Assembly (NCBI GenBank): GCA_017409345.1
Contig: JAFQSX010000004.1
Coordinates: 62,001 to 126,000, forward strand
DNA from: Muribaculaceae bacterium
Lineage (GTDB): Bacteria > Bacteroidota > Bacteroidia > Bacteroidales > Muribaculaceae
DNA length: 64,000 nt
Direction: 5' to 3'
The translations under genes and the position numbers were made by a program. A model generated the notes under the pieces. That model made no database searches. It saw only the letters and a program-made list of their open reading frames with translations, and was not told where the DNA came from. This document shows, in pieces, positions 1-64,000 of this stretch; position 1 is the first letter of the stretch; each line of letters begins with the position of its first letter.

Positions 1-519
1 GGTTATTCGCGTAAGGTTTATGAAAAAGTGGGAGGATTTCGTGAAATGTTCTCAGAAGATATTGACATGAGCACACGCATACGCCAAGCCGGATTCTCTA
101 TCGGCTTGATTCGTGAGGCATATGTTTATCACAAACGTCGTGTTAATATGCGATTGTTCACTCGTCAAGTATATGTATTTGGCATGTCGCGCATCACTCT
201 TAAATTACTTTATCCCGACTCACTAAAACTTGTTCACACTCTACCGGCAGTGTTTGTGATTGGTTCGGTAGGACTAATCGCGCTATCGATTCTATGGAAA
301 TGGTGGTGCATTCTGCCATTAGCGGCATATATATTAGCGATATTCATCACAGCCCTATTCTCAACTAAATCATTGGTTATAGCACTCAAAGCAGTGCCGG
401 CAAGCATATTGCAACTAAGCGGATATGGTTGGGGATTTATCAAGGCGTTCACTACAAAAATTTTGTTGCGTCGCGGACGTAACATCGAAGAAGAGGTAGC
501 AATTAGAAAAGGAAAATAA
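1..519 (+). CDS. Glycosyltransferase family 2, C-terminal part (5' end outside window)
   Basis: The frame is open from the first base, so only the 3' part is present. The first residues include an EDIDMS motif (SEDIDMSTRIRQAGF), which matches the ED-containing acceptor/base region of GT-A fold family 2 enzymes, followed by a basic stretch and two or three hydrophobic segments (about residues 70-140 of the visible part). That is the usual layout of an inner-membrane glycosyltransferase that moves a sugar from a nucleotide donor onto a lipid or polysaccharide acceptor at the cytoplasmic face. It ends in a Lys/Arg/Glu-rich tail. The stop lies 3 nt before radC, so the two may be co-transcribed. 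Donor and acceptor cannot be read from this fragment. Confidence 0.8.
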   Translation, partial: GYSRKVYEKVGGFREMFSEDIDMSTRIRQAGFSIGLIREAYVYHKRRVNMRLFTRQVYVFGMSRITLKLLYPDSLKLVHTLPAVFVIGSVGLIALSILWKWWCILPLAAYILAIFITALFSTKSLVIALKAVPASILQLSGYGWGFIKAFTTKILLRRGRNIEEEVAIRKGK

Positions 520-522
520 TCA

Positions 523-1242
523 ATGAACGACCAACTCAAAGAACCTGAAAATCGCTTCTTGGGACGCATTGCCGACCTTGACGATAGCGACAAGCCTCGT
601 GAAAAAGCTCTTGCCCTTGGTATTCGTTCATTAAGCAATGCTGAATTGCTTGCAATCATCTTTGGCAGTGGATTACCCGGCAAATCGGTTATCTCAATGA
701 GCCAAGAAATTCTTGCTTCTTGCGACAATCGCCTATCACGATTGAGCCGATTGTCGATTCATGAAATGAAAAAAAGATTCAAAGGTGTTGGCACAGCCAA
801 AGCAATTTCTCTTGCCGCCGCGTTTGAATTAGGACTTCGCACACGCGATGAAGAGGCCGCTCTTGACCCACAAATCAAATGTTCTACCGATATATATAAT
901 ATTATGCGCACAAAGCTCGACCGCATTGAACATGAAGAATTTTGGGCATTATATCTATCGCGTAGCAACAGAGTGATGTTTGAGGAATGTATGAGCAAAG
1001 GTGGGGTTTCGGGAACTGTAGTAGATGTGAGATTGATATTAAAACGAGCCATTGAACTACTCGCATCCGGCATCATTCTTATTCACAATCACCCCTCGGG
1101 CAATCCTCGCCCGAGTCCCGACGATGACCGCATTACAACCAAGACAAAGGAGGCTGCCAAATTGCTTGACATCAATGTTCTTGATCATCTGATCATCACT
1201 CCCACCGATTATTTCTCATACAGTGACAACGGCCGGCTCTAA
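523..1242 (+). CDS. radC: RadC family JAMM-domain protein
   Basis: 239 aa, close to the usual length for RadC. The N-terminal third has the helix-hairpin-helix-like region (LSNAELLAIIFGSG, then FKGVGTAKA). The C-terminal JAMM/MPN+ metal site is intact: H188-x-H190-x7-S198-x2-D201 within HNHPSGNPRPSPDD. RadC proteins were first linked to DNA repair, but a direct repair role is doubtful; the fold predicts a zinc-dependent hydrolase. ATG start 3 nt after the glycosyltransferase stop. A strong terminator begins at the stop codon. Confidence 0.93.
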   Translation: MNDQLKEPENRFLGRIADLDDSDKPREKALALGIRSLSNAELLAIIFGSGLPGKSVISMSQEILASCDNRLSRLSRLSIHEMKKRFKGVGTAKAISLAAAFELGLRTRDEEAALDPQIKCSTDIYNIMRTKLDRIEHEEFWALYLSRSNRVMFEECMSKGGVSGTVVDVRLILKRAIELLASGIILIHNHPSGNPRPSPDDDRITTKTKEAAKLLDINVLDHLIITPTDYFSYSDNGRL

Positions 1243-1266
1243 TTCTTTAGACAGAATTAGAGTTTT
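1237..1266 (+). terminator. Rho-independent terminator after radC
   Basis: Perfect 10-bp stem (1237-1246 with 1253-1262), 6-nt loop, then TTTT. The left arm overlaps the radC stop codon. Confidence 0.8.
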
Positions 1267-1276
1267 ACGCCTCAAA

Positions 1277-1834
1277 TCACACTTTTGATATTACCCTTTT
1301 CAAAAACTCTTCACGATTTTCGCGTGGCCCATGGGCGGTGCGATCACAATTATACCATTTTACATTATTTATCCCCACTGAGTTTAGCACAAAATCAATG
1401 AGGTTATCTTCGATAAAATGGCGATATAGAGCCGTAGGTCCTTGCGATGTAGTTATCAACACCGTGCGACGAATATCAAATGCCGGTAACATTGCCCCTT
1501 CTTCAGAATAATTATATGCCACACCTTTGAGCAATACCTTGTCGAGAAATCCTTTAAAAATGGCCGGCATCATACCCCACCATATAGGAAAGATGATTAT
1601 CAACTCATCGGTATTTTGGAGTATTTCACCATACTTAACTACAAGGGGATCGGCCGTCTCTCCCCTATTATACAACGCCAAATCATTCACCGTCATTGTG
1701 GGATTAAACCCATCGGCGATAAGATTTATTACTTGATATGGTCGTTTCTCCTCACGCAACTTCTTATCTACGCCATCTAATATCGCTCGATTAAAGCTCC
1801 CCTCCCACGGATGCGAAAAAACTATTGTCGTCAT
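1277..1834 (-). CDS. NAD(P)H-dependent oxidoreductase, flavodoxin-2 fold
   Basis: 185 aa. It begins TTIVFSHPWEGSFNRAIL, the phosphate-binding loop region of the MdaB/KefF/NQO1-like flavodoxin_2 family, and carries the FMN/FAD-contacting segment IIIFPIWWGMMPAIFKGFLD (about 78-97) and the TTSQGPTALY loop (about 128-137). The family uses two-electron hydride transfer from NAD(P)H to quinones or similar acceptors in the cytoplasm; the substrate here is unknown. Single gene, convergent with radC, ATG start. Divergent from the operon starting at 2009. Confidence 0.85.
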   Translation of the reverse strand: MTTIVFSHPWEGSFNRAILDGVDKKLREEKRPYQVINLIADGFNPTMTVNDLALYNRGETADPLVVKYGEILQNTDELIIIFPIWWGMMPAIFKGFLDKVLLKGVAYNYSEEGAMLPAFDIRRTVLITTSQGPTALYRHFIEDNLIDFVLNSVGINNVKWYNCDRTAHGPRENREEFLKRVISKV

Positions 1835-1924
1835 AATCTTTACTCTTTATAATTTTCATCTTTTATATTTTTATGTACAACATATGATTCTATATTTTAG
1901 TTTTAATTAAACACCTAATTTTTA

Positions 1925-1956
1925 TTTGCAATTTCACTCCTTTTTGTTTACTTTTG
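1925..1956 (+). promoter_or_regulatory. Bacteroidota-type promoter for the mini-FtsZ operon
   Basis: TTTG (1925-1928), 20-nt spacer, TACTTTTG (1949-1956). Fits the TTTG-N19-21-TAnnTTTG consensus; 52 nt before the start codon at 2009. Confidence 0.75.
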
Positions 1957-1978
1957 CAGTGTAAATAAAACACATTGC

Positions 1979-2001
1979 AAACTTTAAACTACTTAACTAA
2001 T
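1979..2001 (+). repeat. Leader repeat copy 1
   Basis: A 23-nt segment just upstream of the 2009 start, matching 21 of 23 positions with 2295-2317 upstream of the next gene. Both end in ACTTAACTAAT close to the start codon. Probably a shared translation-initiation leader; could be shared ancestry. Confidence 0.6.
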
Positions 2002-2008
2002 AAATTCG

Positions 2009-2275
2009 ATGAGTAAAATTTTAATTATTGGCGTTGGCGGAGGAGGTATCTTTGCCGTAGAGAACATGAAAAAAGTGGGAATTCCCGAGGCTAATTATAT
2101 AGGGATAGGCATGGGGTGCCAAAATCTTGCGGGAAATATCCCTTATTATGATTTAAGGGAAATGAATGGGAGTCCGAATTTACCACTACACCCAAGTCCA
2201 AATTTGTGCCGAATGCTTGCCGAAAATGTAGAAGAACAAATAGGCAAAATCATCAACAAACATATAAAAGATTAA
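2009..2275 (+). CDS. Orphan FtsZ N-terminus-like mini-protein (88 aa)
   Basis: The sequence starts KILIIGVGGGGIFAVENM, which lines up with the first strand, glycine-rich T1 nucleotide loop and first helix of FtsZ (KVIGVGGGGxNAVxxM). The next part (YIGIGMGCQNLAGNIPYYDL) lines up with the FtsZ strand that normally ends NTDAQAL, but the NTD is replaced. The last third (PNLCRMLAENVEEQIGKI) resembles the FtsZ helix before the tubulin signature. The protein stops there: no GGGTGTG loop, no T7 loop, no C-terminal tail, so it cannot be a polymerising GTPase. It has its own promoter and leads into an ADP-ribosylglycohydrolase gene 40 nt downstream. FtsZ relationship is inferred by eye and needs a structure or profile search; a different Rossmann-type mini-protein is the alternative. 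Confidence 0.6.
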   Translation: MSKILIIGVGGGGIFAVENMKKVGIPEANYIGIGMGCQNLAGNIPYYDLREMNGSPNLPLHPSPNLCRMLAENVEEQIGKIINKHIKD

Positions 2276-2294
2276 TTCTATTACACTTATTAAA

Positions 2295-2317
2295 AAACTT
2301 TAAGCCACTTAACTAAT
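2295..2317 (+). repeat. Leader repeat copy 2
   Basis: Second copy of the 23-nt leader seen at 1979-2001 (two mismatches, in the middle). Its last two bases overlap the ATG at 2316. Confidence 0.6.
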
Positions 2318-3278
2318 GATGACAAAAGAACAAATTTATGACCGAATGATGGGATGCCTTTATGGTCAAGCTATTGGTGATGCTCTTGGATTGGGAGGAG
2401 AAGGTCAATATGCCGATGGCATGAAACGAATGTATCCAAACAAGCTCCAACGATATGATGAGATTATTCCTTTTGCTCATGTGAGGCTATGGAAGCCGGG
2501 GGAATTTACTGACGACACTGACCAAATGCTTTGTATTCTCAATGCATTATTGAGCGACAATTGTATTAATCCCAATACTCTTGCTAAAAACATTCTTAAT
2601 TGGTATGAAACCGACGGTATGGGGTGCGGGGCTCTAACATCCAAGATTATTCATGCTCCAGGGTGGCTTGAGGCTCCAATTGAAACATCTAAAATCGTGT
2701 GGGAACTAACTAATAAGAATAGTGCTCCAAATGGTGGATTGATGCGTACATCGGTGGTAGGCTTATGGAATGAATATGTAATCGAAAATGCAGAAAAAGC
2801 ATGCATGGTGACTCACTATGACCCTCGATGCGTAGGGTCGTGCGTGATTGCATCTTTGATTATAAACAATCTTGTGTGGAACAACAAGGAACTGGGCTAT
2901 GATGAAATTATAGAAATAGCCAATCAATATGACTCACGAATAGCAGAATGGGTTACTTTAGCCAAAGAAAGCAACGACATCAGTGAACTTTATCTTGACG
3001 ACGAAACGTCAATGGGCTATACTTTGCGTACGTTAACCGCGGCTCTTTGGGCTTATTGGCATAGCCCCAATTTCACTTCAGGATTAATCGATGTGGTGAA
3101 TGAAGGAGGCGATGCCGATACCAACGCATCAATAGCATGTGCCATTTTAGGCGCAAAATTTGGGTATGGTTCTATCCCATCGCATTATGTTGAAAAAATG
3201 TATAAAACAGATGAATATCGCGCCACATGCGAAAAATTCTCTAATCTTTGTTTATCTAAATTTAATAATTATAACTAA
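2316..3278 (+). CDS. ADP-ribosylglycohydrolase family protein (DraG/ARH-like)
   Basis: 320 aa. It opens with the typical GCLYGQAIGDALG segment (13-25) and has both metal-binding motifs: T65-D66-D67-T68-D69 within GEFTDDTDQML, and GGDADTN at 264-270. These acidic residues hold the two Mg ions that hydrolyse the N- or O-glycosidic bond of ADP-ribosylated residues or ADP-ribosylated small molecules. No signal peptide, so cytoplasmic. ATG at 2316, or the next ATG at 2319. It follows the FtsZ-like mini-gene in the same transcription unit. Many members of this family have unknown substrates; the neighbour makes a protein-linked ADP-ribose plausible but this is inference. Confidence 0.9.
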   Translation: MMTKEQIYDRMMGCLYGQAIGDALGLGGEGQYADGMKRMYPNKLQRYDEIIPFAHVRLWKPGEFTDDTDQMLCILNALLSDNCINPNTLAKNILNWYETDGMGCGALTSKIIHAPGWLEAPIETSKIVWELTNKNSAPNGGLMRTSVVGLWNEYVIENAEKACMVTHYDPRCVGSCVIASLIINNLVWNNKELGYDEIIEIANQYDSRIAEWVTLAKESNDISELYLDDETSMGYTLRTLTAALWAYWHSPNFTSGLIDVVNEGGDADTNASIACAILGAKFGYGSIPSHYVEKMYKTDEYRATCEKFSNLCLSKFNNYN

Positions 3279-3288
3279 TTAATTTAAT

Positions 3289-3972
3289 GTGAAACATTTT
3301 ACATTTATACTCATCGCTTTAGCTATATCCTCTTCAATAGGTTGCTATTCTACAACTAACATCTCAAACAATCCAACCGATTCTTTGAAAAATACATCAG
3401 ATACACATGAATATATTCACCCATCTTTATTAGACGATGACCCCTATAATGACACAACTATATACACACTCGAAGATATTATTGAACTTCGTGATACTCT
3501 AATTGGAAATTTTAGTGGTGATGGAATAGACACTCTTATTGCAGAACCTATTGGATTTAAAACTCTTCGCAAAAACTTCAGAATATATAGCACCAGTGGA
3601 AAAATTAAGCCTTTATATGTTTACGAAATTTGGGACGTAAGAATGATTTCCGAAGAAGATTTAGATGGGAATGGCACTGATGAATTTGGCATTAGATGGG
3701 AACTTGAAATGGGTAACTGGACTACATATTATATATTCACATACCTAAATAATCAGTGGAATTTATTAACCGAACCACTCTTCCATTATGCGTCACATTT
3801 TTATGAAGATTTAGAAGTTGTAAATGCAGTAAAACCAACGAAGAAAAAAGGATATATTGAGGGTACCAAATCTCATAGTGGTGATGATTTTTGGATTGAA
3901 TATAAAAGAATCAAAATTAATCCACAACCTCTACCAAAAAGCATTATTCACTTTGGCGATATTGTAGAATAA
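3289..3972 (+). CDS. Putative lipoprotein with DxDGxG-type repeats
   Basis: 227 aa, GTG start 10 nt after the ADP-ribosylglycohydrolase stop. The N-terminus is a hydrophobic signal ending SSIGC (Cys19), consistent with a lipoprotein signal peptide. Two Asp/Gly-rich loops (NFSGDGIDTLIAE about 65-77 and DLDGNGTDEFGI about 122-133) look like FG-GAP/VCBS-type Ca-binding turns of a beta-propeller, though only two are visible. No enzyme motif seen. Operon position suggests expression with the upstream two genes; whether it shares a function is unknown. Confidence 0.65.
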   Translation: MKHFTFILIALAISSSIGCYSTTNISNNPTDSLKNTSDTHEYIHPSLLDDDPYNDTTIYTLEDIIELRDTLIGNFSGDGIDTLIAEPIGFKTLRKNFRIYSTSGKIKPLYVYEIWDVRMISEEDLDGNGTDEFGIRWELEMGNWTTYYIFTYLNNQWNLLTEPLFHYASHFYEDLEVVNAVKPTKKKGYIEGTKSHSGDDFWIEYKRIKINPQPLPKSIIHFGDIVE

Positions 3973-3986
3973 TCCCTATTATTCCG

Positions 3987-3994
3987 TATCTTTG
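3987..3994 (+). promoter_or_regulatory. -7 box TATCTTTG before the SanA/YdcF-like gene
   Basis: Consensus TAnnTTTG element 18 nt before the ATG at 4013, with a possible -33 TTG at 3962-3964 (22-nt spacer). It decides the start: a TTG at 3992 lies inside this box and is not a credible start codon. Confidence 0.65.
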
Positions 3995-4012
3995 CAAAAA
4001 ATTAGACTAAAC

Positions 4013-4666
4013 ATGCATATTTCTCAAAAAACAATGATTCGAATTATAATTTGGGCTATCCTACTTATTGTTCTTACAATAATTTGTTGCTACTCAATAG
4101 TATCAATAAATGCCTCGAACAAGACTTTTGATAACGCAAAAGATATACCTAATAATGAAGTAGGGTTATTACTTGGCACTTCCCCTCGCACTCCGGAGAA
4201 TGCCCCTAATTACGATTATATCAATCGCATTATTGCTACTGCTGAGTTATACAAGGGTAGTAAAATTAGTAAAGTAATTGCAAGTGGCGGTGACTACTCT
4301 TCGCGTCAGGATGGTTATAATGAATTAGAAGCAATGCGAGATTCGTTAATAGAATATGGCGTGCCCGATAGCGTGATTATTCTTGACTACGAAGGTACCC
4401 GCACACTAAATTCCATTGTAAAAGTTAAAGAAATATATGGCTATGATAATATTACTCTAATTTCACAAAAATACCACAATGAAAGAGCCATATATCTCGC
4501 GTCACAAAATGGCATAAACGCCATAGGATATAATGCGAAACCTTCTCACATTATCACCAAACGAATAAAAAACGAAGGCCGCGAATTTCTTGCACGAGTG
4601 AAGTTGTTTATCGACATGATATTAGGAGAAAAACCTACATTTAAGTCTTCAACTAATAATCAGTAG
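4013..4666 (+). CDS. SanA/YdcF-like DUF218 membrane protein
   Basis: 217 aa from the ATG at 4013; an upstream in-frame TTG at 3992 is rejected because it sits in the promoter. One N-terminal transmembrane helix (about residues 7-27) is followed by a DUF218 domain: GLLLGTSPRT near 48-57, ASGGDYSSRQDGYNEAEAM-like motif near 88-105 (here with NELEAMRDSL), LDYEGTRTLNSIVKVKEI, and a final SQKYHNERAIYLASQNG segment. SanA and relatives are inner-membrane proteins linked to envelope barrier function and vancomycin tolerance in enterobacteria; the chemical activity is not established. Single gene with its own promoter. Confidence 0.85.
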   Translation: MHISQKTMIRIIIWAILLIVLTIICCYSIVSINASNKTFDNAKDIPNNEVGLLLGTSPRTPENAPNYDYINRIIATAELYKGSKISKVIASGGDYSSRQDGYNELEAMRDSLIEYGVPDSVIILDYEGTRTLNSIVKVKEIYGYDNITLISQKYHNERAIYLASQNGINAIGYNAKPSHIITKRIKNEGREFLARVKLFIDMILGEKPTFKSSTNNQ

Positions 4667-4712
4667 GCCTCTTATGGTTTGACGTGGCATAATTATACAA
4701 ATTTAATCAATA

Positions 4713-5909
4713 GTGATAACGGAGTTAAACGGAAATATCATCAAATGGATTGAGGAGCATCGTAATGATGACACAACTAAATTGAGGTTGAGTTGTCGTA
4801 AAAAAGATGATGCAACAATATATGATTTTGCGATAATGCAAATTGAGTGTCGCAAGAAAGTAGCTAAAAAGTTGCATACAACACTCCAATCCCAAAACTT
4901 TATATTCCCCACTCCCCTATCAGCCGAACAATGTACATCGGATGATCTTGCTGAGTTTCATTCTTCATTAATTAATAATGGGGAGAATGTGCTCGATATG
5001 ACAGCCGGACTTGGAATCGATGCGTTCCACCTTGCTCAAAAAGCGACACAAGTTATAGCAATCGACATTAACAAAGATGTAGCCCAAGCATTATCAATAA
5101 ACGCCAATGCTCTTGGCATAACAAATGTCACGGGAATTAATGCCGATAGCATAGAATATCTAAAATCATCAACCACCCATTTCAACACAATATTTATTGA
5201 TCCCGCACGCCGTGGAGATGGAGGGAAACGATTATTTGCACTTGCGGATTGTCAGCCAAACGTTGTGGAGCATCTTGAACTTATTAAACAGCATTGCGAC
5301 AAACTAATCGTCAAAGTATCTCCAATGCTTGATGCCACACAAGTATTACGAGAATTACCTGAAACCACCGAACTATATGCCATTGGCACTCGTCAAGAAT
5401 GCAAAGAACTTGTAGTAGTCCTTGATTTTAAGAATCCCACATCAACACCTATATTACATTGTATTACTTTGTCGGAATGTGAAAATAGGTTTTCTTTTAC
5501 TCGTCATGAAGAGGCTGTGGCTAAATCTACATTTGAAAATATAAATACAGCAATTTATCTTTATGAACCACATCCATGTGTGATGAAAATGCAACCATTT
5601 AATATATTATCACATAAATATAACACCTCAAAACTTCACCCACACACACATATTTACTCCTCAAAAAATTATATTCCCGAATTTCCCGGTGATTGTTATA
5701 AAATAGAGCATATTTATCCATTCTCATCTCGCATCATTAAAGAAGTTGCCAAGGATTATCCAAGGGCAAATATTGCGGTAAGAAATTTCATTCTATCGGC
5801 TGAAGAACTACGCAAAAGGCTAAAAATAAAAGACGATAATAAATATCGTCTTTATGGTGTTTCTATTGCCAACGGCGACAGATTATTAATTGTCACATCG
5901 CCCATTTAA
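4713..5909 (+). CDS. Class I SAM-dependent methyltransferase with THUMP-like domain
   Basis: 398 aa. Start is GTG at 4713; an in-frame stop lies three codons upstream and no earlier start exists. The centre carries the SAM-binding motif [18 protein letters not shown] (about 92-108), motif II VIAIDIN, and a catalytic-type [15 protein letters not shown] loop (about 157-171). The C-terminal ~70 residues match the THUMP-like fold seen in Bacteroidota members of this family ([25 protein letters not shown]). These features suggest RNA modification, but the target is unknown. Convergent with smpB, overlapping it by 4 nt. Confidence 0.82.
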
Positions 5910-6364
5910 ATCTTTTCAAACATTCGAGCCATAGCCCGTTTATCTTCACGTTCTTTAATCGATTGACGTTTGTCATATTCTTTTTTACCTCGACCAAGAC
6001 CTATAACCAATTTGGCCAACCCTCGCTCATTTATAAACAATTTTAGAGGCACAATTGTGTATCCTGTTTCTTTACCATCTTTTTCAAGACGTCGGATTTC
6101 CTTACGATTCAATAGCAACTTACGATCACGACGCTGTTCGTGATTATTATATGTGCCATAAAAATATTCAGCAATATACATATTTTTAACCCAAACTTCG
6201 CCATTCGTAACATAGCAATAAGTATCAGCCAAACTTGCTTTCCCCAATCTAATTGATTTAATTTCTGTACCGGTTAATACAATGCCAGCAGTGAACGTTT
6301 CAATTATATTATAATCAAACGTAGCACGTTTATTTTTTATATTTATATCTTTATTAAATTTCAT
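5906..6364 (-). CDS. smpB: SsrA-binding protein SmpB
   Basis: 152 aa, normal length. Family hallmarks are [20 protein letters not shown] at the start, [19 protein letters not shown] (about 28-46), a central [16 protein letters not shown] and a basic C-terminal tail ([20 protein letters not shown]). SmpB brings tmRNA to stalled ribosomes for trans-translation; the tail occupies the empty mRNA channel. The tmRNA gene (ssrA) is not in this window. The next gene (6368..6916) ends only 3 nt upstream, so the two form an operon. Confidence 0.97.
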
Positions 6365-6367
6365 AGT

Positions 6368-6916
6368 TTAACCGATTATCAAATTAAATAGCCCACCTAT
6401 AACAAACGGAGGCAACATAACCGATAAAATAGCCATTATTATATAATAGCCTATATATTTTTCTTTTATTGCCAAATATCTTGATGCTTTCCATAACACG
6501 ATGGCCACATAAAGATATAAAAAATACACCAACGACAACTCAACAGGCAAACAACTTTGAACTGCATTTATTAATGCCAAAATGGCAAGGGAATAAATTA
6601 TAATTGTTGAATATTTTTTTTCATTTGGAGTACCCTCAACCCAAAAACTCAATGTTGATGAAAACACAAGCGAAGCAACAAAATAAGTTATAAAAAATTG
6701 GACAAAAATTATAATTGCACGCTGAAGTAATACAACTAGACTCAATTCTGAGTCATAAAAATACTGAACAAAAGCCATTAACGAAGCAAAACCTATTATA
6801 GGATATAGCCCATTAGCAGCCAATGACTTTGGATCTTCACTGTCATGAGAAATATCTTCCCATCCATTTCCAGGTGATAGAATCAGTTGAAATATATTTT
6901 TAATAAATTTAAGCAT
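6368..6916 (-). CDS. Yip1-like multi-pass membrane protein
   Basis: 182 aa from ATG at 6916. The frame can be extended to 6988, but that would place the start upstream of a -7 box at 6931-6938, so the shorter start is preferred. Four to five hydrophobic helices (about 36-56, 65-85, 104-124, 127-140, 152-178). The N-terminal LSPGNGWEDISHDSEDPKSL resembles the cytoplasmic lead of Bacteroidota Yip1/DUF1282-type membrane proteins. Function unknown. Upstream member of an operon with smpB. Confidence 0.65.
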   Translation of the reverse strand: MLKFIKNIFQLILSPGNGWEDISHDSEDPKSLAANGLYPIIGFASLMAFVQYFYDSELSLVVLLQRAIIIFVQFFITYFVASLVFSSTLSFWVEGTPNEKKYSTIIIYSLAILALINAVQSCLPVELSLVYFLYLYVAIVLWKASRYLAIKEKYIGYYIIMAILSVMLPPFVIGGLFNLIIG

Positions 6917-6930
6917 TCTGATATTTTTTA

Positions 6931-6938
6931 CAAAGATA
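6931..6938 (-). promoter_or_regulatory. -7 box TATCTTTG for the Yip1-like/smpB operon
   Basis: Exact TAnnTTTG match on the minus strand, 14 nt upstream of the ATG at 6916. No clear -33 TTTG at the expected distance. Confidence 0.6.
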
Positions 6939-7061
6939 CAACATTTAAATATTAAATTTTCACTATACGAAAAAAATCTCAAAAACATTTAATATTTAAC
7001 ATTTATAAGTCAATGAGTCTCAAAAAAACTTATTTGTGTTACAAGTATAAAAATAAACTAC

Positions 7062-7069
7062 TATCTTTG
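7062..7069 (+). promoter_or_regulatory. -7 box TATCTTTG for the AmgK-RapZ fusion gene
   Basis: Exact TAnnTTTG match 21 nt upstream of the ATG at 7091. The nearest TTTG lies 25 nt upstream (7033-7036), longer than the usual spacing. Confidence 0.6.
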
Positions 7070-7090
7070 CAGTAAACTAAATAAATTAAT

Positions 7091-8521
7091 ATGAAATCAG
7101 ATATATTATCTCAACTATATACCCAATTTGTTGGGTCTGCACCCATTGAAACCATCGAACTTCCTGCGTCAGGTTCTAATAGACGTTATTATCGACTATT
7201 AGGAAAAGAATCTATCATCGGTGTAATTGGCACTTGTAAAGAAGAAAACGAATCTTTTATATATTTAGCCAAACATTTCAAAGAGAAAAACTTACCTGTA
7301 CCTAAAGTCTATGCTATTGCGGATGATAATATGGCATATATCCAAGAAGACTTAGGTGATGACATTCTATTTAAAGCAATAGAAAAAGGACGGCTAACTC
7401 GCTCATTTAGTAATGAAGAAAAAGATTTATTGATTAAAACCATTCGGATGCTTCCTGATGTTCAATTTTCAGGTGCAATAGGATTAGATTTCAATAAATG
7501 TTATCCCCTTGCAGAGTTTGACACACGTACTATTATGTGGGATTTAAATTACTTCAAATACTGTTTTCTTAAGGCTACCGGTTTAGAATTTCAAGAAGAC
7601 AAACTTGAAGATGATTTTCAAGCCATGAGTGAAGTACTTATGCGTAGCCAATCAAGCACTTTCATGTATCGTGATTTCCAATCTCGCAATGTAATGCTTG
7701 TTAATAATGAACCATGGTTTATTGACTTCCAAGGTGGTCGCAAGGGGCCATTTTACTATGATGTTGCTTCATTCCTATGGCAAGCAAAAGCAAATATGCC
7801 TGATAGTTTGCGCAATGAATTAATTGCAGAATATATTGATGCTTTGCGCAAATATAAACCTGTTGATGAAAAATATTTCCATGAACAGTTACGACACTTT
7901 GTCCTTTTCCGCACTCTACAAGTTTTAGGAGCATATGGTTTCCGTGGATACTTTGAAAAGAAACCACATTTTATGCAAAGTGTACCTTATGCCGTTGCAA
8001 ATTTACGTACACTCCTTCAAGAACCATATCCTGAATATCCTTATTTAAGCAAAATACTCAAGGAATTAGTTGAGATGAAGCAATTTAGCGATGATCTTCA
8101 AAAACACACACTAACTGTAAAGGTAATGAGTTTTGCTTATAAAAAAGGCATTCCAAATGACTCTTCAGGAAATGGTGGTGGCTATGTATTTGATTGCCGT
8201 GCAGTAAACAATCCAGGTAAATACGAACGCTACAAGCCATATACCGGACTTGATCAACAAGTAATACAATTCTTAGAGGATGATGGTGAAATTTTAACAT
8301 TCCTTGACCATGCTTACGAACTCGTAGATTCTACTGTAAAAAGATACATTGAACGAGGATTTACAAATCTTATGGTATGCTTTGGTTGTACAGGAGGACA
8401 ACATCGTTCGGTATATAGTGCTCAACACATGGCAGAACACATCAATAAAAAGTTTAATGTAAAAGTTGAACTCGTTCATCGCGAACAAAATATAGAACAA
8501 ACATTCAACGCAAAATTATAA
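7091..8521 (+). CDS. AmgK-like sugar kinase fused to a RapZ C-terminal domain
   Basis: 476 aa, two domains. Residues 1-330 are an aminoglycoside-phosphotransferase-fold kinase: nucleotide-loop GSNRRYYRL (28-36), catalytic loop YRDFQSRN (D195, N200) and metal-binding IDFQGG (D212). This is the pattern of AmgK, which phosphorylates the anomeric hydroxyl of N-acetylmuramate/GlcNAc in cell-wall recycling. Residues about 338-476 match the C-terminal domain of RapZ, with the signature FGCTGGQHRSVY (431-442) and a final HREQN. The N-terminal P-loop ATPase domain of RapZ is absent. A MurU-like nucleotidyltransferase follows 7 nt downstream, which supports amino-sugar recycling. In E. coli the RapZ C-domain binds glucosamine-6-phosphate, so it may act here as a metabolite sensor; that is inference. 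Confidence 0.85.
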   Translation: MKSDILSQLYTQFVGSAPIETIELPASGSNRRYYRLLGKESIIGVIGTCKEENESFIYLAKHFKEKNLPVPKVYAIADDNMAYIQEDLGDDILFKAIEKGRLTRSFSNEEKDLLIKTIRMLPDVQFSGAIGLDFNKCYPLAEFDTRTIMWDLNYFKYCFLKATGLEFQEDKLEDDFQAMSEVLMRSQSSTFMYRDFQSRNVMLVNNEPWFIDFQGGRKGPFYYDVASFLWQAKANMPDSLRNELIAEYIDALRKYKPVDEKYFHEQLRHFVLFRTLQVLGAYGFRGYFEKKPHFMQSVPYAVANLRTLLQEPYPEYPYLSKILKELVEMKQFSDDLQKHTLTVKVMSFAYKKGIPNDSSGNGGGYVFDCRAVNNPGKYERYKPYTGLDQQVIQFLEDDGEILTFLDHAYELVDSTVKRYIERGFTNLMVCFGCTGGQHRSVYSAQHMAEHINKKFNVKVELVHREQNIEQTFNAKL

Positions 8522-8528
8522 TATTGCA

Positions 8529-9272
8529 ATGAAAGCAATAATTTTTGCCGCCGGATTAGGCACTCGACTTCGCCCACTTACCAATGACCGCCCGAAAGCT
8601 CTTGTTGAAGTAGGAGGAGTTGCAATGCTTGAACATGTAATTAAGCGATTAATAAATCATGGCATTGATGAAATAGTGATAAACATACATCACTTCGGAG
8701 ATAAAATCATTGAATTTGTTAAAACTAAAAACAATTTTGGCATAACCATACACATCAGTGATGAACGTGATTTATTGCTCGACACCGGCGGCGGAATACT
8801 AAAAGCTCGCAAATGGCTTGATGGGAATGAACCTATTATAATCCACAATGCAGATATTCTCACGGATTTTGACTTACATAAAATGTCCAAACAACACGTT
8901 GATAACAATGCTGATGTAACATTACTTGTAGCAGATCGGAAAACCTCTCGATATTTTTATATCAATAAATCAAATCAACTAAAAGGTTGGACTAATATTT
9001 CTACCGGAGAGGTAAAACCTTTAGGTTATATTGCACAAAAATCCGACAAACTACTTGCATTTGGAGGAGTACACATCGTATCACCATCAATCTTTGATGT
9101 TCTTGACAGATATAGTTCAGAACCAAAATTTTCAATAACTTCATTCTACATTGACAAATGTAACGAATTGAAGATTATGGGTTATACTCCGGCTGAAAAA
9201 TATCAATGGCACGACATCGGTAAAATTGATTCAATCAAAGTAGCCGAAGAACAATTCATTTCTAAATTATAG
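8529..9272 (+). CDS. Nucleotidyltransferase, MurU-like
   Basis: 247 aa. The N-terminus has the sugar-1-phosphate nucleotidyltransferase signature GLGTRLRPLT (9-18) followed by RPKAL (21-25), then DTGGGILKA (85-93) and a HNADIL metal-binding motif (about 105-110). Size and motifs match MurU, which turns MurNAc-1-phosphate plus UTP into UDP-MurNAc, better than RmlA or GalU, which are longer. Its position directly after an AmgK-type kinase makes an AmgK-MurU recycling pair likely. The downstream amidation/reduction steps are not encoded here. Cytoplasmic. Confidence 0.82.
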   Translation: MKAIIFAAGLGTRLRPLTNDRPKALVEVGGVAMLEHVIKRLINHGIDEIVINIHHFGDKIIEFVKTKNNFGITIHISDERDLLLDTGGGILKARKWLDGNEPIIIHNADILTDFDLHKMSKQHVDNNADVTLLVADRKTSRYFYINKSNQLKGWTNISTGEVKPLGYIAQKSDKLLAFGGVHIVSPSIFDVLDRYSSEPKFSITSFYIDKCNELKIMGYTPAEKYQWHDIGKIDSIKVAEEQFISKL

Positions 9273-9301
9273 GTTTATTGGTGCTTTATTACATAATTAT
9301 T

Positions 9302-9332
9302 TTTGTCAAATCGAATATTTTATGTAACTTTG
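9302..9332 (+). promoter_or_regulatory. Promoter of rpsP
   Basis: TTTG (9302-9305), 19-nt spacer, TAACTTTG (9325-9332); a perfect match to the Bacteroidota consensus, 48 nt upstream of the ATG at 9381. Confidence 0.85.
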
Positions 9333-9380
9333 CACTCGCAAAATCAATACAAAACCAATTTTTTAAAAATTTTTATTTAA

Positions 9381-9914
9381 ATGGCAACTAAAATCAGATT
9401 ACAACGTCATGGTCGTAAAGACTACGCGTTTTATCCTATTGTTATCGCCGATAGCAGAGCACCACGAGATGGTAAATTTATTGAAAGGATAGGTTCTTAT
9501 AATCCTAACACTAATCCTGCTACAATAACATTGAACTTCGAACGGGCTTTGTATTGGGTAAACTGCGGTGCACAACCCACCGACACCGTACGCAACATCC
9601 TTTCTAACGAAGGTGTACTTTTGATGAAACACCTCCAAGGTGGTGTAAAAAAAGGAGCATTTGATGAGGCAGAAGCACAACGCCGTTTTGATGCATGGAA
9701 AAGCAAAAAAACAGCCGCTACAGAAGCATTCAAATCAGATCTCGCTAACAAAAAAGCAAGTGATGCAAAGCAACGTCTCGAAGATGAGCAAGCAAAAAAC
9801 AAGGCTAAAGCCGAAGAAGTTGCTAAGAAAAAAGCAGAACTCGCTGCTGCAGCCACTGAGGTTCCTGCTGAAGAAGCTCCAGCCGAAGAAACTGCAACTG
9901 AAAGCGCAGAATAA
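9381..9914 (+). CDS. rpsP: 30S ribosomal protein S16 with long charged C-terminal extension
   Basis: 177 aa, about twice the length of E. coli S16 (82 aa). Residues 1-80 are canonical S16 ([20 protein letters not shown], then [12 protein letters not shown]). From about residue 95 the protein is a Lys/Glu/Ala-rich helix-forming stretch and then a [16 protein letters not shown] acidic tail. Long S16 tails are a known feature of Bacteroidota. The gene stands alone with its own promoter and terminator instead of the rpsP-rimM-trmD-rplS order of proteobacteria. Confidence 0.97.
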
Positions 9915-9940
9915 TTCGCAAAGAATTTTAATGATTAATA

Positions 9941-9968
9941 AGGATGTCGAAATTCGACATCCTTTTTT
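9941..9968 (+). terminator. Rho-independent terminator after rpsP
   Basis: Inverted repeat AGGATGTCGA.. / ..TCGACATCCT (9941-9951 with 9953-9963) followed by a run of Ts to 9968. Confidence 0.85.
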
Positions 9969-9969
9969 A

Positions 9970-10000
9970 TTTGAATATCGACAACATCTTGCTAACTTTG
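9970..10000 (+). promoter_or_regulatory. Promoter of the ABC-F gene
   Basis: TTTG (9970-9973), 19-nt spacer, TAACTTTG (9993-10000), starting 2 nt after the rpsP terminator T-run and 41 nt before the ATG. Confidence 0.85.
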
Positions 10001-10040
10001 CATATTATTAAGATTTCACAATTAATCGCAATCTCAATAA

Positions 10041-11993
10041 ATGATTTCAATACAAAATCTATCGGTTGAATTTAGTGCCAAGTCTTTATTTGATAATATA
10101 AATTATGTCATCAATAAAAAAGATAAAATCGCTCTTGTTGGTAAAAATGGAGCAGGAAAATCAACTATGCTCAAAATTATCGCCGGACTTCAAAAACCTA
10201 CATCAGGAAATGTAGCCAAGCCCAATGATATAACCATAAGTTATTTACCACAACAAATGGTATTAAATGACACACTTACAGTCATTGAAGAAGTGAGCAA
10301 AGCGTTTTCTCATATTGATGAGATGCATTATCAACTTGACAAAATAAACCAAGAATTGTTATCTCGTGACGATTATGAAAGCAAAGAATATCAAGAACTA
10401 ATTGATAGACTCTCGCTTCTAAACGAGCATATAACAATGGAAGAGAGTGAAAATCGAGAAGCAGAAATGGAAAGAACACTTGTTGGCCTTGGTTTTAGTC
10501 GAAGTGATTTCAATAGACCAACATCAGAGTTTAGTGGTGGATGGCGCATGCGTATTGAACTTGCGAAATTACTGCTCACCCACCCCGATGTACTCCTACT
10601 CGATGAACCAACCAATCACCTTGATATAGAATCGATACAATGGCTTGAAAATTTTCTCATTACAAAAGCCAACGCAGTGGTTTTAGTATCCCACGACCGA
10701 GCATTTATTGACAATGTAACCAATCGCACAATTGAAATATCCCTAGGCAAAATATATGACTATGCCGTAAACTACTCAAAATATGTAGTTCTACATCAAG
10801 AACGCATTGAGCAACAAATGCGTGCATATCAAAATCAACAAAAACAAATTCAAGAGACTGAGGATTTCATTGAACGGTTCAGATATAAAGCAACAAAAGC
10901 CGTACAAGTACAAAGTCGCATAAAACAACTTTCTAAAATAGACCGCATTGAAGTTGATGAGGTAGACACATCTCACCTTAACTTAAAATTTCCTCCGGCT
11001 TCTCGCTCGGGTGACTATCCAATCATTGCCGAAAATATAGGTAAAAGATATGGCGAACACCAGGTTTTTAACAATGCGACATTTACTATTAAACGAGGCG
11101 AAAAGGTTGCATTCGTTGGAAAAAATGGAGAGGGAAAATCTACGCTTGTTAAATGCATCATGAATGAAATTCCATTTACAGGCAATCTCAAAATCGGACA
11201 TAATGTCAAAATTGGATATTTCGCTCAAAATCAAGCTCAATTACTTGACGGCGAACTAACCGTATTTGACACAATTGACCATGTCGCCGTTGGTGAAATA
11301 CGTACTAAAATTCGCGACATACTTGGAGCATTTATGTTTGGAGGCGAAGATTCTGATAAAAAAGTTAAAGTTTTATCAGGTGGAGAAAAGACACGTTTAG
11401 CAATGATACGACTTTTGCTTGAACCAGTCAATCTCCTTATCCTTGACGAGCCAACCAACCACCTTGACATGCGCACCAAAGATATCCTCAAACAAGCCAT
11501 TAAAGAATTTAACGGCACAGTGATTGTTGTATCTCACGACCGAGAATTTCTTGACGGATTAGTTGAAAAAGTTTATGAATTTGGAGAAGGCAAAGTAAAA
11601 GAATGTCTCGGCGGGATTTATGAGTTTCTTGAAAAGAAAAAAATCTCATCACTTACTGAACTTGAAATCAATAAACAACAAGCATCTCAAGTGGCAAAAG
11701 CGCCAGAACTACACTCTCCAAATAATTCAAACTCAAAATTAACTTATGCAGAACAGCGTGAACGCGAAAAAGCAATCAAACGAGCAGAAAAGAAAGTTAA
11801 AGATGCAGAAACCGAAATTGCAAATATAGAAAATGAGATAATTGAAATTGAGTCAAAAATAGCAGATGGGAATGTTGACAATGAGATTTTTAACCTTCAC
11901 GCTCATAAAAACAAACAACTTGAAAATGCAATGAACCTTTGGGAACTAGCATCAATGGAATTAGATGAAATAAAATCAACTCATAATAATTAA
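10041..11993 (+). CDS. ABC-F family ATPase (Uup/YdiF-like)
   Basis: 650 aa, two ATPase domains and no membrane segment. Domain 1: Walker A GKNGAGKST (34-42), signature SGGWRMR (165-171), Walker B LLLDEP (185-190). A charged linker of the P-site tRNA-interaction type runs about 245-300. Domain 2: Walker A GKNGEGKST (360-368), signature LSGGEKTR (445-452), Walker B LILDEP (466-471). A predicted coiled coil spans about 568-645, as in Uup-type members. ABC-F proteins act on ribosomes, resolving stalls or protecting against antibiotics; which one applies is not visible. The M13 peptidase follows 18 nt downstream and may be co-transcribed. Confidence 0.92.
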   Translation: MISIQNLSVEFSAKSLFDNINYVINKKDKIALVGKNGAGKSTMLKIIAGLQKPTSGNVAKPNDITISYLPQQMVLNDTLTVIEEVSKAFSHIDEMHYQLDKINQELLSRDDYESKEYQELIDRLSLLNEHITMEESENREAEMERTLVGLGFSRSDFNRPTSEFSGGWRMRIELAKLLLTHPDVLLLDEPTNHLDIESIQWLENFLITKANAVVLVSHDRAFIDNVTNRTIEISLGKIYDYAVNYSKYVVLHQERIEQQMRAYQNQQKQIQETEDFIERFRYKATKAVQVQSRIKQLSKIDRIEVDEVDTSHLNLKFPPASRSGDYPIIAENIGKRYGEHQVFNNATFTIKRGEKVAFVGKNGEGKSTLVKCIMNEIPFTGNLKIGHNVKIGYFAQNQAQLLDGELTVFDTIDHVAVGEIRTKIRDILGAFMFGGEDSDKKVKVLSGGEKTRLAMIRLLLEPVNLLILDEPTNHLDMRTKDILKQAIKEFNGTVIVVSHDREFLDGLVEKVYEFGEGKVKECLGGIYEFLEKKKISSLTELEINKQQASQVAKAPELHSPNNSNSKLTYAEQREREKAIKRAEKKVKDAETEIANIENEIIEIESKIADGNVDNEIFNLHAHKNKQLENAMNLWELASMELDEIKSTHNN

Positions 11994-12011
11994 CTTAAAC
12001 TTAACGACAAA

Positions 12012-14027
12012 ATGAAGAAATTCTCCTATGTAGTTTTATCTATCGCTTTAACTTCAACGATGACAATGTGCACAACTAAGACACCCAAAGGAGTAGAACG
12101 TACCAATCTAAATGATTCGGTTGCTCCTCAAGAAGATTTTTATGAATATGCATGTGGTGGTTGGATGAAAGCCAACCCTCTAAAGCCTGAGTATTCTCGT
12201 TTCGGAACATTTGACCAACTAGGCGAAAACACTCGCGAACAAGTAAAAACACTTGTGACTAGTCTTGACACTAAAAATGCAGCCAAAGGTTCAGCAACTC
12301 AACAAATTGGGGACCTATACGCAATGGGAATGGATAGTGTCAGCCTCAATAAACAAGGAGCCTCTCCGATCCTCAAAGACATTGAAACCATAAACAAGAC
12401 AAACCGTGAAGACCTTATTGATCTTATGGCCTCTATGATAGGAATTGATGCTTTTTTTGGAACAGGCGTTGATGCTGACATGATGAATTCAGACATGAAC
12501 ACCATGTATTGGCAACAAGGTGGACTTGGTCTTGGGGATAGAGACTATTATCTAGAAGACAACGAAAATACCAATAATATACGCGAAGCATACAAAACGT
12601 TTATTAAAACCATAACCAAACTTGTTGGATATGACGATGCAGCTCAACAACGGGTAGTTGACAATGTTATAAAAATAGAAACAGCCTTAGCAAAAGCTGC
12701 AATGACTCGCGAAGAATTGCGCAATCCTATTGCTAGTTATAATCCTATGACACTTGACCAAATTGCGTCCGAATTTCCAAATGTTGATCTACGTCGTTAT
12801 TTCAAAAAACAAGGATTGGAAAATGTTGATACCGTAATCGTTGGTCAACCCAAGTCTTTTGCTGCGGTTGATAGCATTATAAAAAACACAGATCTTCAAG
12901 CATTACACGACTACATTACTGTCGGATATATTGCTTCTGCGGCAAACTATCTTAGTGATGATTTTATCAATGCAAAATTTGAATTATCAAAAGTTGTATC
13001 AGGCGTTCAACAATTACAACCACGATGGAAACGTGCATTAAGTATTCCGAATAATTTATTAGGCGAAGCAGTAGGTCAACTCTATGTTGAAAAGTACTTT
13101 CCTCAATCCTCTAAAGACAAGATGCTCGAACTAGTTGATAATCTCAAGATTGCATTAGGACAACACATCGACAACCTCACATGGATGAGCGATACGACTA
13201 AAGCAAAAGCACATGAAAAGTTATCAACATTTACTGTAAAAATAGGGTTCCCCGACAAATGGCGTGATTATTCAACCTTAACAATTGACCCAACAAAATC
13301 TTATTGGGAAAACGTAAAGGCCGCCATAAAGCACAATATTGATTTCAGCCTTGCTGACTATGGCAAACCAGTTGATAAAACCCGTTGGTATATGCCACCA
13401 CAAACAGTTAATGCTTATTATAGTCCTCTTTCAAACGAGATCTGCTTTCCAGCCGGCATTCTTCAAGCTCCATTCTTTGACCCAAATGCAGATGATGCGC
13501 TTAATTACGGTGCAATCGGTGTAGTTATAGGGCATGAGATGACCCATGGTTTTGACGACCAAGGACGCCAATTTGACAAAGATGGCAATCTCAAAGATTG
13601 GTGGACTGCCGAAGATGCTGAAGCATTCAACAAACTTGCCGACAAACTTGTCGCTCAATTTGACGAAATTATCGTTCTAGGTGACACCCACGCAAATGGA
13701 CGCTTCACCCTCGGTGAAAACATTGCCGACCAAGGAGGTCTTCGTGTCGCATTCACTGCTTACCAAAACTCCCTCAATGGGAAAGAACGAATAGATATTG
13801 ATGGGTTTACACCTGAACAACGATTCTACCTCGCATACGCCAACGTATGGGCTGGCAATATTCGTGATGAAGAAATCCTTTCGCGCACCAAAACCGACCC
13901 CCACTCTCTTGGTCGTTGGCGCGTAAATGCGACTCTTCGCAATCTCCAACCATTCTTTGACGCTTTCAATGTAAAAGAAGGAGACAAAATGTTCCGTCCT
14001 GAAAATGAGCGCGTTGTAATTTGGTAA
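12012..14027 (+). CDS. pepO: M13 family zinc metallopeptidase (PepO/neprilysin-like) lipoprotein
   Basis: 671 aa, full family length. The N-terminus is a signal peptide ending in Cys20 (TMTMC), so probably an anchored lipoprotein. Starts the mature part with the M13 motif DFYEYACGGW (42-51). The active site is complete: substrate-binding NAYY (467-470), HEMTH zinc motif (H508, E509, H512), third ligand E569 in GENIADQGG, and the family's C-terminal ..VVIW end, although the usual Cys of the CRVW end is Val-Ile here. It cleaves short peptides in the periplasm or at the surface. Start codon is ATG; a strong terminator follows. Confidence 0.95.
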   Translation: MKKFSYVVLSIALTSTMTMCTTKTPKGVERTNLNDSVAPQEDFYEYACGGWMKANPLKPEYSRFGTFDQLGENTREQVKTLVTSLDTKNAAKGSATQQIGDLYAMGMDSVSLNKQGASPILKDIETINKTNREDLIDLMASMIGIDAFFGTGVDADMMNSDMNTMYWQQGGLGLGDRDYYLEDNENTNNIREAYKTFIKTITKLVGYDDAAQQRVVDNVIKIETALAKAAMTREELRNPIASYNPMTLDQIASEFPNVDLRRYFKKQGLENVDTVIVGQPKSFAAVDSIIKNTDLQALHDYITVGYIASAANYLSDDFINAKFELSKVVSGVQQLQPRWKRALSIPNNLLGEAVGQLYVEKYFPQSSKDKMLELVDNLKIALGQHIDNLTWMSDTTKAKAHEKLSTFTVKIGFPDKWRDYSTLTIDPTKSYWENVKAAIKHNIDFSLADYGKPVDKTRWYMPPQTVNAYYSPLSNEICFPAGILQAPFFDPNADDALNYGAIGVVIGHEMTHGFDDQGRQFDKDGNLKDWWTAEDAEAFNKLADKLVAQFDEIIVLGDTHANGRFTLGENIADQGGLRVAFTAYQNSLNGKERIDIDGFTPEQRFYLAYANVWAGNIRDEEILSRTKTDPHSLGRWRVNATLRNLQPFFDAFNVKEGDKMFRPENERVVIW

Positions 14028-14050
14028 AACTTGTATTTCATTAAATACAA

Positions 14051-14088
14051 TAAGGGGAATATGCTTTTGCTATTCCCCTTATTTTTTT
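14051..14088 (+). terminator. Rho-independent terminator after the M13 peptidase
   Basis: 11-bp perfect stem (14051-14061 with 14071-14081) around TAAGGGGAATA, 9-nt loop, then seven Ts. Confidence 0.9.
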
Positions 14089-14191
14089 CATTTTTAAGCG
14101 CAATACTATTTTATTTCTAATCATTCATACTAATTCTCATTTTCACCTAAATTTTAGCCCCAATGAAGAATTGTATTTCAATAAAAATTCT

Positions 14192-14199
14192 TATATTTG
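14192..14199 (+). promoter_or_regulatory. Promoter -7 box of dnaN operon
   Basis: TATATTTG 49 nt before the dnaN ATG, with TTG at 14171-14173 (18-nt spacer). Confidence 0.6.
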
Positions 14200-14248
14200 T
14201 AAAATGATATTATTAGACAATAATAAACCACAAAAATATAGTTATAAT

Positions 14249-15376
14249 ATGAAATTCAATGTACCGAGCAAAACGCTCTATAATTATGTTTCTTCTGTAA
14301 GTAAAGTTATTAATTCAAAGAATGCATTAGCCATTCTTAATAATTTCTTATTCTCTTTAGAAGGGAATCAATTAACTATTACCGCATCTGACCTTGAAAA
14401 CACATTAACTGCACGCGTGCCAGTTATAGAAGCCGAAGGGGAAGGCAAGTTTTGTATAGACGCTCGCCGTCTCGTTGACTTATTAAAAGAGATGCCCGAT
14501 CAAGGCATTACATTTGACATTGACACCAATTTAGCTGTTGAAATCACATATCCTAGTGGTAACTATAGTCTCATTGCTCTAAATGGCAATGAATATCCAT
14601 CAAACAACGATGAATCAGAAGAAATGGGTAAACTTGAATTTTCATGCCCAACTAAACAAATAATCGATGGAATTGATAACACATTATTTGCGGTAGGCAA
14701 TGACGATCTTCGTCCTCAAATGATGGGTATCCTTTGGGATATCAAACCTGATGCAATTACTTTTGTTGCCACAGATACTCGTAAACTCGTAAAATATCGT
14801 AATGCCATGTCGGCTCCAGGTGTAGAAGGTTCATGTATATTACCAATCAAACCAGCTACTGTCCTCAAAAATGTTTTTGCGAAAGAAGAGAATGTAAATG
14901 TTACAATTGAGCCCAAAAGTGCAACATTTGAAAGTGCCTCATTTACTTTCAATTGTCGATTCATAAAAGGGAACTTCCCCGATTACAATCGCGTAATACC
15001 AACAAATAACCCATATCGACTTACAGTTGATCGTCAATCATTTCTTAATGCAGTTCGTCGCGTAGGAGTATTCGTTGATCCCGGTCATGGATTGGTTAAA
15101 TTCAAACTTACTCCAGATAAAGTTATCCTTAAAGCTCAAGATAACAACTTCCAAACATCGGCATGGGAATCAATTCCATGTGATTTTACCGGAGATGAAA
15201 TGGTTATTGGGTTCAGCGCTCCATATTTGATTGAAATCTTTGGCACACTACCCACTAGTGACATTGTAATCTCCCTATCAGATCCAAGCCGTCCCGGAGT
15301 ATTCCTTCCTTCAGAAGACAAAGAAAATAGCGAATTGCTAATGTTGCTTATGCCAATGACTGTTGCCGAATTCTAA
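14249..15376 (+). CDS. dnaN: DNA polymerase III beta sliding clamp
   Basis: 375 aa from the ATG at 14249 (MKFNVPSKTLYNYVSSVSK), the usual family start and length; the frame extends upstream to 14171 but that would run over the promoter. Three clamp repeats are visible, each with the conserved internal pattern, for example LTITASDLENTLTARV (about 45-60), ITFVATDTRKLVKYR (about 170-184) and a C-terminal SELLMLLMPM. It forms a ring dimer that tethers polymerase III and other proteins to DNA. First gene of a tightly packed operon. Confidence 0.97.
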   Translation: MKFNVPSKTLYNYVSSVSKVINSKNALAILNNFLFSLEGNQLTITASDLENTLTARVPVIEAEGEGKFCIDARRLVDLLKEMPDQGITFDIDTNLAVEITYPSGNYSLIALNGNEYPSNNDESEEMGKLEFSCPTKQIIDGIDNTLFAVGNDDLRPQMMGILWDIKPDAITFVATDTRKLVKYRNAMSAPGVEGSCILPIKPATVLKNVFAKEENVNVTIEPKSATFESASFTFNCRFIKGNFPDYNRVIPTNNPYRLTVDRQSFLNAVRRVGVFVDPGHGLVKFKLTPDKVILKAQDNNFQTSAWESIPCDFTGDEMVIGFSAPYLIEIFGTLPTSDIVISLSDPSRPGVFLPSEDKENSELLMLLMPMTVAEF

Positions 15377-15386
15377 ACATAACGCA

Positions 15387-16148
15387 ATGGAACTTAATCT
15401 CAAAAAGCCAATTATATTTTTTGATCTTGAGACAACCGGTACAAATATCACTACCGATCGTATTGTTGAAATCTCAATGATTAAAATCATGCCAAATGGA
15501 GAGGAAAAAGAACGCACATTGCGTATAAATCCTGAAATGCCAATCCCTGCTGAAGCGACAGCCGTACATCATATTACAGATGAAGACGTTGCTAATTGTC
15601 GCACATTCAAAGAAATTGCGAAAGACCTCGCGCAAAGTTTCGTTGGATGCGACATTGCCGGGTTCAACTCCAATCGCTTTGATATTCCAATGCTTGACCA
15701 AGAATTTCAACGCGTTGGAGTAAAATTTGACTTCACCAAGCCTCGCTTTATTGATGTACAAACAATCTTCCATAAAAAAGAGCAACGAACTCTTGTTGCT
15801 GCATATAAATTTTATTGTGGAAAAGATCTTGAAGATGCACACTCGGCAAATGCAGATACTCGAGCAACTTATGAAGTTCTAAAGGCTCAACTTGACAAGT
15901 ATGCAGATCTCCCAAATGATATGGACGCTCTATCTGATTTTTCTTCACAGAATCGCAATGTTGATTTAGCAGGAAGAATCATCTATAACGAAAACCGACA
16001 AGAAGTTATTAATTTTGGGAAATACAAAGGTCAACTTGTTGAAGATGTATTGAAAAAAGATATCGGTTATTATAGTTGGATTATGCAAGGAGATTTCCCT
16101 CAAAACACCAAAGACGTATTTACTAATATTAAACTTCGCTCAAAATAA
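15387..16148 (+). CDS. DnaQ-like 3'-5' exonuclease (DEDDh family)
   Basis: 253 aa from ATG at 15387, 10 nt after the dnaN stop; the frame extends to a TTG at 15363 inside dnaN, judged less likely. The exonuclease domain has FFDLETTG (metal ligands D and E, about 10-17), HHITDEDV (about 60-67), GFNSNRFDIPML (about 90-101) and the final H-x4-D site in HSANADTRATYEVL. A small C-terminal domain (INFGKYKGQLVEDVLKKD..YYSWIMQGDF) resembles the extra domain found after DnaQ-type exonucleases such as ExoX. Proofreading or DNA-repair exonuclease; position behind the clamp gene fits a replication role. Confidence 0.9.
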   Translation: MELNLKKPIIFFDLETTGTNITTDRIVEISMIKIMPNGEEKERTLRINPEMPIPAEATAVHHITDEDVANCRTFKEIAKDLAQSFVGCDIAGFNSNRFDIPMLDQEFQRVGVKFDFTKPRFIDVQTIFHKKEQRTLVAAYKFYCGKDLEDAHSANADTRATYEVLKAQLDKYADLPNDMDALSDFSSQNRNVDLAGRIIYNENRQEVINFGKYKGQLVEDVLKKDIGYYSWIMQGDFPQNTKDVFTNIKLRSK

Positions 16149-17344
16149 TGCTGAAAGGCAAACACATAATATTAGGTATTACAGGCGGAATTGCTGCTTA
16201 TAAATCAGTATCATTATTGCGGTTATTGATTAAAGCTGGTGCAGAAGTTCAAGTTGTAATAACTCCTGCAGGAAAAGAATTTATTACTCCGGTAACACTA
16301 TCTGCTTTAAGTGGTAAACCTGTCATAAGTGAGTTTTTTACTGCCAATACCGGAGAATGGCATAGTCATGTTGATTTAGGTCTATGGGCTGATGCTATGG
16401 TTATTGCTCCTGCAACAGCGTCATCAATTGCTAAGATGGCAAATGGAGTTGCAGACAATATGCTTATAACAACCTATTTATCTGCAAAAGCGCCTGTCTT
16501 TATCGCTCCATCAATGGATTTAGATATGATGGCCCATCCATCAACCAAACGCAATATTGAGTTACTTAAGTCTTATGGCAACCATATTATTGAGCCTACT
16601 GAAGGAGAATTGGCAAGTCATCTAATTGGTAAAGGTCGAATGGAAGAACCAGAAGAAATCGTTAAATTTTTATCTCGATTCTTTGCCTGTCAACAAGATT
16701 TAAAAGGGAAACATGTTCTCGTTACAGCCGGGCCAACATTCGAAAAGATTGATCCGGTGAGATTTATCGGGAACTATTCATCTGGAAAAATGGGATATGC
16801 CATTGCTGAAGAGGCTGCTCGTCGAGGGGCTATGGTTACATTGATAAGCGGACCGGTATCAATCACTACTAATGTGCAAAATATTAACGTCATAAAGGTG
16901 GACTCGGCACAAGAAATGTATGATTACTGCATTTCATCATTCCCGATTTGCGATTTTGCAATTATGAGCGCAGCCGTAGCCGACTATGCACCTATTGAAT
17001 ATTGCGATAAAAAGATTAAGCGAGAAAAAGACGACATTCCCACTATCCGGCTAAAGAAGAACCCCGATATCGCAGCTAAATTAGGTTCTATAAAAAAAGA
17101 TGGACAAATGCTTATTGGATTTGCTTTAGAAACCAATAACGAAGAAAATAATGCCATAGATAAACTACATCGCAAAAATCTTGATATGATAATACTCAAC
17201 TCTCTTCAAGATTCAGGTGCCGGTTTTGGTACAAACACCAATAAGATAACTATTTATACCAAACAAGAAGAAAAAATAGAGTTTCCATTAAAATCAAAAA
17301 TAGAAGTAGCCAAAGACATTATTGATAGAATAATACAAAAATGA
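16148..17344 (+). CDS. coaBC: Bifunctional phosphopantothenoylcysteine decarboxylase / phosphopantothenate-cysteine ligase
   Basis: 398 aa. CoaC half (1-180): flavin-binding GITGGIAAYKS (10-20), HSHVDLGLWAD with the catalytic His, and APATASSIAKMANGVADNML. CoaB half (185-398): GPTFEKIDPVRFIGNYSSGKMG and the DKKIKREKDD Lys motif. Together these make two successive steps of coenzyme A synthesis, joining cysteine to phosphopantothenate and removing the carboxylate. At the position of the catalytic Cys of the ACGD loop the sequence reads ELASHLIGKGRM, with Ser157 (see findings). The ATG overlaps the last base of the exonuclease stop. Confidence 0.95.
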   Translation: MLKGKHIILGITGGIAAYKSVSLLRLLIKAGAEVQVVITPAGKEFITPVTLSALSGKPVISEFFTANTGEWHSHVDLGLWADAMVIAPATASSIAKMANGVADNMLITTYLSAKAPVFIAPSMDLDMMAHPSTKRNIELLKSYGNHIIEPTEGELASHLIGKGRMEEPEEIVKFLSRFFACQQDLKGKHVLVTAGPTFEKIDPVRFIGNYSSGKMGYAIAEEAARRGAMVTLISGPVSITTNVQNINVIKVDSAQEMYDYCISSFPICDFAIMSAAVADYAPIEYCDKKIKREKDDIPTIRLKKNPDIAAKLGSIKKDGQMLIGFALETNNEENNAIDKLHRKNLDMIILNSLQDSGAGFGTNTNKITIYTKQEEKIEFPLKSKIEVAKDIIDRIIQK

Positions 17345-18258
17345 ACATTACCCGATACATAACAATCCTTATTTTTTGTATATGTAGTCTACTTTCACAT
17401 TCTGTTTGTGGACAAGAACTAAATTGTCAAGTTGAGGTTAATGCCGATCAAATACAAACTGCCAATAAACAAGTATTTAAAACTCTTGAAGAAGCAATCA
17501 ATGAATATATGAATACGACCAAATTCTCTAATGCACAATTCAGCATAAATGAGAAAATTGATTGCCGTCTCTTTTTTACAATAAAAGAATACAATGATAA
17601 TACAATTATTGGAGACTTACAGGTTCAATCATCTCGTCCTGTATATAATAGCACATACACAACTACATTAATCAATTTTAAAGACACTAAAATTGAGTTC
17701 TCATATCAAGAAAATGAACCGTTGCTTTTCTCTGAAAACAATATGGAAAGCAATCTTACGGCAATTCTCAATTTTTATGCTTATATGATACTTGCCATTG
17801 ATTTTGATTCATTCTCTCTTAAAGGAGGAGACCAATTCTATGAAAAAGCACAAAATGTTGTTCAAATGGCTCAATCGTCAGGAGAAAGTGGCTGGAAAGC
17901 ATTTGAAGATACAAAAAATCGTCCAGCTGTATTAGCAGCATATACCGACCCCAATACTTCTATTCTTCGAACACTTTTTTATGAATATCATAGATTGGGG
18001 CTTGATGAAATGGTATTAAGTCCCGATAAAGGTCGAGCAAAAATAAGTTCTACACTTGATTATTTAAAAAAAATATATGATGTTGCGCCTATGTCGGTAG
18101 GATTATCTATGTTTAAAGATGCAAAACTTGACGAACTTGTAAATTTATATACTAAAGCATCTCAAACCGAGCGCGATAACGCATATGAAATATTATCATC
18201 TCTCTACCCCACTGAGAATGACCGTACAAATAAAATTAAAACCGGAACGAATAAATAA
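17341..18258 (+). CDS. DUF4835 secreted protein
   Basis: 305 aa. Signal peptide with cleavage near SVCGQELN (about residue 24-25). The mature protein begins ELNCQVEVNADQIQTANKQVF, the characteristic start of DUF4835, and contains LINFKDTKIEF and a conserved FYAYMILAIDFDSFSLKGGDQFYEKA block. In Bacteroidota it sits between coaBC and recN, as here. It is sometimes annotated as a type IX secretion component (PorD); I recall this but could not check it. Start overlaps the coaBC stop by 4 nt, so translation is probably coupled. Confidence 0.85.
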   Translation: MNITRYITILIFCICSLLSHSVCGQELNCQVEVNADQIQTANKQVFKTLEEAINEYMNTTKFSNAQFSINEKIDCRLFFTIKEYNDNTIIGDLQVQSSRPVYNSTYTTTLINFKDTKIEFSYQENEPLLFSENNMESNLTAILNFYAYMILAIDFDSFSLKGGDQFYEKAQNVVQMAQSSGESGWKAFEDTKNRPAVLAAYTDPNTSILRTLFYEYHRLGLDEMVLSPDKGRAKISSTLDYLKKIYDVAPMSVGLSMFKDAKLDELVNLYTKASQTERDNAYEILSSLYPTENDRTNKIKTGTNK

Positions 18259-18269
18259 CTCTTATACAC

Positions 18270-19934
18270 ATGATTGAATCTTTGCACATTTCAAATTATG
18301 CGCTCATAGATCAAATCAATATTGATTTTCATTCCGGGCTAAATATAATTACAGGAGAAACCGGTGCCGGTAAATCAATTATACTTGGTGCACTTTCACT
18401 TATTCTCGGAGAGCGTGCCGACACTAAAATAGTACGGAACCCTCAACAAAAAGCTATTATTGAGGCTATTTTTTCGGTAAAACAGTATGTCTCATTAAAA
18501 GCATATTGTAATGAGAATGACATTGAATGGGACGATAACCAATGTATTCTTCGTCGAGAAATACTCCCAAATGGTCGCAGTAGAGCCTTTGTTAACGATT
18601 CTCCTGTATCTCTAAGCCAACTCCAGTCAATTGCAGTTCATCTTGTAGATATTCATTCACAACATCAAAACAGATTAATCTCATCTAGTGAATATCAACT
18701 TCAAATAATTGATACTCTTGCGAATAACTCCGAGTTATTATCTGAATACGTTTCTCGTTTTAATGCATTTAAAATCGCATTAAAACGGCTCAAAAACGCG
18801 AAAGAATTAATTAGTAAAAATAGTTCTGACAAAGATTATTTTCTCTTTCAACTACAACAAATAAAAGAATTGAATTTAGTCGCAGGAGAACAAATTGAAC
18901 TTGAAAAGGATAAAGAAATTCTGTCCAATCTAACAGATATAAAATTACATCTTAATTTTATTTTATCGGCTTTATCTACCGACAATATTAATGCAATATC
19001 TCTACTAAAAGAAGCTTCTGATAATTGTAATCATATTTCTAGTTTTGTAGAAGATACTAAAAACTTAACCGAACGATTAGAATCGGCTCGAATTGAGATA
19101 CAAGATATTGCGGATACACTTGATTGTTATAATTCAAAACTGAATGCCGATCCTCAAGAGTTAGAATACATTGAACAACGATTAAATAGTATATATTCTC
19201 TACAACATCGACATAATGTTAATAGTGTTGAAGAATTAATCAATATAAAAAATGACCTTGAATCAAAACTCAATGCCCTAGAAAATAGTGATGAGCATTT
19301 GGCTCAACTTGAGCACGAGGCCAAACAATCTCAACGCTATGCATTAGAAATTGCCAAAGAAATATCAGCATCAAGAAAAAAAGAAGCAATAAAATTTGCA
19401 GAATTATTAAAAGAACGAGCATTCCCTTTAGGAATGAAAAATTTAGAGTGTAAAGTTGATGTCTCAAATACGTCTTCATTACGACCTAATGGGATTGATA
19501 ATGTGGAATTTCTATTTGCTTTTAATAAAAATCAAGACCTACTACCTGTTGGAGGGACTGCTTCTGGAGGGGAAATATCTAGACTTATGCTCTCTATAAA
19601 ATCAATTATTGCCGACAAAATGCAATTACCTTCAATTATCTTTGACGAAGTAGATACTGGAGTATCAGGAGATGTTGCGAATCGAATGGGTGAAATGATG
19701 CAAAATATTGGGAAAAGCATACAAGTTATTGCGATTACACATCTCCCACAAGTTGCAGCAAAAGGAGATTGGCATTATAAAGTATATAAAGAAGATGATG
19801 AAATTTCAACTAATACTCATATAAAACAATTAACTCATGAAGAACGAGTAAATGAAATTGCAATTATGTTGAGTGGCTCTAGTGTAGAAAAAACAGCAAT
19901 CGCCAATGCTCGAGCATTGCTTAATCAAAAATAA
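18270..19934 (+). CDS. recN: DNA repair protein RecN
   Basis: 554 aa, normal length. SMC-like: Walker A GETGAGKS (29-36) at the N-terminus, a coiled-coil middle (about 150-385) and at the C-terminus the signature TASGGEISRLMLSIK with Walker B IIFDEVDTGVSG, then a D-loop/H-loop region QVIAITHLPQVAAKGDWHYKV. RecN acts at double-strand breaks with RecA, in the cytoplasm on DNA. 11 nt after DUF4835 and 5 nt before rlmB, so part of the same operon. SOS control is known elsewhere; no LexA box was recognised here. Confidence 0.97.
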   Translation: MIESLHISNYALIDQINIDFHSGLNIITGETGAGKSIILGALSLILGERADTKIVRNPQQKAIIEAIFSVKQYVSLKAYCNENDIEWDDNQCILRREILPNGRSRAFVNDSPVSLSQLQSIAVHLVDIHSQHQNRLISSSEYQLQIIDTLANNSELLSEYVSRFNAFKIALKRLKNAKELISKNSSDKDYFLFQLQQIKELNLVAGEQIELEKDKEILSNLTDIKLHLNFILSALSTDNINAISLLKEASDNCNHISSFVEDTKNLTERLESARIEIQDIADTLDCYNSKLNADPQELEYIEQRLNSIYSLQHRHNVNSVEELINIKNDLESKLNALENSDEHLAQLEHEAKQSQRYALEIAKEISASRKKEAIKFAELLKERAFPLGMKNLECKVDVSNTSSLRPNGIDNVEFLFAFNKNQDLLPVGGTASGGEISRLMLSIKSIIADKMQLPSIIFDEVDTGVSGDVANRMGEMMQNIGKSIQVIAITHLPQVAAKGDWHYKVYKEDDEISTNTHIKQLTHEERVNEIAIMLSGSSVEKTAIANARALLNQK

Positions 19935-19939
19935 TTGAT

Positions 19940-20695
19940 ATGGAACGTAACGAATATATATTTGGCATTCGAGCCGTAATGGAAGCCATTGAGGCAGGAA
20001 AAGACATTGATAAAATTTTAATAAAAAAAGACCTCCAAGGAGAGTTAGTCAAAGAATTATTTGATCTTATTCATGACTATAAAATTGTAACTCAACGCGT
20101 ACCAATAGAACGCATCAATAAAATCACACGAAAAAATCATCAAGGAGTTATCGCTATTTTATCAGCCGTTACATATCACTCACTTGAAAATCTTGTACCA
20201 CAAATTTACGAAGACGGAATGTTACCTTTTGTTGTTGTACTTGATGGGATTACCGATGTTAGAAACTTTGGAGCCATATCTCGGACATGTGAATGTGTTG
20301 GAGCAAATGCCATAGTCATCCCCGAAAGAGGGAGTGTAACTGTTAATGCTGATGCAGTAAAAACATCGGCTGGTGCATTACATTATCTACCTGTGTGCAG
20401 AGAAAAGAATATTGTTTCGGCAATAAAATTCCTCAAAGACAATGGTTATCAAATCGTTGCAGCATCTGAAAAAGCCAACATTAGATATACTGAAGCTGAT
20501 TACACAGGCCCAATTGCCATCGTAATGGGATCTGAAGATATTGGAATTTCCTCCGAAGTAATACGTCAATGTGATACAATGGTTTCAATTCCCCAATTTG
20601 GGAACATCGGTTCGCTAAATGTTTCAGTTGCCGCAGGAGTTATGATGTATGAAGTGGTTAGACAGCGATTAAATGCCGACATGAATGTAAAATAA
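19940..20695 (+). CDS. rlmB: 23S rRNA (guanosine-2'-O-)-methyltransferase RlmB (TrmH/SpoU family)
   Basis: 251 aa. N-terminal substrate-binding domain (FGIRAVMEAIEAGKDIDKILIKKDL), then the SPOUT catalytic domain with motif 1 NFGAISRTCECVGANAI (about 112-128), motif 2 VMGSEDIGIS (about 194-203) and motif 3 IPQFGNIGSLNVSVAAGVMMYE (about 215-236). Adds a 2'-O-methyl to a guanosine in the 23S rRNA peptidyl-transferase region, with SAM held in a trefoil knot. Assignment to the RlmB (G2251) subtype rests on overall pattern. Starts 5 nt after recN. Confidence 0.92.
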   Translation: MERNEYIFGIRAVMEAIEAGKDIDKILIKKDLQGELVKELFDLIHDYKIVTQRVPIERINKITRKNHQGVIAILSAVTYHSLENLVPQIYEDGMLPFVVVLDGITDVRNFGAISRTCECVGANAIVIPERGSVTVNADAVKTSAGALHYLPVCREKNIVSAIKFLKDNGYQIVAASEKANIRYTEADYTGPIAIVMGSEDIGISSEVIRQCDTMVSIPQFGNIGSLNVSVAAGVMMYEVVRQRLNADMNVK

Positions 20696-20727
20696 ATATC
20701 TAACAATTATATAATTACACGCTTATT

Positions 20728-21918
20728 ATGACAAAGATCGGATCAGTAATGACCCCAGTTGGTCGCAAGGCTCTTCTCCTTGGAAGTGGAGAATTAGGTA
20801 AAGAAGTTGCTATTGAACTACAACGCTATGGAGTTGAAGTCGTTGCATGTGATAAATACGCAGGTGCACCCGCAATGCAAATTGCACACCGTTGTCATGT
20901 TTTTAACATGCTTGATGGAGCAAAACTACGCGAAATAATTGAATTAGAAAAGCCCGACCATATTATCCCAGAGGTTGAGGCAATCGCAACTCCAGTACTC
21001 AAAGAACTTGAAGCCGAAGGTTATAATGTTACTCCCACGGCCAATGCAGCATGGCTTACTATGAATAGAGAAGGTATTCGTCGTTTAGCGGCAGAAGAAT
21101 TAGGGGTAAAGACATCTCCTTATCGTTTTGCATCGGACTATGATGAATTTTGTAAAGCCGTTGAAGAAATTGGCATCCCTTGTGTAGTCAAACCTATTAT
21201 GAGTTCATCAGGACATGGACAAAGTGTCATCAAAACTACAGAAGACATTGAAAACTCATGGAAAATTGCACAAGAAGGAGGTCGCGCAGGTGCAGGTCGT
21301 GTTATTGTTGAAGGATTCGTAAAATTTGATTATGAAATCACACTTTTGACCGTTCGCAGTTGCTCTGGCACTACATTCTGTGCTCCAGTTGGACATATTC
21401 AAATTGATGGAGACTACCGTTACTCCTGGCAACCACAACCAATGACCAACAATGCACTCACTTCTGCTCAAGAAATAGCAAAGAAAGTCACTGATGCTCT
21501 TGGTGGATATGGTATTTTTGGCGTTGAGTTATTTATTAAGGGGAATGAAGTTATCTTTAGTGAAGTATCTCCTCGCCCACACGATACCGGTATGGTTACA
21601 ATGATATCTCAAGACATGAGCGAATTTGCTCTACATGCTCGCGCATTACTTGGGCTCCCTGTTCCAGCAATTCGTTTCTATGGGCCATCAGCTTCTCGCG
21701 CAGTTGTTGTTGAAGGTGATACCGACAAAATCGAAATGGATAATCTTGAAGAAGTATTAGCCGAAGAAGGTGTACAAATGCGTATATTTGGCAAACCTGA
21801 AATCAAAGGACATCGCCGTATGGGCGTTATTCTTGCTATTGATGAATCGGTTGAGGCTGCTCGCGAAAAAGCCGAACGAGCATATAATAAACTTAAAGTA
21901 AATGTTCTACCTCGATAA
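20728..21918 (+). CDS. purT: Formate-dependent phosphoribosylglycinamide formyltransferase
   Basis: 396 aa, close to the family's ~392. ATP-grasp protein: N-terminal [21 protein letters not shown] (about 13-33), [17 protein letters not shown], then [17 protein letters not shown]-binding segment (about 156-169) and the metal-binding [13 protein letters not shown] (about 281-293). Converts glycinamide ribonucleotide to its formyl form using formate and ATP, the third step of purine synthesis, so free formate can be used instead of formyl-THF. 32 nt after rlmB; probably the last gene of the transcription unit. Confidence 0.97.
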
Positions 21919-21942
21919 TCTCCAATTTTAATATATTGTACA

Positions 21943-21971
21943 AAAGGGAACTTCTAATTGAAGTTCCCTTT
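21943..21971. terminator. Hairpin terminator between purT and the minus-strand gene at 22002
   Basis: Perfect 12-bp stem (21943-21954 with 21960-21971), 5-nt loop TAATT. A-rich left and T-rich right arm ends mean it could work for both convergent units. Confidence 0.8.
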
Positions 21972-22001
21972 ACTTTTACACCTTTGACAACATTTGAGGA
22001 C

Positions 22002-22502
22002 CTATTCTTCAGGCCCCAAATAAGCAACTAAATACCATTTATCATCAATACGTTCAAATATATATACAAAATCAATTTCAATTGACATATCTTCACATGT
22101 TACACCTTTAGCATAACACACTCTATCTCCTGACACATCAAACCATGATGCCGTTAATGGGTAATATTCCGGCTCTCCATCTTCATCAATAAGAATCCAT
22201 TGTTCTTCAAATATTTCAAAAAATTCATTATCGGACAAATCCTCCTCATTTATCGCTATCAATCCAAACATTGACTTCCCAGTCAATTCCGTGCGTTGTT
22301 GTCTAAATAAATCATCTTCTCTAAATTTACATAAAAATTTAAAAAATGGTTCTTTTCCAATATTACATACTGATTTTGTATCAACTATCATACGATTAGA
22401 TTCATCATCAAATCTAGGATAAAAATCCGTCACATCTTGAGCATAAGAATTCAATGAGCAACAAATTATTTGAATTAGCAATATTAATTTTATTATCTTC
22501 AT
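22002..22502 (-). CDS. Small secreted protein, DUF4348-like
   Basis: 166 aa. Signal peptide (MKIIKLILLIQIICCSLNSYAQ, cleavage after YAQ or at an earlier Cys). The mature part has PFFKFLCKFREDDLFRQQR near 55-73, which resembles the FxxFxxxFxxDxxFQxxR pattern of DUF4348 domains found in Bacteroidota; similarity judged by eye and tentative. It ends in an acidic GPEE. No catalytic motif. Its start is 15 nt downstream of the helicase gene stop, so the two share an operon, although a link in function is not obvious. Confidence 0.6.
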   Translation of the reverse strand: MKIIKLILLIQIICCSLNSYAQDVTDFYPRFDDESNRMIVDTKSVCNIGKEPFFKFLCKFREDDLFRQQRTELTGKSMFGLIAINEEDLSDNEFFEIFEEQWILIDEDGEPEYYPLTASWFDVSGDRVCYAKGVTCEDMSIEIDFVYIFERIDDKWYLVAYLGPEE

Positions 22503-22517
22503 AATATATCTCCTATA

Positions 22518-24527
22518 TTATTTTTTTCGCTTACTATTACGTTTATATTTCTGTGCTAGTTTATTATGTTTTTCTGCCATATCCTCATCTCCAATTTTAT
22601 CATATAGATCAGCAAGTTTCAAATGTATAGCAGGCTCCTTCTCTCCATTTGATAATGCTACTAAATACCAATTTAAGGCTTCAAAAATCTCATTTTGAGT
22701 TATAAATATATTGCCTAATTGGAACGGGGCATTATAATTTGTGTCATCTAAATCAACCACCTTTTTGAATGATTCAATTGCTTCATCAATGACACCGGCA
22801 TCCATCAATGCCAACCCTTTTCCATACCACGCTTCAACATAATCATTACACAACGAAATTGCTTTATTGTAATTGGCTATGGCTGGAGTATAATCCATTG
22901 ATTCTTGTAAACAATCATTCCCCATCATCACATATTCGCGAGCAAGTTCCCTAAATCGATTCTTATGCAATTCAATTGTCTTATAACATTCTGCAAGTTC
23001 GTTTTTTAGTGTGTTTATAGTACTTAATTTTTTACTTAATAGTCGAGACATTGATGGCCTATTTAATTCATTTCTAGAATTCACACCTTCAATAAAATGA
23101 GTTACTGCACTACGAAAATCTCCATGATCAAAATCTATTGCCGCCTGGTGATAGGCATCATCTGCTTTTGCCCACTGCATTGCATTATTTATTAGCCTAG
23201 GGTTATTAAACTCCTTACTAAATTGTACTATTGACTGGTTTATAAAAATATCTCGCTCATTTAAATGACTTTTCAACTCCAGTCCACCCAAACTTGTGCA
23301 TCTACTTAATGCGACATAAGTTTGCCCACTACTAAATGCACCTCGACCAAAATCAATTACAACATTATTAAATGTTAGCCCTTGACTTTTGTGTATTGTT
23401 AATGCCCATGCCAATCTTAAAGGATACTGTGTAAACGTACCTAACTCTTTCTCTATTACTCTATTTGTCTTTTCATCTAATTGATAAACTATATTTGACC
23501 ATATTTCTGGGTCAACTTCATGCTTTACACCATTTTCAAGTTCTACCACTATCCTATCCCCCGTTGCAAGATACACTTTCCCGACTGTCCCGTTTACCCA
23601 CCGTTTTTCTTGGTCATTTTTAATAAATACCACTTGCGCCCCCGTTTTTAACACAAGTTCTTTAAGAGTTGGCAATGAATTTTCAGGAAATTCGCCCTTA
23701 ATATGTCCCTCATATACAACTTCTTTTGCTGGCAACCTATCAAGTTGTTCATCATTTACTGCATCTACCATATCTCGACGAGTGGCAAGTTGCATTACCA
23801 TCTTAGAATCATCACAATAATATTGTTCATTTACTTTTGAATTTAGAATTGCAATATCATTGGGAGTTGGGGCACCAATCCTTATTCTGTCAAGCATAGA
23901 GATAAAATTAGAATCTCTTTGACGATAGATTTTACGCAACTCTATTGGGACAAGCGAAAATTCACGAAACACCAATGCACTAAAGAAATATGAATTAGGA
24001 TAAAATTTTCGTAATACATCTCGCATATCAGCCGTCACCACCGGTTCTAACTGAAATACATCTCCCACTAATAATAATTGTTTTCCTCCAAATGGCTCTC
24101 TCATATTATTAGAATAAACCCTCAACACTTTATCCATGAAATCAATAATATCAGCACGAACCATTGATATTTCATCAATAATAATTAAATCAAGATTCTT
24201 TATTAATTTACACAATGCTTTAGGATATTTCAAGCGCTGACGCAATCGGCTCACTGCAAAATCCGGGTCATCAGGCAATAATGGTTTGAATGGTATGCGA
24301 AAAAAAGAATGCATTGTTTGTCCTCCAACATTTACAGCTGCAATACCTGTTGGAGCGAGCACCACATAGTTCTTTTTAGTTTTCGAACAAATATATCTCA
24401 GAAATGTAGATTTCCCGGTACCGGCCTTTCCGGTTAAAAACACTGAACTATGTGTAAATCTTATAAGTTTCCAAGCATTTTGAAACTCTTCATTTTCAAA
24501 ATCTATATTTTCTAATTCCTCTTTCAT
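22518..24527 (-). CDS. Pif1-like superfamily 1 helicase with C-terminal TPR repeats
   Basis: 669 aa. Walker A FLTGKAGTGKST (30-41) in the Pif1/RecD form, motif Ia VLAPTGIAAVNVGGQTMHSFF (about 55-75), Walker B LIIIDEISMV (about 113-122), motif III LLLVGDVFQLEPV and a late motif WALTIHKSQGLTFNNVVID, followed by VALSRCTSLGGL. From about residue 470 the sequence leaves the helicase fold and contains TPR-type pairs such as AIANYNKAISLCNDYVEAWYGKGLAL and AIESFKKVVDLDDTNYNAPFQLGNIF (about 560-625). Helicase unwinding 5' to 3' is expected from the family. The TPR end suggests protein partners. Ends KRNSKRKK, basic. Confidence 0.88.
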   Translation of the reverse strand: MKEELENIDFENEEFQNAWKLIRFTHSSVFLTGKAGTGKSTFLRYICSKTKKNYVVLAPTGIAAVNVGGQTMHSFFRIPFKPLLPDDPDFAVSRLRQRLKYPKALCKLIKNLDLIIIDEISMVRADIIDFMDKVLRVYSNNMREPFGGKQLLLVGDVFQLEPVVTADMRDVLRKFYPNSYFFSALVFREFSLVPIELRKIYRQRDSNFISMLDRIRIGAPTPNDIAILNSKVNEQYYCDDSKMVMQLATRRDMVDAVNDEQLDRLPAKEVVYEGHIKGEFPENSLPTLKELVLKTGAQVVFIKNDQEKRWVNGTVGKVYLATGDRIVVELENGVKHEVDPEIWSNIVYQLDEKTNRVIEKELGTFTQYPLRLAWALTIHKSQGLTFNNVVIDFGRGAFSSGQTYVALSRCTSLGGLELKSHLNERDIFINQSIVQFSKEFNNPRLINNAMQWAKADDAYHQAAIDFDHGDFRSAVTHFIEGVNSRNELNRPSMSRLLSKKLSTINTLKNELAECYKTIELHKNRFRELAREYVMMGNDCLQESMDYTPAIANYNKAISLCNDYVEAWYGKGLALMDAGVIDEAIESFKKVVDLDDTNYNAPFQLGNIFITQNEIFEALNWYLVALSNGEKEPAIHLKLADLYDKIGDEDMAEKHNKLAQKYKRNSKRKK

Positions 24528-24544
24528 TATAACAATAATTCATC

Positions 24545-24576
24545 AAAAAAAGGATAGTATAAATACCATCCTTTTT
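24545..24576 (-). terminator. Terminator of the FadL-like gene
   Basis: Arms AAAAAGGAT (24547-24555) and ATCCTTTTT (24568-24576); on the minus strand the stem is followed by a run of Ts (A run 24545-24551). Confidence 0.75.
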
Positions 24577-24600
24577 ACACTATAAAGTTACTAATTTTTT

Positions 24601-26199
24601 TTAGAACTTATATCCAACACTCAAAACTATTGAATTATTATTATCTTTTATTGTTGCTTTAGGAGCAGCGGGAGCATTTATAGGCAATTTATATGCTTCT
24701 CCAGTATCTAATCCATATCTAGAAAATGCATGAAACTCACTTTCTCTATTTTTGTGAACAAAAGCCGCATCAATATAAAAACCTCCGGTACGTAATCCAA
24801 GTCCACAAGTTATATATTGCGTTTTATTGTCAAATATATATGATGGGTCGGTACCTGATGTATATATATATTCGGAGCCATCTTGAGCAACATCATTCAC
24901 ATTGCTCATTTGATAATTATACCCTGCACGAACACTAAATTTTGGAGTTACACGAAATTCCGCACCAACTCTAAATATATTTTGCCCCTTGAAATATCTA
25001 TCAATATCTCTAGAAACATCATCATCAGTATATCCATAATCATTTTTTACGACCATATCGTTGTATGCATTATACTCATAATCAAAACTCAATATAGCAC
25101 GCCCACCAATTACACCGGCAGCACTCGCCATAATGCGCCATGGCGTATTTAATTTGGAATTAAATATTGCAACTTCAGTATAATCATAATTATCAATTCC
25201 TGATGAATAATTAAATTCAGTAACCGCATCAAAATCATGACGTAAATCATAATATGTAGGTGTATGAACTGCAAAACCAAGACGGAACTCATTTATGGGT
25301 TTGAATATCAATCCCGCTTTAAAATTCACCCCCGTGCCTCCTATATGTTTAAAATTATCCAAACAATAATATGCATCACCTGTTGTAGTTGTTATTCCTG
25401 ACTTGCTTGGAATACGAGCATTTACCAACTCTTCATCATAAAATGTTTGTTTAACATAATCTAAATCGGTAATACCTAAACCAACTCCCCAATATACCAT
25501 ATCTACGAAGTTCCCACCTAGGTTAATAGAATATTCATCAACATATCCACGTTCACGTACTGCAAACATTGCATCTCCGGCAGTTCCTTCTTGGTAAAGA
25601 CCATTATAATTACTAGTATTCCCTATTGGATTAATCATATAGGAATTATATGCCAAAATACTCAACCAATCGGCATTGGAATACCAATAAGGATTATAAT
25701 CTTCAGTCATTCCCAACTCATTCGTAGAGAAACCATTAGAGAAATCAGCAATATAATTACTCATTGAAGTTTCAATATTAGGCATCCCTCCTCTATATAT
25801 ACGATCAAATGATGCTGTACGCCCATAAGAGATCCCCCAATTAAATATAGGCATTACTTCACTATTTAATTTTGCCGAACCTACATATCCAAAGTTAGGA
25901 CAATAAACCTTTGTTTGATTCTCCGACAAAGAATATCCCATTGAATTAGATTTGGTTGACTGCATATTTATATCCATCGTAACCCCAACCTCACTACTAC
26001 GATATACACCAATACCTGCCGGATTTTGATTTAATGTAGATAAGTCACCGCCAAGAGCGCCAAATGCACCTCCCATTGAAACAAATCGTGCAGTACCTTT
26101 CAAATCTCCTTGTGACAACTGATATGCATCTATTGCACTTTGCCCCAATAATACTGAAGGAACCACTCCCAATAATGTTGCCAATAATATTTTTTTCAT
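24601..26199 (-). CDS. Outer membrane protein, OmpP1/FadL/TodX-like
   Basis: 532 aa. Signal peptide ending LLGQS (about 20). The next part has the FadL-family N-terminal plug pattern: GTARFVSMGGAFGALGGDLSTLNQNPAGIGVYRSSEVG (about 35-72), where the NPAG motif is diagnostic. The rest shows alternating aromatic beta strands and ends in VGYKF, a C-terminal Phe that marks outer-membrane barrels. FadL types pass hydrophobic compounds through the outer membrane; the ligand here is unknown. Lies 37 nt downstream of the Tyr-rich protein gene on the same strand. Confidence 0.88.
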   Translation of the reverse strand: MKKILLATLLGVVPSVLLGQSAIDAYQLSQGDLKGTARFVSMGGAFGALGGDLSTLNQNPAGIGVYRSSEVGVTMDINMQSTKSNSMGYSLSENQTKVYCPNFGYVGSAKLNSEVMPIFNWGISYGRTASFDRIYRGGMPNIETSMSNYIADFSNGFSTNELGMTEDYNPYWYSNADWLSILAYNSYMINPIGNTSNYNGLYQEGTAGDAMFAVRERGYVDEYSINLGGNFVDMVYWGVGLGITDLDYVKQTFYDEELVNARIPSKSGITTTTGDAYYCLDNFKHIGGTGVNFKAGLIFKPINEFRLGFAVHTPTYYDLRHDFDAVTEFNYSSGIDNYDYTEVAIFNSKLNTPWRIMASAAGVIGGRAILSFDYEYNAYNDMVVKNDYGYTDDDVSRDIDRYFKGQNIFRVGAEFRVTPKFSVRAGYNYQMSNVNDVAQDGSEYIYTSGTDPSYIFDNKTQYITCGLGLRTGGFYIDAAFVHKNRESEFHAFSRYGLDTGEAYKLPINAPAAPKATIKDNNNSIVLSVGYKF

Positions 26200-26236
26200 A
26201 ATTATAAGTTTTCAAAGTTTATAATAACTATTTTTC

Positions 26237-27427
26237 TTAACGGCGACCACGGCTTCCGCCGCCTCCCCTACTACCACCTCCGGAGAATCCACTACTACTT
26301 CGTGACCCTCCACTCGGACGAGAGAATGAACCGCTACTACGATTTGAGCCACTACTTGGACGCGAGAATGAACCACTACTTGACGATCTACTACTATTTG
26401 AATGAGAAGAAACTCCACTAGAATTACGAGAGTTATTATAATTTGGGCGAGATAACGAACTTCTATTTGACGAACGTTCTGAAGAGCCATCTTTTTGTAA
26501 TGAGCCTCGACGATTTGTATTAACATTATTTACTCCAGGAGTAGTGCGATAATTTCCTTTATCACTTGACATATTACTAGGTCTACGTGTTGAAGGAGCA
26601 CCCATCTCACCACCTCTACCGGATCTATGTGATGTCCCAGTTCCTACGCCATTTGAAGATCCATAATTCCCACCTCGGCCACGATTGTATCCAGGGCGAC
26701 CTACTGATCCATTTCTTCCCGGGCGATATGCACTTGATGAATGATGTGGGCGATATGCACCAGGAGTGGCAGGTCTATAATATGATGGATAATAATGGTG
26801 ATGATAACCATAATAAGGATATGGATAGTAACAACATGACCAACTCCATCCATAATACCATGGATTATACCAGCCATAGTTTGTCCAATAGGGATTCCAA
26901 ACGCCGGTATAGTATGGGTATGTCCATGTATAATAAGGATATCTCCATGAATAGTCGGGATAACTATATCCCCATGTCCAACTTGGATATGGGTCCCAAT
27001 AATCATCAATATAAATATTTACAATAGGTTGATTGGCACTATATGAATCAATCAGTTCTTGATTACCTGACCCTGATACAATTTCCGGATTATAAAATCG
27101 TTCAATACGATTAGTATATGTGTATCCATCCATTGACAATACTGAATCACCATTTAATGTATCAGTTGCATTATATGAATAAGCACCTTGACGATTATAC
27201 TCATCCACATCTCGCGATGAACCACTATAATTATACACAATATTATAATCTCCTGGTTCTGTAACAATTATTGTTGGTTGATTTTTAGATGAATTAGCTT
27301 CTACTTTTGCCTGTTTATTTTTTGCCTTTGATGCATCATAATATATGTCATCATCATAATAATTGTCAGCAATTACTATTGGAGCAATTGCAAACACAAT
27401 TGTCATATAAAACAGTCTAATCTTCAT
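26237..27427 (-). CDS. Secreted Tyr/Trp-rich and Ser/Arg/Gly-rich low-complexity protein
   Basis: 396 aa. Signal peptide ending about IVIAD (20-21). Residues ~145-220 are extremely rich in Tyr, Trp and Pro (repeats like YPYYTW, CCYYPYPYYGYHHHYYP). Residues ~225-396 are a Ser/Arg/Gly/Asn tail of SR- and FSRPS-type repeats with strong positive charge and no order-promoting residues. The N-terminal ~100 residues hold a more normal region (QPTIIVTEPGDYNIVYNYSGS). No enzyme motif is visible. Similar secreted low-complexity proteins occur in Bacteroidales, of unknown role. A -7 box TATATTTG lies at 27505-27512. A helical or beta structure cannot be assigned; phase separation or matrix binding are speculation. 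Confidence 0.7.
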   Translation of the reverse strand: MKIRLFYMTIVFAIAPIVIADNYYDDDIYYDASKAKNKQAKVEANSSKNQPTIIVTEPGDYNIVYNYSGSSRDVDEYNRQGAYSYNATDTLNGDSVLSMDGYTYTNRIERFYNPEIVSGSGNQELIDSYSANQPIVNIYIDDYWDPYPSWTWGYSYPDYSWRYPYYTWTYPYYTGVWNPYWTNYGWYNPWYYGWSWSCCYYPYPYYGYHHHYYPSYYRPATPGAYRPHHSSSAYRPGRNGSVGRPGYNRGRGGNYGSSNGVGTGTSHRSGRGGEMGAPSTRRPSNMSSDKGNYRTTPGVNNVNTNRRGSLQKDGSSERSSNRSSLSRPNYNNSRNSSGVSSHSNSSRSSSSGSFSRPSSGSNRSSGSFSRPSGGSRSSSGFSGGGSRGGGGSRGRR

Positions 27428-27504
27428 TTCGTTATATTTTTACAATTTCTATTATAACATATAAGACTACAACTTTTCTCAAAAGTTTAATCTATAATCA
27501 GTCA

Positions 27505-27512
27505 CAAATATA
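27505..27512 (-). promoter_or_regulatory. Possible -7 box TATATTTG for the low-complexity protein gene
   Basis: TAnnTTTG match on the minus strand 78 nt upstream of the ATG; no good -33 found. Confidence 0.4.
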
Positions 27513-27573
27513 TCACAAATAAGAAGTATTTCATAATATTTTATATTTAATTATGTGTTTTTTTACAAATATT

Positions 27574-27608
27574 GCCAGAGAATTAGAGTTTTTCTCTACT
27601 TCTCTGGC
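27574..27608. terminator. Inverted repeat after the HdeD-like gene
   Basis: Outer arms GCCAGAGAA (27574-27582) and TTCTCTGGC (27600-27608), inner arms AGAG / CTCT around TTTTT. It lies downstream of the minus-strand gene ending at 27635, but no T-run follows on that strand, so termination is uncertain. Confidence 0.5.
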
Positions 27609-27634
27609 TCACAAAAATGCAAATTTTCAACTAT

Positions 27635-28186
27635 TCACTTCGTCTCAGGACGCATATCATTAGCAATTATCATCAATGAGAATCCCCAATAAATAAAAGA
27701 CACGGATGTTAAAAGGCTAATGGTTATTGCATCTTGTAAATAACCCGATTCAATAAAGAAATAACTAATTATTAATAGTAATATACCATTTATCAAATTT
27801 AACCACCAAAACTTGCGATGACGAGCAATGATTGCACCTACCAACACATTTAATCCCCAGAAAAAGAATATTATAGCGAAGAAATATGGCAAAACAAGTT
27901 CACTCAACACAATACTTCGCACAAGCATAAATCCAACAAAAATATTCAATATACCACCAACAAGCCACCATCCCCAACCTTTAGGTCGGTTTAAACTTGT
28001 TGACACACATAACTGAATCACTCCTGACATTATCAACAACCATCCGAATAGCATAGAGGCTACAGCATAACCCATTATTGGGAATAGCCAATAGAAAAAT
28101 CCGGCTACAACACACAAAATCCCAACAATAAGAATAGCCCACCACCATCGAGTATATCCCCAGAAATTTACACATTCTTTTTTCAT
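27635..28186 (-). CDS. HdeD-like (DUF308) membrane protein
   Basis: 183 aa with six hydrophobic helices spread over almost the whole protein, in three pairs, the arrangement of the HdeD/DUF308 family. The first loop has WGYTRWWWAILIVGILCVVAGFFYW, and aromatic WWW or WW clusters recur (WGWWLVGGILNIFVGFMLV). HdeD is tied to acid resistance in E. coli; its mechanism is unclear and the assignment does not prove that role here. Single gene, divergent from the porin gene at 28342. Confidence 0.8.
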   Translation of the reverse strand: MKKECVNFWGYTRWWWAILIVGILCVVAGFFYWLFPIMGYAVASMLFGWLLIMSGVIQLCVSTSLNRPKGWGWWLVGGILNIFVGFMLVRSIVLSELVLPYFFAIIFFFWGLNVLVGAIIARHRKFWWLNLINGILLLIISYFFIESGYLQDAITISLLTSVSFIYWGFSLMIIANDMRPETK

Positions 28187-28341
28187 AACATTACATTTTT
28201 TAGTTATACTTAAATTTGATTATATCCCCATAACAATCATTTCCATAAAATTGTTGAAAAATCAATCATTAAAAACCAAATATTATTATTGATTGTTTCT
28301 ATTGCAATTAAACCGAATATTGTCTTAAAAAGTATATAGGT

Positions 28342-29640
28342 ATGAAAAAGATTATCATTATGGCATTGTCCATTGTTACAGTTTCAATTAATGTTTATGC
28401 ACAACACCAAACTGAGATTCAAGTTGACTCACTAAAAAATGCTCATCGCATCACTTATATTGGAGATGGAGATATACCTCACCAAGATTCAGTTAGAGTA
28501 CTACTTGATAAATTCTATTTTGATCAATTCCGTCACCTTCAGGACCCACGAGCCCCCTATTTCATGTTTATGAGTAAAGACAGCAAATTTGCAATGGGTA
28601 TAGGTGGAGTGGTCAGAATGCGTGGATGGTATGACTGGGGAGGAGTTATACCCTACAACGGATTTATTCCTCAGGCCATTTCTGTTCCTCGCAATGATAT
28701 TGCCCGAAAAAAAATATCAACCACTCCTGCAGGAACAGCATTATACTTCAGAGTTATCGGCAATAACCACCGATTGGGAGATTATCAACTCTATATTGAA
28801 ACAAATTTTGATGGATATAACCAAGTGGGGATGAAACTCAAGAAAGCCTACGCCACCGTCAACGATTGGACTATTGGTTATGCCAACTCCACCTTTGGAG
28901 ACCCGGCAGCATTCCCCATGCTAATTGATGCGCAAGGTCCGCAAGCCGAAGTACAAACGACTGCAGTATTATTGAGATGGATGCACTCGTTTAATAAAAA
29001 TTGGACGATAGCAGCATCAGTAGAAACGCCACAATCTCAAGTAGGATTTGACAATATTACAACAAGTAAAGTTGATGATTGGGCTCCAAATGTTGCAACA
29101 TTCGGTCAATTTGGCTGGGGATCCAATGAACATATTCGTCTATCAGGAATAATGCGACTACTACCCTATCATGACCTAATTAATGGATCAAACGAACACG
29201 AAATTGGTTGGGGATTACAATTAAGTTCAGTTATGCGTCCAGCAAAACCGCTCACTATCTATGCAACGGCAAATGTAGGGCGTGGATATGGAAGTCTTAC
29301 CGGCGACTTGATTATGGGAAATTATGATTTACTAAATAATCCTAACACACCAGGCACAATGTATGCTCCAGAATCATTTGCTTGGTATGGAGCCGTTCAA
29401 TATAATTTCCGACCCAATTTATATTCAACAGCCACTTTCGGTCAAGAAAGATTATTGCCTCAACATAAAGTGTCGGGCGATACATATAAATATGGTCTTT
29501 ATAGTGCATTCAATGTTTTTTGGGATATAACCCCACGATTTGAAGTGGCTGCCGAAGTAAACTTTGGTAAACGAACTAATTTTAATGGTCAAAGCAATTG
29601 GGCTCGTCGTGCATGCCTCATGGCTCAATTTAGTTTCTGA
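28342..29640 (+). CDS. DcaP-like trimeric outer-membrane porin
   Basis: 432 aa. Signal peptide ending NVYAQ (about 20-21). A short helical lead (DSLKNAHRITYIGDGDIPHQDSVRVLLDKFY) is followed by a 16-18-strand-like barrel with the pattern of the DcaP/phosphate-porin-like family (IGGVVRMRGWYDWGGV, AYATVNDWTIGYANSTFGDPAAFPMLIDAQGPQAEVQTT). The last residue is Phe, as expected for barrel insertion by BAM. DcaP proteins import small hydrophilic acids or peptides; substrate unknown. Followed by a GC-rich hairpin. Confidence 0.8.
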   Translation: MKKIIIMALSIVTVSINVYAQHQTEIQVDSLKNAHRITYIGDGDIPHQDSVRVLLDKFYFDQFRHLQDPRAPYFMFMSKDSKFAMGIGGVVRMRGWYDWGGVIPYNGFIPQAISVPRNDIARKKISTTPAGTALYFRVIGNNHRLGDYQLYIETNFDGYNQVGMKLKKAYATVNDWTIGYANSTFGDPAAFPMLIDAQGPQAEVQTTAVLLRWMHSFNKNWTIAASVETPQSQVGFDNITTSKVDDWAPNVATFGQFGWGSNEHIRLSGIMRLLPYHDLINGSNEHEIGWGLQLSSVMRPAKPLTIYATANVGRGYGSLTGDLIMGNYDLLNNPNTPGTMYAPESFAWYGAVQYNFRPNLYSTATFGQERLLPQHKVSGDTYKYGLYSAFNVFWDITPRFEVAAEVNFGKRTNFNGQSNWARRACLMAQFSF

Positions 29641-29666
29641 CAATACTATTGTTTTTCTTAAACACT

Positions 29667-29698
29667 ACACCCCCGATTCCCAATGGGTCCGGGGGTGT
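29667..29698. terminator. Hairpin between the porin gene and the desulfoferrodoxin gene
   Basis: Stem ACACCCCCG (29667-29675) with CGGGGGTGT (29690-29698), plus inner CCC/GGG. There is only a weak T-run; lies between convergent genes. Confidence 0.6.
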
Positions 29699-29722
29699 TA
29701 TATTATTAAAGGTGACCTCTCT

Positions 29723-30097
29723 CTATAATTCGGTTTTCCAAAGACCATGTAGGTTGCAATATTCATATACTGCTAAAGCCTTTTCTTCGCCTAGAAATAT
29801 CACTGCTTCGGGCTTGTCTTTCAAATTTACTTGTATGCCACCATTTTCAGTCTCTACATATACAAATGAAATATGATGTTCTGGTAACATTGGATGATGC
29901 ACACTACCCACCTCAACCTTTATGCTATTATTATCGAGAACAGTTACTACCGGAAGATGTTTTTCACCACTTGCATCAACAGTGTTAGGCACCAATTCTT
30001 CCATCTTTTCACCACAGCACACTACAGGTACACCTGCATCAACAACTTTTACTATTACATTTCCGCAATGATTACATTTAAAAAATCTTGTAGCCAT
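29723..30097 (-). CDS. dfx: Desulfoferrodoxin (superoxide reductase, class I)
   Basis: 124 aa. N-terminal desulforedoxin domain with C8-x2-C11 and the adjacent pair C27-C28 for the rubredoxin-like Fe site. The larger domain has the iron-centre II ligands of superoxide reductase: H47 in EKHLPVV, His67/68 and H74/75 in VHHPMLPEHH, and C114-x2-H117 in CNLHGLW. It removes superoxide by one-electron reduction to peroxide without forming oxygen, typical of anaerobes. Single gene; its upstream region contains the 28-bp palindromic promoter at 30143-30170. Confidence 0.95.
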   Translation of the reverse strand: MATRFFKCNHCGNVIVKVVDAGVPVVCCGEKMEELVPNTVDASGEKHLPVVTVLDNNSIKVEVGSVHHPMLPEHHISFVYVETENGGIQVNLKDKPEAVIFLGEEKALAVYEYCNLHGLWKTEL

Positions 30098-30133
30098 AAT
30101 TATATCTTTTTATTGTTAGTTAATACGATTTGT

Positions 30134-30178
30134 TTTGATTTATATTGCAAAGATATATATCTTTGCAATACCATCCAA
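30134..30178. promoter_or_regulatory. Divergent promoter with perfect 28-bp palindrome
   Basis: Positions 30143-30170 form a perfect inverted repeat (left half TATTGCAAAGATAT). Each half contains a TATCTTTG -7 box, one on each strand: plus 30158-30165, minus 30148-30155. Both have -33 elements at 20-nt spacing: plus TTTG 30134-30137, minus TTG (CAA at 30176-30178). The minus one reads into desulfoferrodoxin, the plus one toward mutS2. Confidence 0.75.
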
Positions 30179-30324
30179 CCGATAATATCTATCGCCTCAT
30201 AGATAGAGTCTATAACTCCAACTCTAATAATAAAATATACAATGTCCCTAAAATTTTCAATAGGTAACAAAAGTTCCAAATGACATATTTTTAGTCTATT
30301 TTCAATAAATCATAAAAATAGTAG

Positions 30325-30332
30325 TAACTTTG
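30325..30332 (+). promoter_or_regulatory. -7 box TAACTTTG touching the mutS2 start
   Basis: Consensus TAnnTTTG ends only 4 nt before the ATG at 30337. If used, transcription would start at or inside the start codon. Confidence 0.55.
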
Positions 30333-30336
30333 CATT

Positions 30337-32787
30337 ATGATTTATCCCGATAGTTTTGAGAAGAAGATAGGTTTTGCTACTGTGCGTGATATGGTGGCAA
30401 ACTATTGCACATCAACCCTTGGCAAAGAATATTGTCATAATATGGCATTTTCAACTGATTTTGACACTGTGAAACGCTTGCTCACATCAACAAGCGAGAT
30501 GAAAACCATCATTGCCGGAGATGAAACATTGCCATTGGAAAATATCCACGACGTAAACGCTTTATTAAAGAATCTGCGTGTACCAGGGACATTTATCCCT
30601 GCACCCGATTTGCTACACATTCGGCAATCGCTTTCTACGATTGCCGGGATATCAACGTTTTTTGCACATCATCGCAATGAAGATGGCATAAGCCCCTATC
30701 CTGTTCTCAACCAACTATCGCTCACTCTCATCGCTTTTCCATATATTGTATCAACTATCGACCGTGTGGTGGATAGATTTGGAAATGTGAAAGATAATGC
30801 GTCGCCCGAACTTGCAGAAGTACGCCGTGCTTTGTCGGCTATGACCGGGACTATCAATGCTGCTATGCGTCGTGTGATATCAAGAGCTGCCAAAGAGGGG
30901 TATCTCGAAGGAGACACTACCCCATCGGTACGCGACGGACGATTGGTCATCCCGGTATCGCCCATGTATAAACGCAAGATCAATGGTATTGTGCATGACG
31001 AATCTGCATCAGGAAAGACAGTTTTTATAGAGCCCGCCGAAATCGTTGAAGCCAATAATCGTGTACGTGAATTGCAGATGGATGAACGTCGCGAAATAAC
31101 TCGCATACTTACTGCAGTTTCCGATGAAATGCGTCCTCATATTGACGAAATGCTTGTGAGTTATGCCATTCTTGGTGAATTTGACTTCATACATGCCAAG
31201 GCCTTATTCGCTCAAGAGATTGGGGGTGAAATGCCATCATTAAGTGACTATCCTGAAATGGAATGGTATCATGCGTGCCATCCAGTGTTGTTGCAATCGC
31301 TTGCTCGACAAGGAAAAGAGATTGTGCCACTCGATATAACTCTCACTCCTCAAAATAGACTATTAATAATCTCGGGACCAAATGCCGGAGGTAAATCGGT
31401 GTGTCTCAAGACCGTTGGCACAGTGCAATATATGACACAATGTGGATTGTTGCCACCCTTATATGAGAACTCTCACATCGGGATTTTTGATGATATTTTT
31501 ATTGATATAGGAGATGACCAGTCGCTCGAAGATGATTTGAGTACATATAGTTCGCACCTCAAAAATATGAAACATTTTGTGGCTAAAGGTCGCAAATCAA
31601 CATTGGTGCTAATTGATGAATTTGGAGGAGGTACCGAACCTCAAATAGGTGGAGCTATTGCCCAAGCAATCCTAAAAGTGTTTAACGACAAAGAGATATG
31701 GGGCGTTATAACTACACACTATCAAAATCTCAAACATTTTGCCGAAGACACTCCAGGGCTAATCAATGGGTCTATGCTCTATGATCGCCACTTGATGCAA
31801 CCACAATTTAAATTATCAATAGGCAATCCCGGCAGTTCGTTTGCTGTTGAGATTGCTCGCAAAATCGGTTTGCCAAACGAAATTATCGCTAATGCAGAGG
31901 AAATTGTGGGAAGTGATTATATTAATCTTGATAAATATCTGCTCGACATCACTCGTGACAAGCGTTATTGGGAAAACAAACGAACTGCCATTCGTCAAAA
32001 AGAAAAGAAACTTGAACATCTTCTTGAACAATATGAAAATGATGCTACACAACTACGCGAGAAACGTCGTGAAATAATAAGCGAGGCTCGCGATGAGGCT
32101 CGTCGCATTCTTGACAGCAGTAATGCATCAATTGAACGTACTATTCATGAAATAAAGCAAGCACAAGCCGAAAAAGAACGCACTCTTGAGGCTCGACGTC
32201 GATTACAAGAAGAAAAAAGGCTATTAGCCAAAGAGGATAATGATCGGAACGAGCATCACTTGCTCAAAAAAGCACCACAAAACAAGAAAAAACAATCTAA
32301 ATCTATCAAAAAAGCAGCAGAACCAATTACTGTTGGTGATAATGTAAAAATGGATGGTCAATCAACAGTGGGGACTGTGATGGAAATCAATGGCAAAAAC
32401 GCGCTTGTGGCATTCGGTATGCTAAAAACGACAGTAAAGGTTGACAGATTGAAACGCACCATTGCTCAAGTACAATCTAGCGTAAAAAAAGCATCATTTA
32501 TAAGTGCTTCAACAACAGATAAACTTCGTGAACGTCAATTAAATTTCAAACAAGAAATTGATGTAAGAGGTATGCGTGTTGATGAAGCAGTACAAGCCGT
32601 CACTTATTTCATTGATGACGCAATTCAATTTAATGCAAAACAAGTGCGGATTCTCCATGGTACCGGGACCGGTGCTTTACGCCAATATTTACGCCAATAC
32701 CTTGACTCGGTAAATGGAGTAAAATCTTATCGCGACGAACATGTACAACTCGGTGGTGCCGGAATTACGGTAGTGATTTTAGAATAA
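30337..32787 (+). CDS. mutS2: Endonuclease MutS2
   Basis: 816 aa. Core domains with MutS-type ATPase: Walker A ISGPNAGGKSVCLKTVG (about 348-364), the STYSSHLKNM motif, and Walker B LIDEFGGGTEPQIGGA. Then a long charged coiled coil (about 540-640) and a C-terminal Smr nuclease domain (IDVRGMRVDEAVQ.. and the loop RILHGTGTGALRQYL, about 740-770). MutS2 acts on DNA branch structures, and in some bacteria on collided ribosomes. The MIYPDSFEKKIGF start is the family's normal N-terminus, which supports the ATG at 30337. Last 9 nt overlap the feoB stop region on the other strand. Confidence 0.95.
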   Translation: MIYPDSFEKKIGFATVRDMVANYCTSTLGKEYCHNMAFSTDFDTVKRLLTSTSEMKTIIAGDETLPLENIHDVNALLKNLRVPGTFIPAPDLLHIRQSLSTIAGISTFFAHHRNEDGISPYPVLNQLSLTLIAFPYIVSTIDRVVDRFGNVKDNASPELAEVRRALSAMTGTINAAMRRVISRAAKEGYLEGDTTPSVRDGRLVIPVSPMYKRKINGIVHDESASGKTVFIEPAEIVEANNRVRELQMDERREITRILTAVSDEMRPHIDEMLVSYAILGEFDFIHAKALFAQEIGGEMPSLSDYPEMEWYHACHPVLLQSLARQGKEIVPLDITLTPQNRLLIISGPNAGGKSVCLKTVGTVQYMTQCGLLPPLYENSHIGIFDDIFIDIGDDQSLEDDLSTYSSHLKNMKHFVAKGRKSTLVLIDEFGGGTEPQIGGAIAQAILKVFNDKEIWGVITTHYQNLKHFAEDTPGLINGSMLYDRHLMQPQFKLSIGNPGSSFAVEIARKIGLPNEIIANAEEIVGSDYINLDKYLLDITRDKRYWENKRTAIRQKEKKLEHLLEQYENDATQLREKRREIISEARDEARRILDSSNASIERTIHEIKQAQAEKERTLEARRRLQEEKRLLAKEDNDRNEHHLLKKAPQNKKKQSKSIKKAAEPITVGDNVKMDGQSTVGTVMEINGKNALVAFGMLKTTVKVDRLKRTIAQVQSSVKKASFISASTTDKLRERQLNFKQEIDVRGMRVDEAVQAVTYFIDDAIQFNAKQVRILHGTGTGALRQYLRQYLDSVNGVKSYRDEHVQLGGAGITVVILE

Positions 32788-35175
32788 CGAAGCCACTTGA
32801 TAAACCACAAAAGCCATAATCCATGCCACAACCGTATTATATAACACAGCAAATGCTCCATATTTCCAATTTTCGGTTTCTTTTATAATAGCTGTAATTG
32901 AGGCTATACATGGGCTATATAATAAAATAAACACCATAAAACTTAAAGCCGATGCGTGCGTAAAATCAGGTTCCCCCGTATTAGGAGAGGGTGCCATAAT
33001 GCGAGCAGATAAAGTCGCATCGGTCATTTCATCATCACCATAATCGGCATATAGGACTCCCATAGTTGAAACAACAATTTCCTTAGCAGGTAATCCGGCA
33101 AGGGCTGCCACCGATGCTCGCCAATGAAAGCCGAGTGGTTCAAGTATAGGATTTATTGCTTTTCCCATCATCTCAAGATAAGAATCAGTTTCCGGATTTA
33201 TGGTTGCCTCATCATGAACAACATCCATCTTATGTTCTGCCATTTCATTATGCATTGGGAAATAATTTAAAGCCCACACTATGATACTCGCAAATAGAAT
33301 AATTCCACCCATTTTTTTCAAATATTGTTGCCCTTTACTCCACATGTGACTTAAAGACATTTTGAGTGAGGGCATGCGATAAGGAGGCAACTCCATTACG
33401 AACGGAGTCTCATCGGCCTTAAAATGGAATTTCCTCAACATTTTTGCTGTTATTATGGCCACTAAAATTCCAATAAAATACATTGAAAAGAATGCTATTG
33501 CGGCATATTCGCGAAAGAATGTTGATACTAGTAACACATATATTGGCAATCGTGCCGAACATGACATAAATGGATTAATTAAAATCGTAATTAATCGGCT
33601 ACTGCGACTTTCAATAGACCTTGAGGCAATTATGGCCGGAACATTACACCCAAATCCCATAACCAACGGAATAAACGATTTCCCATGCAAGCCTATTCGA
33701 TGCATCAATTTATCCATGATAAATGCTGCACGCGCCATATAACCTGAATCTTCCATAAATGAGATGAAGAAATATAGAATTAAGATATTGGGTAAAAACA
33801 CAATAACGCCTCCAACTCCTCCTATTACTCCATCAACAATTAAGTCTTTTAAAGGTCCTACTGGCATAACCCCATCAACGATTGAAGATAGCCAACTCAC
33901 TCCCATTTCTATCCATTGCATCGGATAAGAACCGACCTCAAATGTTGCCCAAAAGATAACAAACATTATCAACAAAAATATAGGGAACCCAAACAACCGA
34001 TTGGTCACAAGTGCATCTATGAGTTGTGTATTACGAGTTACATCATTTTCGTTTTCAGTTTTGGTTTCAGCAAGTGCTCCTGCTATAAAGCCATATTTTT
34101 GATTTGCAATTAACGATGTGACATCCTCATCTCTCAATAATTGAATTCTCTTTAATTCTCTATTGCGTAAATCAATCAAATGTTCATATTCGGAAGAGAC
34201 TTTAAGCATTGATTCAACTTCACTATCTCGTTCTAACAGTTTAATTGCTAGATAACGTGGAGAAAAATGTTGTCCAATATGACGGTCCTTTTTTATTTCA
34301 TCCTTAAGAATCCTCACACTAGCCTCTACATCCTCTCCAAGATTTACATGAATGTGGCGCACCGTTGATTCTCGACCTTCATAAACAGCAATAACCTTAT
34401 CTAGGAGTTTCTCTATTCCATTTCCTGATGTTGAAACAGTAGGAACCACAGGAACGCCAATCATGTTACCAAGCATTTCATAGTCAAGAGTACTACCCGA
34501 TTTGCTCAATTCATCATACATATTGAGAGCTATGACCATACTGCGGTCCATATCAATCAATTCAGTAGATAGATATAGATTTCGCTCGAGATTGGATCCA
34601 TCAACTACATTTATAATTATATCAGGAATTTGATCTTTGAGGTATCGACGCACATATAATTCCTCGGGAGAATATGCTGATAACGAATATGTTCCAGGAA
34701 GATCTACTATATTAAATTTGTATCCTCCGTACTCAAACTTCCCCATTTTGGCATCTACAGTCACACCACTATAATTCCCAACATGTTCATGTGCACCGGC
34801 AACAATATTATATAATGATGTTTTGCCACAATTAGGATTTCCTATTAGCACTACATTTATCGTATGACGCAAACCACTATACTCTTTTGAGAATTCATCA
34901 GTTTCATCAATGACATTAAGGTGTGCAATATCCCCTATTTTAGCAGCATCGGCAATAGGAATTATTTCAACAAGATTAGCCTCACTCAATCGAAGTGACA
35001 CTTCATAACCCATTAATGTATATTTCACAGGATCGTTCAATGGCGCACTCATAAGAGACGTAATTTTGCGACCTTTCACAAAACCCATCTCTATCACACG
35101 CTTACGAAAAGCGCCATGCCCAAGAATCTTTACGATTATACCAGATTCACCCGGTTTTAATTCAGATAATCTCAT
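32779..35175 (-). CDS. feoB: Ferrous iron transporter FeoB with fused FeoA domain
   Basis: 798 aa from ATG at 35175; a TTG at 35199 also opens the frame but lies in a promoter-like TATTTG sequence. Residues 1-73 are a FeoA (SH3-like) domain starting MRLSELKPGESG. Next is the FeoB G domain: G1 GNPNCGKT (112-119), G3 DLPGTYSL, G4 NMYD. The C-terminal half has the Gate/Nramp-like membrane helices with FGCNVPAI and SARLPIYVLL. It imports Fe(II) across the inner membrane under low oxygen, with GTP hydrolysis. The FeoA-FeoB fusion is common in Bacteroidota. Confidence 0.95.
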   Translation of the reverse strand: MRLSELKPGESGIIVKILGHGAFRKRVIEMGFVKGRKITSLMSAPLNDPVKYTLMGYEVSLRLSEANLVEIIPIADAAKIGDIAHLNVIDETDEFSKEYSGLRHTINVVLIGNPNCGKTSLYNIVAGAHEHVGNYSGVTVDAKMGKFEYGGYKFNIVDLPGTYSLSAYSPEELYVRRYLKDQIPDIIINVVDGSNLERNLYLSTELIDMDRSMVIALNMYDELSKSGSTLDYEMLGNMIGVPVVPTVSTSGNGIEKLLDKVIAVYEGRESTVRHIHVNLGEDVEASVRILKDEIKKDRHIGQHFSPRYLAIKLLERDSEVESMLKVSSEYEHLIDLRNRELKRIQLLRDEDVTSLIANQKYGFIAGALAETKTENENDVTRNTQLIDALVTNRLFGFPIFLLIMFVIFWATFEVGSYPMQWIEMGVSWLSSIVDGVMPVGPLKDLIVDGVIGGVGGVIVFLPNILILYFFISFMEDSGYMARAAFIMDKLMHRIGLHGKSFIPLVMGFGCNVPAIIASRSIESRSSRLITILINPFMSCSARLPIYVLLVSTFFREYAAIAFFSMYFIGILVAIITAKMLRKFHFKADETPFVMELPPYRMPSLKMSLSHMWSKGQQYLKKMGGIILFASIIVWALNYFPMHNEMAEHKMDVVHDEATINPETDSYLEMMGKAINPILEPLGFHWRASVAALAGLPAKEIVVSTMGVLYADYGDDEMTDATLSARIMAPSPNTGEPDFTHASALSFMVFILLYSPCIASITAIIKETENWKYGAFAVLYNTVVAWIMAFVVYQVASLF

Positions 35176-35418
35176 TGATATATTATTTTCAGAGTGCAAA
35201 TATCCGAAAAAAAACGCTAAATAAGAAGAATTTCACATTATTTATTTAGAATCAATCCAATTAACAACATTTTTTAGCTCTATTAATTTCTTTATTTCTA
35301 TTTATTTTTAACTAAATTTTCAATATCGCCTCCTTGCATATCTGGCTTTGGTCCGATGAATTTACTTAAACAATATTATTTTTGTGATTTTTGGTTTTTA
35401 TATTAGATGGTTTTGCAT

Positions 35419-35426
35419 TAACTTTG
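35419..35426 (+). promoter_or_regulatory. -7 box TAACTTTG for the aminotransferase/permease operon
   Basis: Exact TAnnTTTG match 51 nt before the ATG at 35478. The nearest TTTG (35390-35393) is 25 nt upstream, longer than normal. The rest of 35176-35418 shows nothing recognisable. Confidence 0.6.
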
Positions 35427-35477
35427 CAAATTAATACTATAAATAGTAACTTGATTTAGATAAAACGTTTTTATAAA

Positions 35478-36677
35478 ATGCCAAGTATATCTCAACGCGG
35501 TCAGATAATGCCCGCATCTCCAATTCGCAAACTTGTTCCTTTGTCAAATGCTGCAAAAGAACGTGGTGTGAAAGTATATCACTTAAATATTGGACAGCCC
35601 GACCTTCCTTCTCCTAAAGAGGGATTGGAGGCATTGAAACATATTGACCGCACAACGCTTGAGTATAGTCCTTCAGAAGGTTTGCTTTCACTTCGCGAAA
35701 AATTGGCTGTCTACTACAAGCGATTCAATATTGATGTTGATGTTGATGATATAATCGTAACTACAGGTGGCAGTGAAGCTGTATTATTTGCATTTATGGC
35801 TTGCCTTGATCCCGGCGACGAAATTATCGTTCCCGAACCTGCATATGCCAACTATATGGCATTTGCAATTTCGGCTGGAGCAAAAATTGTAACCGTTCCA
35901 TCTAGCATTGATGAAGGATTTGCATTACCCCCGGTTGAAAAATTTGAGGCATTAATAACTCCTCGTACAAAAGGAATATTGATTTGTAATCCTAACAATC
36001 CCACAGGTTACCTTTATACTCAAAAAGAGATGAATCAAATACGCGATATTGTCAAAAAATATGATTTATTCTTATTTTCAGATGAGGTATATCGCGAATT
36101 TTGTTATACAGGAGCACCTTATATCTCTGCATTTCATCTTCCCGGCATTGAAGAACAAGTTGTTTTGATCGATTCTGTTTCTAAACGATATAGCGAATGT
36201 GGCATTCGTATTGGTGCAATCATTACTAAACATAAGGAACTCAAACGAAATGTAATGAAATTCTGCCAAGCGCGATTGAGTCCACCCCTTTTGGGGCAAA
36301 TCGTAGCAGAAGCATCTATTGATGCTAGTGCCGATTATATGCTTATGACATATAATGAATATGTTGAACGTAGAAAGTATCTAATTGACGGGCTTAACAA
36401 AATACCCGGGTGCTATTCTCCAATCCCAATGGGTGCTTTTTATACTGTGGTATCTCTTCCAGTAGATGATGCAGATCGTTTTTGCGAATGGTGTCTTCGC
36501 GACTTTGAATACGAAGGACAGACAGTTTTTATGGCTCCAGCATCGGGGTTTTATACCAGCGAAGGCGTTGGTCGCAATGAGGTCCGTGTGGCATATGTAT
36601 TGAAAAAAGAAGATCTTGCAAGTGCACTTAAGGTACTTGCAGAAGCATTAAAAGCATATCCCGGAAGAACTATCTAA
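35478..36677 (+). CDS. Class I/II PLP-dependent aminotransferase (aspartate aminotransferase-like)
   Basis: 399 aa. Fold-type I hallmarks: substrate loop GQPDLPSP (39-46), phosphate-binding TTGGSEAV (95-102), NPNNPTG (171-177), DEVYREF (202-208), and the PLP lysine K236 in SVSKRYSECG. The N-terminus, SQRGQIMPASPIRKLVPL, fits the aspartate aminotransferase-like group that also includes alanine and aromatic enzymes. The amino donor cannot be told from sequence alone. Followed directly by a permease gene with a 1-nt overlap. Confidence 0.9.
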   Translation: MPSISQRGQIMPASPIRKLVPLSNAAKERGVKVYHLNIGQPDLPSPKEGLEALKHIDRTTLEYSPSEGLLSLREKLAVYYKRFNIDVDVDDIIVTTGGSEAVLFAFMACLDPGDEIIVPEPAYANYMAFAISAGAKIVTVPSSIDEGFALPPVEKFEALITPRTKGILICNPNNPTGYLYTQKEMNQIRDIVKKYDLFLFSDEVYREFCYTGAPYISAFHLPGIEEQVVLIDSVSKRYSECGIRIGAIITKHKELKRNVMKFCQARLSPPLLGQIVAEASIDASADYMLMTYNEYVERRKYLIDGLNKIPGCYSPIPMGAFYTVVSLPVDDADRFCEWCLRDFEYEGQTVFMAPASGFYTSEGVGRNEVRVAYVLKKEDLASALKVLAEALKAYPGRTI

Positions 36678-37939
36678 TGAATATCTCCCTATTTATTGCT
36701 CAAAGGCTACAACTCAAAGGGACAAAACGAGACACCTCTTCATCGAGTACGGTCATAGCGATTGCCGGAGTTGCAATTGCTATTATCGTAATGGTGTTAA
36801 CGTTGTCAATTGTACTTGGGTTTAAGCATCAAATACGGGAAAAAGTATCGGGATTTGAATCTCAAATAACAATTAACCCTGCTAATGATTATTATACCGG
36901 ACAGACCGACCAAACTATTGTTTTCTCTGATTCAATAAAAAACATTCTTGATTCTTTATATCACAACTATAATTCAATAAAAATATCGTTATCAGTAGAA
37001 CTCCCAGGAATGATAAAAACCGACGATAATTTTATGGGATTAGTGTTTAAAGGTATTAATCGAAATGCAAATAACTTTTTTATTAGCCAAAATATTGTAG
37101 AAGGTAATATTCCTAATTATGATATTGATTCATGTAAAAATGATATCATAATATCCTCTACTGCCGCATCTAAATTAAACATTTCTTTAGGTCAACGCAT
37201 AAATACTTATTTTTTCAACGAAGGGAAAATTAGAGCGAGAAAATTTAAAATTGCCGGCATTTATAATAGTAATTTCGGTGAATATGATAAACTAATTGTA
37301 TATGCTCCAAATTCCACGCTACAACGCGTTGCCAATATTGATTCTATCTCAGGCAGTGTAATTGAAATAAACGGATTTAATGAAAACGATATTTTAGATG
37401 AATCAATAAAGTTACAAACAGCAATAAACCAAGCCGTATACAATCGTCAACTCAATAAAATTTACCAAGTTGATAATGTATTACGAGCAGGGGCTATGTA
37501 TTTTAATTGGCTGGATTTACTTGACACTAATGTTATTGTGATTTTAATATTAATGTCGTGTGTTGCAGGAATTACATTAGTTTCTTGTCTATTCATCATC
37601 ATTCTTGAACGAGTTAAAACCATAGGCCTACTAAAATCCCTTGGTGCAACAAATTCACAAATCAAGAGAATTTTTATACACATGACATTACGATTGGTAT
37701 TACGTGGAATGCTTATTGGAAATTTCATATCAATATCATTTATATATCTTCAAGAATATTTTCGATTTATTCCACTTGACCCTGATGCATATTATTTAAG
37801 TTATGTACCGGTTGAGATTAATTGGTGGCATATAATAATCCTAAATTTATGTGTTATTTTATTCTCTAGCATTATACTCATACTTCCATCTCATATTGTT
37901 TCAAAAATTAGTCCAGCACAAACTATGCGATATGAATAA
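36677..37939 (+). CDS. FtsX-like permease, LolC/LolE type
   Basis: 420 aa. One N-terminal membrane helix (about 25-50, IAIAGVAIAIIVMVLTLSIVLGF), a periplasmic MacB-PCD-like domain (about 60-265), and three C-terminal helices (about 280-310, 330-350, 380-410). Contains the KTIGLLKSLGATNSQIKRIF loop typical for the coupling region of LolC/E lipoprotein-release permeases (FtsX superfamily). The ATPase LolD is not nearby in this window. ATG overlaps the final base of the aminotransferase stop. Confidence 0.85.
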   Translation: MNISLFIAQRLQLKGTKRDTSSSSTVIAIAGVAIAIIVMVLTLSIVLGFKHQIREKVSGFESQITINPANDYYTGQTDQTIVFSDSIKNILDSLYHNYNSIKISLSVELPGMIKTDDNFMGLVFKGINRNANNFFISQNIVEGNIPNYDIDSCKNDIIISSTAASKLNISLGQRINTYFFNEGKIRARKFKIAGIYNSNFGEYDKLIVYAPNSTLQRVANIDSISGSVIEINGFNENDILDESIKLQTAINQAVYNRQLNKIYQVDNVLRAGAMYFNWLDLLDTNVIVILILMSCVAGITLVSCLFIIILERVKTIGLLKSLGATNSQIKRIFIHMTLRLVLRGMLIGNFISISFIYLQEYFRFIPLDPDAYYLSYVPVEINWWHIIILNLCVILFSSIILILPSHIVSKISPAQTMRYE

Positions 37940-38036
37940 ATTAAAAAATGTGAGCTTTTTGGCATATTATTTGTTGTAAATATAGTATAATCATTAACTT
38001 TAATTAATTGACATCTATTTAATGATGAATTTTAAT

Positions 38037-38044
38037 TACTTTTG
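38037..38044 (+). promoter_or_regulatory. -7 box TACTTTTG of the rsfS-ftsH operon
   Basis: TAnnTTTG match 29 nt before the rsfS ATG; no good -33 at normal spacing. Confidence 0.55.
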
Positions 38045-38073
38045 TATAGAATTTACTAATCATAAAATAACCA

Positions 38074-38433
38074 ATGACTGAAAACATTGACATCACACAA
38101 TTAATAATCGACGGAATTCAAGAACGCAAAGGCAAAGGTATTTCAATCGTAGACATGAGTCACATTGAATCAGCAGCAACCGAGCGTTTTATTATATGTG
38201 AAGGAACATCAACAATGCAAGTTAGCGCAATTGCCGATAGTATTAGAGATTTCCTTCTTGAACATGCCGGTATTAAGCCATACAACTATGATGGCTATCA
38301 AAACTCTCAATGGATTGTAATCGATTATGGCAACACTTTAGTACATGTATTTATCCCTGAATTTCGTTCACTTTACAATCTTGAAGAATTGTGGAGCGAT
38401 GCAAAAATCACACAAATACCAGATTTAGATTAA
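38074..38433 (+). CDS. rsfS: Ribosomal silencing factor RsfS
   Basis: 119 aa, typical for RsfS/Iojap. Conserved segments are GISIVDMSHIESAATERFIICEG-like strand (about 24-46) and the C-terminal WIVIDYGNTLVHVFIPEFRSLYNLEELW. It binds L14 on the large subunit and blocks subunit joining when nutrients are limiting. Followed by ftsH 18 nt downstream; this rsfS-ftsH order is common in Bacteroidota. Confidence 0.95.
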   Translation: MTENIDITQLIIDGIQERKGKGISIVDMSHIESAATERFIICEGTSTMQVSAIADSIRDFLLEHAGIKPYNYDGYQNSQWIVIDYGNTLVHVFIPEFRSLYNLEELWSDAKITQIPDLD

Positions 38434-38451
38434 AATAACACACAATATATT

Positions 38452-40524
38452 ATGGCAAATTTAAACCCTACAAATAGATCAAAAAAAACGACATTTAAAT
38501 TTAGCATATTTTGGATGTATGCTGTGATTCTCATATTCTTAGGCGGAATGTATTTTCTTAATAATGAAGGAAATACAATGGACAAAGATGTATCTCTCCA
38601 AGAATTCAACAAATATGTAACCAAAGATCATGGTATCACCAATATTGTAATTAATGATGACAATACTGTTGTGGGAACATTAAATGATTCATTAGCATCA
38701 AAAATTTTCCCTAATCAATACAACTTAATAAAAAGTAAAGGTGCTGTCGCTCGTGTGCATACCATATGTGACCAACAAGTCATGACTTCACAAGTTAATA
38801 AATGGACCGAAGATGGAATTTATCACGGAACATTTATTGTTGAACAAGAAAGCAGTCTTAGTAAAATATTTTGGTCTATTGGTCCACTTGCCTTGATTAT
38901 TATATTTTGGATTTTTATGATGAGACGAATGTCTAGTGGTGGCGCCGGAGGTGGCGGAATTTTCAATGTTGGCAAATCTAAAGCCCAAATTTTTGATAAA
39001 GAAGGAGCCGTAAAGGTAAACTTTAGTGATGTGGCAGGATTAGCTGAAGCCAAAACAGAAATAGAAGAAATCGTTGAATTCCTTAAAAATCCTCGTCGCT
39101 ACACTGAACTTGGTGGCAAAATTCCCAAAGGTGCACTTCTTGTAGGCCCTCCCGGGACAGGGAAAACTCTTCTAGCAAAAGCCGTTGCTGGAGAAGCAAA
39201 TGTCCCATTTTTCTATATGTCAGGGTCTGACTTTACTGAAATGTTTGTAGGAGTAGGAGCATCACGCGTACGAGATTTATTCCGTCAAGCAAAAGAAAAA
39301 GCACCTTGTATCGTATTTATTGACGAGATTGACACCGTGGGTCGTGCTCGCGGAAAAAGTCCAAGTATGGGAGCAAACGACGAACGTGAAAACACCCTAA
39401 ACCAACTCCTTACCGAAATGGACGGTTTCGGAACAAATAGTGGTGTTATTATCCTTGCGGCAACTAACCGTGCCGACATTCTTGATAAAGCATTGTTGCG
39501 AGCCGGTCGCTTTGACCGCCAAATATATGTAGAATTGCCCGACCTAAATGATCGTGTTGCGATATTTAATGTACATCTTCGTGGCATTAAAATAGATGAT
39601 AGTGTAGATGTTGACTTGCTCGCTCGACAAACTCCTGGTTTTTCAGGGGCCGACATCGCAAATGTATGTAATGAAGCAGCTCTGATTGCGGCTCGTCATA
39701 ATAAAACAGTCGTAGAACGTCAAGATTTTATTGATGCTGTTGATCGTATAATTGGAGGTCTTGAAAAAAGGTCTAAAATAACGACCGATGAAGAAAAACG
39801 AGCAATCGCAATACACGAAGCAGGCCATGCTACCGTGTCATGGCACCTTCAATATGCAAATCCTCTTATAAAAGTTACCATTGTGCCTCGTGGTAAGGCT
39901 CTTGGTGCGGCATGGTACTTGCCTGAAGAACGACAAATAACCCCATCTCAAGCAATCCTTGATGACATTTGTTCTCTACTTGCAGGACGAGCCGCTGAAG
40001 AACTATTCTTGGGTCACATTTCTACAGGGGCCGCAAATGACCTTGAAAGGGTCACAAAGCAAGCATACGCAATGGTTGTGTATTATGGTATGAGTGAAAA
40101 ACTTCCAAATATCAGCTATTATGACTCTACAGGTCAAGAATATGGTTTTGCGAAACCTTTTAGCGATGATAGAGCAAAGATGATTGATGAAGAAGTATCT
40201 CGAATTATCAATGAACAATATGAACGTGCGAAAGCATTACTTAAGCAATATTCACAAGGACACAAAGAGCTGTCCGATATTTTAATCTCTCGAGAAGTTA
40301 TCTTTACTGAAGATGTAGAGCACATATTTGGCAAACGTCAATGGACTTCTCGTACAGATGAAATACTTGCCGCAAAATCGGCAGAAGCCGAACAAGCCGA
40401 GCAAAAAGAGATTGCAGAAAATGCTGAAATAGAATCTGAAAGAAAAAATAAAGATTCTAAAGAAAATGCGCACAAAAAAGAAAATACATATCCGGCAAAT
40501 ATGCCACCATTACCCCAAAAGTAG
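38452..40524 (+). CDS. ftsH: ATP-dependent zinc metalloprotease FtsH
   Basis: 690 aa. Two membrane helices (about 17-36 and 139-157) flank a ~100-residue periplasmic domain. AAA module: Walker A GPPGTGKT (232-239), Walker B IVFIDEID (287-294), [21 protein letters not shown]. Protease: HEAGH (455-459) and the third zinc ligand D530 in [10 protein letters not shown]. It degrades membrane and short-lived cytoplasmic proteins and is normally essential. The Glu/Lys/Ala-rich C-tail (about 640-690) is low-complexity. A terminator hairpin follows. Confidence 0.97.
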
Positions 40525-40543
40525 AAACTTATAATCTAAAATA

Positions 40544-40585
40544 CTTAAAAAGTTATGCTTTTAATAATAGGCATAACTTTTTAAG
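40544..40585 (+). terminator. Hairpin terminator after ftsH
   Basis: Perfect 15-bp stem (40544-40558 with 40571-40585), 12-nt AT-rich loop, T-rich right arm. No separate T-run follows. Confidence 0.7.
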
Positions 40586-40595
40586 TGAAAATTCC

Positions 40596-40603
40596 TACCT
40601 TTG
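40596..40603 (+). promoter_or_regulatory. -7 box TACCTTTG for the BamA-like gene
   Basis: TAnnTTTG match 19 nt before the ATG at 40623. Confidence 0.6.
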
Positions 40604-40622
40604 CAAGTCTTTATAAATAGTA

Positions 40623-41900
40623 ATGAATAGAATTCATCAAATAATAACCCTTTTTATTGCATTAATTCTGTCAGGAGGCAAAATATATGCAACTGAAGAT
40701 GCTGATTCTATTCGTTCTAACCATGAAGTTATTCAAGGTGCTTTTTATGTATCTCCCGCGCCACTACCATACGAAACACCTAAATCCCCAACTGAATTTC
40801 CCGACTCATTAGGATTACTCAGCAAAGCCCCGGACTGGTTAAAAAAATACATCAACTCATTAATGCGAGGAAATGTTGATCGCACTCATGAAAAAAAATT
40901 TGATGTCGGATTTGGAGTAATTCCATCATACACACGTGAAGCAGGTTTTGGTATAGGTGGTGCAATGACCGGTTTATATCGAGTTAATCAAAAAGACTCT
41001 ACAATGCAACCATCCGATTTTTTTGCGTCATTGAATGCTTCGTATAATGGATTCTTTGTATTAACAATGAAAGGTAATCATCTATTTCCTAATCATAAAT
41101 CTCGCCTAACATATAAAGCCGAATTATATCGCAAACGTTTAGACTTTTGGGGTATCACTGCAGAAGAAACTGCAAAAAATCCAAAATCACAATATGATCG
41201 TCGACAAATTGACTTTCAAGCAGAATATATATATAAAATAAATAGAAACTTTTATGCCGGAGTTCAGGCTCGCACAGATTATACTGATGCAATCAATGTA
41301 AGAAATCCGGAGTATTTACAAGGAGAACGTAATCAATACTTTGTCTCTGGCATAGGCTTTTCTTTTGAATTTGACACTCGCGACAACCTCGTCACTCCCA
41401 CTCGTGGCATACATATCGCATATAAACCAATGATATTTCCTAAATTCATGGGTAATGCGTCAACCACATTTCATAGTCATAATCTAATTCTTAATGGTTA
41501 TTTTAGGATGTGGAAAGGTTCGGTTTTAGCATTAGATTGGTATACTAAAATTAACAGTAACAATACCCCTTGGACTATGCGTGAGATGATGGCATCAGAT
41601 GGCATCAGAATGCGTGGATACTATATGGGGTCAACAATTGACAATAGCCAAGTAACAGCACAAATTGAATATCGTCAACATGTATGGAAGCGCCTTGGTT
41701 TTGTATTATGGGGAGGTGGTGCGACTTTATTCTCATTTTCTGACGAAAATGTTCGCAATGACAACAATCGACCAGAATGGCTCCATAACTTTGGTGTAGG
41801 CTTACGCTTTGAATTCAAACATAATGTAAACATCCGTATTGATTATGGGTTTGGGCAAAGGACTTCTGGCGTGTTGTTTGCAATTGGAGAAGCATTCTAA
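40623..41900 (+). CDS. BamA/TamA-like surface-antigen barrel protein
   Basis: 425 aa. Signal peptide ending IYATED (about 24). The C-terminal ~320 residues show alternating beta strands of the bacterial surface antigen (D15/Omp85) barrel with the segments FEFDTRDNLVTPTRGIH (about 251-267) and, near the end, GGGATLF and NIRIDYGFGQRTSGVLFAIGEAF, ending in Phe. No POTRA domains are present, so this is a short barrel-only member like other Bacteroidota BamA/TamA homologs; function not known. Lone gene between terminators. Confidence 0.82.
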   Translation: MNRIHQIITLFIALILSGGKIYATEDADSIRSNHEVIQGAFYVSPAPLPYETPKSPTEFPDSLGLLSKAPDWLKKYINSLMRGNVDRTHEKKFDVGFGVIPSYTREAGFGIGGAMTGLYRVNQKDSTMQPSDFFASLNASYNGFFVLTMKGNHLFPNHKSRLTYKAELYRKRLDFWGITAEETAKNPKSQYDRRQIDFQAEYIYKINRNFYAGVQARTDYTDAINVRNPEYLQGERNQYFVSGIGFSFEFDTRDNLVTPTRGIHIAYKPMIFPKFMGNASTTFHSHNLILNGYFRMWKGSVLALDWYTKINSNNTPWTMREMMASDGIRMRGYYMGSTIDNSQVTAQIEYRQHVWKRLGFVLWGGGATLFSFSDENVRNDNNRPEWLHNFGVGLRFEFKHNVNIRIDYGFGQRTSGVLFAIGEAF

Positions 41901-41923
41901 TCAAGCAATATATTTAAGATTAA

Positions 41924-41955
41924 AAAACCTCGTGAGTTAAATATCACGAGGTTTT
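41924..41955. terminator. Bidirectional terminator between BamA-like gene and bcp
   Basis: 12-bp perfect stem AAAACCTCGTGA (41924-41935) with TCACGAGGTTTT (41944-41955), 8-nt loop, flanked by A- and T-runs. Shared by two convergent genes. Confidence 0.85.
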
Positions 41956-41961
41956 AACTTA

Positions 41962-42420
41962 TTATTTTACTTCATTCATTATTTGATTTGCAGCCTCTTT
42001 GGTATTCACTTTATTTATAATATGAGTAATAACTCCATCTTCATTTGTAACAAATGTTGTCCGCACTGTTCCCATATAAACTTTTCCACACATTTTCTTT
42101 TCTTGCCATACACCAAATGCATGATTTAGCGTCAAATCCACATCTGAGATCAATGTAAATGGGAGTGAATATTTATCAGTAAACTTACGATGTGACGCAA
42201 CACTGTCCTTACTAACTCCAATTATTTCAAAGCCAGCCTTCTTTAAATTATTATATTCCGATGCAAAACTACATGCCTCTGCAGTACACCCAGGAGTACT
42301 ATCTTTAGGATAAAAATACAATACTACTTTTTTCCCTTTAAATTGAGATGCAGTAACTTGATTTCCATCAGCATCAACTCCTAATATATCAGGTAATTTA
42401 TCTCCTATTTTTAATGCCAT
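41962..42420 (-). CDS. bcp: Thioredoxin-dependent thiol peroxidase (BCP/PrxQ)
   Basis: 152 aa from ATG at 42420 (MALKIGDKLPDILG); the frame extends upstream to 42462, past a -7 box, so the shorter start is used. Active site DSTPGCTAEACSFASEY places the peroxidatic Cys45 and resolving Cys50 five residues apart, the atypical 2-Cys PrxQ form. Then KKVVLYFYPKD and the DVDLTLNHAFGVW region. Reduces hydroperoxides with thioredoxin; cytoplasmic. The start and sequence are typical. Confidence 0.95.
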   Translation of the reverse strand: MALKIGDKLPDILGVDADGNQVTASQFKGKKVVLYFYPKDSTPGCTAEACSFASEYNNLKKAGFEIIGVSKDSVASHRKFTDKYSLPFTLISDVDLTLNHAFGVWQEKKMCGKVYMGTVRTTFVTNEDGVITHIINKVNTKEAANQIMNEVK

Positions 42421-42443
42421 AATATTTATTTTTTTAGTTTTTA

Positions 42444-42451
42444 CAAAAATA
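42444..42451 (-). promoter_or_regulatory. -7 box TATTTTTG for bcp
   Basis: TAnnTTTG match on the minus strand, 23 nt upstream of the chosen bcp ATG; fixes the start. Confidence 0.55.
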
Positions 42452-42529
42452 AGAATTCTCACTATTTATTTAATTATAGTTTTGGTTAAAATAAATAAAC
42501 AACCAATTTATATCATTCATCTACTAAAT

Positions 42530-42775
42530 TATAAGTCTGCACCGTTGCCGTTTCAAAGTCAGAAACGGCGTTTTTTTGAACAATTTGCGTGATGTTATTG
42601 CTCGTTTCAATGACATTGATATTGTAGTAGATTTTTATTTGGTGGAAGTGGTTTGCGTGCTCATACAGTGAAGCGAGAATGCTAGTAACTGAATGTAATC
42701 TACAACGATTATGACAACTATTGTGAGAGGCTTGCAAATATTGCCAGAACAAACTATCATAACAATTTGGAATGA
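42530..42775 (+). pseudogene. Decayed fragment of a phage-type D12 DNA adenine methylase
   Basis: Reading three connected frames recovers the start of a phage-type adenine methyltransferase. Frame +2 (from ~42530): KSAPLPFQSQKRRFFEQF; frame +3 (42588 on): RDVIARFNDIDIVVDF; frame +2 again (42641 on): GGSGLRAHTVKREC, two stops, then NVIYNDYDNYCERLANIA and a stop at 42773. GGSGL..HTVK is the SAM-binding motif I and VIYNDYDNY the next strand of D12-class enzymes. Two frameshifts and internal stops mean it is dead, and the catalytic DPPY region is gone. The rest of 42452-42529 shows nothing. A perfect hairpin plus T-run lies at 42547-42577 inside it. The antisense frame 42513-42782 is a shadow. 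Confidence 0.7.
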
Positions 42776-42822
42776 AACCCACAAAATAATGATAAAATAA
42801 ACGACCTAAACGTTAATAGCTT

Positions 42823-42850
42823 AAACGGTGGCCTAATCGGTCACCGTTTT
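42823..42850 (+). terminator. Hairpin terminator after the methylase remnant
   Basis: 11-bp stem (one G-U pair) 42823-42833 with 42839-42849, loop TAATC, then Ts. No intact plus-strand gene ends just before it, so it may be a leftover of the decayed gene. Confidence 0.7.
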
Positions 42851-42906
42851 TATTGATTTTTTATTTATTCTCAAATCAAAAGTCTATTTTATTACCCAAT
42901 AATTAG

Positions 42907-44559
<1,653 letters not shown>

Positions 44560-44582
44560 CCCATAATTTAACCTATAAAAAA

Positions 44583-44876
44583 ATGGTAAAACATATCGTT
44601 GCATTTAAACTAACCGGGACCGATGCAGAGCGTCGCGAAGTTGCGTTCAAATTTAAAGAAGCATTGATGGCTCTTCCAAAAGAGATTGAGGTACTTCGTT
44701 CTATGGAAGTTGGCATCAATGAAAATCCCAATGAAACATGGGATGTAGTACTCACTGCTGTCGTTGATAAAATGTCAGATGTCGAAGTTTATGCTAAACA
44801 CCCTGCTCATGTTGCTGCTGCCGGGTTACTTATGGGATACAAAGGAGACCGAGCATGCGTTGATTATGAATTTTAA
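44583..44876 (+). CDS. Dabb family stress-responsive dimeric alpha-beta barrel protein
   Basis: 97 aa. MVKHIVAFKL at the start, GINENPNETWDVVLTAVV in the middle and YAKHPAHVAAA near residue 70-80 are the Dabb (SSP, PF07876) pattern, where HPAH is conserved. It forms a dimeric ferredoxin-like barrel; no ligand known. 23 nt after the ABC-F gene, likely same transcript, and followed by a bidirectional terminator. Confidence 0.9.
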   Translation: MVKHIVAFKLTGTDAERREVAFKFKEALMALPKEIEVLRSMEVGINENPNETWDVVLTAVVDKMSDVEVYAKHPAHVAAAGLLMGYKGDRACVDYEF

Positions 44877-44886
44877 ATCGCGAATT

Positions 44887-44926
44887 TAATAAAGAAAAGC
44901 ACTCAACGGAGTGCTTTTCTTTATTA
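44887..44926. terminator. Strong bidirectional terminator
   Basis: Perfect 18-bp stem (44887-44904 with 44909-44926) with tetraloop AACG. A-rich and T-rich flanks let it serve both the Dabb gene and the convergent DUF4923 gene. Confidence 0.9.
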
Positions 44927-44947
44927 TAACTATTTTGAAGATTTCAT

Positions 44948-45577
44948 TTATTGTTTCTTCAACTTAAACCCTGCTGTTATTCCATCATAACTATCTACCA
45001 ATGATATTATTCCCTTAAATGTTTTATCACTAGAATATTGAGAAACCATCTTAACTAATTTTATTAATTTTTTAATATCAAATGTCAAACTTAACGTACT
45101 GCCTGAAATCGTTGTATAAGCATTCAATTTGCCGATTTTCACTTTTCCGAAAGCCTTGAAATTAAATATGTAAAATCCATTTTCTCCTTTTTCAATCGCA
45201 CCTTTTAAAGTTGCATATTTAGTCTTCATTGAGAATGTATTATCCTCTGCGATTGTTAATACTAATTTATCCAACCCAGCCTTAGCATAATATCCTTTTA
45301 ACTCACTTTCAATCTTAACAGATGCTACTGAAGCGCCCGCTTTTTTTAAGATGTTTTTACTTTGAAAGCCAACTGCAGGACTTTCATAATTCCATGTACC
45401 AATTAATTGGTTTACTTCGACCTTATCAGTTGCTAAAATATTACCTAATGCTCCACTTATTGTTGATGATTTTGTTGAATCCCCAGTGAGTTTTTCGGCC
45501 AAAGAGCCCCAATTTAATTGCGCACAACATTGAATAGTTATACCCAATATAAAAAACAATAGAATTAATTTTTTCAT
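44948..45577 (-). CDS. DUF4923 lipocalin-like secreted protein
   Basis: 209 aa. Signal peptide (MKKLILLFFILGITIQCCAQ). Mature part starts LNWGSLAEKLTGD and holds the lipocalin-like core LIGTWNYESPAVGFQSKNILKKAGASVASVKIESEL and LVLTIAEDNTFSMKTKY, as in DUF4923. Known only as a Bacteroidales family. It follows the dehydratase gene on the same strand with 7 nt between, so they are probably co-transcribed. Confidence 0.85.
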   Translation of the reverse strand: MKKLILLFFILGITIQCCAQLNWGSLAEKLTGDSTKSSTISGALGNILATDKVEVNQLIGTWNYESPAVGFQSKNILKKAGASVASVKIESELKGYYAKAGLDKLVLTIAEDNTFSMKTKYATLKGAIEKGENGFYIFNFKAFGKVKIGKLNAYTTISGSTLSLTFDIKKLIKLVKMVSQYSSDKTFKGIISLVDSYDGITAGFKLKKQ

Positions 45578-45584
45578 TCAATAT

Positions 45585-47555
45585 TTACTTTTCTATTTTT
45601 AATTCTGCATCAATATCTTGCCATTTGGAATTTTGTGAAATATATTCAGGCACAATGCATTTCATCTCTGCCACAATATCGTGAAGATTATCACATTTTA
45701 GCATAAGTTCCAAATTTATTAGATGAGATTGTATCTCGTTATACTCATATGTCCTAACCTTTGCAATCATAATTTTTTGATGAGTTGTCGCAAGTGTAAG
45801 TTCTTTATCGTTAAGAAGTTCCTCATAAAGTTTTTCGCCTGGACGCAAACCGGTTTCAATTATTTGAATATCTTTATTTGGGATTAATCCGGCTAGTGAA
45901 ATCATACGAGATGCCAAATCATAAATTTTAATAGGCTTTCCCATATCAAATATGTATATCTCACCACCACGCCCCATGCATCCCGCTTCTAATACAAGTT
46001 GACAAGCCTCGGGGATTGTCATAAAATAGCGAATAATATCTCGATGAGTCACAGTAACAGGCCCCCCCTCTTCTATTTGCTGACGAAAACGAGGTATAAC
46101 CGAACCATTACTTCCTAGTACATTTCCAAATCGAGTCGTGATAAATCTTGTACATTGTCCATCTCGTGTTTTCTTTTGATGAAAGAATAATGATTGAACA
46201 TATATTTCAGCAATTCGCTTAGATGCACCCATTACATTAGTTGGATTTACAGCTTTATCAGTCGAAATCATCACAAATTTATCTACATCATATTTTACCG
46301 ATAAATCTGCAATGTTTTTTGTTCCGAAGACATTAGTATAAATTGCCTCCGATGGATTATTTTCCATCATTGGGACATGTTTATATGCTGCTGCATGGAA
46401 TACATATCTTGGTCTATGCTGTTTAAAAATATTATCCATTCTGCTATAATTGGTAATATCTCCAATAAATAGCTTTACTTTCATATCGGGAAAATGCTCT
46501 TCTAGCTCTAACTGCAGCTCATGCATTGGCGTCTCGGCCTGATCTACTAGAATTACCTCTTTCGCATTAAATAATGCAACTTGACGCACTATTTCAGAAC
46601 CAATCGAACCAGCCGCGCCAGTTATTAACACAACCTGCTCTCGGATTAATTGTTCAATTAATGGATTATTATTTTTAATAGTTTCTCTTCCTAATAAATC
46701 CTCAATCTTAATATCCCGTACATGTGTTGACAAATTAGGCATTAATCCACTTTCTGCATCAAATTCCTCAACTTGATTAAGCATTATTAATTTTATATTA
46801 TTCTTGAGAAAGACATCAGCAAAATCACTTCTCATCAACTCTATTTGTGTGGACAAGAACAACAATGTATTACACTTATATCTTTCAAATATTTCAGAAA
46901 TAGAATTTGGTGTAAATTTAACAATTGGAATACCATTTACTGTTGTATCAATTTTTTTATCTGCCAAACTCAACAATGCAACCGGATCAAATTGTCCGTC
47001 TACTTCATTTTTCAAAGCACTAGCCAATACAAATGAATTGATTGCAGATCCCAATACTATGACAGGTTTTCGCACAACTGTTGCTCCATTTATCAATGCA
47101 TACAAATACTTAACAACAAGCCTCATACACATCATCAAAGAAAACGAAAAGACTCCTATTATAAATAAGTTCCAAATACTATAATATCGTTGTCCCCCAA
47201 ATATTTCAAATGCTAACGCAAATATTGTCAAGAATATAAATGAAGATATTACTAACAAAACTATCCGATAAATATCTTCAATGACTGATAATCTAACAAT
47301 ATATTGAAATGACTTAAAAACAACACTGAATAACAGATATACCAGAACGATTATGATACTCTTAAAAAACAACGAGTATAGTGGACCATCTCCCTGTATA
47401 TGATTATTCAATGTAAATGTCAAAATACAACTCAACGCAACAATCGCCAAGTCCGCTAATAGAACCATCCACCTAGGAGCCGGTGTTGCTGCCATTATTT
47501 TCACAAATGACATTTTAGACAATCTTATTATAAAACGTCGACCAAAAATGCTCAT
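45585..47555 (-). CDS. Membrane-bound nucleotide-sugar 4,6-dehydratase (CapD/WbpM/PglF-like)
   Basis: 656 aa. Four N-terminal membrane helices (about 31-50, 60-80, 97-117, 130-150), a regulatory Rossmann-like region (about 160-290), then the SDR domain with NAD motif GAAGSIGS (313-320), YKHVPMMENNPSEA (391-404) and STDKAVNPTNVMGASK (431-446). The catalytic Tyr of the YxxxK pair is Met442 with K446, the S-M-K arrangement of WbpM/PglF-type enzymes. Makes a 4-keto-6-deoxy UDP-sugar for surface polysaccharide or protein glycosylation. No other polysaccharide genes sit beside it here. Confidence 0.93.
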   Translation of the reverse strand: MSIFGRRFIIRLSKMSFVKIMAATPAPRWMVLLADLAIVALSCILTFTLNNHIQGDGPLYSLFFKSIIIVLVYLLFSVVFKSFQYIVRLSVIEDIYRIVLLVISSFIFLTIFALAFEIFGGQRYYSIWNLFIIGVFSFSLMMCMRLVVKYLYALINGATVVRKPVIVLGSAINSFVLASALKNEVDGQFDPVALLSLADKKIDTTVNGIPIVKFTPNSISEIFERYKCNTLLFLSTQIELMRSDFADVFLKNNIKLIMLNQVEEFDAESGLMPNLSTHVRDIKIEDLLGRETIKNNNPLIEQLIREQVVLITGAAGSIGSEIVRQVALFNAKEVILVDQAETPMHELQLELEEHFPDMKVKLFIGDITNYSRMDNIFKQHRPRYVFHAAAYKHVPMMENNPSEAIYTNVFGTKNIADLSVKYDVDKFVMISTDKAVNPTNVMGASKRIAEIYVQSLFFHQKKTRDGQCTRFITTRFGNVLGSNGSVIPRFRQQIEEGGPVTVTHRDIIRYFMTIPEACQLVLEAGCMGRGGEIYIFDMGKPIKIYDLASRMISLAGLIPNKDIQIIETGLRPGEKLYEELLNDKELTLATTHQKIMIAKVRTYEYNEIQSHLINLELMLKCDNLHDIVAEMKCIVPEYISQNSKWQDIDAELKIEK

Positions 47556-47734
47556 CTTAAAATAGTTTTCTTATTTATCACAAAGTTAGTTTTATTTTTT
47601 AAATAACCCAATTTTTTCATTTTCATTTTTGATATACATTAAAATAATACGTTAATATATTGATCACTTTTTCCAATCTAATAAGTGTTAATCTATTTTA
47701 ACTCACAAATCAATTTAGATTGAATAAAATAACG

Positions 47735-47742
47735 TATCTTTA
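47735..47742 (+). promoter_or_regulatory. -7-like TATCTTTA before the DUF4493/PCMD cluster
   Basis: One mismatch to TAnnTTTG, 43 nt before the ATG at 47786. A TTTAG is 18 nt upstream. The remainder of 47556-47734 has no recognised feature. Confidence 0.45.
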
Positions 47743-47785
47743 CAAATTAAATCATTGCATTATTTTTTAAATAATCTATTTTTAA

Positions 47786-50323
47786 ATGTTTGTCTTAAAA
47801 TCTCGCGTTGCGATACTGTTGATAATAGTAGTTTGCTTTATGTCATGTACCACAGACAACGCTCCAACTACTAGCGGATGTGGTGCTGTAAACCTTAATT
47901 TAGACATCAACTCACATATTATCTGCACATCTGACACTAATCTTATTCTTGAAAATTCACCATCTATTGATAGTTTTGAAATCTCTATGAGAAATTCTGA
48001 CGGGCAATATAATCATTCTTGGAATTCTTTTTCAGACTTTCCTCAAAATGAATTATTCAGAACTGACAATTATATTATTACTGCTTCATATGGAGATATT
48101 ACTAATGAAGGTTTTGATTGTCCTTGTTTCATTGGTAGTTCTAATTTCAGTGTTACTGATGATGAAATTTCAAATGTCAATATTGAATGTAAACTAGCCA
48201 ATACTATGGTTTCAATCATTTATACTGATTCATTCAAGGAATTTTTCAAAGATTATGAAGCAAAACTTCATTCCGAAGGAGGATTATATATTTCATATGG
48301 GAAAGAACAATCTCGCCCAATGTTCTTAAAACCCGGACGAATATCGTTAACTTTATCTCTTACTAAAAAAAATGGGATAAATGCGACTTTTCAGCCAACA
48401 GACATTGTAATGGCATACCCACAGCACCATTATCATATCACTCTTGATGTAATTAGTGAGAATGAAGGAAATGAAAACCTAGTAATCAAAAGTGATGCAT
48501 CAAATGCATTAAAAGACATATATATTCCATTAAATGATGAATATATGACCTCTCCTTCTCCTATTATTACTACGACAGGATTTAATAGCGATAACTCAAT
48601 AAGCATATATGAAGGAGAGAATCTTTCCTCTTCTATTATCGCATCAATTTCCTCACAAACAGGGATAAAAGAGCTAACATTAACAACACAATCTAAATCT
48701 CTAATTAATAACGGGTTCCCAGAGGAAATAGATTTAGCAAACATAACCGCTGAACAACAGGACGTTATATCTGCGATGGGGTTAAAATTAGACTCCTCAT
48801 GGTCAGAATTGAATCAATGTATTCAACTAGACTTTACCAATTTAGTTAAGAACATTTCTCCATCAGAACTCGATGAAGACATATCCTCATTTACAATTGT
48901 CGCAAAAAATAATTTATTAAAAGCAAACGAACCGGTCTCGTTAAATATTTATATTAAACCCATTGAATTTAATGTTAAGAATTCTCCGCAATCAATAATT
49001 GGGATTAATAGATCTAATATTCTAATTTTTTCTACTAATCCCATTAACATTTCAAATCTTGAATTACAAGCGACCGACGACAATAATAATTGGCACAAAT
49101 GTAACATCGAATCATTTAGTCTAATCGAGGAAAACACATATTCAATAGATTTCTCAATCCCACATGGAGTATCTGATGCTTCTCTCAATATAATATACAA
49201 TCACAAAATTAAACAAAATGCAACTATTTCTCGTATATCCCCAAAGTTTGACATTGAAGTAGATGCTTTTGCCAATAAAGCACTCATAAAAATAGTTGCC
49301 GATAATGACAGTCTTACTGATATTATCACAAAAAACATCAGTATATATGCGAATGATTTTGAACCTGCAATTTTAGGAAGGAGTCCATCTTATGGAATTG
49401 TTTCAATTTCCGGATTAAATCCTAAGACTTCTTATTTAATAAAAGCAACCATGATGAAAGGTAATCCTAATGCGACATATTCCAATACAGTAAAAATAAC
49501 TACTGAATCAAACGAAAATGTGCCCGATGGGGATTTTGAAGATGTAAAAGAGCGAATTAATAGCATTATTTTAAGTGGCGGTAAATATTCACAAACTCAT
49601 ATGCCAATATATAATCAACAAAACAAAACAGAGTTTAAAGTTTCAACTCCTAAAAAGAACTGGGCAACTGTAAACTCTAAGACATTTTACGAATCATCAA
49701 CTAATAAGAATACTTGGTATCTGCAGCCTTCCACAATGACAATCTACGATGCAATATCGGGCTCAAAAGCGATGAAATTATCAAGTGTTGCATGGGACAC
49801 AAATGGGGCTGAAATACCCGATTATGCACAAAAACGAGGAGAATATGTGCCATATAATAAGAACATTCCACACATATCATATCGTGCAGCCGGTAAATTA
49901 TTCTTAGGCGAATATAAATTTGATGCCAAAACAAATATCGAAACATATGACGAAGGAATTCCATTTAGTTCTCGTCCCACTGCTCTAAATGGATATTACA
50001 AATACACTCCAAGTATTAATCAACTTCACGACAAAGGAATTGTAATTATCTCTATTATAAATAAAACAACAGATAGTGAAATCGAAATCGCTCATGGAGA
50101 ATTCCTTTTCTCTGGCAATTCTGACTATACGGCATTTAATGTTCCTCTTTCATATAAGAGTTTTGGAATTAAAGCAACTCATTTAAGAATAATGTTTGCA
50201 TCATCAAACAATATTGGTTCAATTCAAGATGAAACTATGAATATAATTACCACTCATGATGTTGCGTCGGCATCGTCTATAGGCAGTTCTTTGTGGATTG
50301 ACAATTTAACATTCTCATATTAA
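47786..50323 (+). CDS. DUF4493-PCMD domain lipoprotein
   Basis: 845 aa. Lipoprotein signal ending CFMSC (Cys21). Residues ~33-180 are a DUF4493 domain: SFEISMRNSDGQYNHSW, then YIITASYGDITNEGFDCPCFIG and VNIECKLANTMVSI. The middle (~270-590) is beta-rich, with fibronectin-like repeats (LNPKTSYLIKATMM). The last ~250 residues are a PCMD domain (VPDGDFEDV, then AAGKLFLGEYKFD and SSRPTALNGYYKYTP), named for possible carbohydrate metabolism but of unknown activity. Surface or periplasmic beta-sandwich protein. First gene of the cluster through 55133. Confidence 0.85.
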   Translation: MFVLKSRVAILLIIVVCFMSCTTDNAPTTSGCGAVNLNLDINSHIICTSDTNLILENSPSIDSFEISMRNSDGQYNHSWNSFSDFPQNELFRTDNYIITASYGDITNEGFDCPCFIGSSNFSVTDDEISNVNIECKLANTMVSIIYTDSFKEFFKDYEAKLHSEGGLYISYGKEQSRPMFLKPGRISLTLSLTKKNGINATFQPTDIVMAYPQHHYHITLDVISENEGNENLVIKSDASNALKDIYIPLNDEYMTSPSPIITTTGFNSDNSISIYEGENLSSSIIASISSQTGIKELTLTTQSKSLINNGFPEEIDLANITAEQQDVISAMGLKLDSSWSELNQCIQLDFTNLVKNISPSELDEDISSFTIVAKNNLLKANEPVSLNIYIKPIEFNVKNSPQSIIGINRSNILIFSTNPINISNLELQATDDNNNWHKCNIESFSLIEENTYSIDFSIPHGVSDASLNIIYNHKIKQNATISRISPKFDIEVDAFANKALIKIVADNDSLTDIITKNISIYANDFEPAILGRSPSYGIVSISGLNPKTSYLIKATMMKGNPNATYSNTVKITTESNENVPDGDFEDVKERINSIILSGGKYSQTHMPIYNQQNKTEFKVSTPKKNWATVNSKTFYESSTNKNTWYLQPSTMTIYDAISGSKAMKLSSVAWDTNGAEIPDYAQKRGEYVPYNKNIPHISYRAAGKLFLGEYKFDAKTNIETYDEGIPFSSRPTALNGYYKYTPSINQLHDKGIVIISIINKTTDSEIEIAHGEFLFSGNSDYTAFNVPLSYKSFGIKATHLRIMFASSNNIGSIQDETMNIITTHDVASASSIGSSLWIDNLTFSY

Positions 50324-50352
50324 AAAATTAATATTTAACTTACATAAATTAC

Positions 50353-51882
50353 ATGAAAAAATTTTATTATCTACTGCTACTTTCTGTCATCGCATTATTT
50401 AGTTCATGCGATGAGAATGATTGGAATAGCGATGACCTTATGAAAACAGAAGGCACTTTGCTACTTTCTTCATTAGACATCTTGATTGATAATTCAATCT
50501 ACGATGCCAATAATTCAAAAGTTGATTCTGTTACTATTTTAGGATCGTCAAACACTTCAGATTTTATTATCAACATTGTAGAACAACAATCTCAACGAAT
50601 TTTAAACACTTGGAAATTCGGCGAAATGCCCAATGATATTGCTCTAAAAAAAGGTGAATACACTATCGAGATAGAATCACATGAAGCAAATCCCGCCGAA
50701 TGGGAAAAACCATATTTCTATGGCTCTAAAAAAATAACTATCAACGAAGACGAAACAACAATTATCGATGAAGTTATTTGTTCTTTCGCCAATGTAAAAG
50801 TCAATGTAGAATATTCAACCGACTTAGCATCTGTTTTAGGAGATGATGCAATTGCTAAAGTATATATTACAAATGATGCATCACTTGAATTCTCTCGTAA
50901 CGAAGGACGTTTTGGTTATTTCTCTTTGCCATCGGCCACATCTTCATTAGTAGCTGTATTTAGTGGAACAATAAACAATGAACCATTCTCGGTTCACAAA
51001 ATCATTCCTGAAGTAAAAGCCGGACAATGTCATACTTTCAGTTTCTCCTTTGACGACTTGAAAAATGTTGAGAACCCCAATGCTCCATCAATCACAAGTG
51101 AAACAATATCAGTCGATGGAATTAACTTCATCACCGACACTATTATTGCCAAGGTGGATATTAACGCTCCATATGGCATTAAAAATTTTGTCGTAGATAT
51201 TATCTCAGAGCAATTAACAAAAGAAGTGCTCCAAGAAGTAGGATTAGATGCAACTTTTGACTTAGCTAATCCGGGTGAGTTGGTTGGTCCTTTGACCGAA
51301 CTTGGATTCCCTACCGGTAGTGCTGTAGTTGGTCAAACATATCTTGCTTTTGATATTACCGATTTCATGCAATTATTAAATCTTTTCCCCGGTCAACATC
51401 AATTTAAATTAACCGTAGTAGACTCTAAGGGTAACACCACATCAAAGGCCTTGACATTTGTGACACAACAAGGCCCTACTACCGACTCTTCTGCCCCTAC
51501 TATTACAAGTGAAACTCTTGACATAGATAGTGCTAATTATATCACCGAAAGCATTATTGCAAAAGTTGATATAAATGCCCCTAATGGCATTAAAAACTTT
51601 GTTGTAGATATTATTTCCGAACAATTAACCCCAGAATTACTTAAAGAAGTGGGATTAGGCTCTACTTTTGACCTCGCTAATCCGGGCGAACTTGCAGGTC
51701 CATTAGGCGAACTTGGATTCCCTACCGGCGAAGCTGTTGTTGGTAAAACATACCTTGCTTTTGACATAACTGATTTTATGCAACTTTTGGTATTGTTTCC
51801 AGGTCAACATCAGTTTAAATTAACTATTACAGATAAGGCCGACAATATGGTGTCTAAAACACTTACATTTATCGCTCAATAA
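50353..51882 (+). CDS. DUF4493 lipoprotein with duplicated ~130-residue module
   Basis: 509 aa. Lipoprotein signal ending LFSSC (Cys19). Residues ~32-240 are a DUF4493 domain (GTLLLSSLDILIDN, FIINIVEQQSQ, PYFYGSKKITI, VICSFANVKV). The C-terminal part is two consecutive copies of a module (about residues 244-371 and 381-509) that share long identical runs such as GIKNFVVDIISEQLT and YLAFDITDFMQLL. Each copy ends in a LTFV/LTFI strand, as expected for repeated beta-sandwich domains. Located 29 nt after the previous gene. Ligand unknown. Confidence 0.85.
   Translation: MKKFYYLLLLSVIALFSSCDENDWNSDDLMKTEGTLLLSSLDILIDNSIYDANNSKVDSVTILGSSNTSDFIINIVEQQSQRILNTWKFGEMPNDIALKKGEYTIEIESHEANPAEWEKPYFYGSKKITINEDETTIIDEVICSFANVKVNVEYSTDLASVLGDDAIAKVYITNDASLEFSRNEGRFGYFSLPSATSSLVAVFSGTINNEPFSVHKIIPEVKAGQCHTFSFSFDDLKNVENPNAPSITSETISVDGINFITDTIIAKVDINAPYGIKNFVVDIISEQLTKEVLQEVGLDATFDLANPGELVGPLTELGFPTGSAVVGQTYLAFDITDFMQLLNLFPGQHQFKLTVVDSKGNTTSKALTFVTQQGPTTDSSAPTITSETLDIDSANYITESIIAKVDINAPNGIKNFVVDIISEQLTPELLKEVGLGSTFDLANPGELAGPLGELGFPTGEAVVGKTYLAFDITDFMQLLVLFPGQHQFKLTITDKADNMVSKTLTFIAQ
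51082..51879 (+). repeat. Internal tandem duplication in the DUF4493 lipoprotein
   Basis: Two copies starting at 51082 and 51493, 411 nt (137 codons) apart. The encoded copies are strongly similar, most strongly in the middle, so the duplication is recent or kept uniform. Confidence 0.85.
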
Positions 51883-51914
51883 ATTAAATTTAATAAACTA
51901 ATAAAATATTTCAC

Positions 51915-52676
51915 ATGAAAATTTTACGTATCACATTATGCACTCTCCTGGCGATATGCATAAGTAGCACTATATATGCACAAGATACCATAAACACTCA
52001 AGAGCCCAAACCATTCAAACGCAATCTTGAGCAAGTGTCATTTATTCCCAAGGGTCAATGGATTACCGGTGTCAATGTAAATTACTCTCAATCAAACAGC
52101 GACAACTATCAATTCTTCATCGTAGAAAACTTAAATGGCAACAGCTATTCATTTAAAGTAAGCCCTATGGCTATGTATGCATTTAAAGATGACATGGCTG
52201 TGGGTGGACGTTTTGCTTATGATCGTCAAATGACTAAATTAGAATCAGGTACAGTTAAAATCGATTCTGAAACAGATTACGATGTTAACAACTTATATAG
52301 CTTAAGACACAACTACTATGGCACTGCTGCTTTTCGCAACTACATAAGCATGGGCAAAAGCAAGCGTTTTGGTTTCTTTAATGAAGTACAACTACAAGTT
52401 GGTGGCGGTCAATCAAAATTATGTAACGATAGTGGTGATGATTTGACCGGAACTTATGAGAAGAACTTCTCCATAGGCGTAGGGGTATCTCCCGGTATAG
52501 TTATGTTCCTTAACAACTATTCTGCAATAGAAGTGAATGTTGGTATTGTAGGATTTAATTATACTCACACCAAGGCCACAACCGACCAGATTTATGTATC
52601 TGACCGCAAGAGTTCGTCTGCAAACTTTAAGTTAAACCTCATGTCAATTTCTTTTGGAGTTGCTTTTTATTTATAA
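51915..52676 (+). CDS. Outer-membrane beta-barrel protein A of the cluster
   Basis: 253 aa. Signal peptide ending TIYAQD (about 22). Mature start shows FIPKGQWITGVNVNYSQSNSDNYQF, then alternating strands including SFKVSPMAMYAFKDDMAVGGRFAYDRQ and AFRNYISMGKSKRFGFFNEVQLQVGGGQ, and a hydrophobic C-terminus ending AFYL. Resembles small 8-10-stranded outer-membrane proteins. The downstream gene is a paralogue: both share IPKGxW, FxNYI and FFNE/IFNE motifs. Lipoproteins on both sides suggest a joint surface complex. Confidence 0.75.
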   Translation: MKILRITLCTLLAICISSTIYAQDTINTQEPKPFKRNLEQVSFIPKGQWITGVNVNYSQSNSDNYQFFIVENLNGNSYSFKVSPMAMYAFKDDMAVGGRFAYDRQMTKLESGTVKIDSETDYDVNNLYSLRHNYYGTAAFRNYISMGKSKRFGFFNEVQLQVGGGQSKLCNDSGDDLTGTYEKNFSIGVGVSPGIVMFLNNYSAIEVNVGIVGFNYTHTKATTDQIYVSDRKSSSANFKLNLMSISFGVAFYL

Positions 52677-53545
52677 TGATGATGAAAAAGTTAAATTTAT
52701 ATATTGCAGCACTAATGATGGGGTCTATATCATTAGGTGCAACTGCAACAGAATATACTGCACCCGACTCAATTAAATACAGCAATATCGCAACCGAAGC
52801 ACCTTCTATTTGCGATGAAAAAGTTATCGTGGGTAACGATACTGTTAGCATGATTATTCAAGAGAAGAACTTTGGTCGCTACGATCGTGGTCTTTATAAT
52901 TACTTATATATACCAAAAGGCGATTGGGTATTTGGATTAAATGCTTCATATGGAGAATTTAATGCTGATGATGTCCAAATACTTTCTATTTTAAAAGACT
53001 TCGATTTTGGAGGCGAAATATACTCAATAAAACCTTCTGCATCATATTTCTTCAAGAATAATCAATCAATAGGTGTGAGATTGAACTATACTCGAGGTAA
53101 AGCTAATATTGATAATCTTGTTGTCGATTTTGATGAAGACTTAAACTTTTCGATTAAAGACGTTAGCTATGATTCAAAATCATATGGAGTATCTATTTTC
53201 TATCGTAATTATATTGGATTAAGCAATCTCAAACGATTTGCAATTTTCAATGAGGCTGAGCTTTCTTATAGCGGAGGACGCTCGGCTTTCAAACGCTATT
53301 ATAATGGAGAATTAAGCGACACTCGCACCACAGTAAATGAGGCTAAACTTAGCTTCAGTCCCGGTGTATGTGTATTCATTCACGAAAATATATCATTTAA
53401 TGTGTCTTTTGGAGTATTAGGTCTATACTTCCGCGACGAAGATCAAAAGACCAACGGAGTTGATGAGGGTTCACGATTCTCAAGCGGAGCCAACTTCAAA
53501 TTCAACCTATTTAATATCAACTTTGGATTCGGTATAAACATCTAA
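52676..53545 (+). CDS. Outer-membrane beta-barrel protein B of the cluster
   Basis: 289 aa; ATG at 52676 overlaps the previous stop by 1 nt (in-frame ATGs at 52679 and 52682 are alternatives). Signal peptide ending GATATEY (about 25). Contains YIPKGDWVFGLNASYGEF, SIKPSASYFFKNNQSIGVRLNYTRG, and IFYRNYIGLSNLKRFAIFNEAELSYSGG, clearly related to protein A. Ends NINFGFGINI. Probably an outer-membrane barrel; no known substrate. Confidence 0.75.
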   Translation: MMMKKLNLYIAALMMGSISLGATATEYTAPDSIKYSNIATEAPSICDEKVIVGNDTVSMIIQEKNFGRYDRGLYNYLYIPKGDWVFGLNASYGEFNADDVQILSILKDFDFGGEIYSIKPSASYFFKNNQSIGVRLNYTRGKANIDNLVVDFDEDLNFSIKDVSYDSKSYGVSIFYRNYIGLSNLKRFAIFNEAELSYSGGRSAFKRYYNGELSDTRTTVNEAKLSFSPGVCVFIHENISFNVSFGVLGLYFRDEDQKTNGVDEGSRFSSGANFKFNLFNINFGFGINI

Positions 53546-53558
53546 TATATTTTGCCTT

Positions 53559-55133
53559 ATGAAATTAACAAATCATATAAAAATAACTTTTGCTCTTTTA
53601 ATTGCAATACTTCCTTTTACAAGTTGTATTGAAAATGATGTTCCATATCCTCGCATTCAGCCCAACTTCATATCAATAACTGCCAAACACCAATTACAAA
53701 CAGCTTCAATTGATACTATAAACCGTAAAGTTACATTATTTTTAAATGATAGTGCCGACATTAAGAACGTCAACATTACGTCTTTCACACTAACTGAAGG
53801 AGCTTCAGTAGTCGCACCTCAACTAACCGGTAGTATTGATTTGTCACAATCGGTCAACGTTACGGTTAAATTATATCAAGAATATAATTGGGTAATTTCT
53901 GCCGATCAAAACATCGAACGCTATTTCACCGTATCAAATCAAATCGGTGTTTCATCTTTCGATGTTGCTTCGCGACGTGTCATTGCATATGTTTCTACTA
54001 ATGCTGACATTACAAAGATTAATGTCAAATCAATTAAATTAGGTTCAAGCCTATCAACTATCACTCCTAATATAGAAGGTAGTGATATTGATTTTACTTC
54101 TCCTGTAACTGTTGATGTTACCGACTATGGTCGCACCGAAACATGGACCATATATGTAATCCCAACCGAATCAGAAGTTGTAACCAATCGAGTAGATGCT
54201 TGGACTAAAGTTGCATGGGTGAATGGTTCGGCTCAAGTAGGAAATGACAATGGTGTTGAATATAGATTAGCAACTGATACTGAATGGACTAAAGTTCCTT
54301 CAGAATGGGTTACTCACAATGGAGGAGACTTTACCGCTCGCATTATTCACCTTAACCCTAACACCGCATATGTAGCTCGCGCTTATTCAGGAAACAAATA
54401 TGGCGAAGAAATCGAATTCACTACCGGTTCAGAAGTTCAAGTCCCCAACTCAAGTTTCGATTCTTGGTGGAAAGATGATAAAGTTTGGAATCCATGGGAA
54501 CAAGATGGTGTATCATATTGGGACACCGGTAATAAAGGTGCCACAACATTAGGCCAAAGTAATAGTGTGCCTTCTGAAGAAACCGTTTCAGGAACCGGTT
54601 ATGCGGCAAAATTAGAGACTAAGTTTGTGGGTATTGGTGCCGTAGGTAAGTTGGCCGCCGGAAACTTATTTAGTGGCACATATGTTCGCACTGACGGAAC
54701 AAATGGGATACTTCATTTTGGGCGAGAATTTACTCAACGACCAACAAAATTAAAAGGATATTTAAAATATAACTGCGCGACTATCAGCCACTCAAACACA
54801 ACCATGAAGCACCTAATCGGACAACCCGACACATGTACTGTTTGGGTCGCTCTTGCCGATTGGGAAAGTCCGTTTGAAATTCGCACCAACCCACGTAACC
54901 GCCAACTATTTGATGAAAATGACCCTCATGTAATTGCATACGGACGTTTGCAATATGGCGAATCGGTTCCGGAATATACTCCATTTGAAGTTGAATTCAA
55001 TTATCGCGATACTCAACGCGTGCCTCGATATATCGTAATCGTAGCATCAGCAAGTAAATATGGAGATTTCTTTACCGGAGGTGATGGTTCTGTTCTTATT
55101 GTAGATGATTTTGAATTAGAATATGACTACTAA
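53559..55133 (+). CDS. PCMD domain lipoprotein
   Basis: 524 aa. Lipoprotein signal ending LPFTSC (Cys23). Two beta-sandwich-like regions (about 35-200, with paired repeats ITSFTLTEGASVVAPQL and VKSIKLGSSLSTITPNI), a fibronectin-like part (AYVARAYSGNKYGEEIEFTTGSE) and a C-terminal PCMD domain from VPNSSFDSWW (about 295) with KAATLGQ-type and AAKLETKF.. AGNLFSGTYV segments, ending FELEYDY. Related to the end of the 845-aa protein. Last gene of the cluster, 13 nt after the paralogous barrel; a good terminator follows. Confidence 0.85.
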   Translation: MKLTNHIKITFALLIAILPFTSCIENDVPYPRIQPNFISITAKHQLQTASIDTINRKVTLFLNDSADIKNVNITSFTLTEGASVVAPQLTGSIDLSQSVNVTVKLYQEYNWVISADQNIERYFTVSNQIGVSSFDVASRRVIAYVSTNADITKINVKSIKLGSSLSTITPNIEGSDIDFTSPVTVDVTDYGRTETWTIYVIPTESEVVTNRVDAWTKVAWVNGSAQVGNDNGVEYRLATDTEWTKVPSEWVTHNGGDFTARIIHLNPNTAYVARAYSGNKYGEEIEFTTGSEVQVPNSSFDSWWKDDKVWNPWEQDGVSYWDTGNKGATTLGQSNSVPSEETVSGTGYAAKLETKFVGIGAVGKLAAGNLFSGTYVRTDGTNGILHFGREFTQRPTKLKGYLKYNCATISHSNTTMKHLIGQPDTCTVWVALADWESPFEIRTNPRNRQLFDENDPHVIAYGRLQYGESVPEYTPFEVEFNYRDTQRVPRYIVIVASASKYGDFFTGGDGSVLIVDDFELEYDY

Positions 55134-55151
55134 TATCGTTTAATTATAATA

Positions 55152-55187
55152 GAACGGCACTTCATTGTAGAAGTGCCGTTTCTTTTT
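55152..55187 (+). terminator. Terminator after the surface-protein cluster
   Basis: 12-bp stem (55152-55163 with 55170-55181, one terminal G-U), 6-nt loop ATTGTA, then TTTTT. Confidence 0.88.
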
Positions 55188-55201
55188 ATATTAGAATAAT
55201 T

Positions 55202-56161
55202 TTATCGTTCAAATAATGTCACTGCAGATTCTTGTCCATCTTGGCTGACATATTTTCCTATAAAAATTCCATCCTCTAGTTTCCCAACAAAAACACCTTT
55301 TATCTCATCTGCATCATTGACTTCTAATAATCGCCATTGATTATTAGTCTCACATTTACATTTTAGTTTAATTTTCTTGTCCTCTCCTTCCGATAAATAA
55401 TAATACTCTCCTTTTCCTCCTTCTAAATCAAATAGATTCATAAGTACCGAAATTTCTCCATCTAACTTACCCTCTAATTTTACAGAATTCTTCTTATTCG
55501 GTATAATTGAATCTTCTATTTCTGATAATTCAAAAATCGAATCAGGATTAAATTCCGGGATCTCATCTTCTTTTAATTTTAAATGAAGACCACTTGCTTT
55601 ATAAAAGTAAGATGTACCCTCAGATGTAGATGTTGACCATTTCGCATCATAATTTCCATCTCCAATCGGATGTAATTCTAAAGACAAATCTTTATCCCTT
55701 ATATTAATAGTAATAATACCGGTTTTAGAATCGCCATGACCGATTAAGGGGCAATCATATTTATTAGAATGTTCATAATAATTACCCTCAATATTTCCCG
55801 ATGTTGATATTTTCACATCTACCGTAACAACATTATTCCCATATATTGTACCATCAAGCGTTAATGAGTCGGGTAGCCCAATCTCTATCATTGATGAATC
55901 ATTTACTAACAATAATGAATCGTCTCCACTTGACGTAGTTTTGCTAAATATTCCATTGTTATATAAATAAAGACCAATGCCAGCACACAATAATAATAGC
56001 ACTAATATTATTATTGTATAAAAGCATCCGGTACCCTTTCCCGATTGTTGTTCTCCTTCATTTTTTTCAACTTGATTATTTCCTTCTATATCAGCACCAC
56101 ATGCAGGACACTGCTGATAATCATCGGGGATCCATTGATTACAAATACTACACTGTTTCAT
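55202..56161 (-). CDS. Zinc-ribbon membrane protein of unknown function
   Basis: 319 aa. It starts with a C4 zinc ribbon (C4-x2-C7 and C18-x2-C21), then a charged spacer, one membrane helix (about 47-68, FYTIIILVLLLLCAGIGLYLY) and a ~245-residue soluble domain. The latter has two similar halves (LPDSLTLDGTIYGNNVVTVDVKI and VKLEGKLDGEISVLMNLFDL) with a GxYxxxxS-type motif (GKGEYYYLSE). The topology suggests the ribbon in the cytoplasm and the big domain outside. No enzyme motif. Start at ATG 56161. Confidence 0.7.
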   Translation of the reverse strand: MKQCSICNQWIPDDYQQCPACGADIEGNNQVEKNEGEQQSGKGTGCFYTIIILVLLLLCAGIGLYLYNNGIFSKTTSSGDDSLLLVNDSSMIEIGLPDSLTLDGTIYGNNVVTVDVKISTSGNIEGNYYEHSNKYDCPLIGHGDSKTGIITINIRDKDLSLELHPIGDGNYDAKWSTSTSEGTSYFYKASGLHLKLKEDEIPEFNPDSIFELSEIEDSIIPNKKNSVKLEGKLDGEISVLMNLFDLEGGKGEYYYLSEGEDKKIKLKCKCETNNQWRLLEVNDADEIKGVFVGKLEDGIFIGKYVSQDGQESAVTLFER

Positions 56162-56210
56162 TTAAATAAGTTTTGGTTATGCAAATGTAAGTAAACTAAT
56201 TATATAAAAC

Positions 56211-56250
56211 AATGAGGGTATTTCAAATTTTTCTGAAACGCCCTCATTTT
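56211..56250. terminator. Terminator after the DUF2807 gene
   Basis: Outer arms AATGAGGG (56211-56218) and CCCTCATT (56241-56248), inner TTTCA/TGAAA, T-run to 56250. Confidence 0.75.
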
Positions 56251-56274
56251 ATCAAAATATAACTTAAATTATAT

Positions 56275-56961
56275 CTATTTCTTTATCTTTGATGAGTCGA
56301 AAATTTCTTCTTTCTCAACTTTTACGGCATTCATATTTTTCACATCAATAGTTGATGCTCCATTTGCTTCATATTCCGCATTTTGACAACGACCGCCTAC
56401 AATTACTAATGACGCACCAATACAATCCACCTCCAACTCATCACAATCAATTGCTCCAACATTTACATTTGAAGCTCCGGAACAATCAATCTTAAGTTCA
56501 GCACATGATATTCCATTAATTTCCACCGTTGATGCCCCGGAACAATCAATATCCAAATTTCTAGGGTTTAATTTTCCATCAATAGATAACAATCCAGCCC
56601 CTGCAATATCAATATCTTCTAACATTGCAGTCCCATTAATTTCAAATTTCAACGAGTCATAATTCTGGGATCCTTTGATTCCCAAACACAATTTTGAATC
56701 AACGACTTTAACTATTATATTTTCACGAATATCATCATCACATGTTATTGTTATTGATGGTGATGATTTTCCTGCTATATATACAACCTCGGCAGCACAA
56801 TTTACTTGAATTTCATTAAAATCTTGTAGAGATATGAGACTATTTACGGTTTTATTGCCTACTACGCTCACGTTCTTATTATCTATACAAGAATACATAA
56901 TAGTTGCGCCAAATATCATCAACAACAAAGTAACAAAATTGTAAATTCTTTTCATTAACAT
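56275..56961 (-). CDS. DUF2807 (GIN domain) lipoprotein
   Basis: 228 aa; ATG at 56961 or 56955. Lipoprotein signal ending TIMYSC (Cys25). After QDFNEIQVNCAAEVVYIAG, the sequence becomes a regular beta-helix with repeated rungs: LDIDCSGASTVEI, LKIDCSGASNVNV, LEVDCIGASLVIV, AEYEANGASTIDV. This is the DUF2807 pattern, called putative auto-transporter adhesin, though no activity is shown. 22 nt after glnN on the same strand. Confidence 0.85.
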   Translation of the reverse strand: MLMKRIYNFVTLLLMIFGATIMYSCIDNKNVSVVGNKTVNSLISLQDFNEIQVNCAAEVVYIAGKSSPSITITCDDDIRENIIVKVVDSKLCLGIKGSQNYDSLKFEINGTAMLEDIDIAGAGLLSIDGKLNPRNLDIDCSGASTVEINGISCAELKIDCSGASNVNVGAIDCDELEVDCIGASLVIVGGRCQNAEYEANGASTIDVKNMNAVKVEKEEIFDSSKIKK

Positions 56962-56983
56962 TCTGGTTTTATAGGATTTATAA

Positions 56984-59173
56984 CTACCTTATAAATAACA
57001 ACTCACGATACTTTGGCAATGGCCACATCTCATTATCAACCATCAACTCCAAATCATCAAGATACTCTCTGATTGTTTCCATACATGGCACTACTGTATT
57101 ATGATATGCTATTGCTTTTTCTCTCTCATTTTCAATTCGATTTGCAACTTTGCGCGCTTCAATCATTTTAGCCACCTCATCTTTTGTTTTTAATACATGT
57201 GATGCTATACTTTCTATTGTTGCAACATCTTGTGCCGACATTAGTTCACCTTTTTCACCGCTGAACAATTTTCTCAAACTCAACACGCTATCAACTAAAA
57301 ATGATTGGTATCGCATCGCAACAGGCACAACATGATTTATCGCTAAATCGCCAAGCACACGGGCTTCAATTTGAACTTTTTTAGTGTACATTTCCCACTT
57401 AACCTCATTGCGAGCCTCAAGTTCTACTTTTGTAAATACTCCGGCTTTTCGGAACATTTCTATTGATTGTTCACTCAAATAGGCATCAAATATTTTAGCA
57501 GCATTAGTCTCACAATCAAGGCCTCGTCGGGCTGCTTCTTCTTTCCATTCATCACTATATCCATTACCGTCAAAATGTATTGCCTTTGATTGTGTTATTA
57601 AAATCTTTATCTCCTCAAGTAACGCATGATTCAGATTTTCGCCTTTTGCAATTCGTGCATCTACTTTCTCTTTAAATTCAGTTAATTGCTCTGCCACTGC
57701 TGCATTAAGAGCAATCATTGCCGATGCACAATTAGCTGATGATCCAACTGCACGAAATTCGAATCTATTTCCGGTAAAAGCAAATGGAGATGTGCGATTT
57801 CTGTCAGTATTATCAACAAGAATTTCAGGTATTTGCGACATTCCCAATGATAATCCTTCTTTTCCTGACACATTAAATAATTCATCATTTGTGCTTTGTT
57901 CGACCTTATTCAAAATCTCACTTAATTGAGACCCCAAAAATATTGAGATAATTGCCGGAGGAGCCTCATTTGCGCCAAGGCGATGGCTATTAGTTGCCGA
58001 CATTATTGAGGCTTTTAATAGCCCATTATGACGGTGCACTGCTGCCATTACATTTACCACAAATGTAATAAATTGAAGATTTCCCATTGGAGTCTTACCC
58101 GGGGCAAATAGCATAGTCCCAGTATTTGTGCCCAAACTCCAATTATTATGTTTACCCGATCCATTTACGCCGGCAAATGGCTTCTCATGGAGTAATACAC
58201 GGAATTTATGACGACGAGCCACCTCTGCAATTAACGACATCAACAATAGATTATGGTCATTTGCAAGATTTGTTTCCTCAAATATCGGAGCCAACTCAAA
58301 TTGATTAGGCGCAACCTCATTGTGGCGAGTTTTTGCAGGAATACCAAGTTTATGACATTCTATTTCAAGATCAAGCATAAAAGCATCAACTCGCGATGGG
58401 ATAGCGCCAAAATAATGATCTTCAAGCTGTTGGTTCTTTGCGCTCTCATGTCCCATAAGCGTACGACCTGTCATTACCAAATCGGGACGTGCTGAATATA
58501 ACGACTCATCAACCAAGAAATATTCTTGCTCCCAACCAAGGAATGATGTTACATGTTTTACATTGGGGTCAAAATATTGAGCCACGCCTGTTGCCGCCTT
58601 ATCCACACTATTTATCGCACGCAGTAATGGAGCCTTATAGTCAAGAGATTCTCCTGTATATGATATAAAAATTGTGGGAATACATAACGTTTTACCTAAA
58701 ATGAATGCAGGAGATGAAATGTCCCACACCGAATATCCACGAGCTTCAAATGTGTTACGAATGCCTCCATTGGGAAAACTTGAAGCATCCGGTTCTTGTT
58801 GCACAAGTAGTTTTCCCGAGAATTCCTCAACAACCCCACCCTTACCATCAAGATCAATAAATGCATCATGTTTTTCAGCAGTACCATCGGTTAATGGATG
58901 AAACCAATGCGAATAATGACGAGCGCCATTGTCAATAGCCCATCTTTTCATCCCTTCTGCTACACTATCGGCAATGTCGCGCGAAAGCGACTCTTTATTA
59001 TCAATCGCATTTACTAGTGCATCATATACACTTTGTGGCAAATATTGCGCCATTTTTTGTCTATTAAACACATATTTACCATAATATTGATCGGGACGCT
59101 CTGCCGGCACATCAACTTGAACCGCCTTGCGATTATAAGCCTCTTCTACGACTCTGAATCTAAGTTTTGACAT
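56984..59173 (-). CDS. glnN: Glutamine synthetase type III
   Basis: 729 aa from ATG at 59173 (MSKLRFRVVEEAYNRKAVQ), the usual GSIII length; an upstream in-frame start at 59233 would run past the promoter. Contains HYSHWFHPLTDGTAEKHD, the GSIII HPLT region, NKPF-like HEKPFAGVNGSGKHNNWSL (ATP/Glu binding), and NRTSPFAFTGNRFEFRAVGSSAN. GSIII is the hexameric-dimer enzyme of Bacteroidota that makes glutamine from glutamate and ammonia with ATP. A -7-like box lies at 59215-59222. Confidence 0.97.
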   Translation of the reverse strand: MSKLRFRVVEEAYNRKAVQVDVPAERPDQYYGKYVFNRQKMAQYLPQSVYDALVNAIDNKESLSRDIADSVAEGMKRWAIDNGARHYSHWFHPLTDGTAEKHDAFIDLDGKGGVVEEFSGKLLVQQEPDASSFPNGGIRNTFEARGYSVWDISSPAFILGKTLCIPTIFISYTGESLDYKAPLLRAINSVDKAATGVAQYFDPNVKHVTSFLGWEQEYFLVDESLYSARPDLVMTGRTLMGHESAKNQQLEDHYFGAIPSRVDAFMLDLEIECHKLGIPAKTRHNEVAPNQFELAPIFEETNLANDHNLLLMSLIAEVARRHKFRVLLHEKPFAGVNGSGKHNNWSLGTNTGTMLFAPGKTPMGNLQFITFVVNVMAAVHRHNGLLKASIMSATNSHRLGANEAPPAIISIFLGSQLSEILNKVEQSTNDELFNVSGKEGLSLGMSQIPEILVDNTDRNRTSPFAFTGNRFEFRAVGSSANCASAMIALNAAVAEQLTEFKEKVDARIAKGENLNHALLEEIKILITQSKAIHFDGNGYSDEWKEEAARRGLDCETNAAKIFDAYLSEQSIEMFRKAGVFTKVELEARNEVKWEMYTKKVQIEARVLGDLAINHVVPVAMRYQSFLVDSVLSLRKLFSGEKGELMSAQDVATIESIASHVLKTKDEVAKMIEARKVANRIENEREKAIAYHNTVVPCMETIREYLDDLELMVDNEMWPLPKYRELLFIR

Positions 59174-59214
59174 AAGTAAAAAATACTTCTTTTTTCTCAA
59201 ATATTTTAATCGCA

Positions 59215-59222
59215 CGAAGATA
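59215..59222 (-). promoter_or_regulatory. -7-like box TATCTTCG for glnN
   Basis: One mismatch to TAnnTTTG, 41 nt upstream of the glnN ATG; CTTG on the minus strand at 59244-59247 gives 21-nt spacing. Confidence 0.5.
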
Positions 59223-59322
59223 CAACTTTTCATTCATTGACACAAGACATTTATAAAATCTTATTTTATAAACTCAATTCATAAAATTACTCAAATTTCA
59301 TGATTAATTCATTGAAATTTAC

Positions 59323-59330
59323 TATCTTTG
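59323..59330 (+). promoter_or_regulatory. -7 box TATCTTTG for the amylase gene
   Basis: Exact TAnnTTTG match 33 nt before the ATG at 59364. No clear -33 at normal spacing. Confidence 0.6.
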
Positions 59331-59363
59331 AAGATGCGTAAATAATTAAATCAAATAATATTC

Positions 59364-60779
59364 ATGAAAGTAAAAATTTTAACTCTTGCGGCTGTGATTG
59401 CCACATCGGGAATTGGAGCAGATGCTTCTAATTTCACAAAAGATAATGATAAAGTGATTCTTCATGCTTGGTCTTGGTCGTTTAACACTATTGCTGAAAA
59501 TATGAAAGATATTGCGACTGCCGGTTATGATTATGTTCAAACCTCTCCTGCCAATACTTGTTATGTGGGCGAAGATGGAGGATTAGCCCTGTTTAGCGAA
59601 CCCGGTGATAGTGTCAAAGGTAAATGGTATTATTACTACCAACCTACTGATTGGAAAATTGGCAACTATATGTTAGGTAATCGCGATGAATTCAAATCAA
59701 TGTGTGATAGTGCTTACAAATATAATGTCAAAGTTATTGTTGACGTTCTTCCTAATCATACAGCAATAGACCACACCGCAGTCCTACCTTCTCTTGATAA
59801 TGCAGTAGGTGGACACGAAAATCTATATCATGCCAATGGGTTTAAACCAATTACCAAGTGGAATGATCGCATGGAATGTACTACCGGCGAAATGGGTGGT
59901 CTTCCCGATGTTAATACCGAGAACCCCGATTTTCAATACTATTATCTTCAATATGTAAATGACTTAATTAATCTCGGAGCTCGTGGTTTCCGCTATGACA
60001 CTGCCAAACATATCGGTTTACCATCGGACCCCCTTGATGAAAAATCTCAACGTAACAATTTTTGGGATATTGCAACCGGCCGTGAAGGCGTAAAAGGATT
60101 ATCGCTTTTGATGCCCGATAGTTTATTTATTTATGGTGAAGTTCTTCAAGACAAAAATGTAAAGGAACTTGAATATGCCGAATATATTGACCAAACTGCT
60201 AGTAGTTATGGTCATGCTCTTCGCGAAGCAATCAATAAGGGTTCATACAACGCCTCTGATCTCAAATCATGGCATCACCCTGTCGATGCAACAAAACTTG
60301 TTACATGGGTAGAATCTCACGACACCTATTGCAACGCACATGAATCGGCTGGAATGACCGATGAACAAATTCGCGTGGCCTGGGTATTCCTTACCGCACG
60401 CAATGGAGGCACCCCCCTATTCTATAGCCGTCCTGCTGGTAGCACTCGCGAAAATTATTGGGGAAATAATCGTGTAGGAGAACGAGGAAATGATGAATTT
60501 AAACATCCTGCAGTTATTGCAGTAAACAATTTCCGTAAGGAAATGAAAGGTGAAGACGAACAAGTTTTCGTCTCTAACAATGGCGCTGTTGTAGAAGTGG
60601 CTCGCGGAACAAAAGGCATTGTTCTAGTCAATTTCTCAAACAAAGATGCAAAATTTAATCTTCCTACCACACTTTCGGATGGAGAATATACCGACCACAT
60701 TACCGGAAATATTCTAAAAGTAAAAAATGGGGAAATAAAAGGCAAACTTTCACCTCTTGCAACCCACGTAATTTATTAA
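59364..60779 (+). CDS. Secreted alpha-amylase family glycosidase (GH13)
   Basis: 471 aa. Signal peptide ending GADAS (about 21). TIM-barrel GH13 with conserved region I DVLPNH (127-132), region II GFRYDTAKH (208-216, nucleophile D212), region III IYGEV (acid/base E259) and region IV WVESHD (D320). The C-terminal ~80 residues form the beta-sandwich domain C (GIVLVNFSNKDAKFNL.., GDGEYTDHI-like). Hydrolyses alpha-1,4 glucans such as starch or glycogen, probably outside the cytoplasm. No Sus-type partner (SusC/SusD) is next to it. Lone gene. Confidence 0.93.
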   Translation: MKVKILTLAAVIATSGIGADASNFTKDNDKVILHAWSWSFNTIAENMKDIATAGYDYVQTSPANTCYVGEDGGLALFSEPGDSVKGKWYYYYQPTDWKIGNYMLGNRDEFKSMCDSAYKYNVKVIVDVLPNHTAIDHTAVLPSLDNAVGGHENLYHANGFKPITKWNDRMECTTGEMGGLPDVNTENPDFQYYYLQYVNDLINLGARGFRYDTAKHIGLPSDPLDEKSQRNNFWDIATGREGVKGLSLLMPDSLFIYGEVLQDKNVKELEYAEYIDQTASSYGHALREAINKGSYNASDLKSWHHPVDATKLVTWVESHDTYCNAHESAGMTDEQIRVAWVFLTARNGGTPLFYSRPAGSTRENYWGNNRVGERGNDEFKHPAVIAVNNFRKEMKGEDEQVFVSNNGAVVEVARGTKGIVLVNFSNKDAKFNLPTTLSDGEYTDHITGNILKVKNGEIKGKLSPLATHVIY

Positions 60780-60798
60780 TAATCATCACATAATAAAC

Positions 60799-60834
60799 AA
60801 TCGGGCATTATAAATATACATAATGCCCGATTTG
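60799..60834 (+). terminator. Terminator after the amylase gene
   Basis: 12-bp stem AATCGGGCATTA (60799-60810) with TAATGCCCGATT (60821-60832), 10-nt loop, then T-rich sequence. Confidence 0.85.
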
Positions 60835-61181
60835 CATTTTGTTACAAGAATATTGTATTTTAACCTAATTTAAGAGTCTAACATTCCAATATAAACACAA
60901 ATAAAAATAATTATATTTACAATCATTTGCAGTCTATTTATTTCAATTTATTTACAAAAAGCAAACTTCAATTACAATCTATCACCTATATGTTATGTAA
61001 CATCTTTTCAAAATGCTATTTTATTCAAAAATATTTCTTTACTTTGTTATGCAATAATAAAACAAATCTTCTTAAGAATAAATTAATACCAAAAGAAATA
61101 CAACAGTTATTCAAAGCTTTTTCATATAATTTCAAAATAGACGACTGAATCTAACATTAAGTACTATGTGTGTAGGAATTT
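60835..61181. other. AT-rich stretch without a recognised gene
   Basis: I see no gene here. The only patterns are a 14-nt inverted repeat, ATGTTA-TG-TAACAT at 60990-61003, and a weak -7-like TTACTTTG at 61039-61046. Two short reading frames in this region (60927-61148 and 61168-61350) look like chance, with an ordinary AT-rich codon mix and no ribosome-binding or family evidence. See findings for the hairpin at 61182. Confidence 0.5.
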
Positions 61182-61217
61182 GAGAGCGGCATCCGTGAGG
61201 ATTTCCGCTCTTGTTTT
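61182..61217 (+). terminator. Structured hairpin, possible 3' end of a small RNA
   Basis: Lower stem AGAGCGG (61183-61189) with CCGCTCT (61205-61211), a 1/2-nt internal loop, then ATCC/GGAT closed by a GTGA (GNRA-type) tetraloop at 61195-61198. TGTTTT follows. No coding gene ends upstream on the plus strand since 60779. Confidence 0.55.
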
Positions 61218-61303
61218 ATTAGCGCATTGTCATACTATCAAAATAGCACATAAAAACAGCCTCCTATTATTGATTAAAAACATTCGTTCTTATGTACCAA
61301 ATA

Positions 61304-61332
61304 AAAAAGTGCATCTTATTGATGCACTTTTA
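61304..61332 (-). terminator. Terminator of the rprXY operon
   Basis: 11-bp stem (61306-61316 with 61322-61332), 5-nt loop; an A-run on the left gives the T-run on the minus strand. Confidence 0.85.
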
Positions 61333-61353
61333 TTTCAATATATTCATTAGAGA

Positions 61354-62061
61354 TTATTTGCTTTTTTCCACATCGGGAGCAATGAGTTTATACCCCTTAC
61401 CATGAATATTGATAATTTCAATTGAAGGATCCTCCTTTAGATGTTTACGAAGTTTTGTAATATAAACATCCATGCTACGAGCATTGAAATAATTGTCATC
61501 AATCCAAATTGTCTTCAAAGCAAAGTTGCGTTCAAGAATTTCATTTACATGTGCACAAAGGAGGCTTAATAATTCAGATTCTTTAGTAGTCAACTTTGTA
61601 ACCTTGTCCTCTATCATAAGAACTTGCTTTTGGGTATCAAAGGTGAACTTACCTATCTTATACATTGTAATTTCTTTACCTTTTTTACCTTTCACGCGAC
61701 GCAAAATTGCCTCAATACGGAATACAAGTTCTTCCATTGAGAATGGTTTTGTAATATAGTCATCAGCACCAATCTTAAACCCTTCTAGAATATCTTCTTT
61801 TAATGATTTTGCTGTTAAAAATATAACAGGAACTTCACTATTTACAGTGCGAATTTCTTGTGCCAATGCAAATCCATCTTTCTTGGGCATCATAACATCA
61901 AGTACACAGATATCATATTTACCTTTCAAGAATGCTTTATAACCACTTTCACCATCGGCAAAAAGGTCAGCATTAAAGCCTTTTGCTTGAAGATATTCTC
62001 TCAATAACATGCCAAGATTTTCATCATCTTCGCATAAAAGAATACGCATACGATCTTCCAT
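61354..62061 (-). CDS. rprY: OmpR-family response regulator, RprY-like
   Basis: 235 aa. Receiver domain with acidic pair ED(E) near 11-14, phosphorylated D55 in VLDVMMP, T83 and K105 in TKPF. C-terminal winged helix DNA-binding domain (about 130-228: LTTKESELLSLLCAH, NARSMDVYITKLRKHLKED, IHGKGYKL). Resembles RprY of Bacteroides fragilis. Starts at ATG 62061 (or 62049). It is encoded 12 nt after the sensor kinase on the same strand. Targets unknown here. Confidence 0.9.
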   Translation of the reverse strand: MEDRMRILLCEDDENLGMLLREYLQAKGFNADLFADGESGYKAFLKGKYDICVLDVMMPKKDGFALAQEIRTVNSEVPVIFLTAKSLKEDILEGFKIGADDYITKPFSMEELVFRIEAILRRVKGKKGKEITMYKIGKFTFDTQKQVLMIEDKVTKLTTKESELLSLLCAHVNEILERNFALKTIWIDDNYFNARSMDVYITKLRKHLKEDPSIEIINIHGKGYKLIAPDVEKSK

Positions 62062-62073
62062 AATTTTTAAATT

Positions 62074-63606
62074 TTAATTTTTTGTTATTAATGGTAATGT
62101 TATTATAAATTTTGTTCCTACATTTAATTCACTTTCTACATGTATTTCACCTCCAAGTTCATGAACCATTTTATACACATAAGCAAGTCCAAGACCAAAA
62201 CCCTTTACATCATGTCGGTTTCCTGTTGATACACGATAGAACTTATCAAATATTCTCTTTTGATTCTCTTTTTTTATACCTATTCCATTATCGGAGATTG
62301 ATATCTCCAATTTTCCTCCGGAAATATTACGAGAAGAGACAATCAATTTTAATGGGACTTCTTCACGGCGATATTTCACTGCATTATCAAGCAAATTAAA
62401 TATCACATTAGTAAAATGCATCTCATCTACATTCACAATCGGATCTTCAGCATCAAGACAACCTTCGATTTGTCCTCCATATTTTTCCACCTTTAACTTA
62501 AAGGTATTTACTATATTGTCAATTGCTACATTAGCATCAACTTCTTGCAATTTTAGAGTAGCCTTTTGTCGTTCAAACATTGACATTTGCAAAACTTTCT
62601 CTACTTGGAAACGCAATCGCTTTGTTTCATCATTAATTACCGTAGAGATATGTTGCAACATTGTTGGAGACTTTCTTACTGAGTCATCTTTCAACATTTG
62701 AGCAGCTAAAGAAATTGACGATATCGGAGTTTTAAATTCATGTGTCATATTATTGATAAAATCATTTTTCATTTCGGTCAACTTTTTTTGACGGAATACA
62801 ACAATAATTGTAAATATAAATATTATCAACAATATTAATGTAAAAGCAAAAGAAGGTATCATAAAGCGTATTGACGAAAAGATGTAATCTTGTTTCGTCG
62901 GGAAATACACTTTCATATAATGCTTTTTATTAATCGGATCATTTGGAAATAATGTTTGGATAAATGTATTACTTTCAGTTATATCGGCAGGCACATATCC
63001 TTGTGTTGAATATATAACGCCTCCATTACGATTAAATATAGCAAATTCATACGGCAATTTTAATCCATTATTATCCAATTCGGTTTTCAAATACGAACTA
63101 ACAACCGCAGAGTCGGCTCGTTCTCTAAAAGGTCTATTACTTGACTGATTTAGGATATTTAATATCACCTCATCAATCAACCCCTTTTGATATAAATACT
63201 GTCCTCTCAACACTTCTTTAAGGGATTTATAATGTTTTTTCAAATCAATTTGGGCCAATTGAATCTGATTGATTTTATCTGCATCCCCCTTTATTGTCAA
63301 ATCAGCTTCAACCCCAGATGAGGTTTTAAACGAATAAACAATTCCCGTTTGTTGTGGCAAATTATCATTGTATTGTGTAAAGACTGAAGAAGACCCCATT
63401 CTCGCAACATCTTCTTCCAAAAAGTAACGAGTTTCATCTTGCTCAAGCATAGTAGTAACTGCATATAGACTACGCTTTACTCCTTCGGCAAATTGGTCTT
63501 CACGCATTCTAATCATGTTTTTCATATAAGATATTTGCATAGACAATAATCCCATAAAAGTGAGACCCATCAATATTGCCAATATCCATATCGTTGATTT
63601 TTTCAT
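62074..63606 (-). CDS. rprX: Sensor histidine kinase, RprX-like
   Basis: 510 aa. Two membrane helices (about 6-28 and 247-271) enclose a ~215-residue periplasmic sensor domain. H-box NNMTHEFKTPISSI places the phospho-accepting H289 right after the second helix, then the N box (NVIFNLLDNAVKY), G1 ISDNGIGI and G2 GFGLGLAYV of the ATPase domain. Partner of the regulator directly downstream. The input signal is unknown. The F box KRIFDKFYRV is present. Confidence 0.9.
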   Translation of the reverse strand: MKKSTIWILAILMGLTFMGLLSMQISYMKNMIRMREDQFAEGVKRSLYAVTTMLEQDETRYFLEEDVARMGSSSVFTQYNDNLPQQTGIVYSFKTSSGVEADLTIKGDADKINQIQLAQIDLKKHYKSLKEVLRGQYLYQKGLIDEVILNILNQSSNRPFRERADSAVVSSYLKTELDNNGLKLPYEFAIFNRNGGVIYSTQGYVPADITESNTFIQTLFPNDPINKKHYMKVYFPTKQDYIFSSIRFMIPSFAFTLILLIIFIFTIIVVFRQKKLTEMKNDFINNMTHEFKTPISSISLAAQMLKDDSVRKSPTMLQHISTVINDETKRLRFQVEKVLQMSMFERQKATLKLQEVDANVAIDNIVNTFKLKVEKYGGQIEGCLDAEDPIVNVDEMHFTNVIFNLLDNAVKYRREEVPLKLIVSSRNISGGKLEISISDNGIGIKKENQKRIFDKFYRVSTGNRHDVKGFGLGLAYVYKMVHELGGEIHVESELNVGTKFIITLPLITKN

Positions 63607-63772
63607 ACTCTCATTTTGATATTAATTTTACTGAAGTTCAACATTTTAAACTTCACAATATTAACACTTAAATTTCTTTTTTGTTTATAAAATTTAGAAA
63701 ATCCAGAAATTCAATTTTAACATTGTGTGTCAAAATTAACATTTAAATGTGAAATATGCAAATCCCAATTAT

Positions 63773-63811
63773 AAAAAAAGAGTTTTTGCACTATTTTTAT
63801 TGCAAAAACTC
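63773..63811 (-). terminator. Terminator after the nhaA-like gene
   Basis: 11-bp stem (63780-63790 with 63801-63811); the A-run 63773-63779 makes a T-run on the minus strand. The rest of 63607-63772 holds no recognised feature. Confidence 0.85.
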
Positions 63812-63839
63812 CAATTTTAATTTGGAATAACACCTTTTA

Positions 63840-64000
63840 TCAATCAACTAATTCAGATAAGGGATGATTCTTTCTTTTTGGCAATGTAACTCTTAACATA
63901 ATGTACCCCAACAACCCGGAGGCTATAGATCCAACAATTATTCCAAGTTTAGACTGATTAAGTAATTGCATACTATCAACCCCAATAGTACCAAACGATA
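63840..64000 (-). CDS. nhaA: Na+/H+ antiporter NhaA, C-terminal end (partial)
   Basis: Only the last 53 codons are inside the window; the gene continues beyond 64000. The translation has SMQLLNQSKLGIIVGSIASG and then LLGYIMLRVTLPKRKN, which matches the last helix of NhaA (LLNQAKLGILxGSLxxGxxGYxxL). It ends PLSELVD. NhaA exchanges Na+ for protons across the inner membrane. Too little is present for functional checks, and the identification rests on this one helix. Confidence 0.7.
   Translation of the reverse strand, partial: SFGTIGVDSMQLLNQSKLGIIVGSIASGLLGYIMLRVTLPKRKNHPLSELVD

What the first reader, a model, noticed from the sequence alone, without database searches (positions are those of the whole stretch)
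2009..3278. Orphan FtsZ N-terminal mini-protein next to an ADP-ribosylglycohydrolase
Seen: an 88-aa protein that keeps the FtsZ T1 loop (IGVGGGGxxAVxxM) and the alignment through the third helix, then stops before the GTP-binding tubulin signature; 40 nt later, in the same promoter unit, is an ADP-ribosylglycohydrolase with complete metal motifs. Known: the toxin Tre1 ADP-ribosylates FtsZ, and its immunity protein Tri1 is an ADP-ribosylglycohydrolase. Inference: the pair could protect against, or act as a decoy for, FtsZ-targeting ADP-ribosyltransferases, or regulate division through ADP-ribosylation. It could instead be a truncated FtsZ paralogue beside an unrelated enzyme.
Basis: partly seen in the sequence, partly recalled or inferred. 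Interest (0 to 1): 0.72.

Follow-up and report, generated by a model that had tools for sequence, protein, structure and literature searches.

The report
Half-FtsZ module beside ADP-ribose eraser
A few gut bacteria carry a small protein that is the first quarter of the cell-division protein FtsZ, next to, or fused with, an enzyme of the kind that strips ADP-ribose off other molecules; the pairing is real, recurrent and rare, but what it does is not yet known.

Summary
Window 2009-2275 encodes an 88-aa protein homologous to the FtsZ N-terminus (E. coli FtsZ up to ~residue 97), ending before the GTP-binding signature; 40 nt on lies an ADP-ribosylglycohydrolase (ARH) with intact motifs. A six-member profile hits FtsZ in the PDB (E 3.5e-8; next other protein 0.038); an FtsZ profile scores the members 35-42 bits, shuffles at most 8.5. 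The pairing is not chance: in two other genomes, at different places, the two domains are one continuous reading frame. Six genomes carry the full module (five with ARH fused, adjacent or 2.5 kb away; one without); remnants occur in three. Related ARHs mostly lack it (17 of 22); five of those 17 lie near Macro, DUF1810 or NUDIX genes. The window's block (mini, ARH, lipoprotein, DUF218) looks recently exchanged as a unit at a variable site; DUF218 also adjoins the module in another genus. The literal Tre1/Tri1 reading is weakened: FtsZ Arg174 lies outside the fragment, five carrier FtsZs lack it, and the module has no invariant arginine. Best guess (0.35): a mobile two-mode immunity cassette, FtsZ mimic plus eraser.

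The parts
1925..1956 (+). Bacteroidota-type promoter match TTTG-N20-TACTTTTG upstream of the mini gene
   Evidence: one of 3 exact matches in 64 kb, 0.66 expected by chance; consensus recalled; no RNA data
1979..2001 (+). 23-nt leader, first copy of a direct repeat that brackets the mini gene
   Evidence: copies 91% identical, 316 bp apart
2009..2275 (+). mini gene: 88-aa FtsZ N-terminal half-domain (T1 glycine loop kept, ends before the tubulin signature)
2295..2317 (+). second copy of the 23-nt leader, at the start of the ARH gene
2316..3278 (+). ADP-ribosylglycohydrolase (ARH), 320 aa, TDDT and GGDADT motifs intact
3289..3972 (+). putative lipoprotein of unknown family (GTG start; ATG in G103), 10 nt after ARH; low divergence like the rest of the block
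   Evidence: lipoprotein assignment by eye
3992..4666 (+). DUF218 protein; a 61%-identical homologue lies 15 nt before the fusion gene in G138, and another lies just before a mini remnant in G149

Best explanation
The pair is most likely a mobile immunity cassette against toxins that ADP-ribosylate cell-division proteins (or something that looks like FtsZ to them). Shown: the first protein is a stand-alone FtsZ N-terminal half-domain, the second an ARH with intact motifs, and the two recur together and can fuse with the FtsZ part at the N-terminus. Inferred: the FtsZ part works as a binding mimic that engages an incoming ADP-ribosyltransferase, while the ARH erases ADP-ribose already added; two modes in one unit, as in Tri1, whose immunity combines physical sequestration and enzymatic removal. 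The mimic need not itself be a substrate and probably does not bind GTP, because of the nucleotide site only the T1 loop is well kept. A mimic that blocks on its own would explain why G129 keeps it without a detectable ARH, and an eraser that works alone would explain why most related ARHs lack it.
For: Two in-frame single-ORF fusions, mini at the N-terminus, in two genomes at different places (open frames of 420 aa in G138 and 438 aa in G149). The mini lies 40 nt from ARH in G000 and G103, 2.5 kb from it in G1073, and a mini remnant lies 65 nt before ARH in G082 (17.3 bits against 8.0 for the best of 2,000 shuffles). Mini-linked ARHs fall in two parts of the ARH tree. The mini gene is under purifying selection. 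Mobility: dS of mini, ARH, lipoprotein and DUF218 between window and G103 is 0.007-0.060, against 0.22-1.94 for eight flanking genes; the site holds other cargo, a HepT-like gene among it, in G053 and an ARH relic in G141. ARH is a described immunity type tied to R-S-E ART toxins (PMC3482391, passages), and Tri1 is bifunctional (PMC7827354 and PMC12469244, passages). Of 17 ARHs of the subfamily without module, 5 have an ADP-ribose/NAD-type gene within 700 nt upstream: Macro in G034, NUDIX/NrtR in G266, DUF1810 in G145, G074 and G283 (the link of DUF1810 to ADP-ribose is recalled, and one search found nothing to support it).
Against: No cognate toxin was found: PF01129 has no match in any of 8 carrier or remnant genomes; that is one ART family of many, and none of its 14 control genomes passed the cut-off either, so the test is weak. 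Arg174 is outside the fragment and missing from the FtsZ of five carriers. Most ARHs of the subfamily have no mini (17 of 22). G129 keeps the mini without any ARH match at E 1e-4 (83% complete). In G1073 a HEPN/nucleotidyltransferase pair and at least one more ORF lie between the two genes. An 88-aa half-domain may not fold alone; no structure could be predicted. Nothing here measures binding or activity.
Confidence: 0.35

Rival explanations
1. Targeting module: the FtsZ half-domain docks the eraser onto the cell's own FtsZ or Z-ring, so that ARH cleans ADP-ribosylated division proteins quickly. The FtsZ part is an address tag, not a decoy.
For: Fusion to an eraser and kinship to FtsZ itself are what an address tag would look like; works with either fused or separate genes.
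Against: The T2/T3 region of the module has diverged; a tag without its enzyme (G129) makes little sense; no binding data.
Confidence: 0.22
2. Accessory nucleotide- or ADP-ribose-binding domain: a half Rossmann-like piece of FtsZ reused, through its T1 phosphate loop, to bind ADP-ribose or a nucleotide and steer the ARH; no link to cell division.
For: The glycine loop is the best kept part (GxGGGG in five of six full members). Upstream neighbours of 5 of 17 related ARHs are Macro, DUF1810 or NUDIX genes, that is, ADP-ribose/NAD-type modules.
Against: One full member has GDGG; the T2 and T3 loops have changed and T4 is missing (contact roles recalled).
Confidence: 0.2
3. Endogenous division control: the FtsZ half-domain interferes with FtsZ assembly (a toxin-like part) and the ARH restrains or reverses an ADP-ribosylation step that governs it.
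For: Two-gene unit with a small first gene; pieces of FtsZ could plausibly poison assembly (inference).
Against: Mini without ARH in G129 and the very patchy distribution do not fit a housekeeping regulator.
Confidence: 0.1
4. Unrelated passengers: a fragment of FtsZ and an ARH that simply share a mobile site; adjacency has no functional meaning.
For: The site is a cargo hotspot; G129 has mini without ARH, G141 an ARH relic without mini; a mini remnant beside DUF218 in G149 has no ARH match after it in the stretch held.
Against: Two in-frame fusions at different places and recurrence of the pair; rough own estimate of chance for one locus about 2e-4 (22 of 297 genomes carry such an ARH, times 6 kb in 2.5 Mb).
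Confidence: 0.13

Closest known systems
Tre1/Tri1 (Serratia proteamaculans type VI effector and immunity protein; Ting et al. 2018, seen only as cited in PMC7827354, PMC12469244 and PMC10789625)
   Same: An ARH-type eraser, FtsZ as the theme, and a two-part protective logic (blocking plus removal).
   Different: No ART toxin recognised beside it; the blocking part here would be a piece of FtsZ itself; Arg174 is absent from the fragment and from the FtsZ of five carriers; score 99.5 against a Tri1 cut-off of 490.
Imm-ARG immunity proteins of polymorphic toxin systems (PMC3482391, passages)
   Same: ARH domain in variable loci.
   Different: Those are said to associate strictly with R-S-E ART toxins; here none was recognised next door, and an FtsZ half-domain is added.
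FtsZ (TIGR00065 / PF00091)
   Same: First ~97 residues: strand S1, T1 loop, H1, S2, S3, H2 (names recalled).
   Different: Stops before the T4 signature; no rest of the GTPase domain, no C-terminal domain; not a GTPase by sequence.
DUF1810-ARH fusion in G283 (L119)
   Same: A small domain N-terminal to an ARH, next to an ARH of the same subfamily.
   Different: DUF1810 in place of the FtsZ piece, and a different ARH type.

Membership tests
ADP-ribosylglycohydrolase (PF03747) | profile score over the curated cut-off | tested here: met
   199.5 bits against 26.2
ADP-ribosylglycohydrolase (PF03747) | two-metal motifs TDDT and GGDxDT | tested here: met
   residues 65-68 and 264-269, invariant in A1; role of the motifs recalled
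ADP-ribosylglycohydrolase (PF03747) | hydrolase activity and linkage specificity | not testable with these tools
   no assay
FtsZ | homology over the N-terminal part | tested here: met
FtsZ | tubulin signature GGGTGTG and full GTPase domain | tested here: not met
   absent in every mini and fusion frame examined
FtsZ | curated equivalog cut-off | tested here: not met
   window sequence 18.3 bits against 295.2; bits of the other members not shown
Tri1 | NF041672 equivalog cut-off | tested here: not met
   99.5 bits against 490
Tri1 | cognate ART toxin next to it | tested here: inconclusive
   none recognised by eye among neighbouring ORFs; PF01129 0 of 8 genomes, control weak; other ART families not searched
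Tri1 | host FtsZ carries the Tre1 target Arg174 | tested here: not met
   five carrier FtsZs have S, G, G, E, E there; 0 of 86 distinct Bacteroidota FtsZ have Arg in the column, 1 of 86 (a non-carrier of the same genus) in the column before; the FtsZ of G1073 was not examined
Imm-ARG | association with R-S-E ART toxins | tested here: inconclusive
   as for the cognate toxin of Tri1

The most novel reading that the evidence does not exclude
A piece of FtsZ has become an autonomous module, fused or paired with an ADP-ribose eraser, that acts as a molecular mimic of the toxin's target: a built-in bait plus repair enzyme, which would be a new design of bacterial immunity and would imply that Bacteroidota meet toxins that attack FtsZ at a site other than Arg174.
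Probability: 0.25. Interest if true: 0.85.

Novelty: new variant of a known kind. Interest (0 to 1): 0.6.

Why it matters
FtsZ is usually thought of as a whole GTPase; half of its nucleotide-binding domain living alone, and fused to an ADP-ribosylglycohydrolase, is unexpected. If the module is a target mimic, it would show immunity by bait-plus-repair and point to unknown division-targeting ADP-ribosylating toxins in gut Bacteroidota. The two natural fusions make the idea directly testable with single purified proteins.

Tried and rejected
The viral-contig scan with the module (two peptide patterns, 51 candidate stretches, none confirmed) and tblastn of the module against plasmid and phage records gave nothing. 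The fusion protein as query found ARHs in 66 plasmid and 28 phage records, of which 15 and 15 were listed; the listed plasmid matches lie in or within ten residues of the ARH part, three phage matches begin earlier (query 51-64), but the two of these that were opened hold no frame matching the module at E 1. The 100-aa gene before a Prevotella plasmid ARH is not related by eye. Short frames that matched: three of 241-250 aa (G066, G011, G046) are ThiF-like by eye, two (246 aa in G136, 270 aa in G166) are FtsZ cut by contig ends. The idea that all module-linked ARHs are one clade: rejected for the five intact cases (p-AU 9.6e-7), but with the remnant-bearing G082 added only p 0.031, so two separate pairings are likely, not proven; the groups were named after a first tree had been seen. 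The idea that the lipoprotein is a constant partner: no convincing similarity between the window's lipoprotein and chosen neighbours in G149, G082, G1073 or G032. The idea of an Arg174-type decoy: not borne out. My first count, 0 of 89 FtsZ, held 3 repeats; it is 0 of 86, and 25 of 86 have some Arg within E. coli positions 169-180, so a nearby arginine target is not excluded in the group at large.

Papers: PMC7827354, PMC12469244, PMC3482391, PMC9503650 and PMC10789625 passages only; PMC11833690 abstract, outline and passages; the rest listings; Ting et al. 2018 not held. That no FtsZ-ARH fusion is in print rests only on this open-licence library and on ten searches.

Full report
WHAT IS THERE. 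The window is part of a 2.09-Mb, 75%-complete genome (G000); the closest named relatives are Muribaculaceae metagenome bins from goat caecum and dairy-cattle rectum. ORF 2009-2275 encodes 88 aa; 40 nt later ORF 2316-3278 encodes a 320-aa ADP-ribosylglycohydrolase. A lipoprotein-like gene follows after 10 nt and a DUF218 gene after that.

THE MINI-PROTEIN IS A PIECE OF FtsZ. Alone, it matches FtsZ weakly: NCBIfam ftsZ E 0.0011, PDB FtsZ E 0.01, no Pfam Tubulin hit. With relatives the case is firm. The six-row alignment A2 as a profile finds PDB FtsZ chains at E 3.5e-8 over positions 3-86; rows 1-49 of 59 are FtsZ, and the first other protein is at E 0.038. Member by member, 6 of 6 match NCBIfam ftsZ (best 7.5e-7) and 4 of 6 Pfam Tubulin (best 0.0011). 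The reverse test, a profile of 76 FtsZ N-termini, scores the six members 35.4-42.0 bits; the best of 3,000 shuffles and 6 reversed sequences scores 8.5. Among the loci fetched by then, A2 finds 84 other frames at E 1e-3 (a few fetched twice): 80 hold GG[GA]TG[TS]G and the other 4 a GKGTGTG variant, so all 84 look like FtsZ. The module aligns to E. coli FtsZ up to residue 96-101, keeps the T1 glycine loop, mostly P74, and the A-E of the last helix, has changed in the T2 and T3 loops, and ends before T4 (loop names recalled). So it is FtsZ-derived, but not an FtsZ, and GTP binding is unlikely (inference).

HOW COMMON. Searches: family 297 genomes, order 393, phylum 395, genus of G138 9, the genus of the Prevotella genome G1073 299, family again at 93% completeness or more 174; the sets overlap. 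Full modules: G000, G103, G129, G138, G149 and G1073. The many other matches (116 genomes at E 0.01, 91 and 119 at 1e-7) are taken as FtsZ: those fetched were checked, the rest only by score and frame length; three frames turned out ThiF-like. Remnants: G032 (C-terminal half, 61-aa frame, no ARH match in that genome), G082 (C-terminal half 65 nt before ARH; 17.3 bits against 8.0 for the best of 2,000 shuffles) and a second place in G149 (N-terminal part, 36.2 bits, directly after a DUF218 gene). Short remnants elsewhere would have been missed. No module was found in viral contigs, plasmids or phages.

THE PARTNERSHIP. In G138 and G149 the module and ARH form one uninterrupted frame, module first, linker of about ten residues. 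The two lie in different surroundings. In G000 and G103 the genes are 40 nt apart. In G1073 they are 2.5 kb apart with a HEPN/nucleotidyltransferase pair and at least one more ORF between. G129 has the module but no ARH match at E 1e-4 (83% complete). Thus 5 of 6 full modules have ARH fused or within 3 kb. Conversely, of 22 Muribaculaceae ARHs of the close subfamily (360 bits or more, 297 genomes), 4 have a full module, 1 a remnant, and in 17 none was seen (upstream sequence ends early at some contig ends). On a tree of 28 ARHs the module-linked ones fall in two places; one clade is rejected without G082 (p 9.6e-7) and only marginally with it (p 0.031).

A FOUR-GENE BLOCK AT A VARIABLE SITE. 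Between window and G103, dS (Nei-Gojobori) is 0.018 (mini), 0.060 (ARH), 0.007 (lipoprotein) and 0.054 (DUF218), but 0.22-1.94 in the eight flanking genes measured, which points to recent exchange of the block; the flanks themselves are mosaic. In the same genus the site between the flavodoxin and methyltransferase genes holds: module, two lipoproteins and DUF218 (G129); a 277-aa protein without Pfam match and a HepT-like gene (G053); a 48-codon ARH relic without module (G141). DUF218 adjoins the module in another genus too: 15 nt before the fusion in G138, and before the module remnant in G149, whose intact fusion lies elsewhere. In the nine same-genus genomes without module and in G032 the DUF218 matches are absent or weaker (best 38% identity over most of the protein, and a 52% partial match). 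A 23-nt repeat (1979-2001, 2295-2317) brackets the module, and the G141 relic keeps an ARH-type leader and no module (by eye), so the module looks like a separable insert (inference).

CONTEXT OF RELATED ARHs. Of the 17 without module, 5 have within 700 nt upstream a DUF1810 gene (G145; G074; in G283 fused to another ARH), a Macro domain (G034) or NUDIX/NrtR (G266). Upstream proteins of five others (G130, G081, G096, G021, G039) were scanned without a match over a Pfam cut-off; the remaining seven were not scanned; one of them, G108, looks Sel1-like by eye. This is in part an ADP-ribose/NAD and conflict-type setting.

MECHANISM. Tri1 protects by sequestering Tre1 and by removing ADP-ribose (PMC7827354; PMC12469244); ARH is a described immunity enzyme (PMC3482391). 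The architecture here, an N-terminal extra domain and a C-terminal eraser, suggests the same two-mode logic with an FtsZ mimic as the blocker. Against the literal Tre1 case: Arg174 is outside the module; the FtsZ of five carriers has S, G, G, E, E there, and 0 of 86 distinct Bacteroidota FtsZ have Arg in that column, though 1 has it in the column before and 25 somewhere in positions 169-180; no arginine is invariant in the module; and no ART of family PF01129 was found in 8 genomes (weak control). An address-tag role, an accessory binding role, division control and mere co-transfer remain.

VERDICT. Real, rare, and a new domain combination as far as ten searches of an open-licence library show; function inferred only.

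Noticed in passing
window 6368-6988: A membrane-protein gene (Yip1-like by eye) is only 52% identical to its counterpart in G103, while its neighbours SmpB and kinase are 98% and 91%: a strongly divergent gene at a conserved place.
   Followed up: partly
L108 6962-8379 (G129): Two tandem copies of the lipoprotein-like gene stand where the window has ARH and one lipoprotein.
   Followed up: no
L119 2312-3553 (G283): A DUF1810 domain is fused to an ADP-ribosylglycohydrolase, directly next to another ARH gene.
   Followed up: partly
L138, minus strand, just downstream of DUF218 (G149:C6): A broken N-terminal piece of the module follows DUF218, as in G138, while the intact fusion of G149 lies on another contig.
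   Followed up: partly
L109 7471-7653 (G032) and L111 2502-2708 (G082): Two module remnants keep only the C-terminal half; whether that half alone is kept for a reason is unknown.
   Followed up: partly
L104 (Prevotella sp. E2-28 plasmid, record 38019-54909): Two ARH genes lie within 5 kb, near VWA, serine/threonine kinase and TerY-C genes.
   Followed up: no
L151 about 3678-3821 (G141): ARH relic of about 48 codons at the same site as the window's ARH, with no mini gene.
   Followed up: partly
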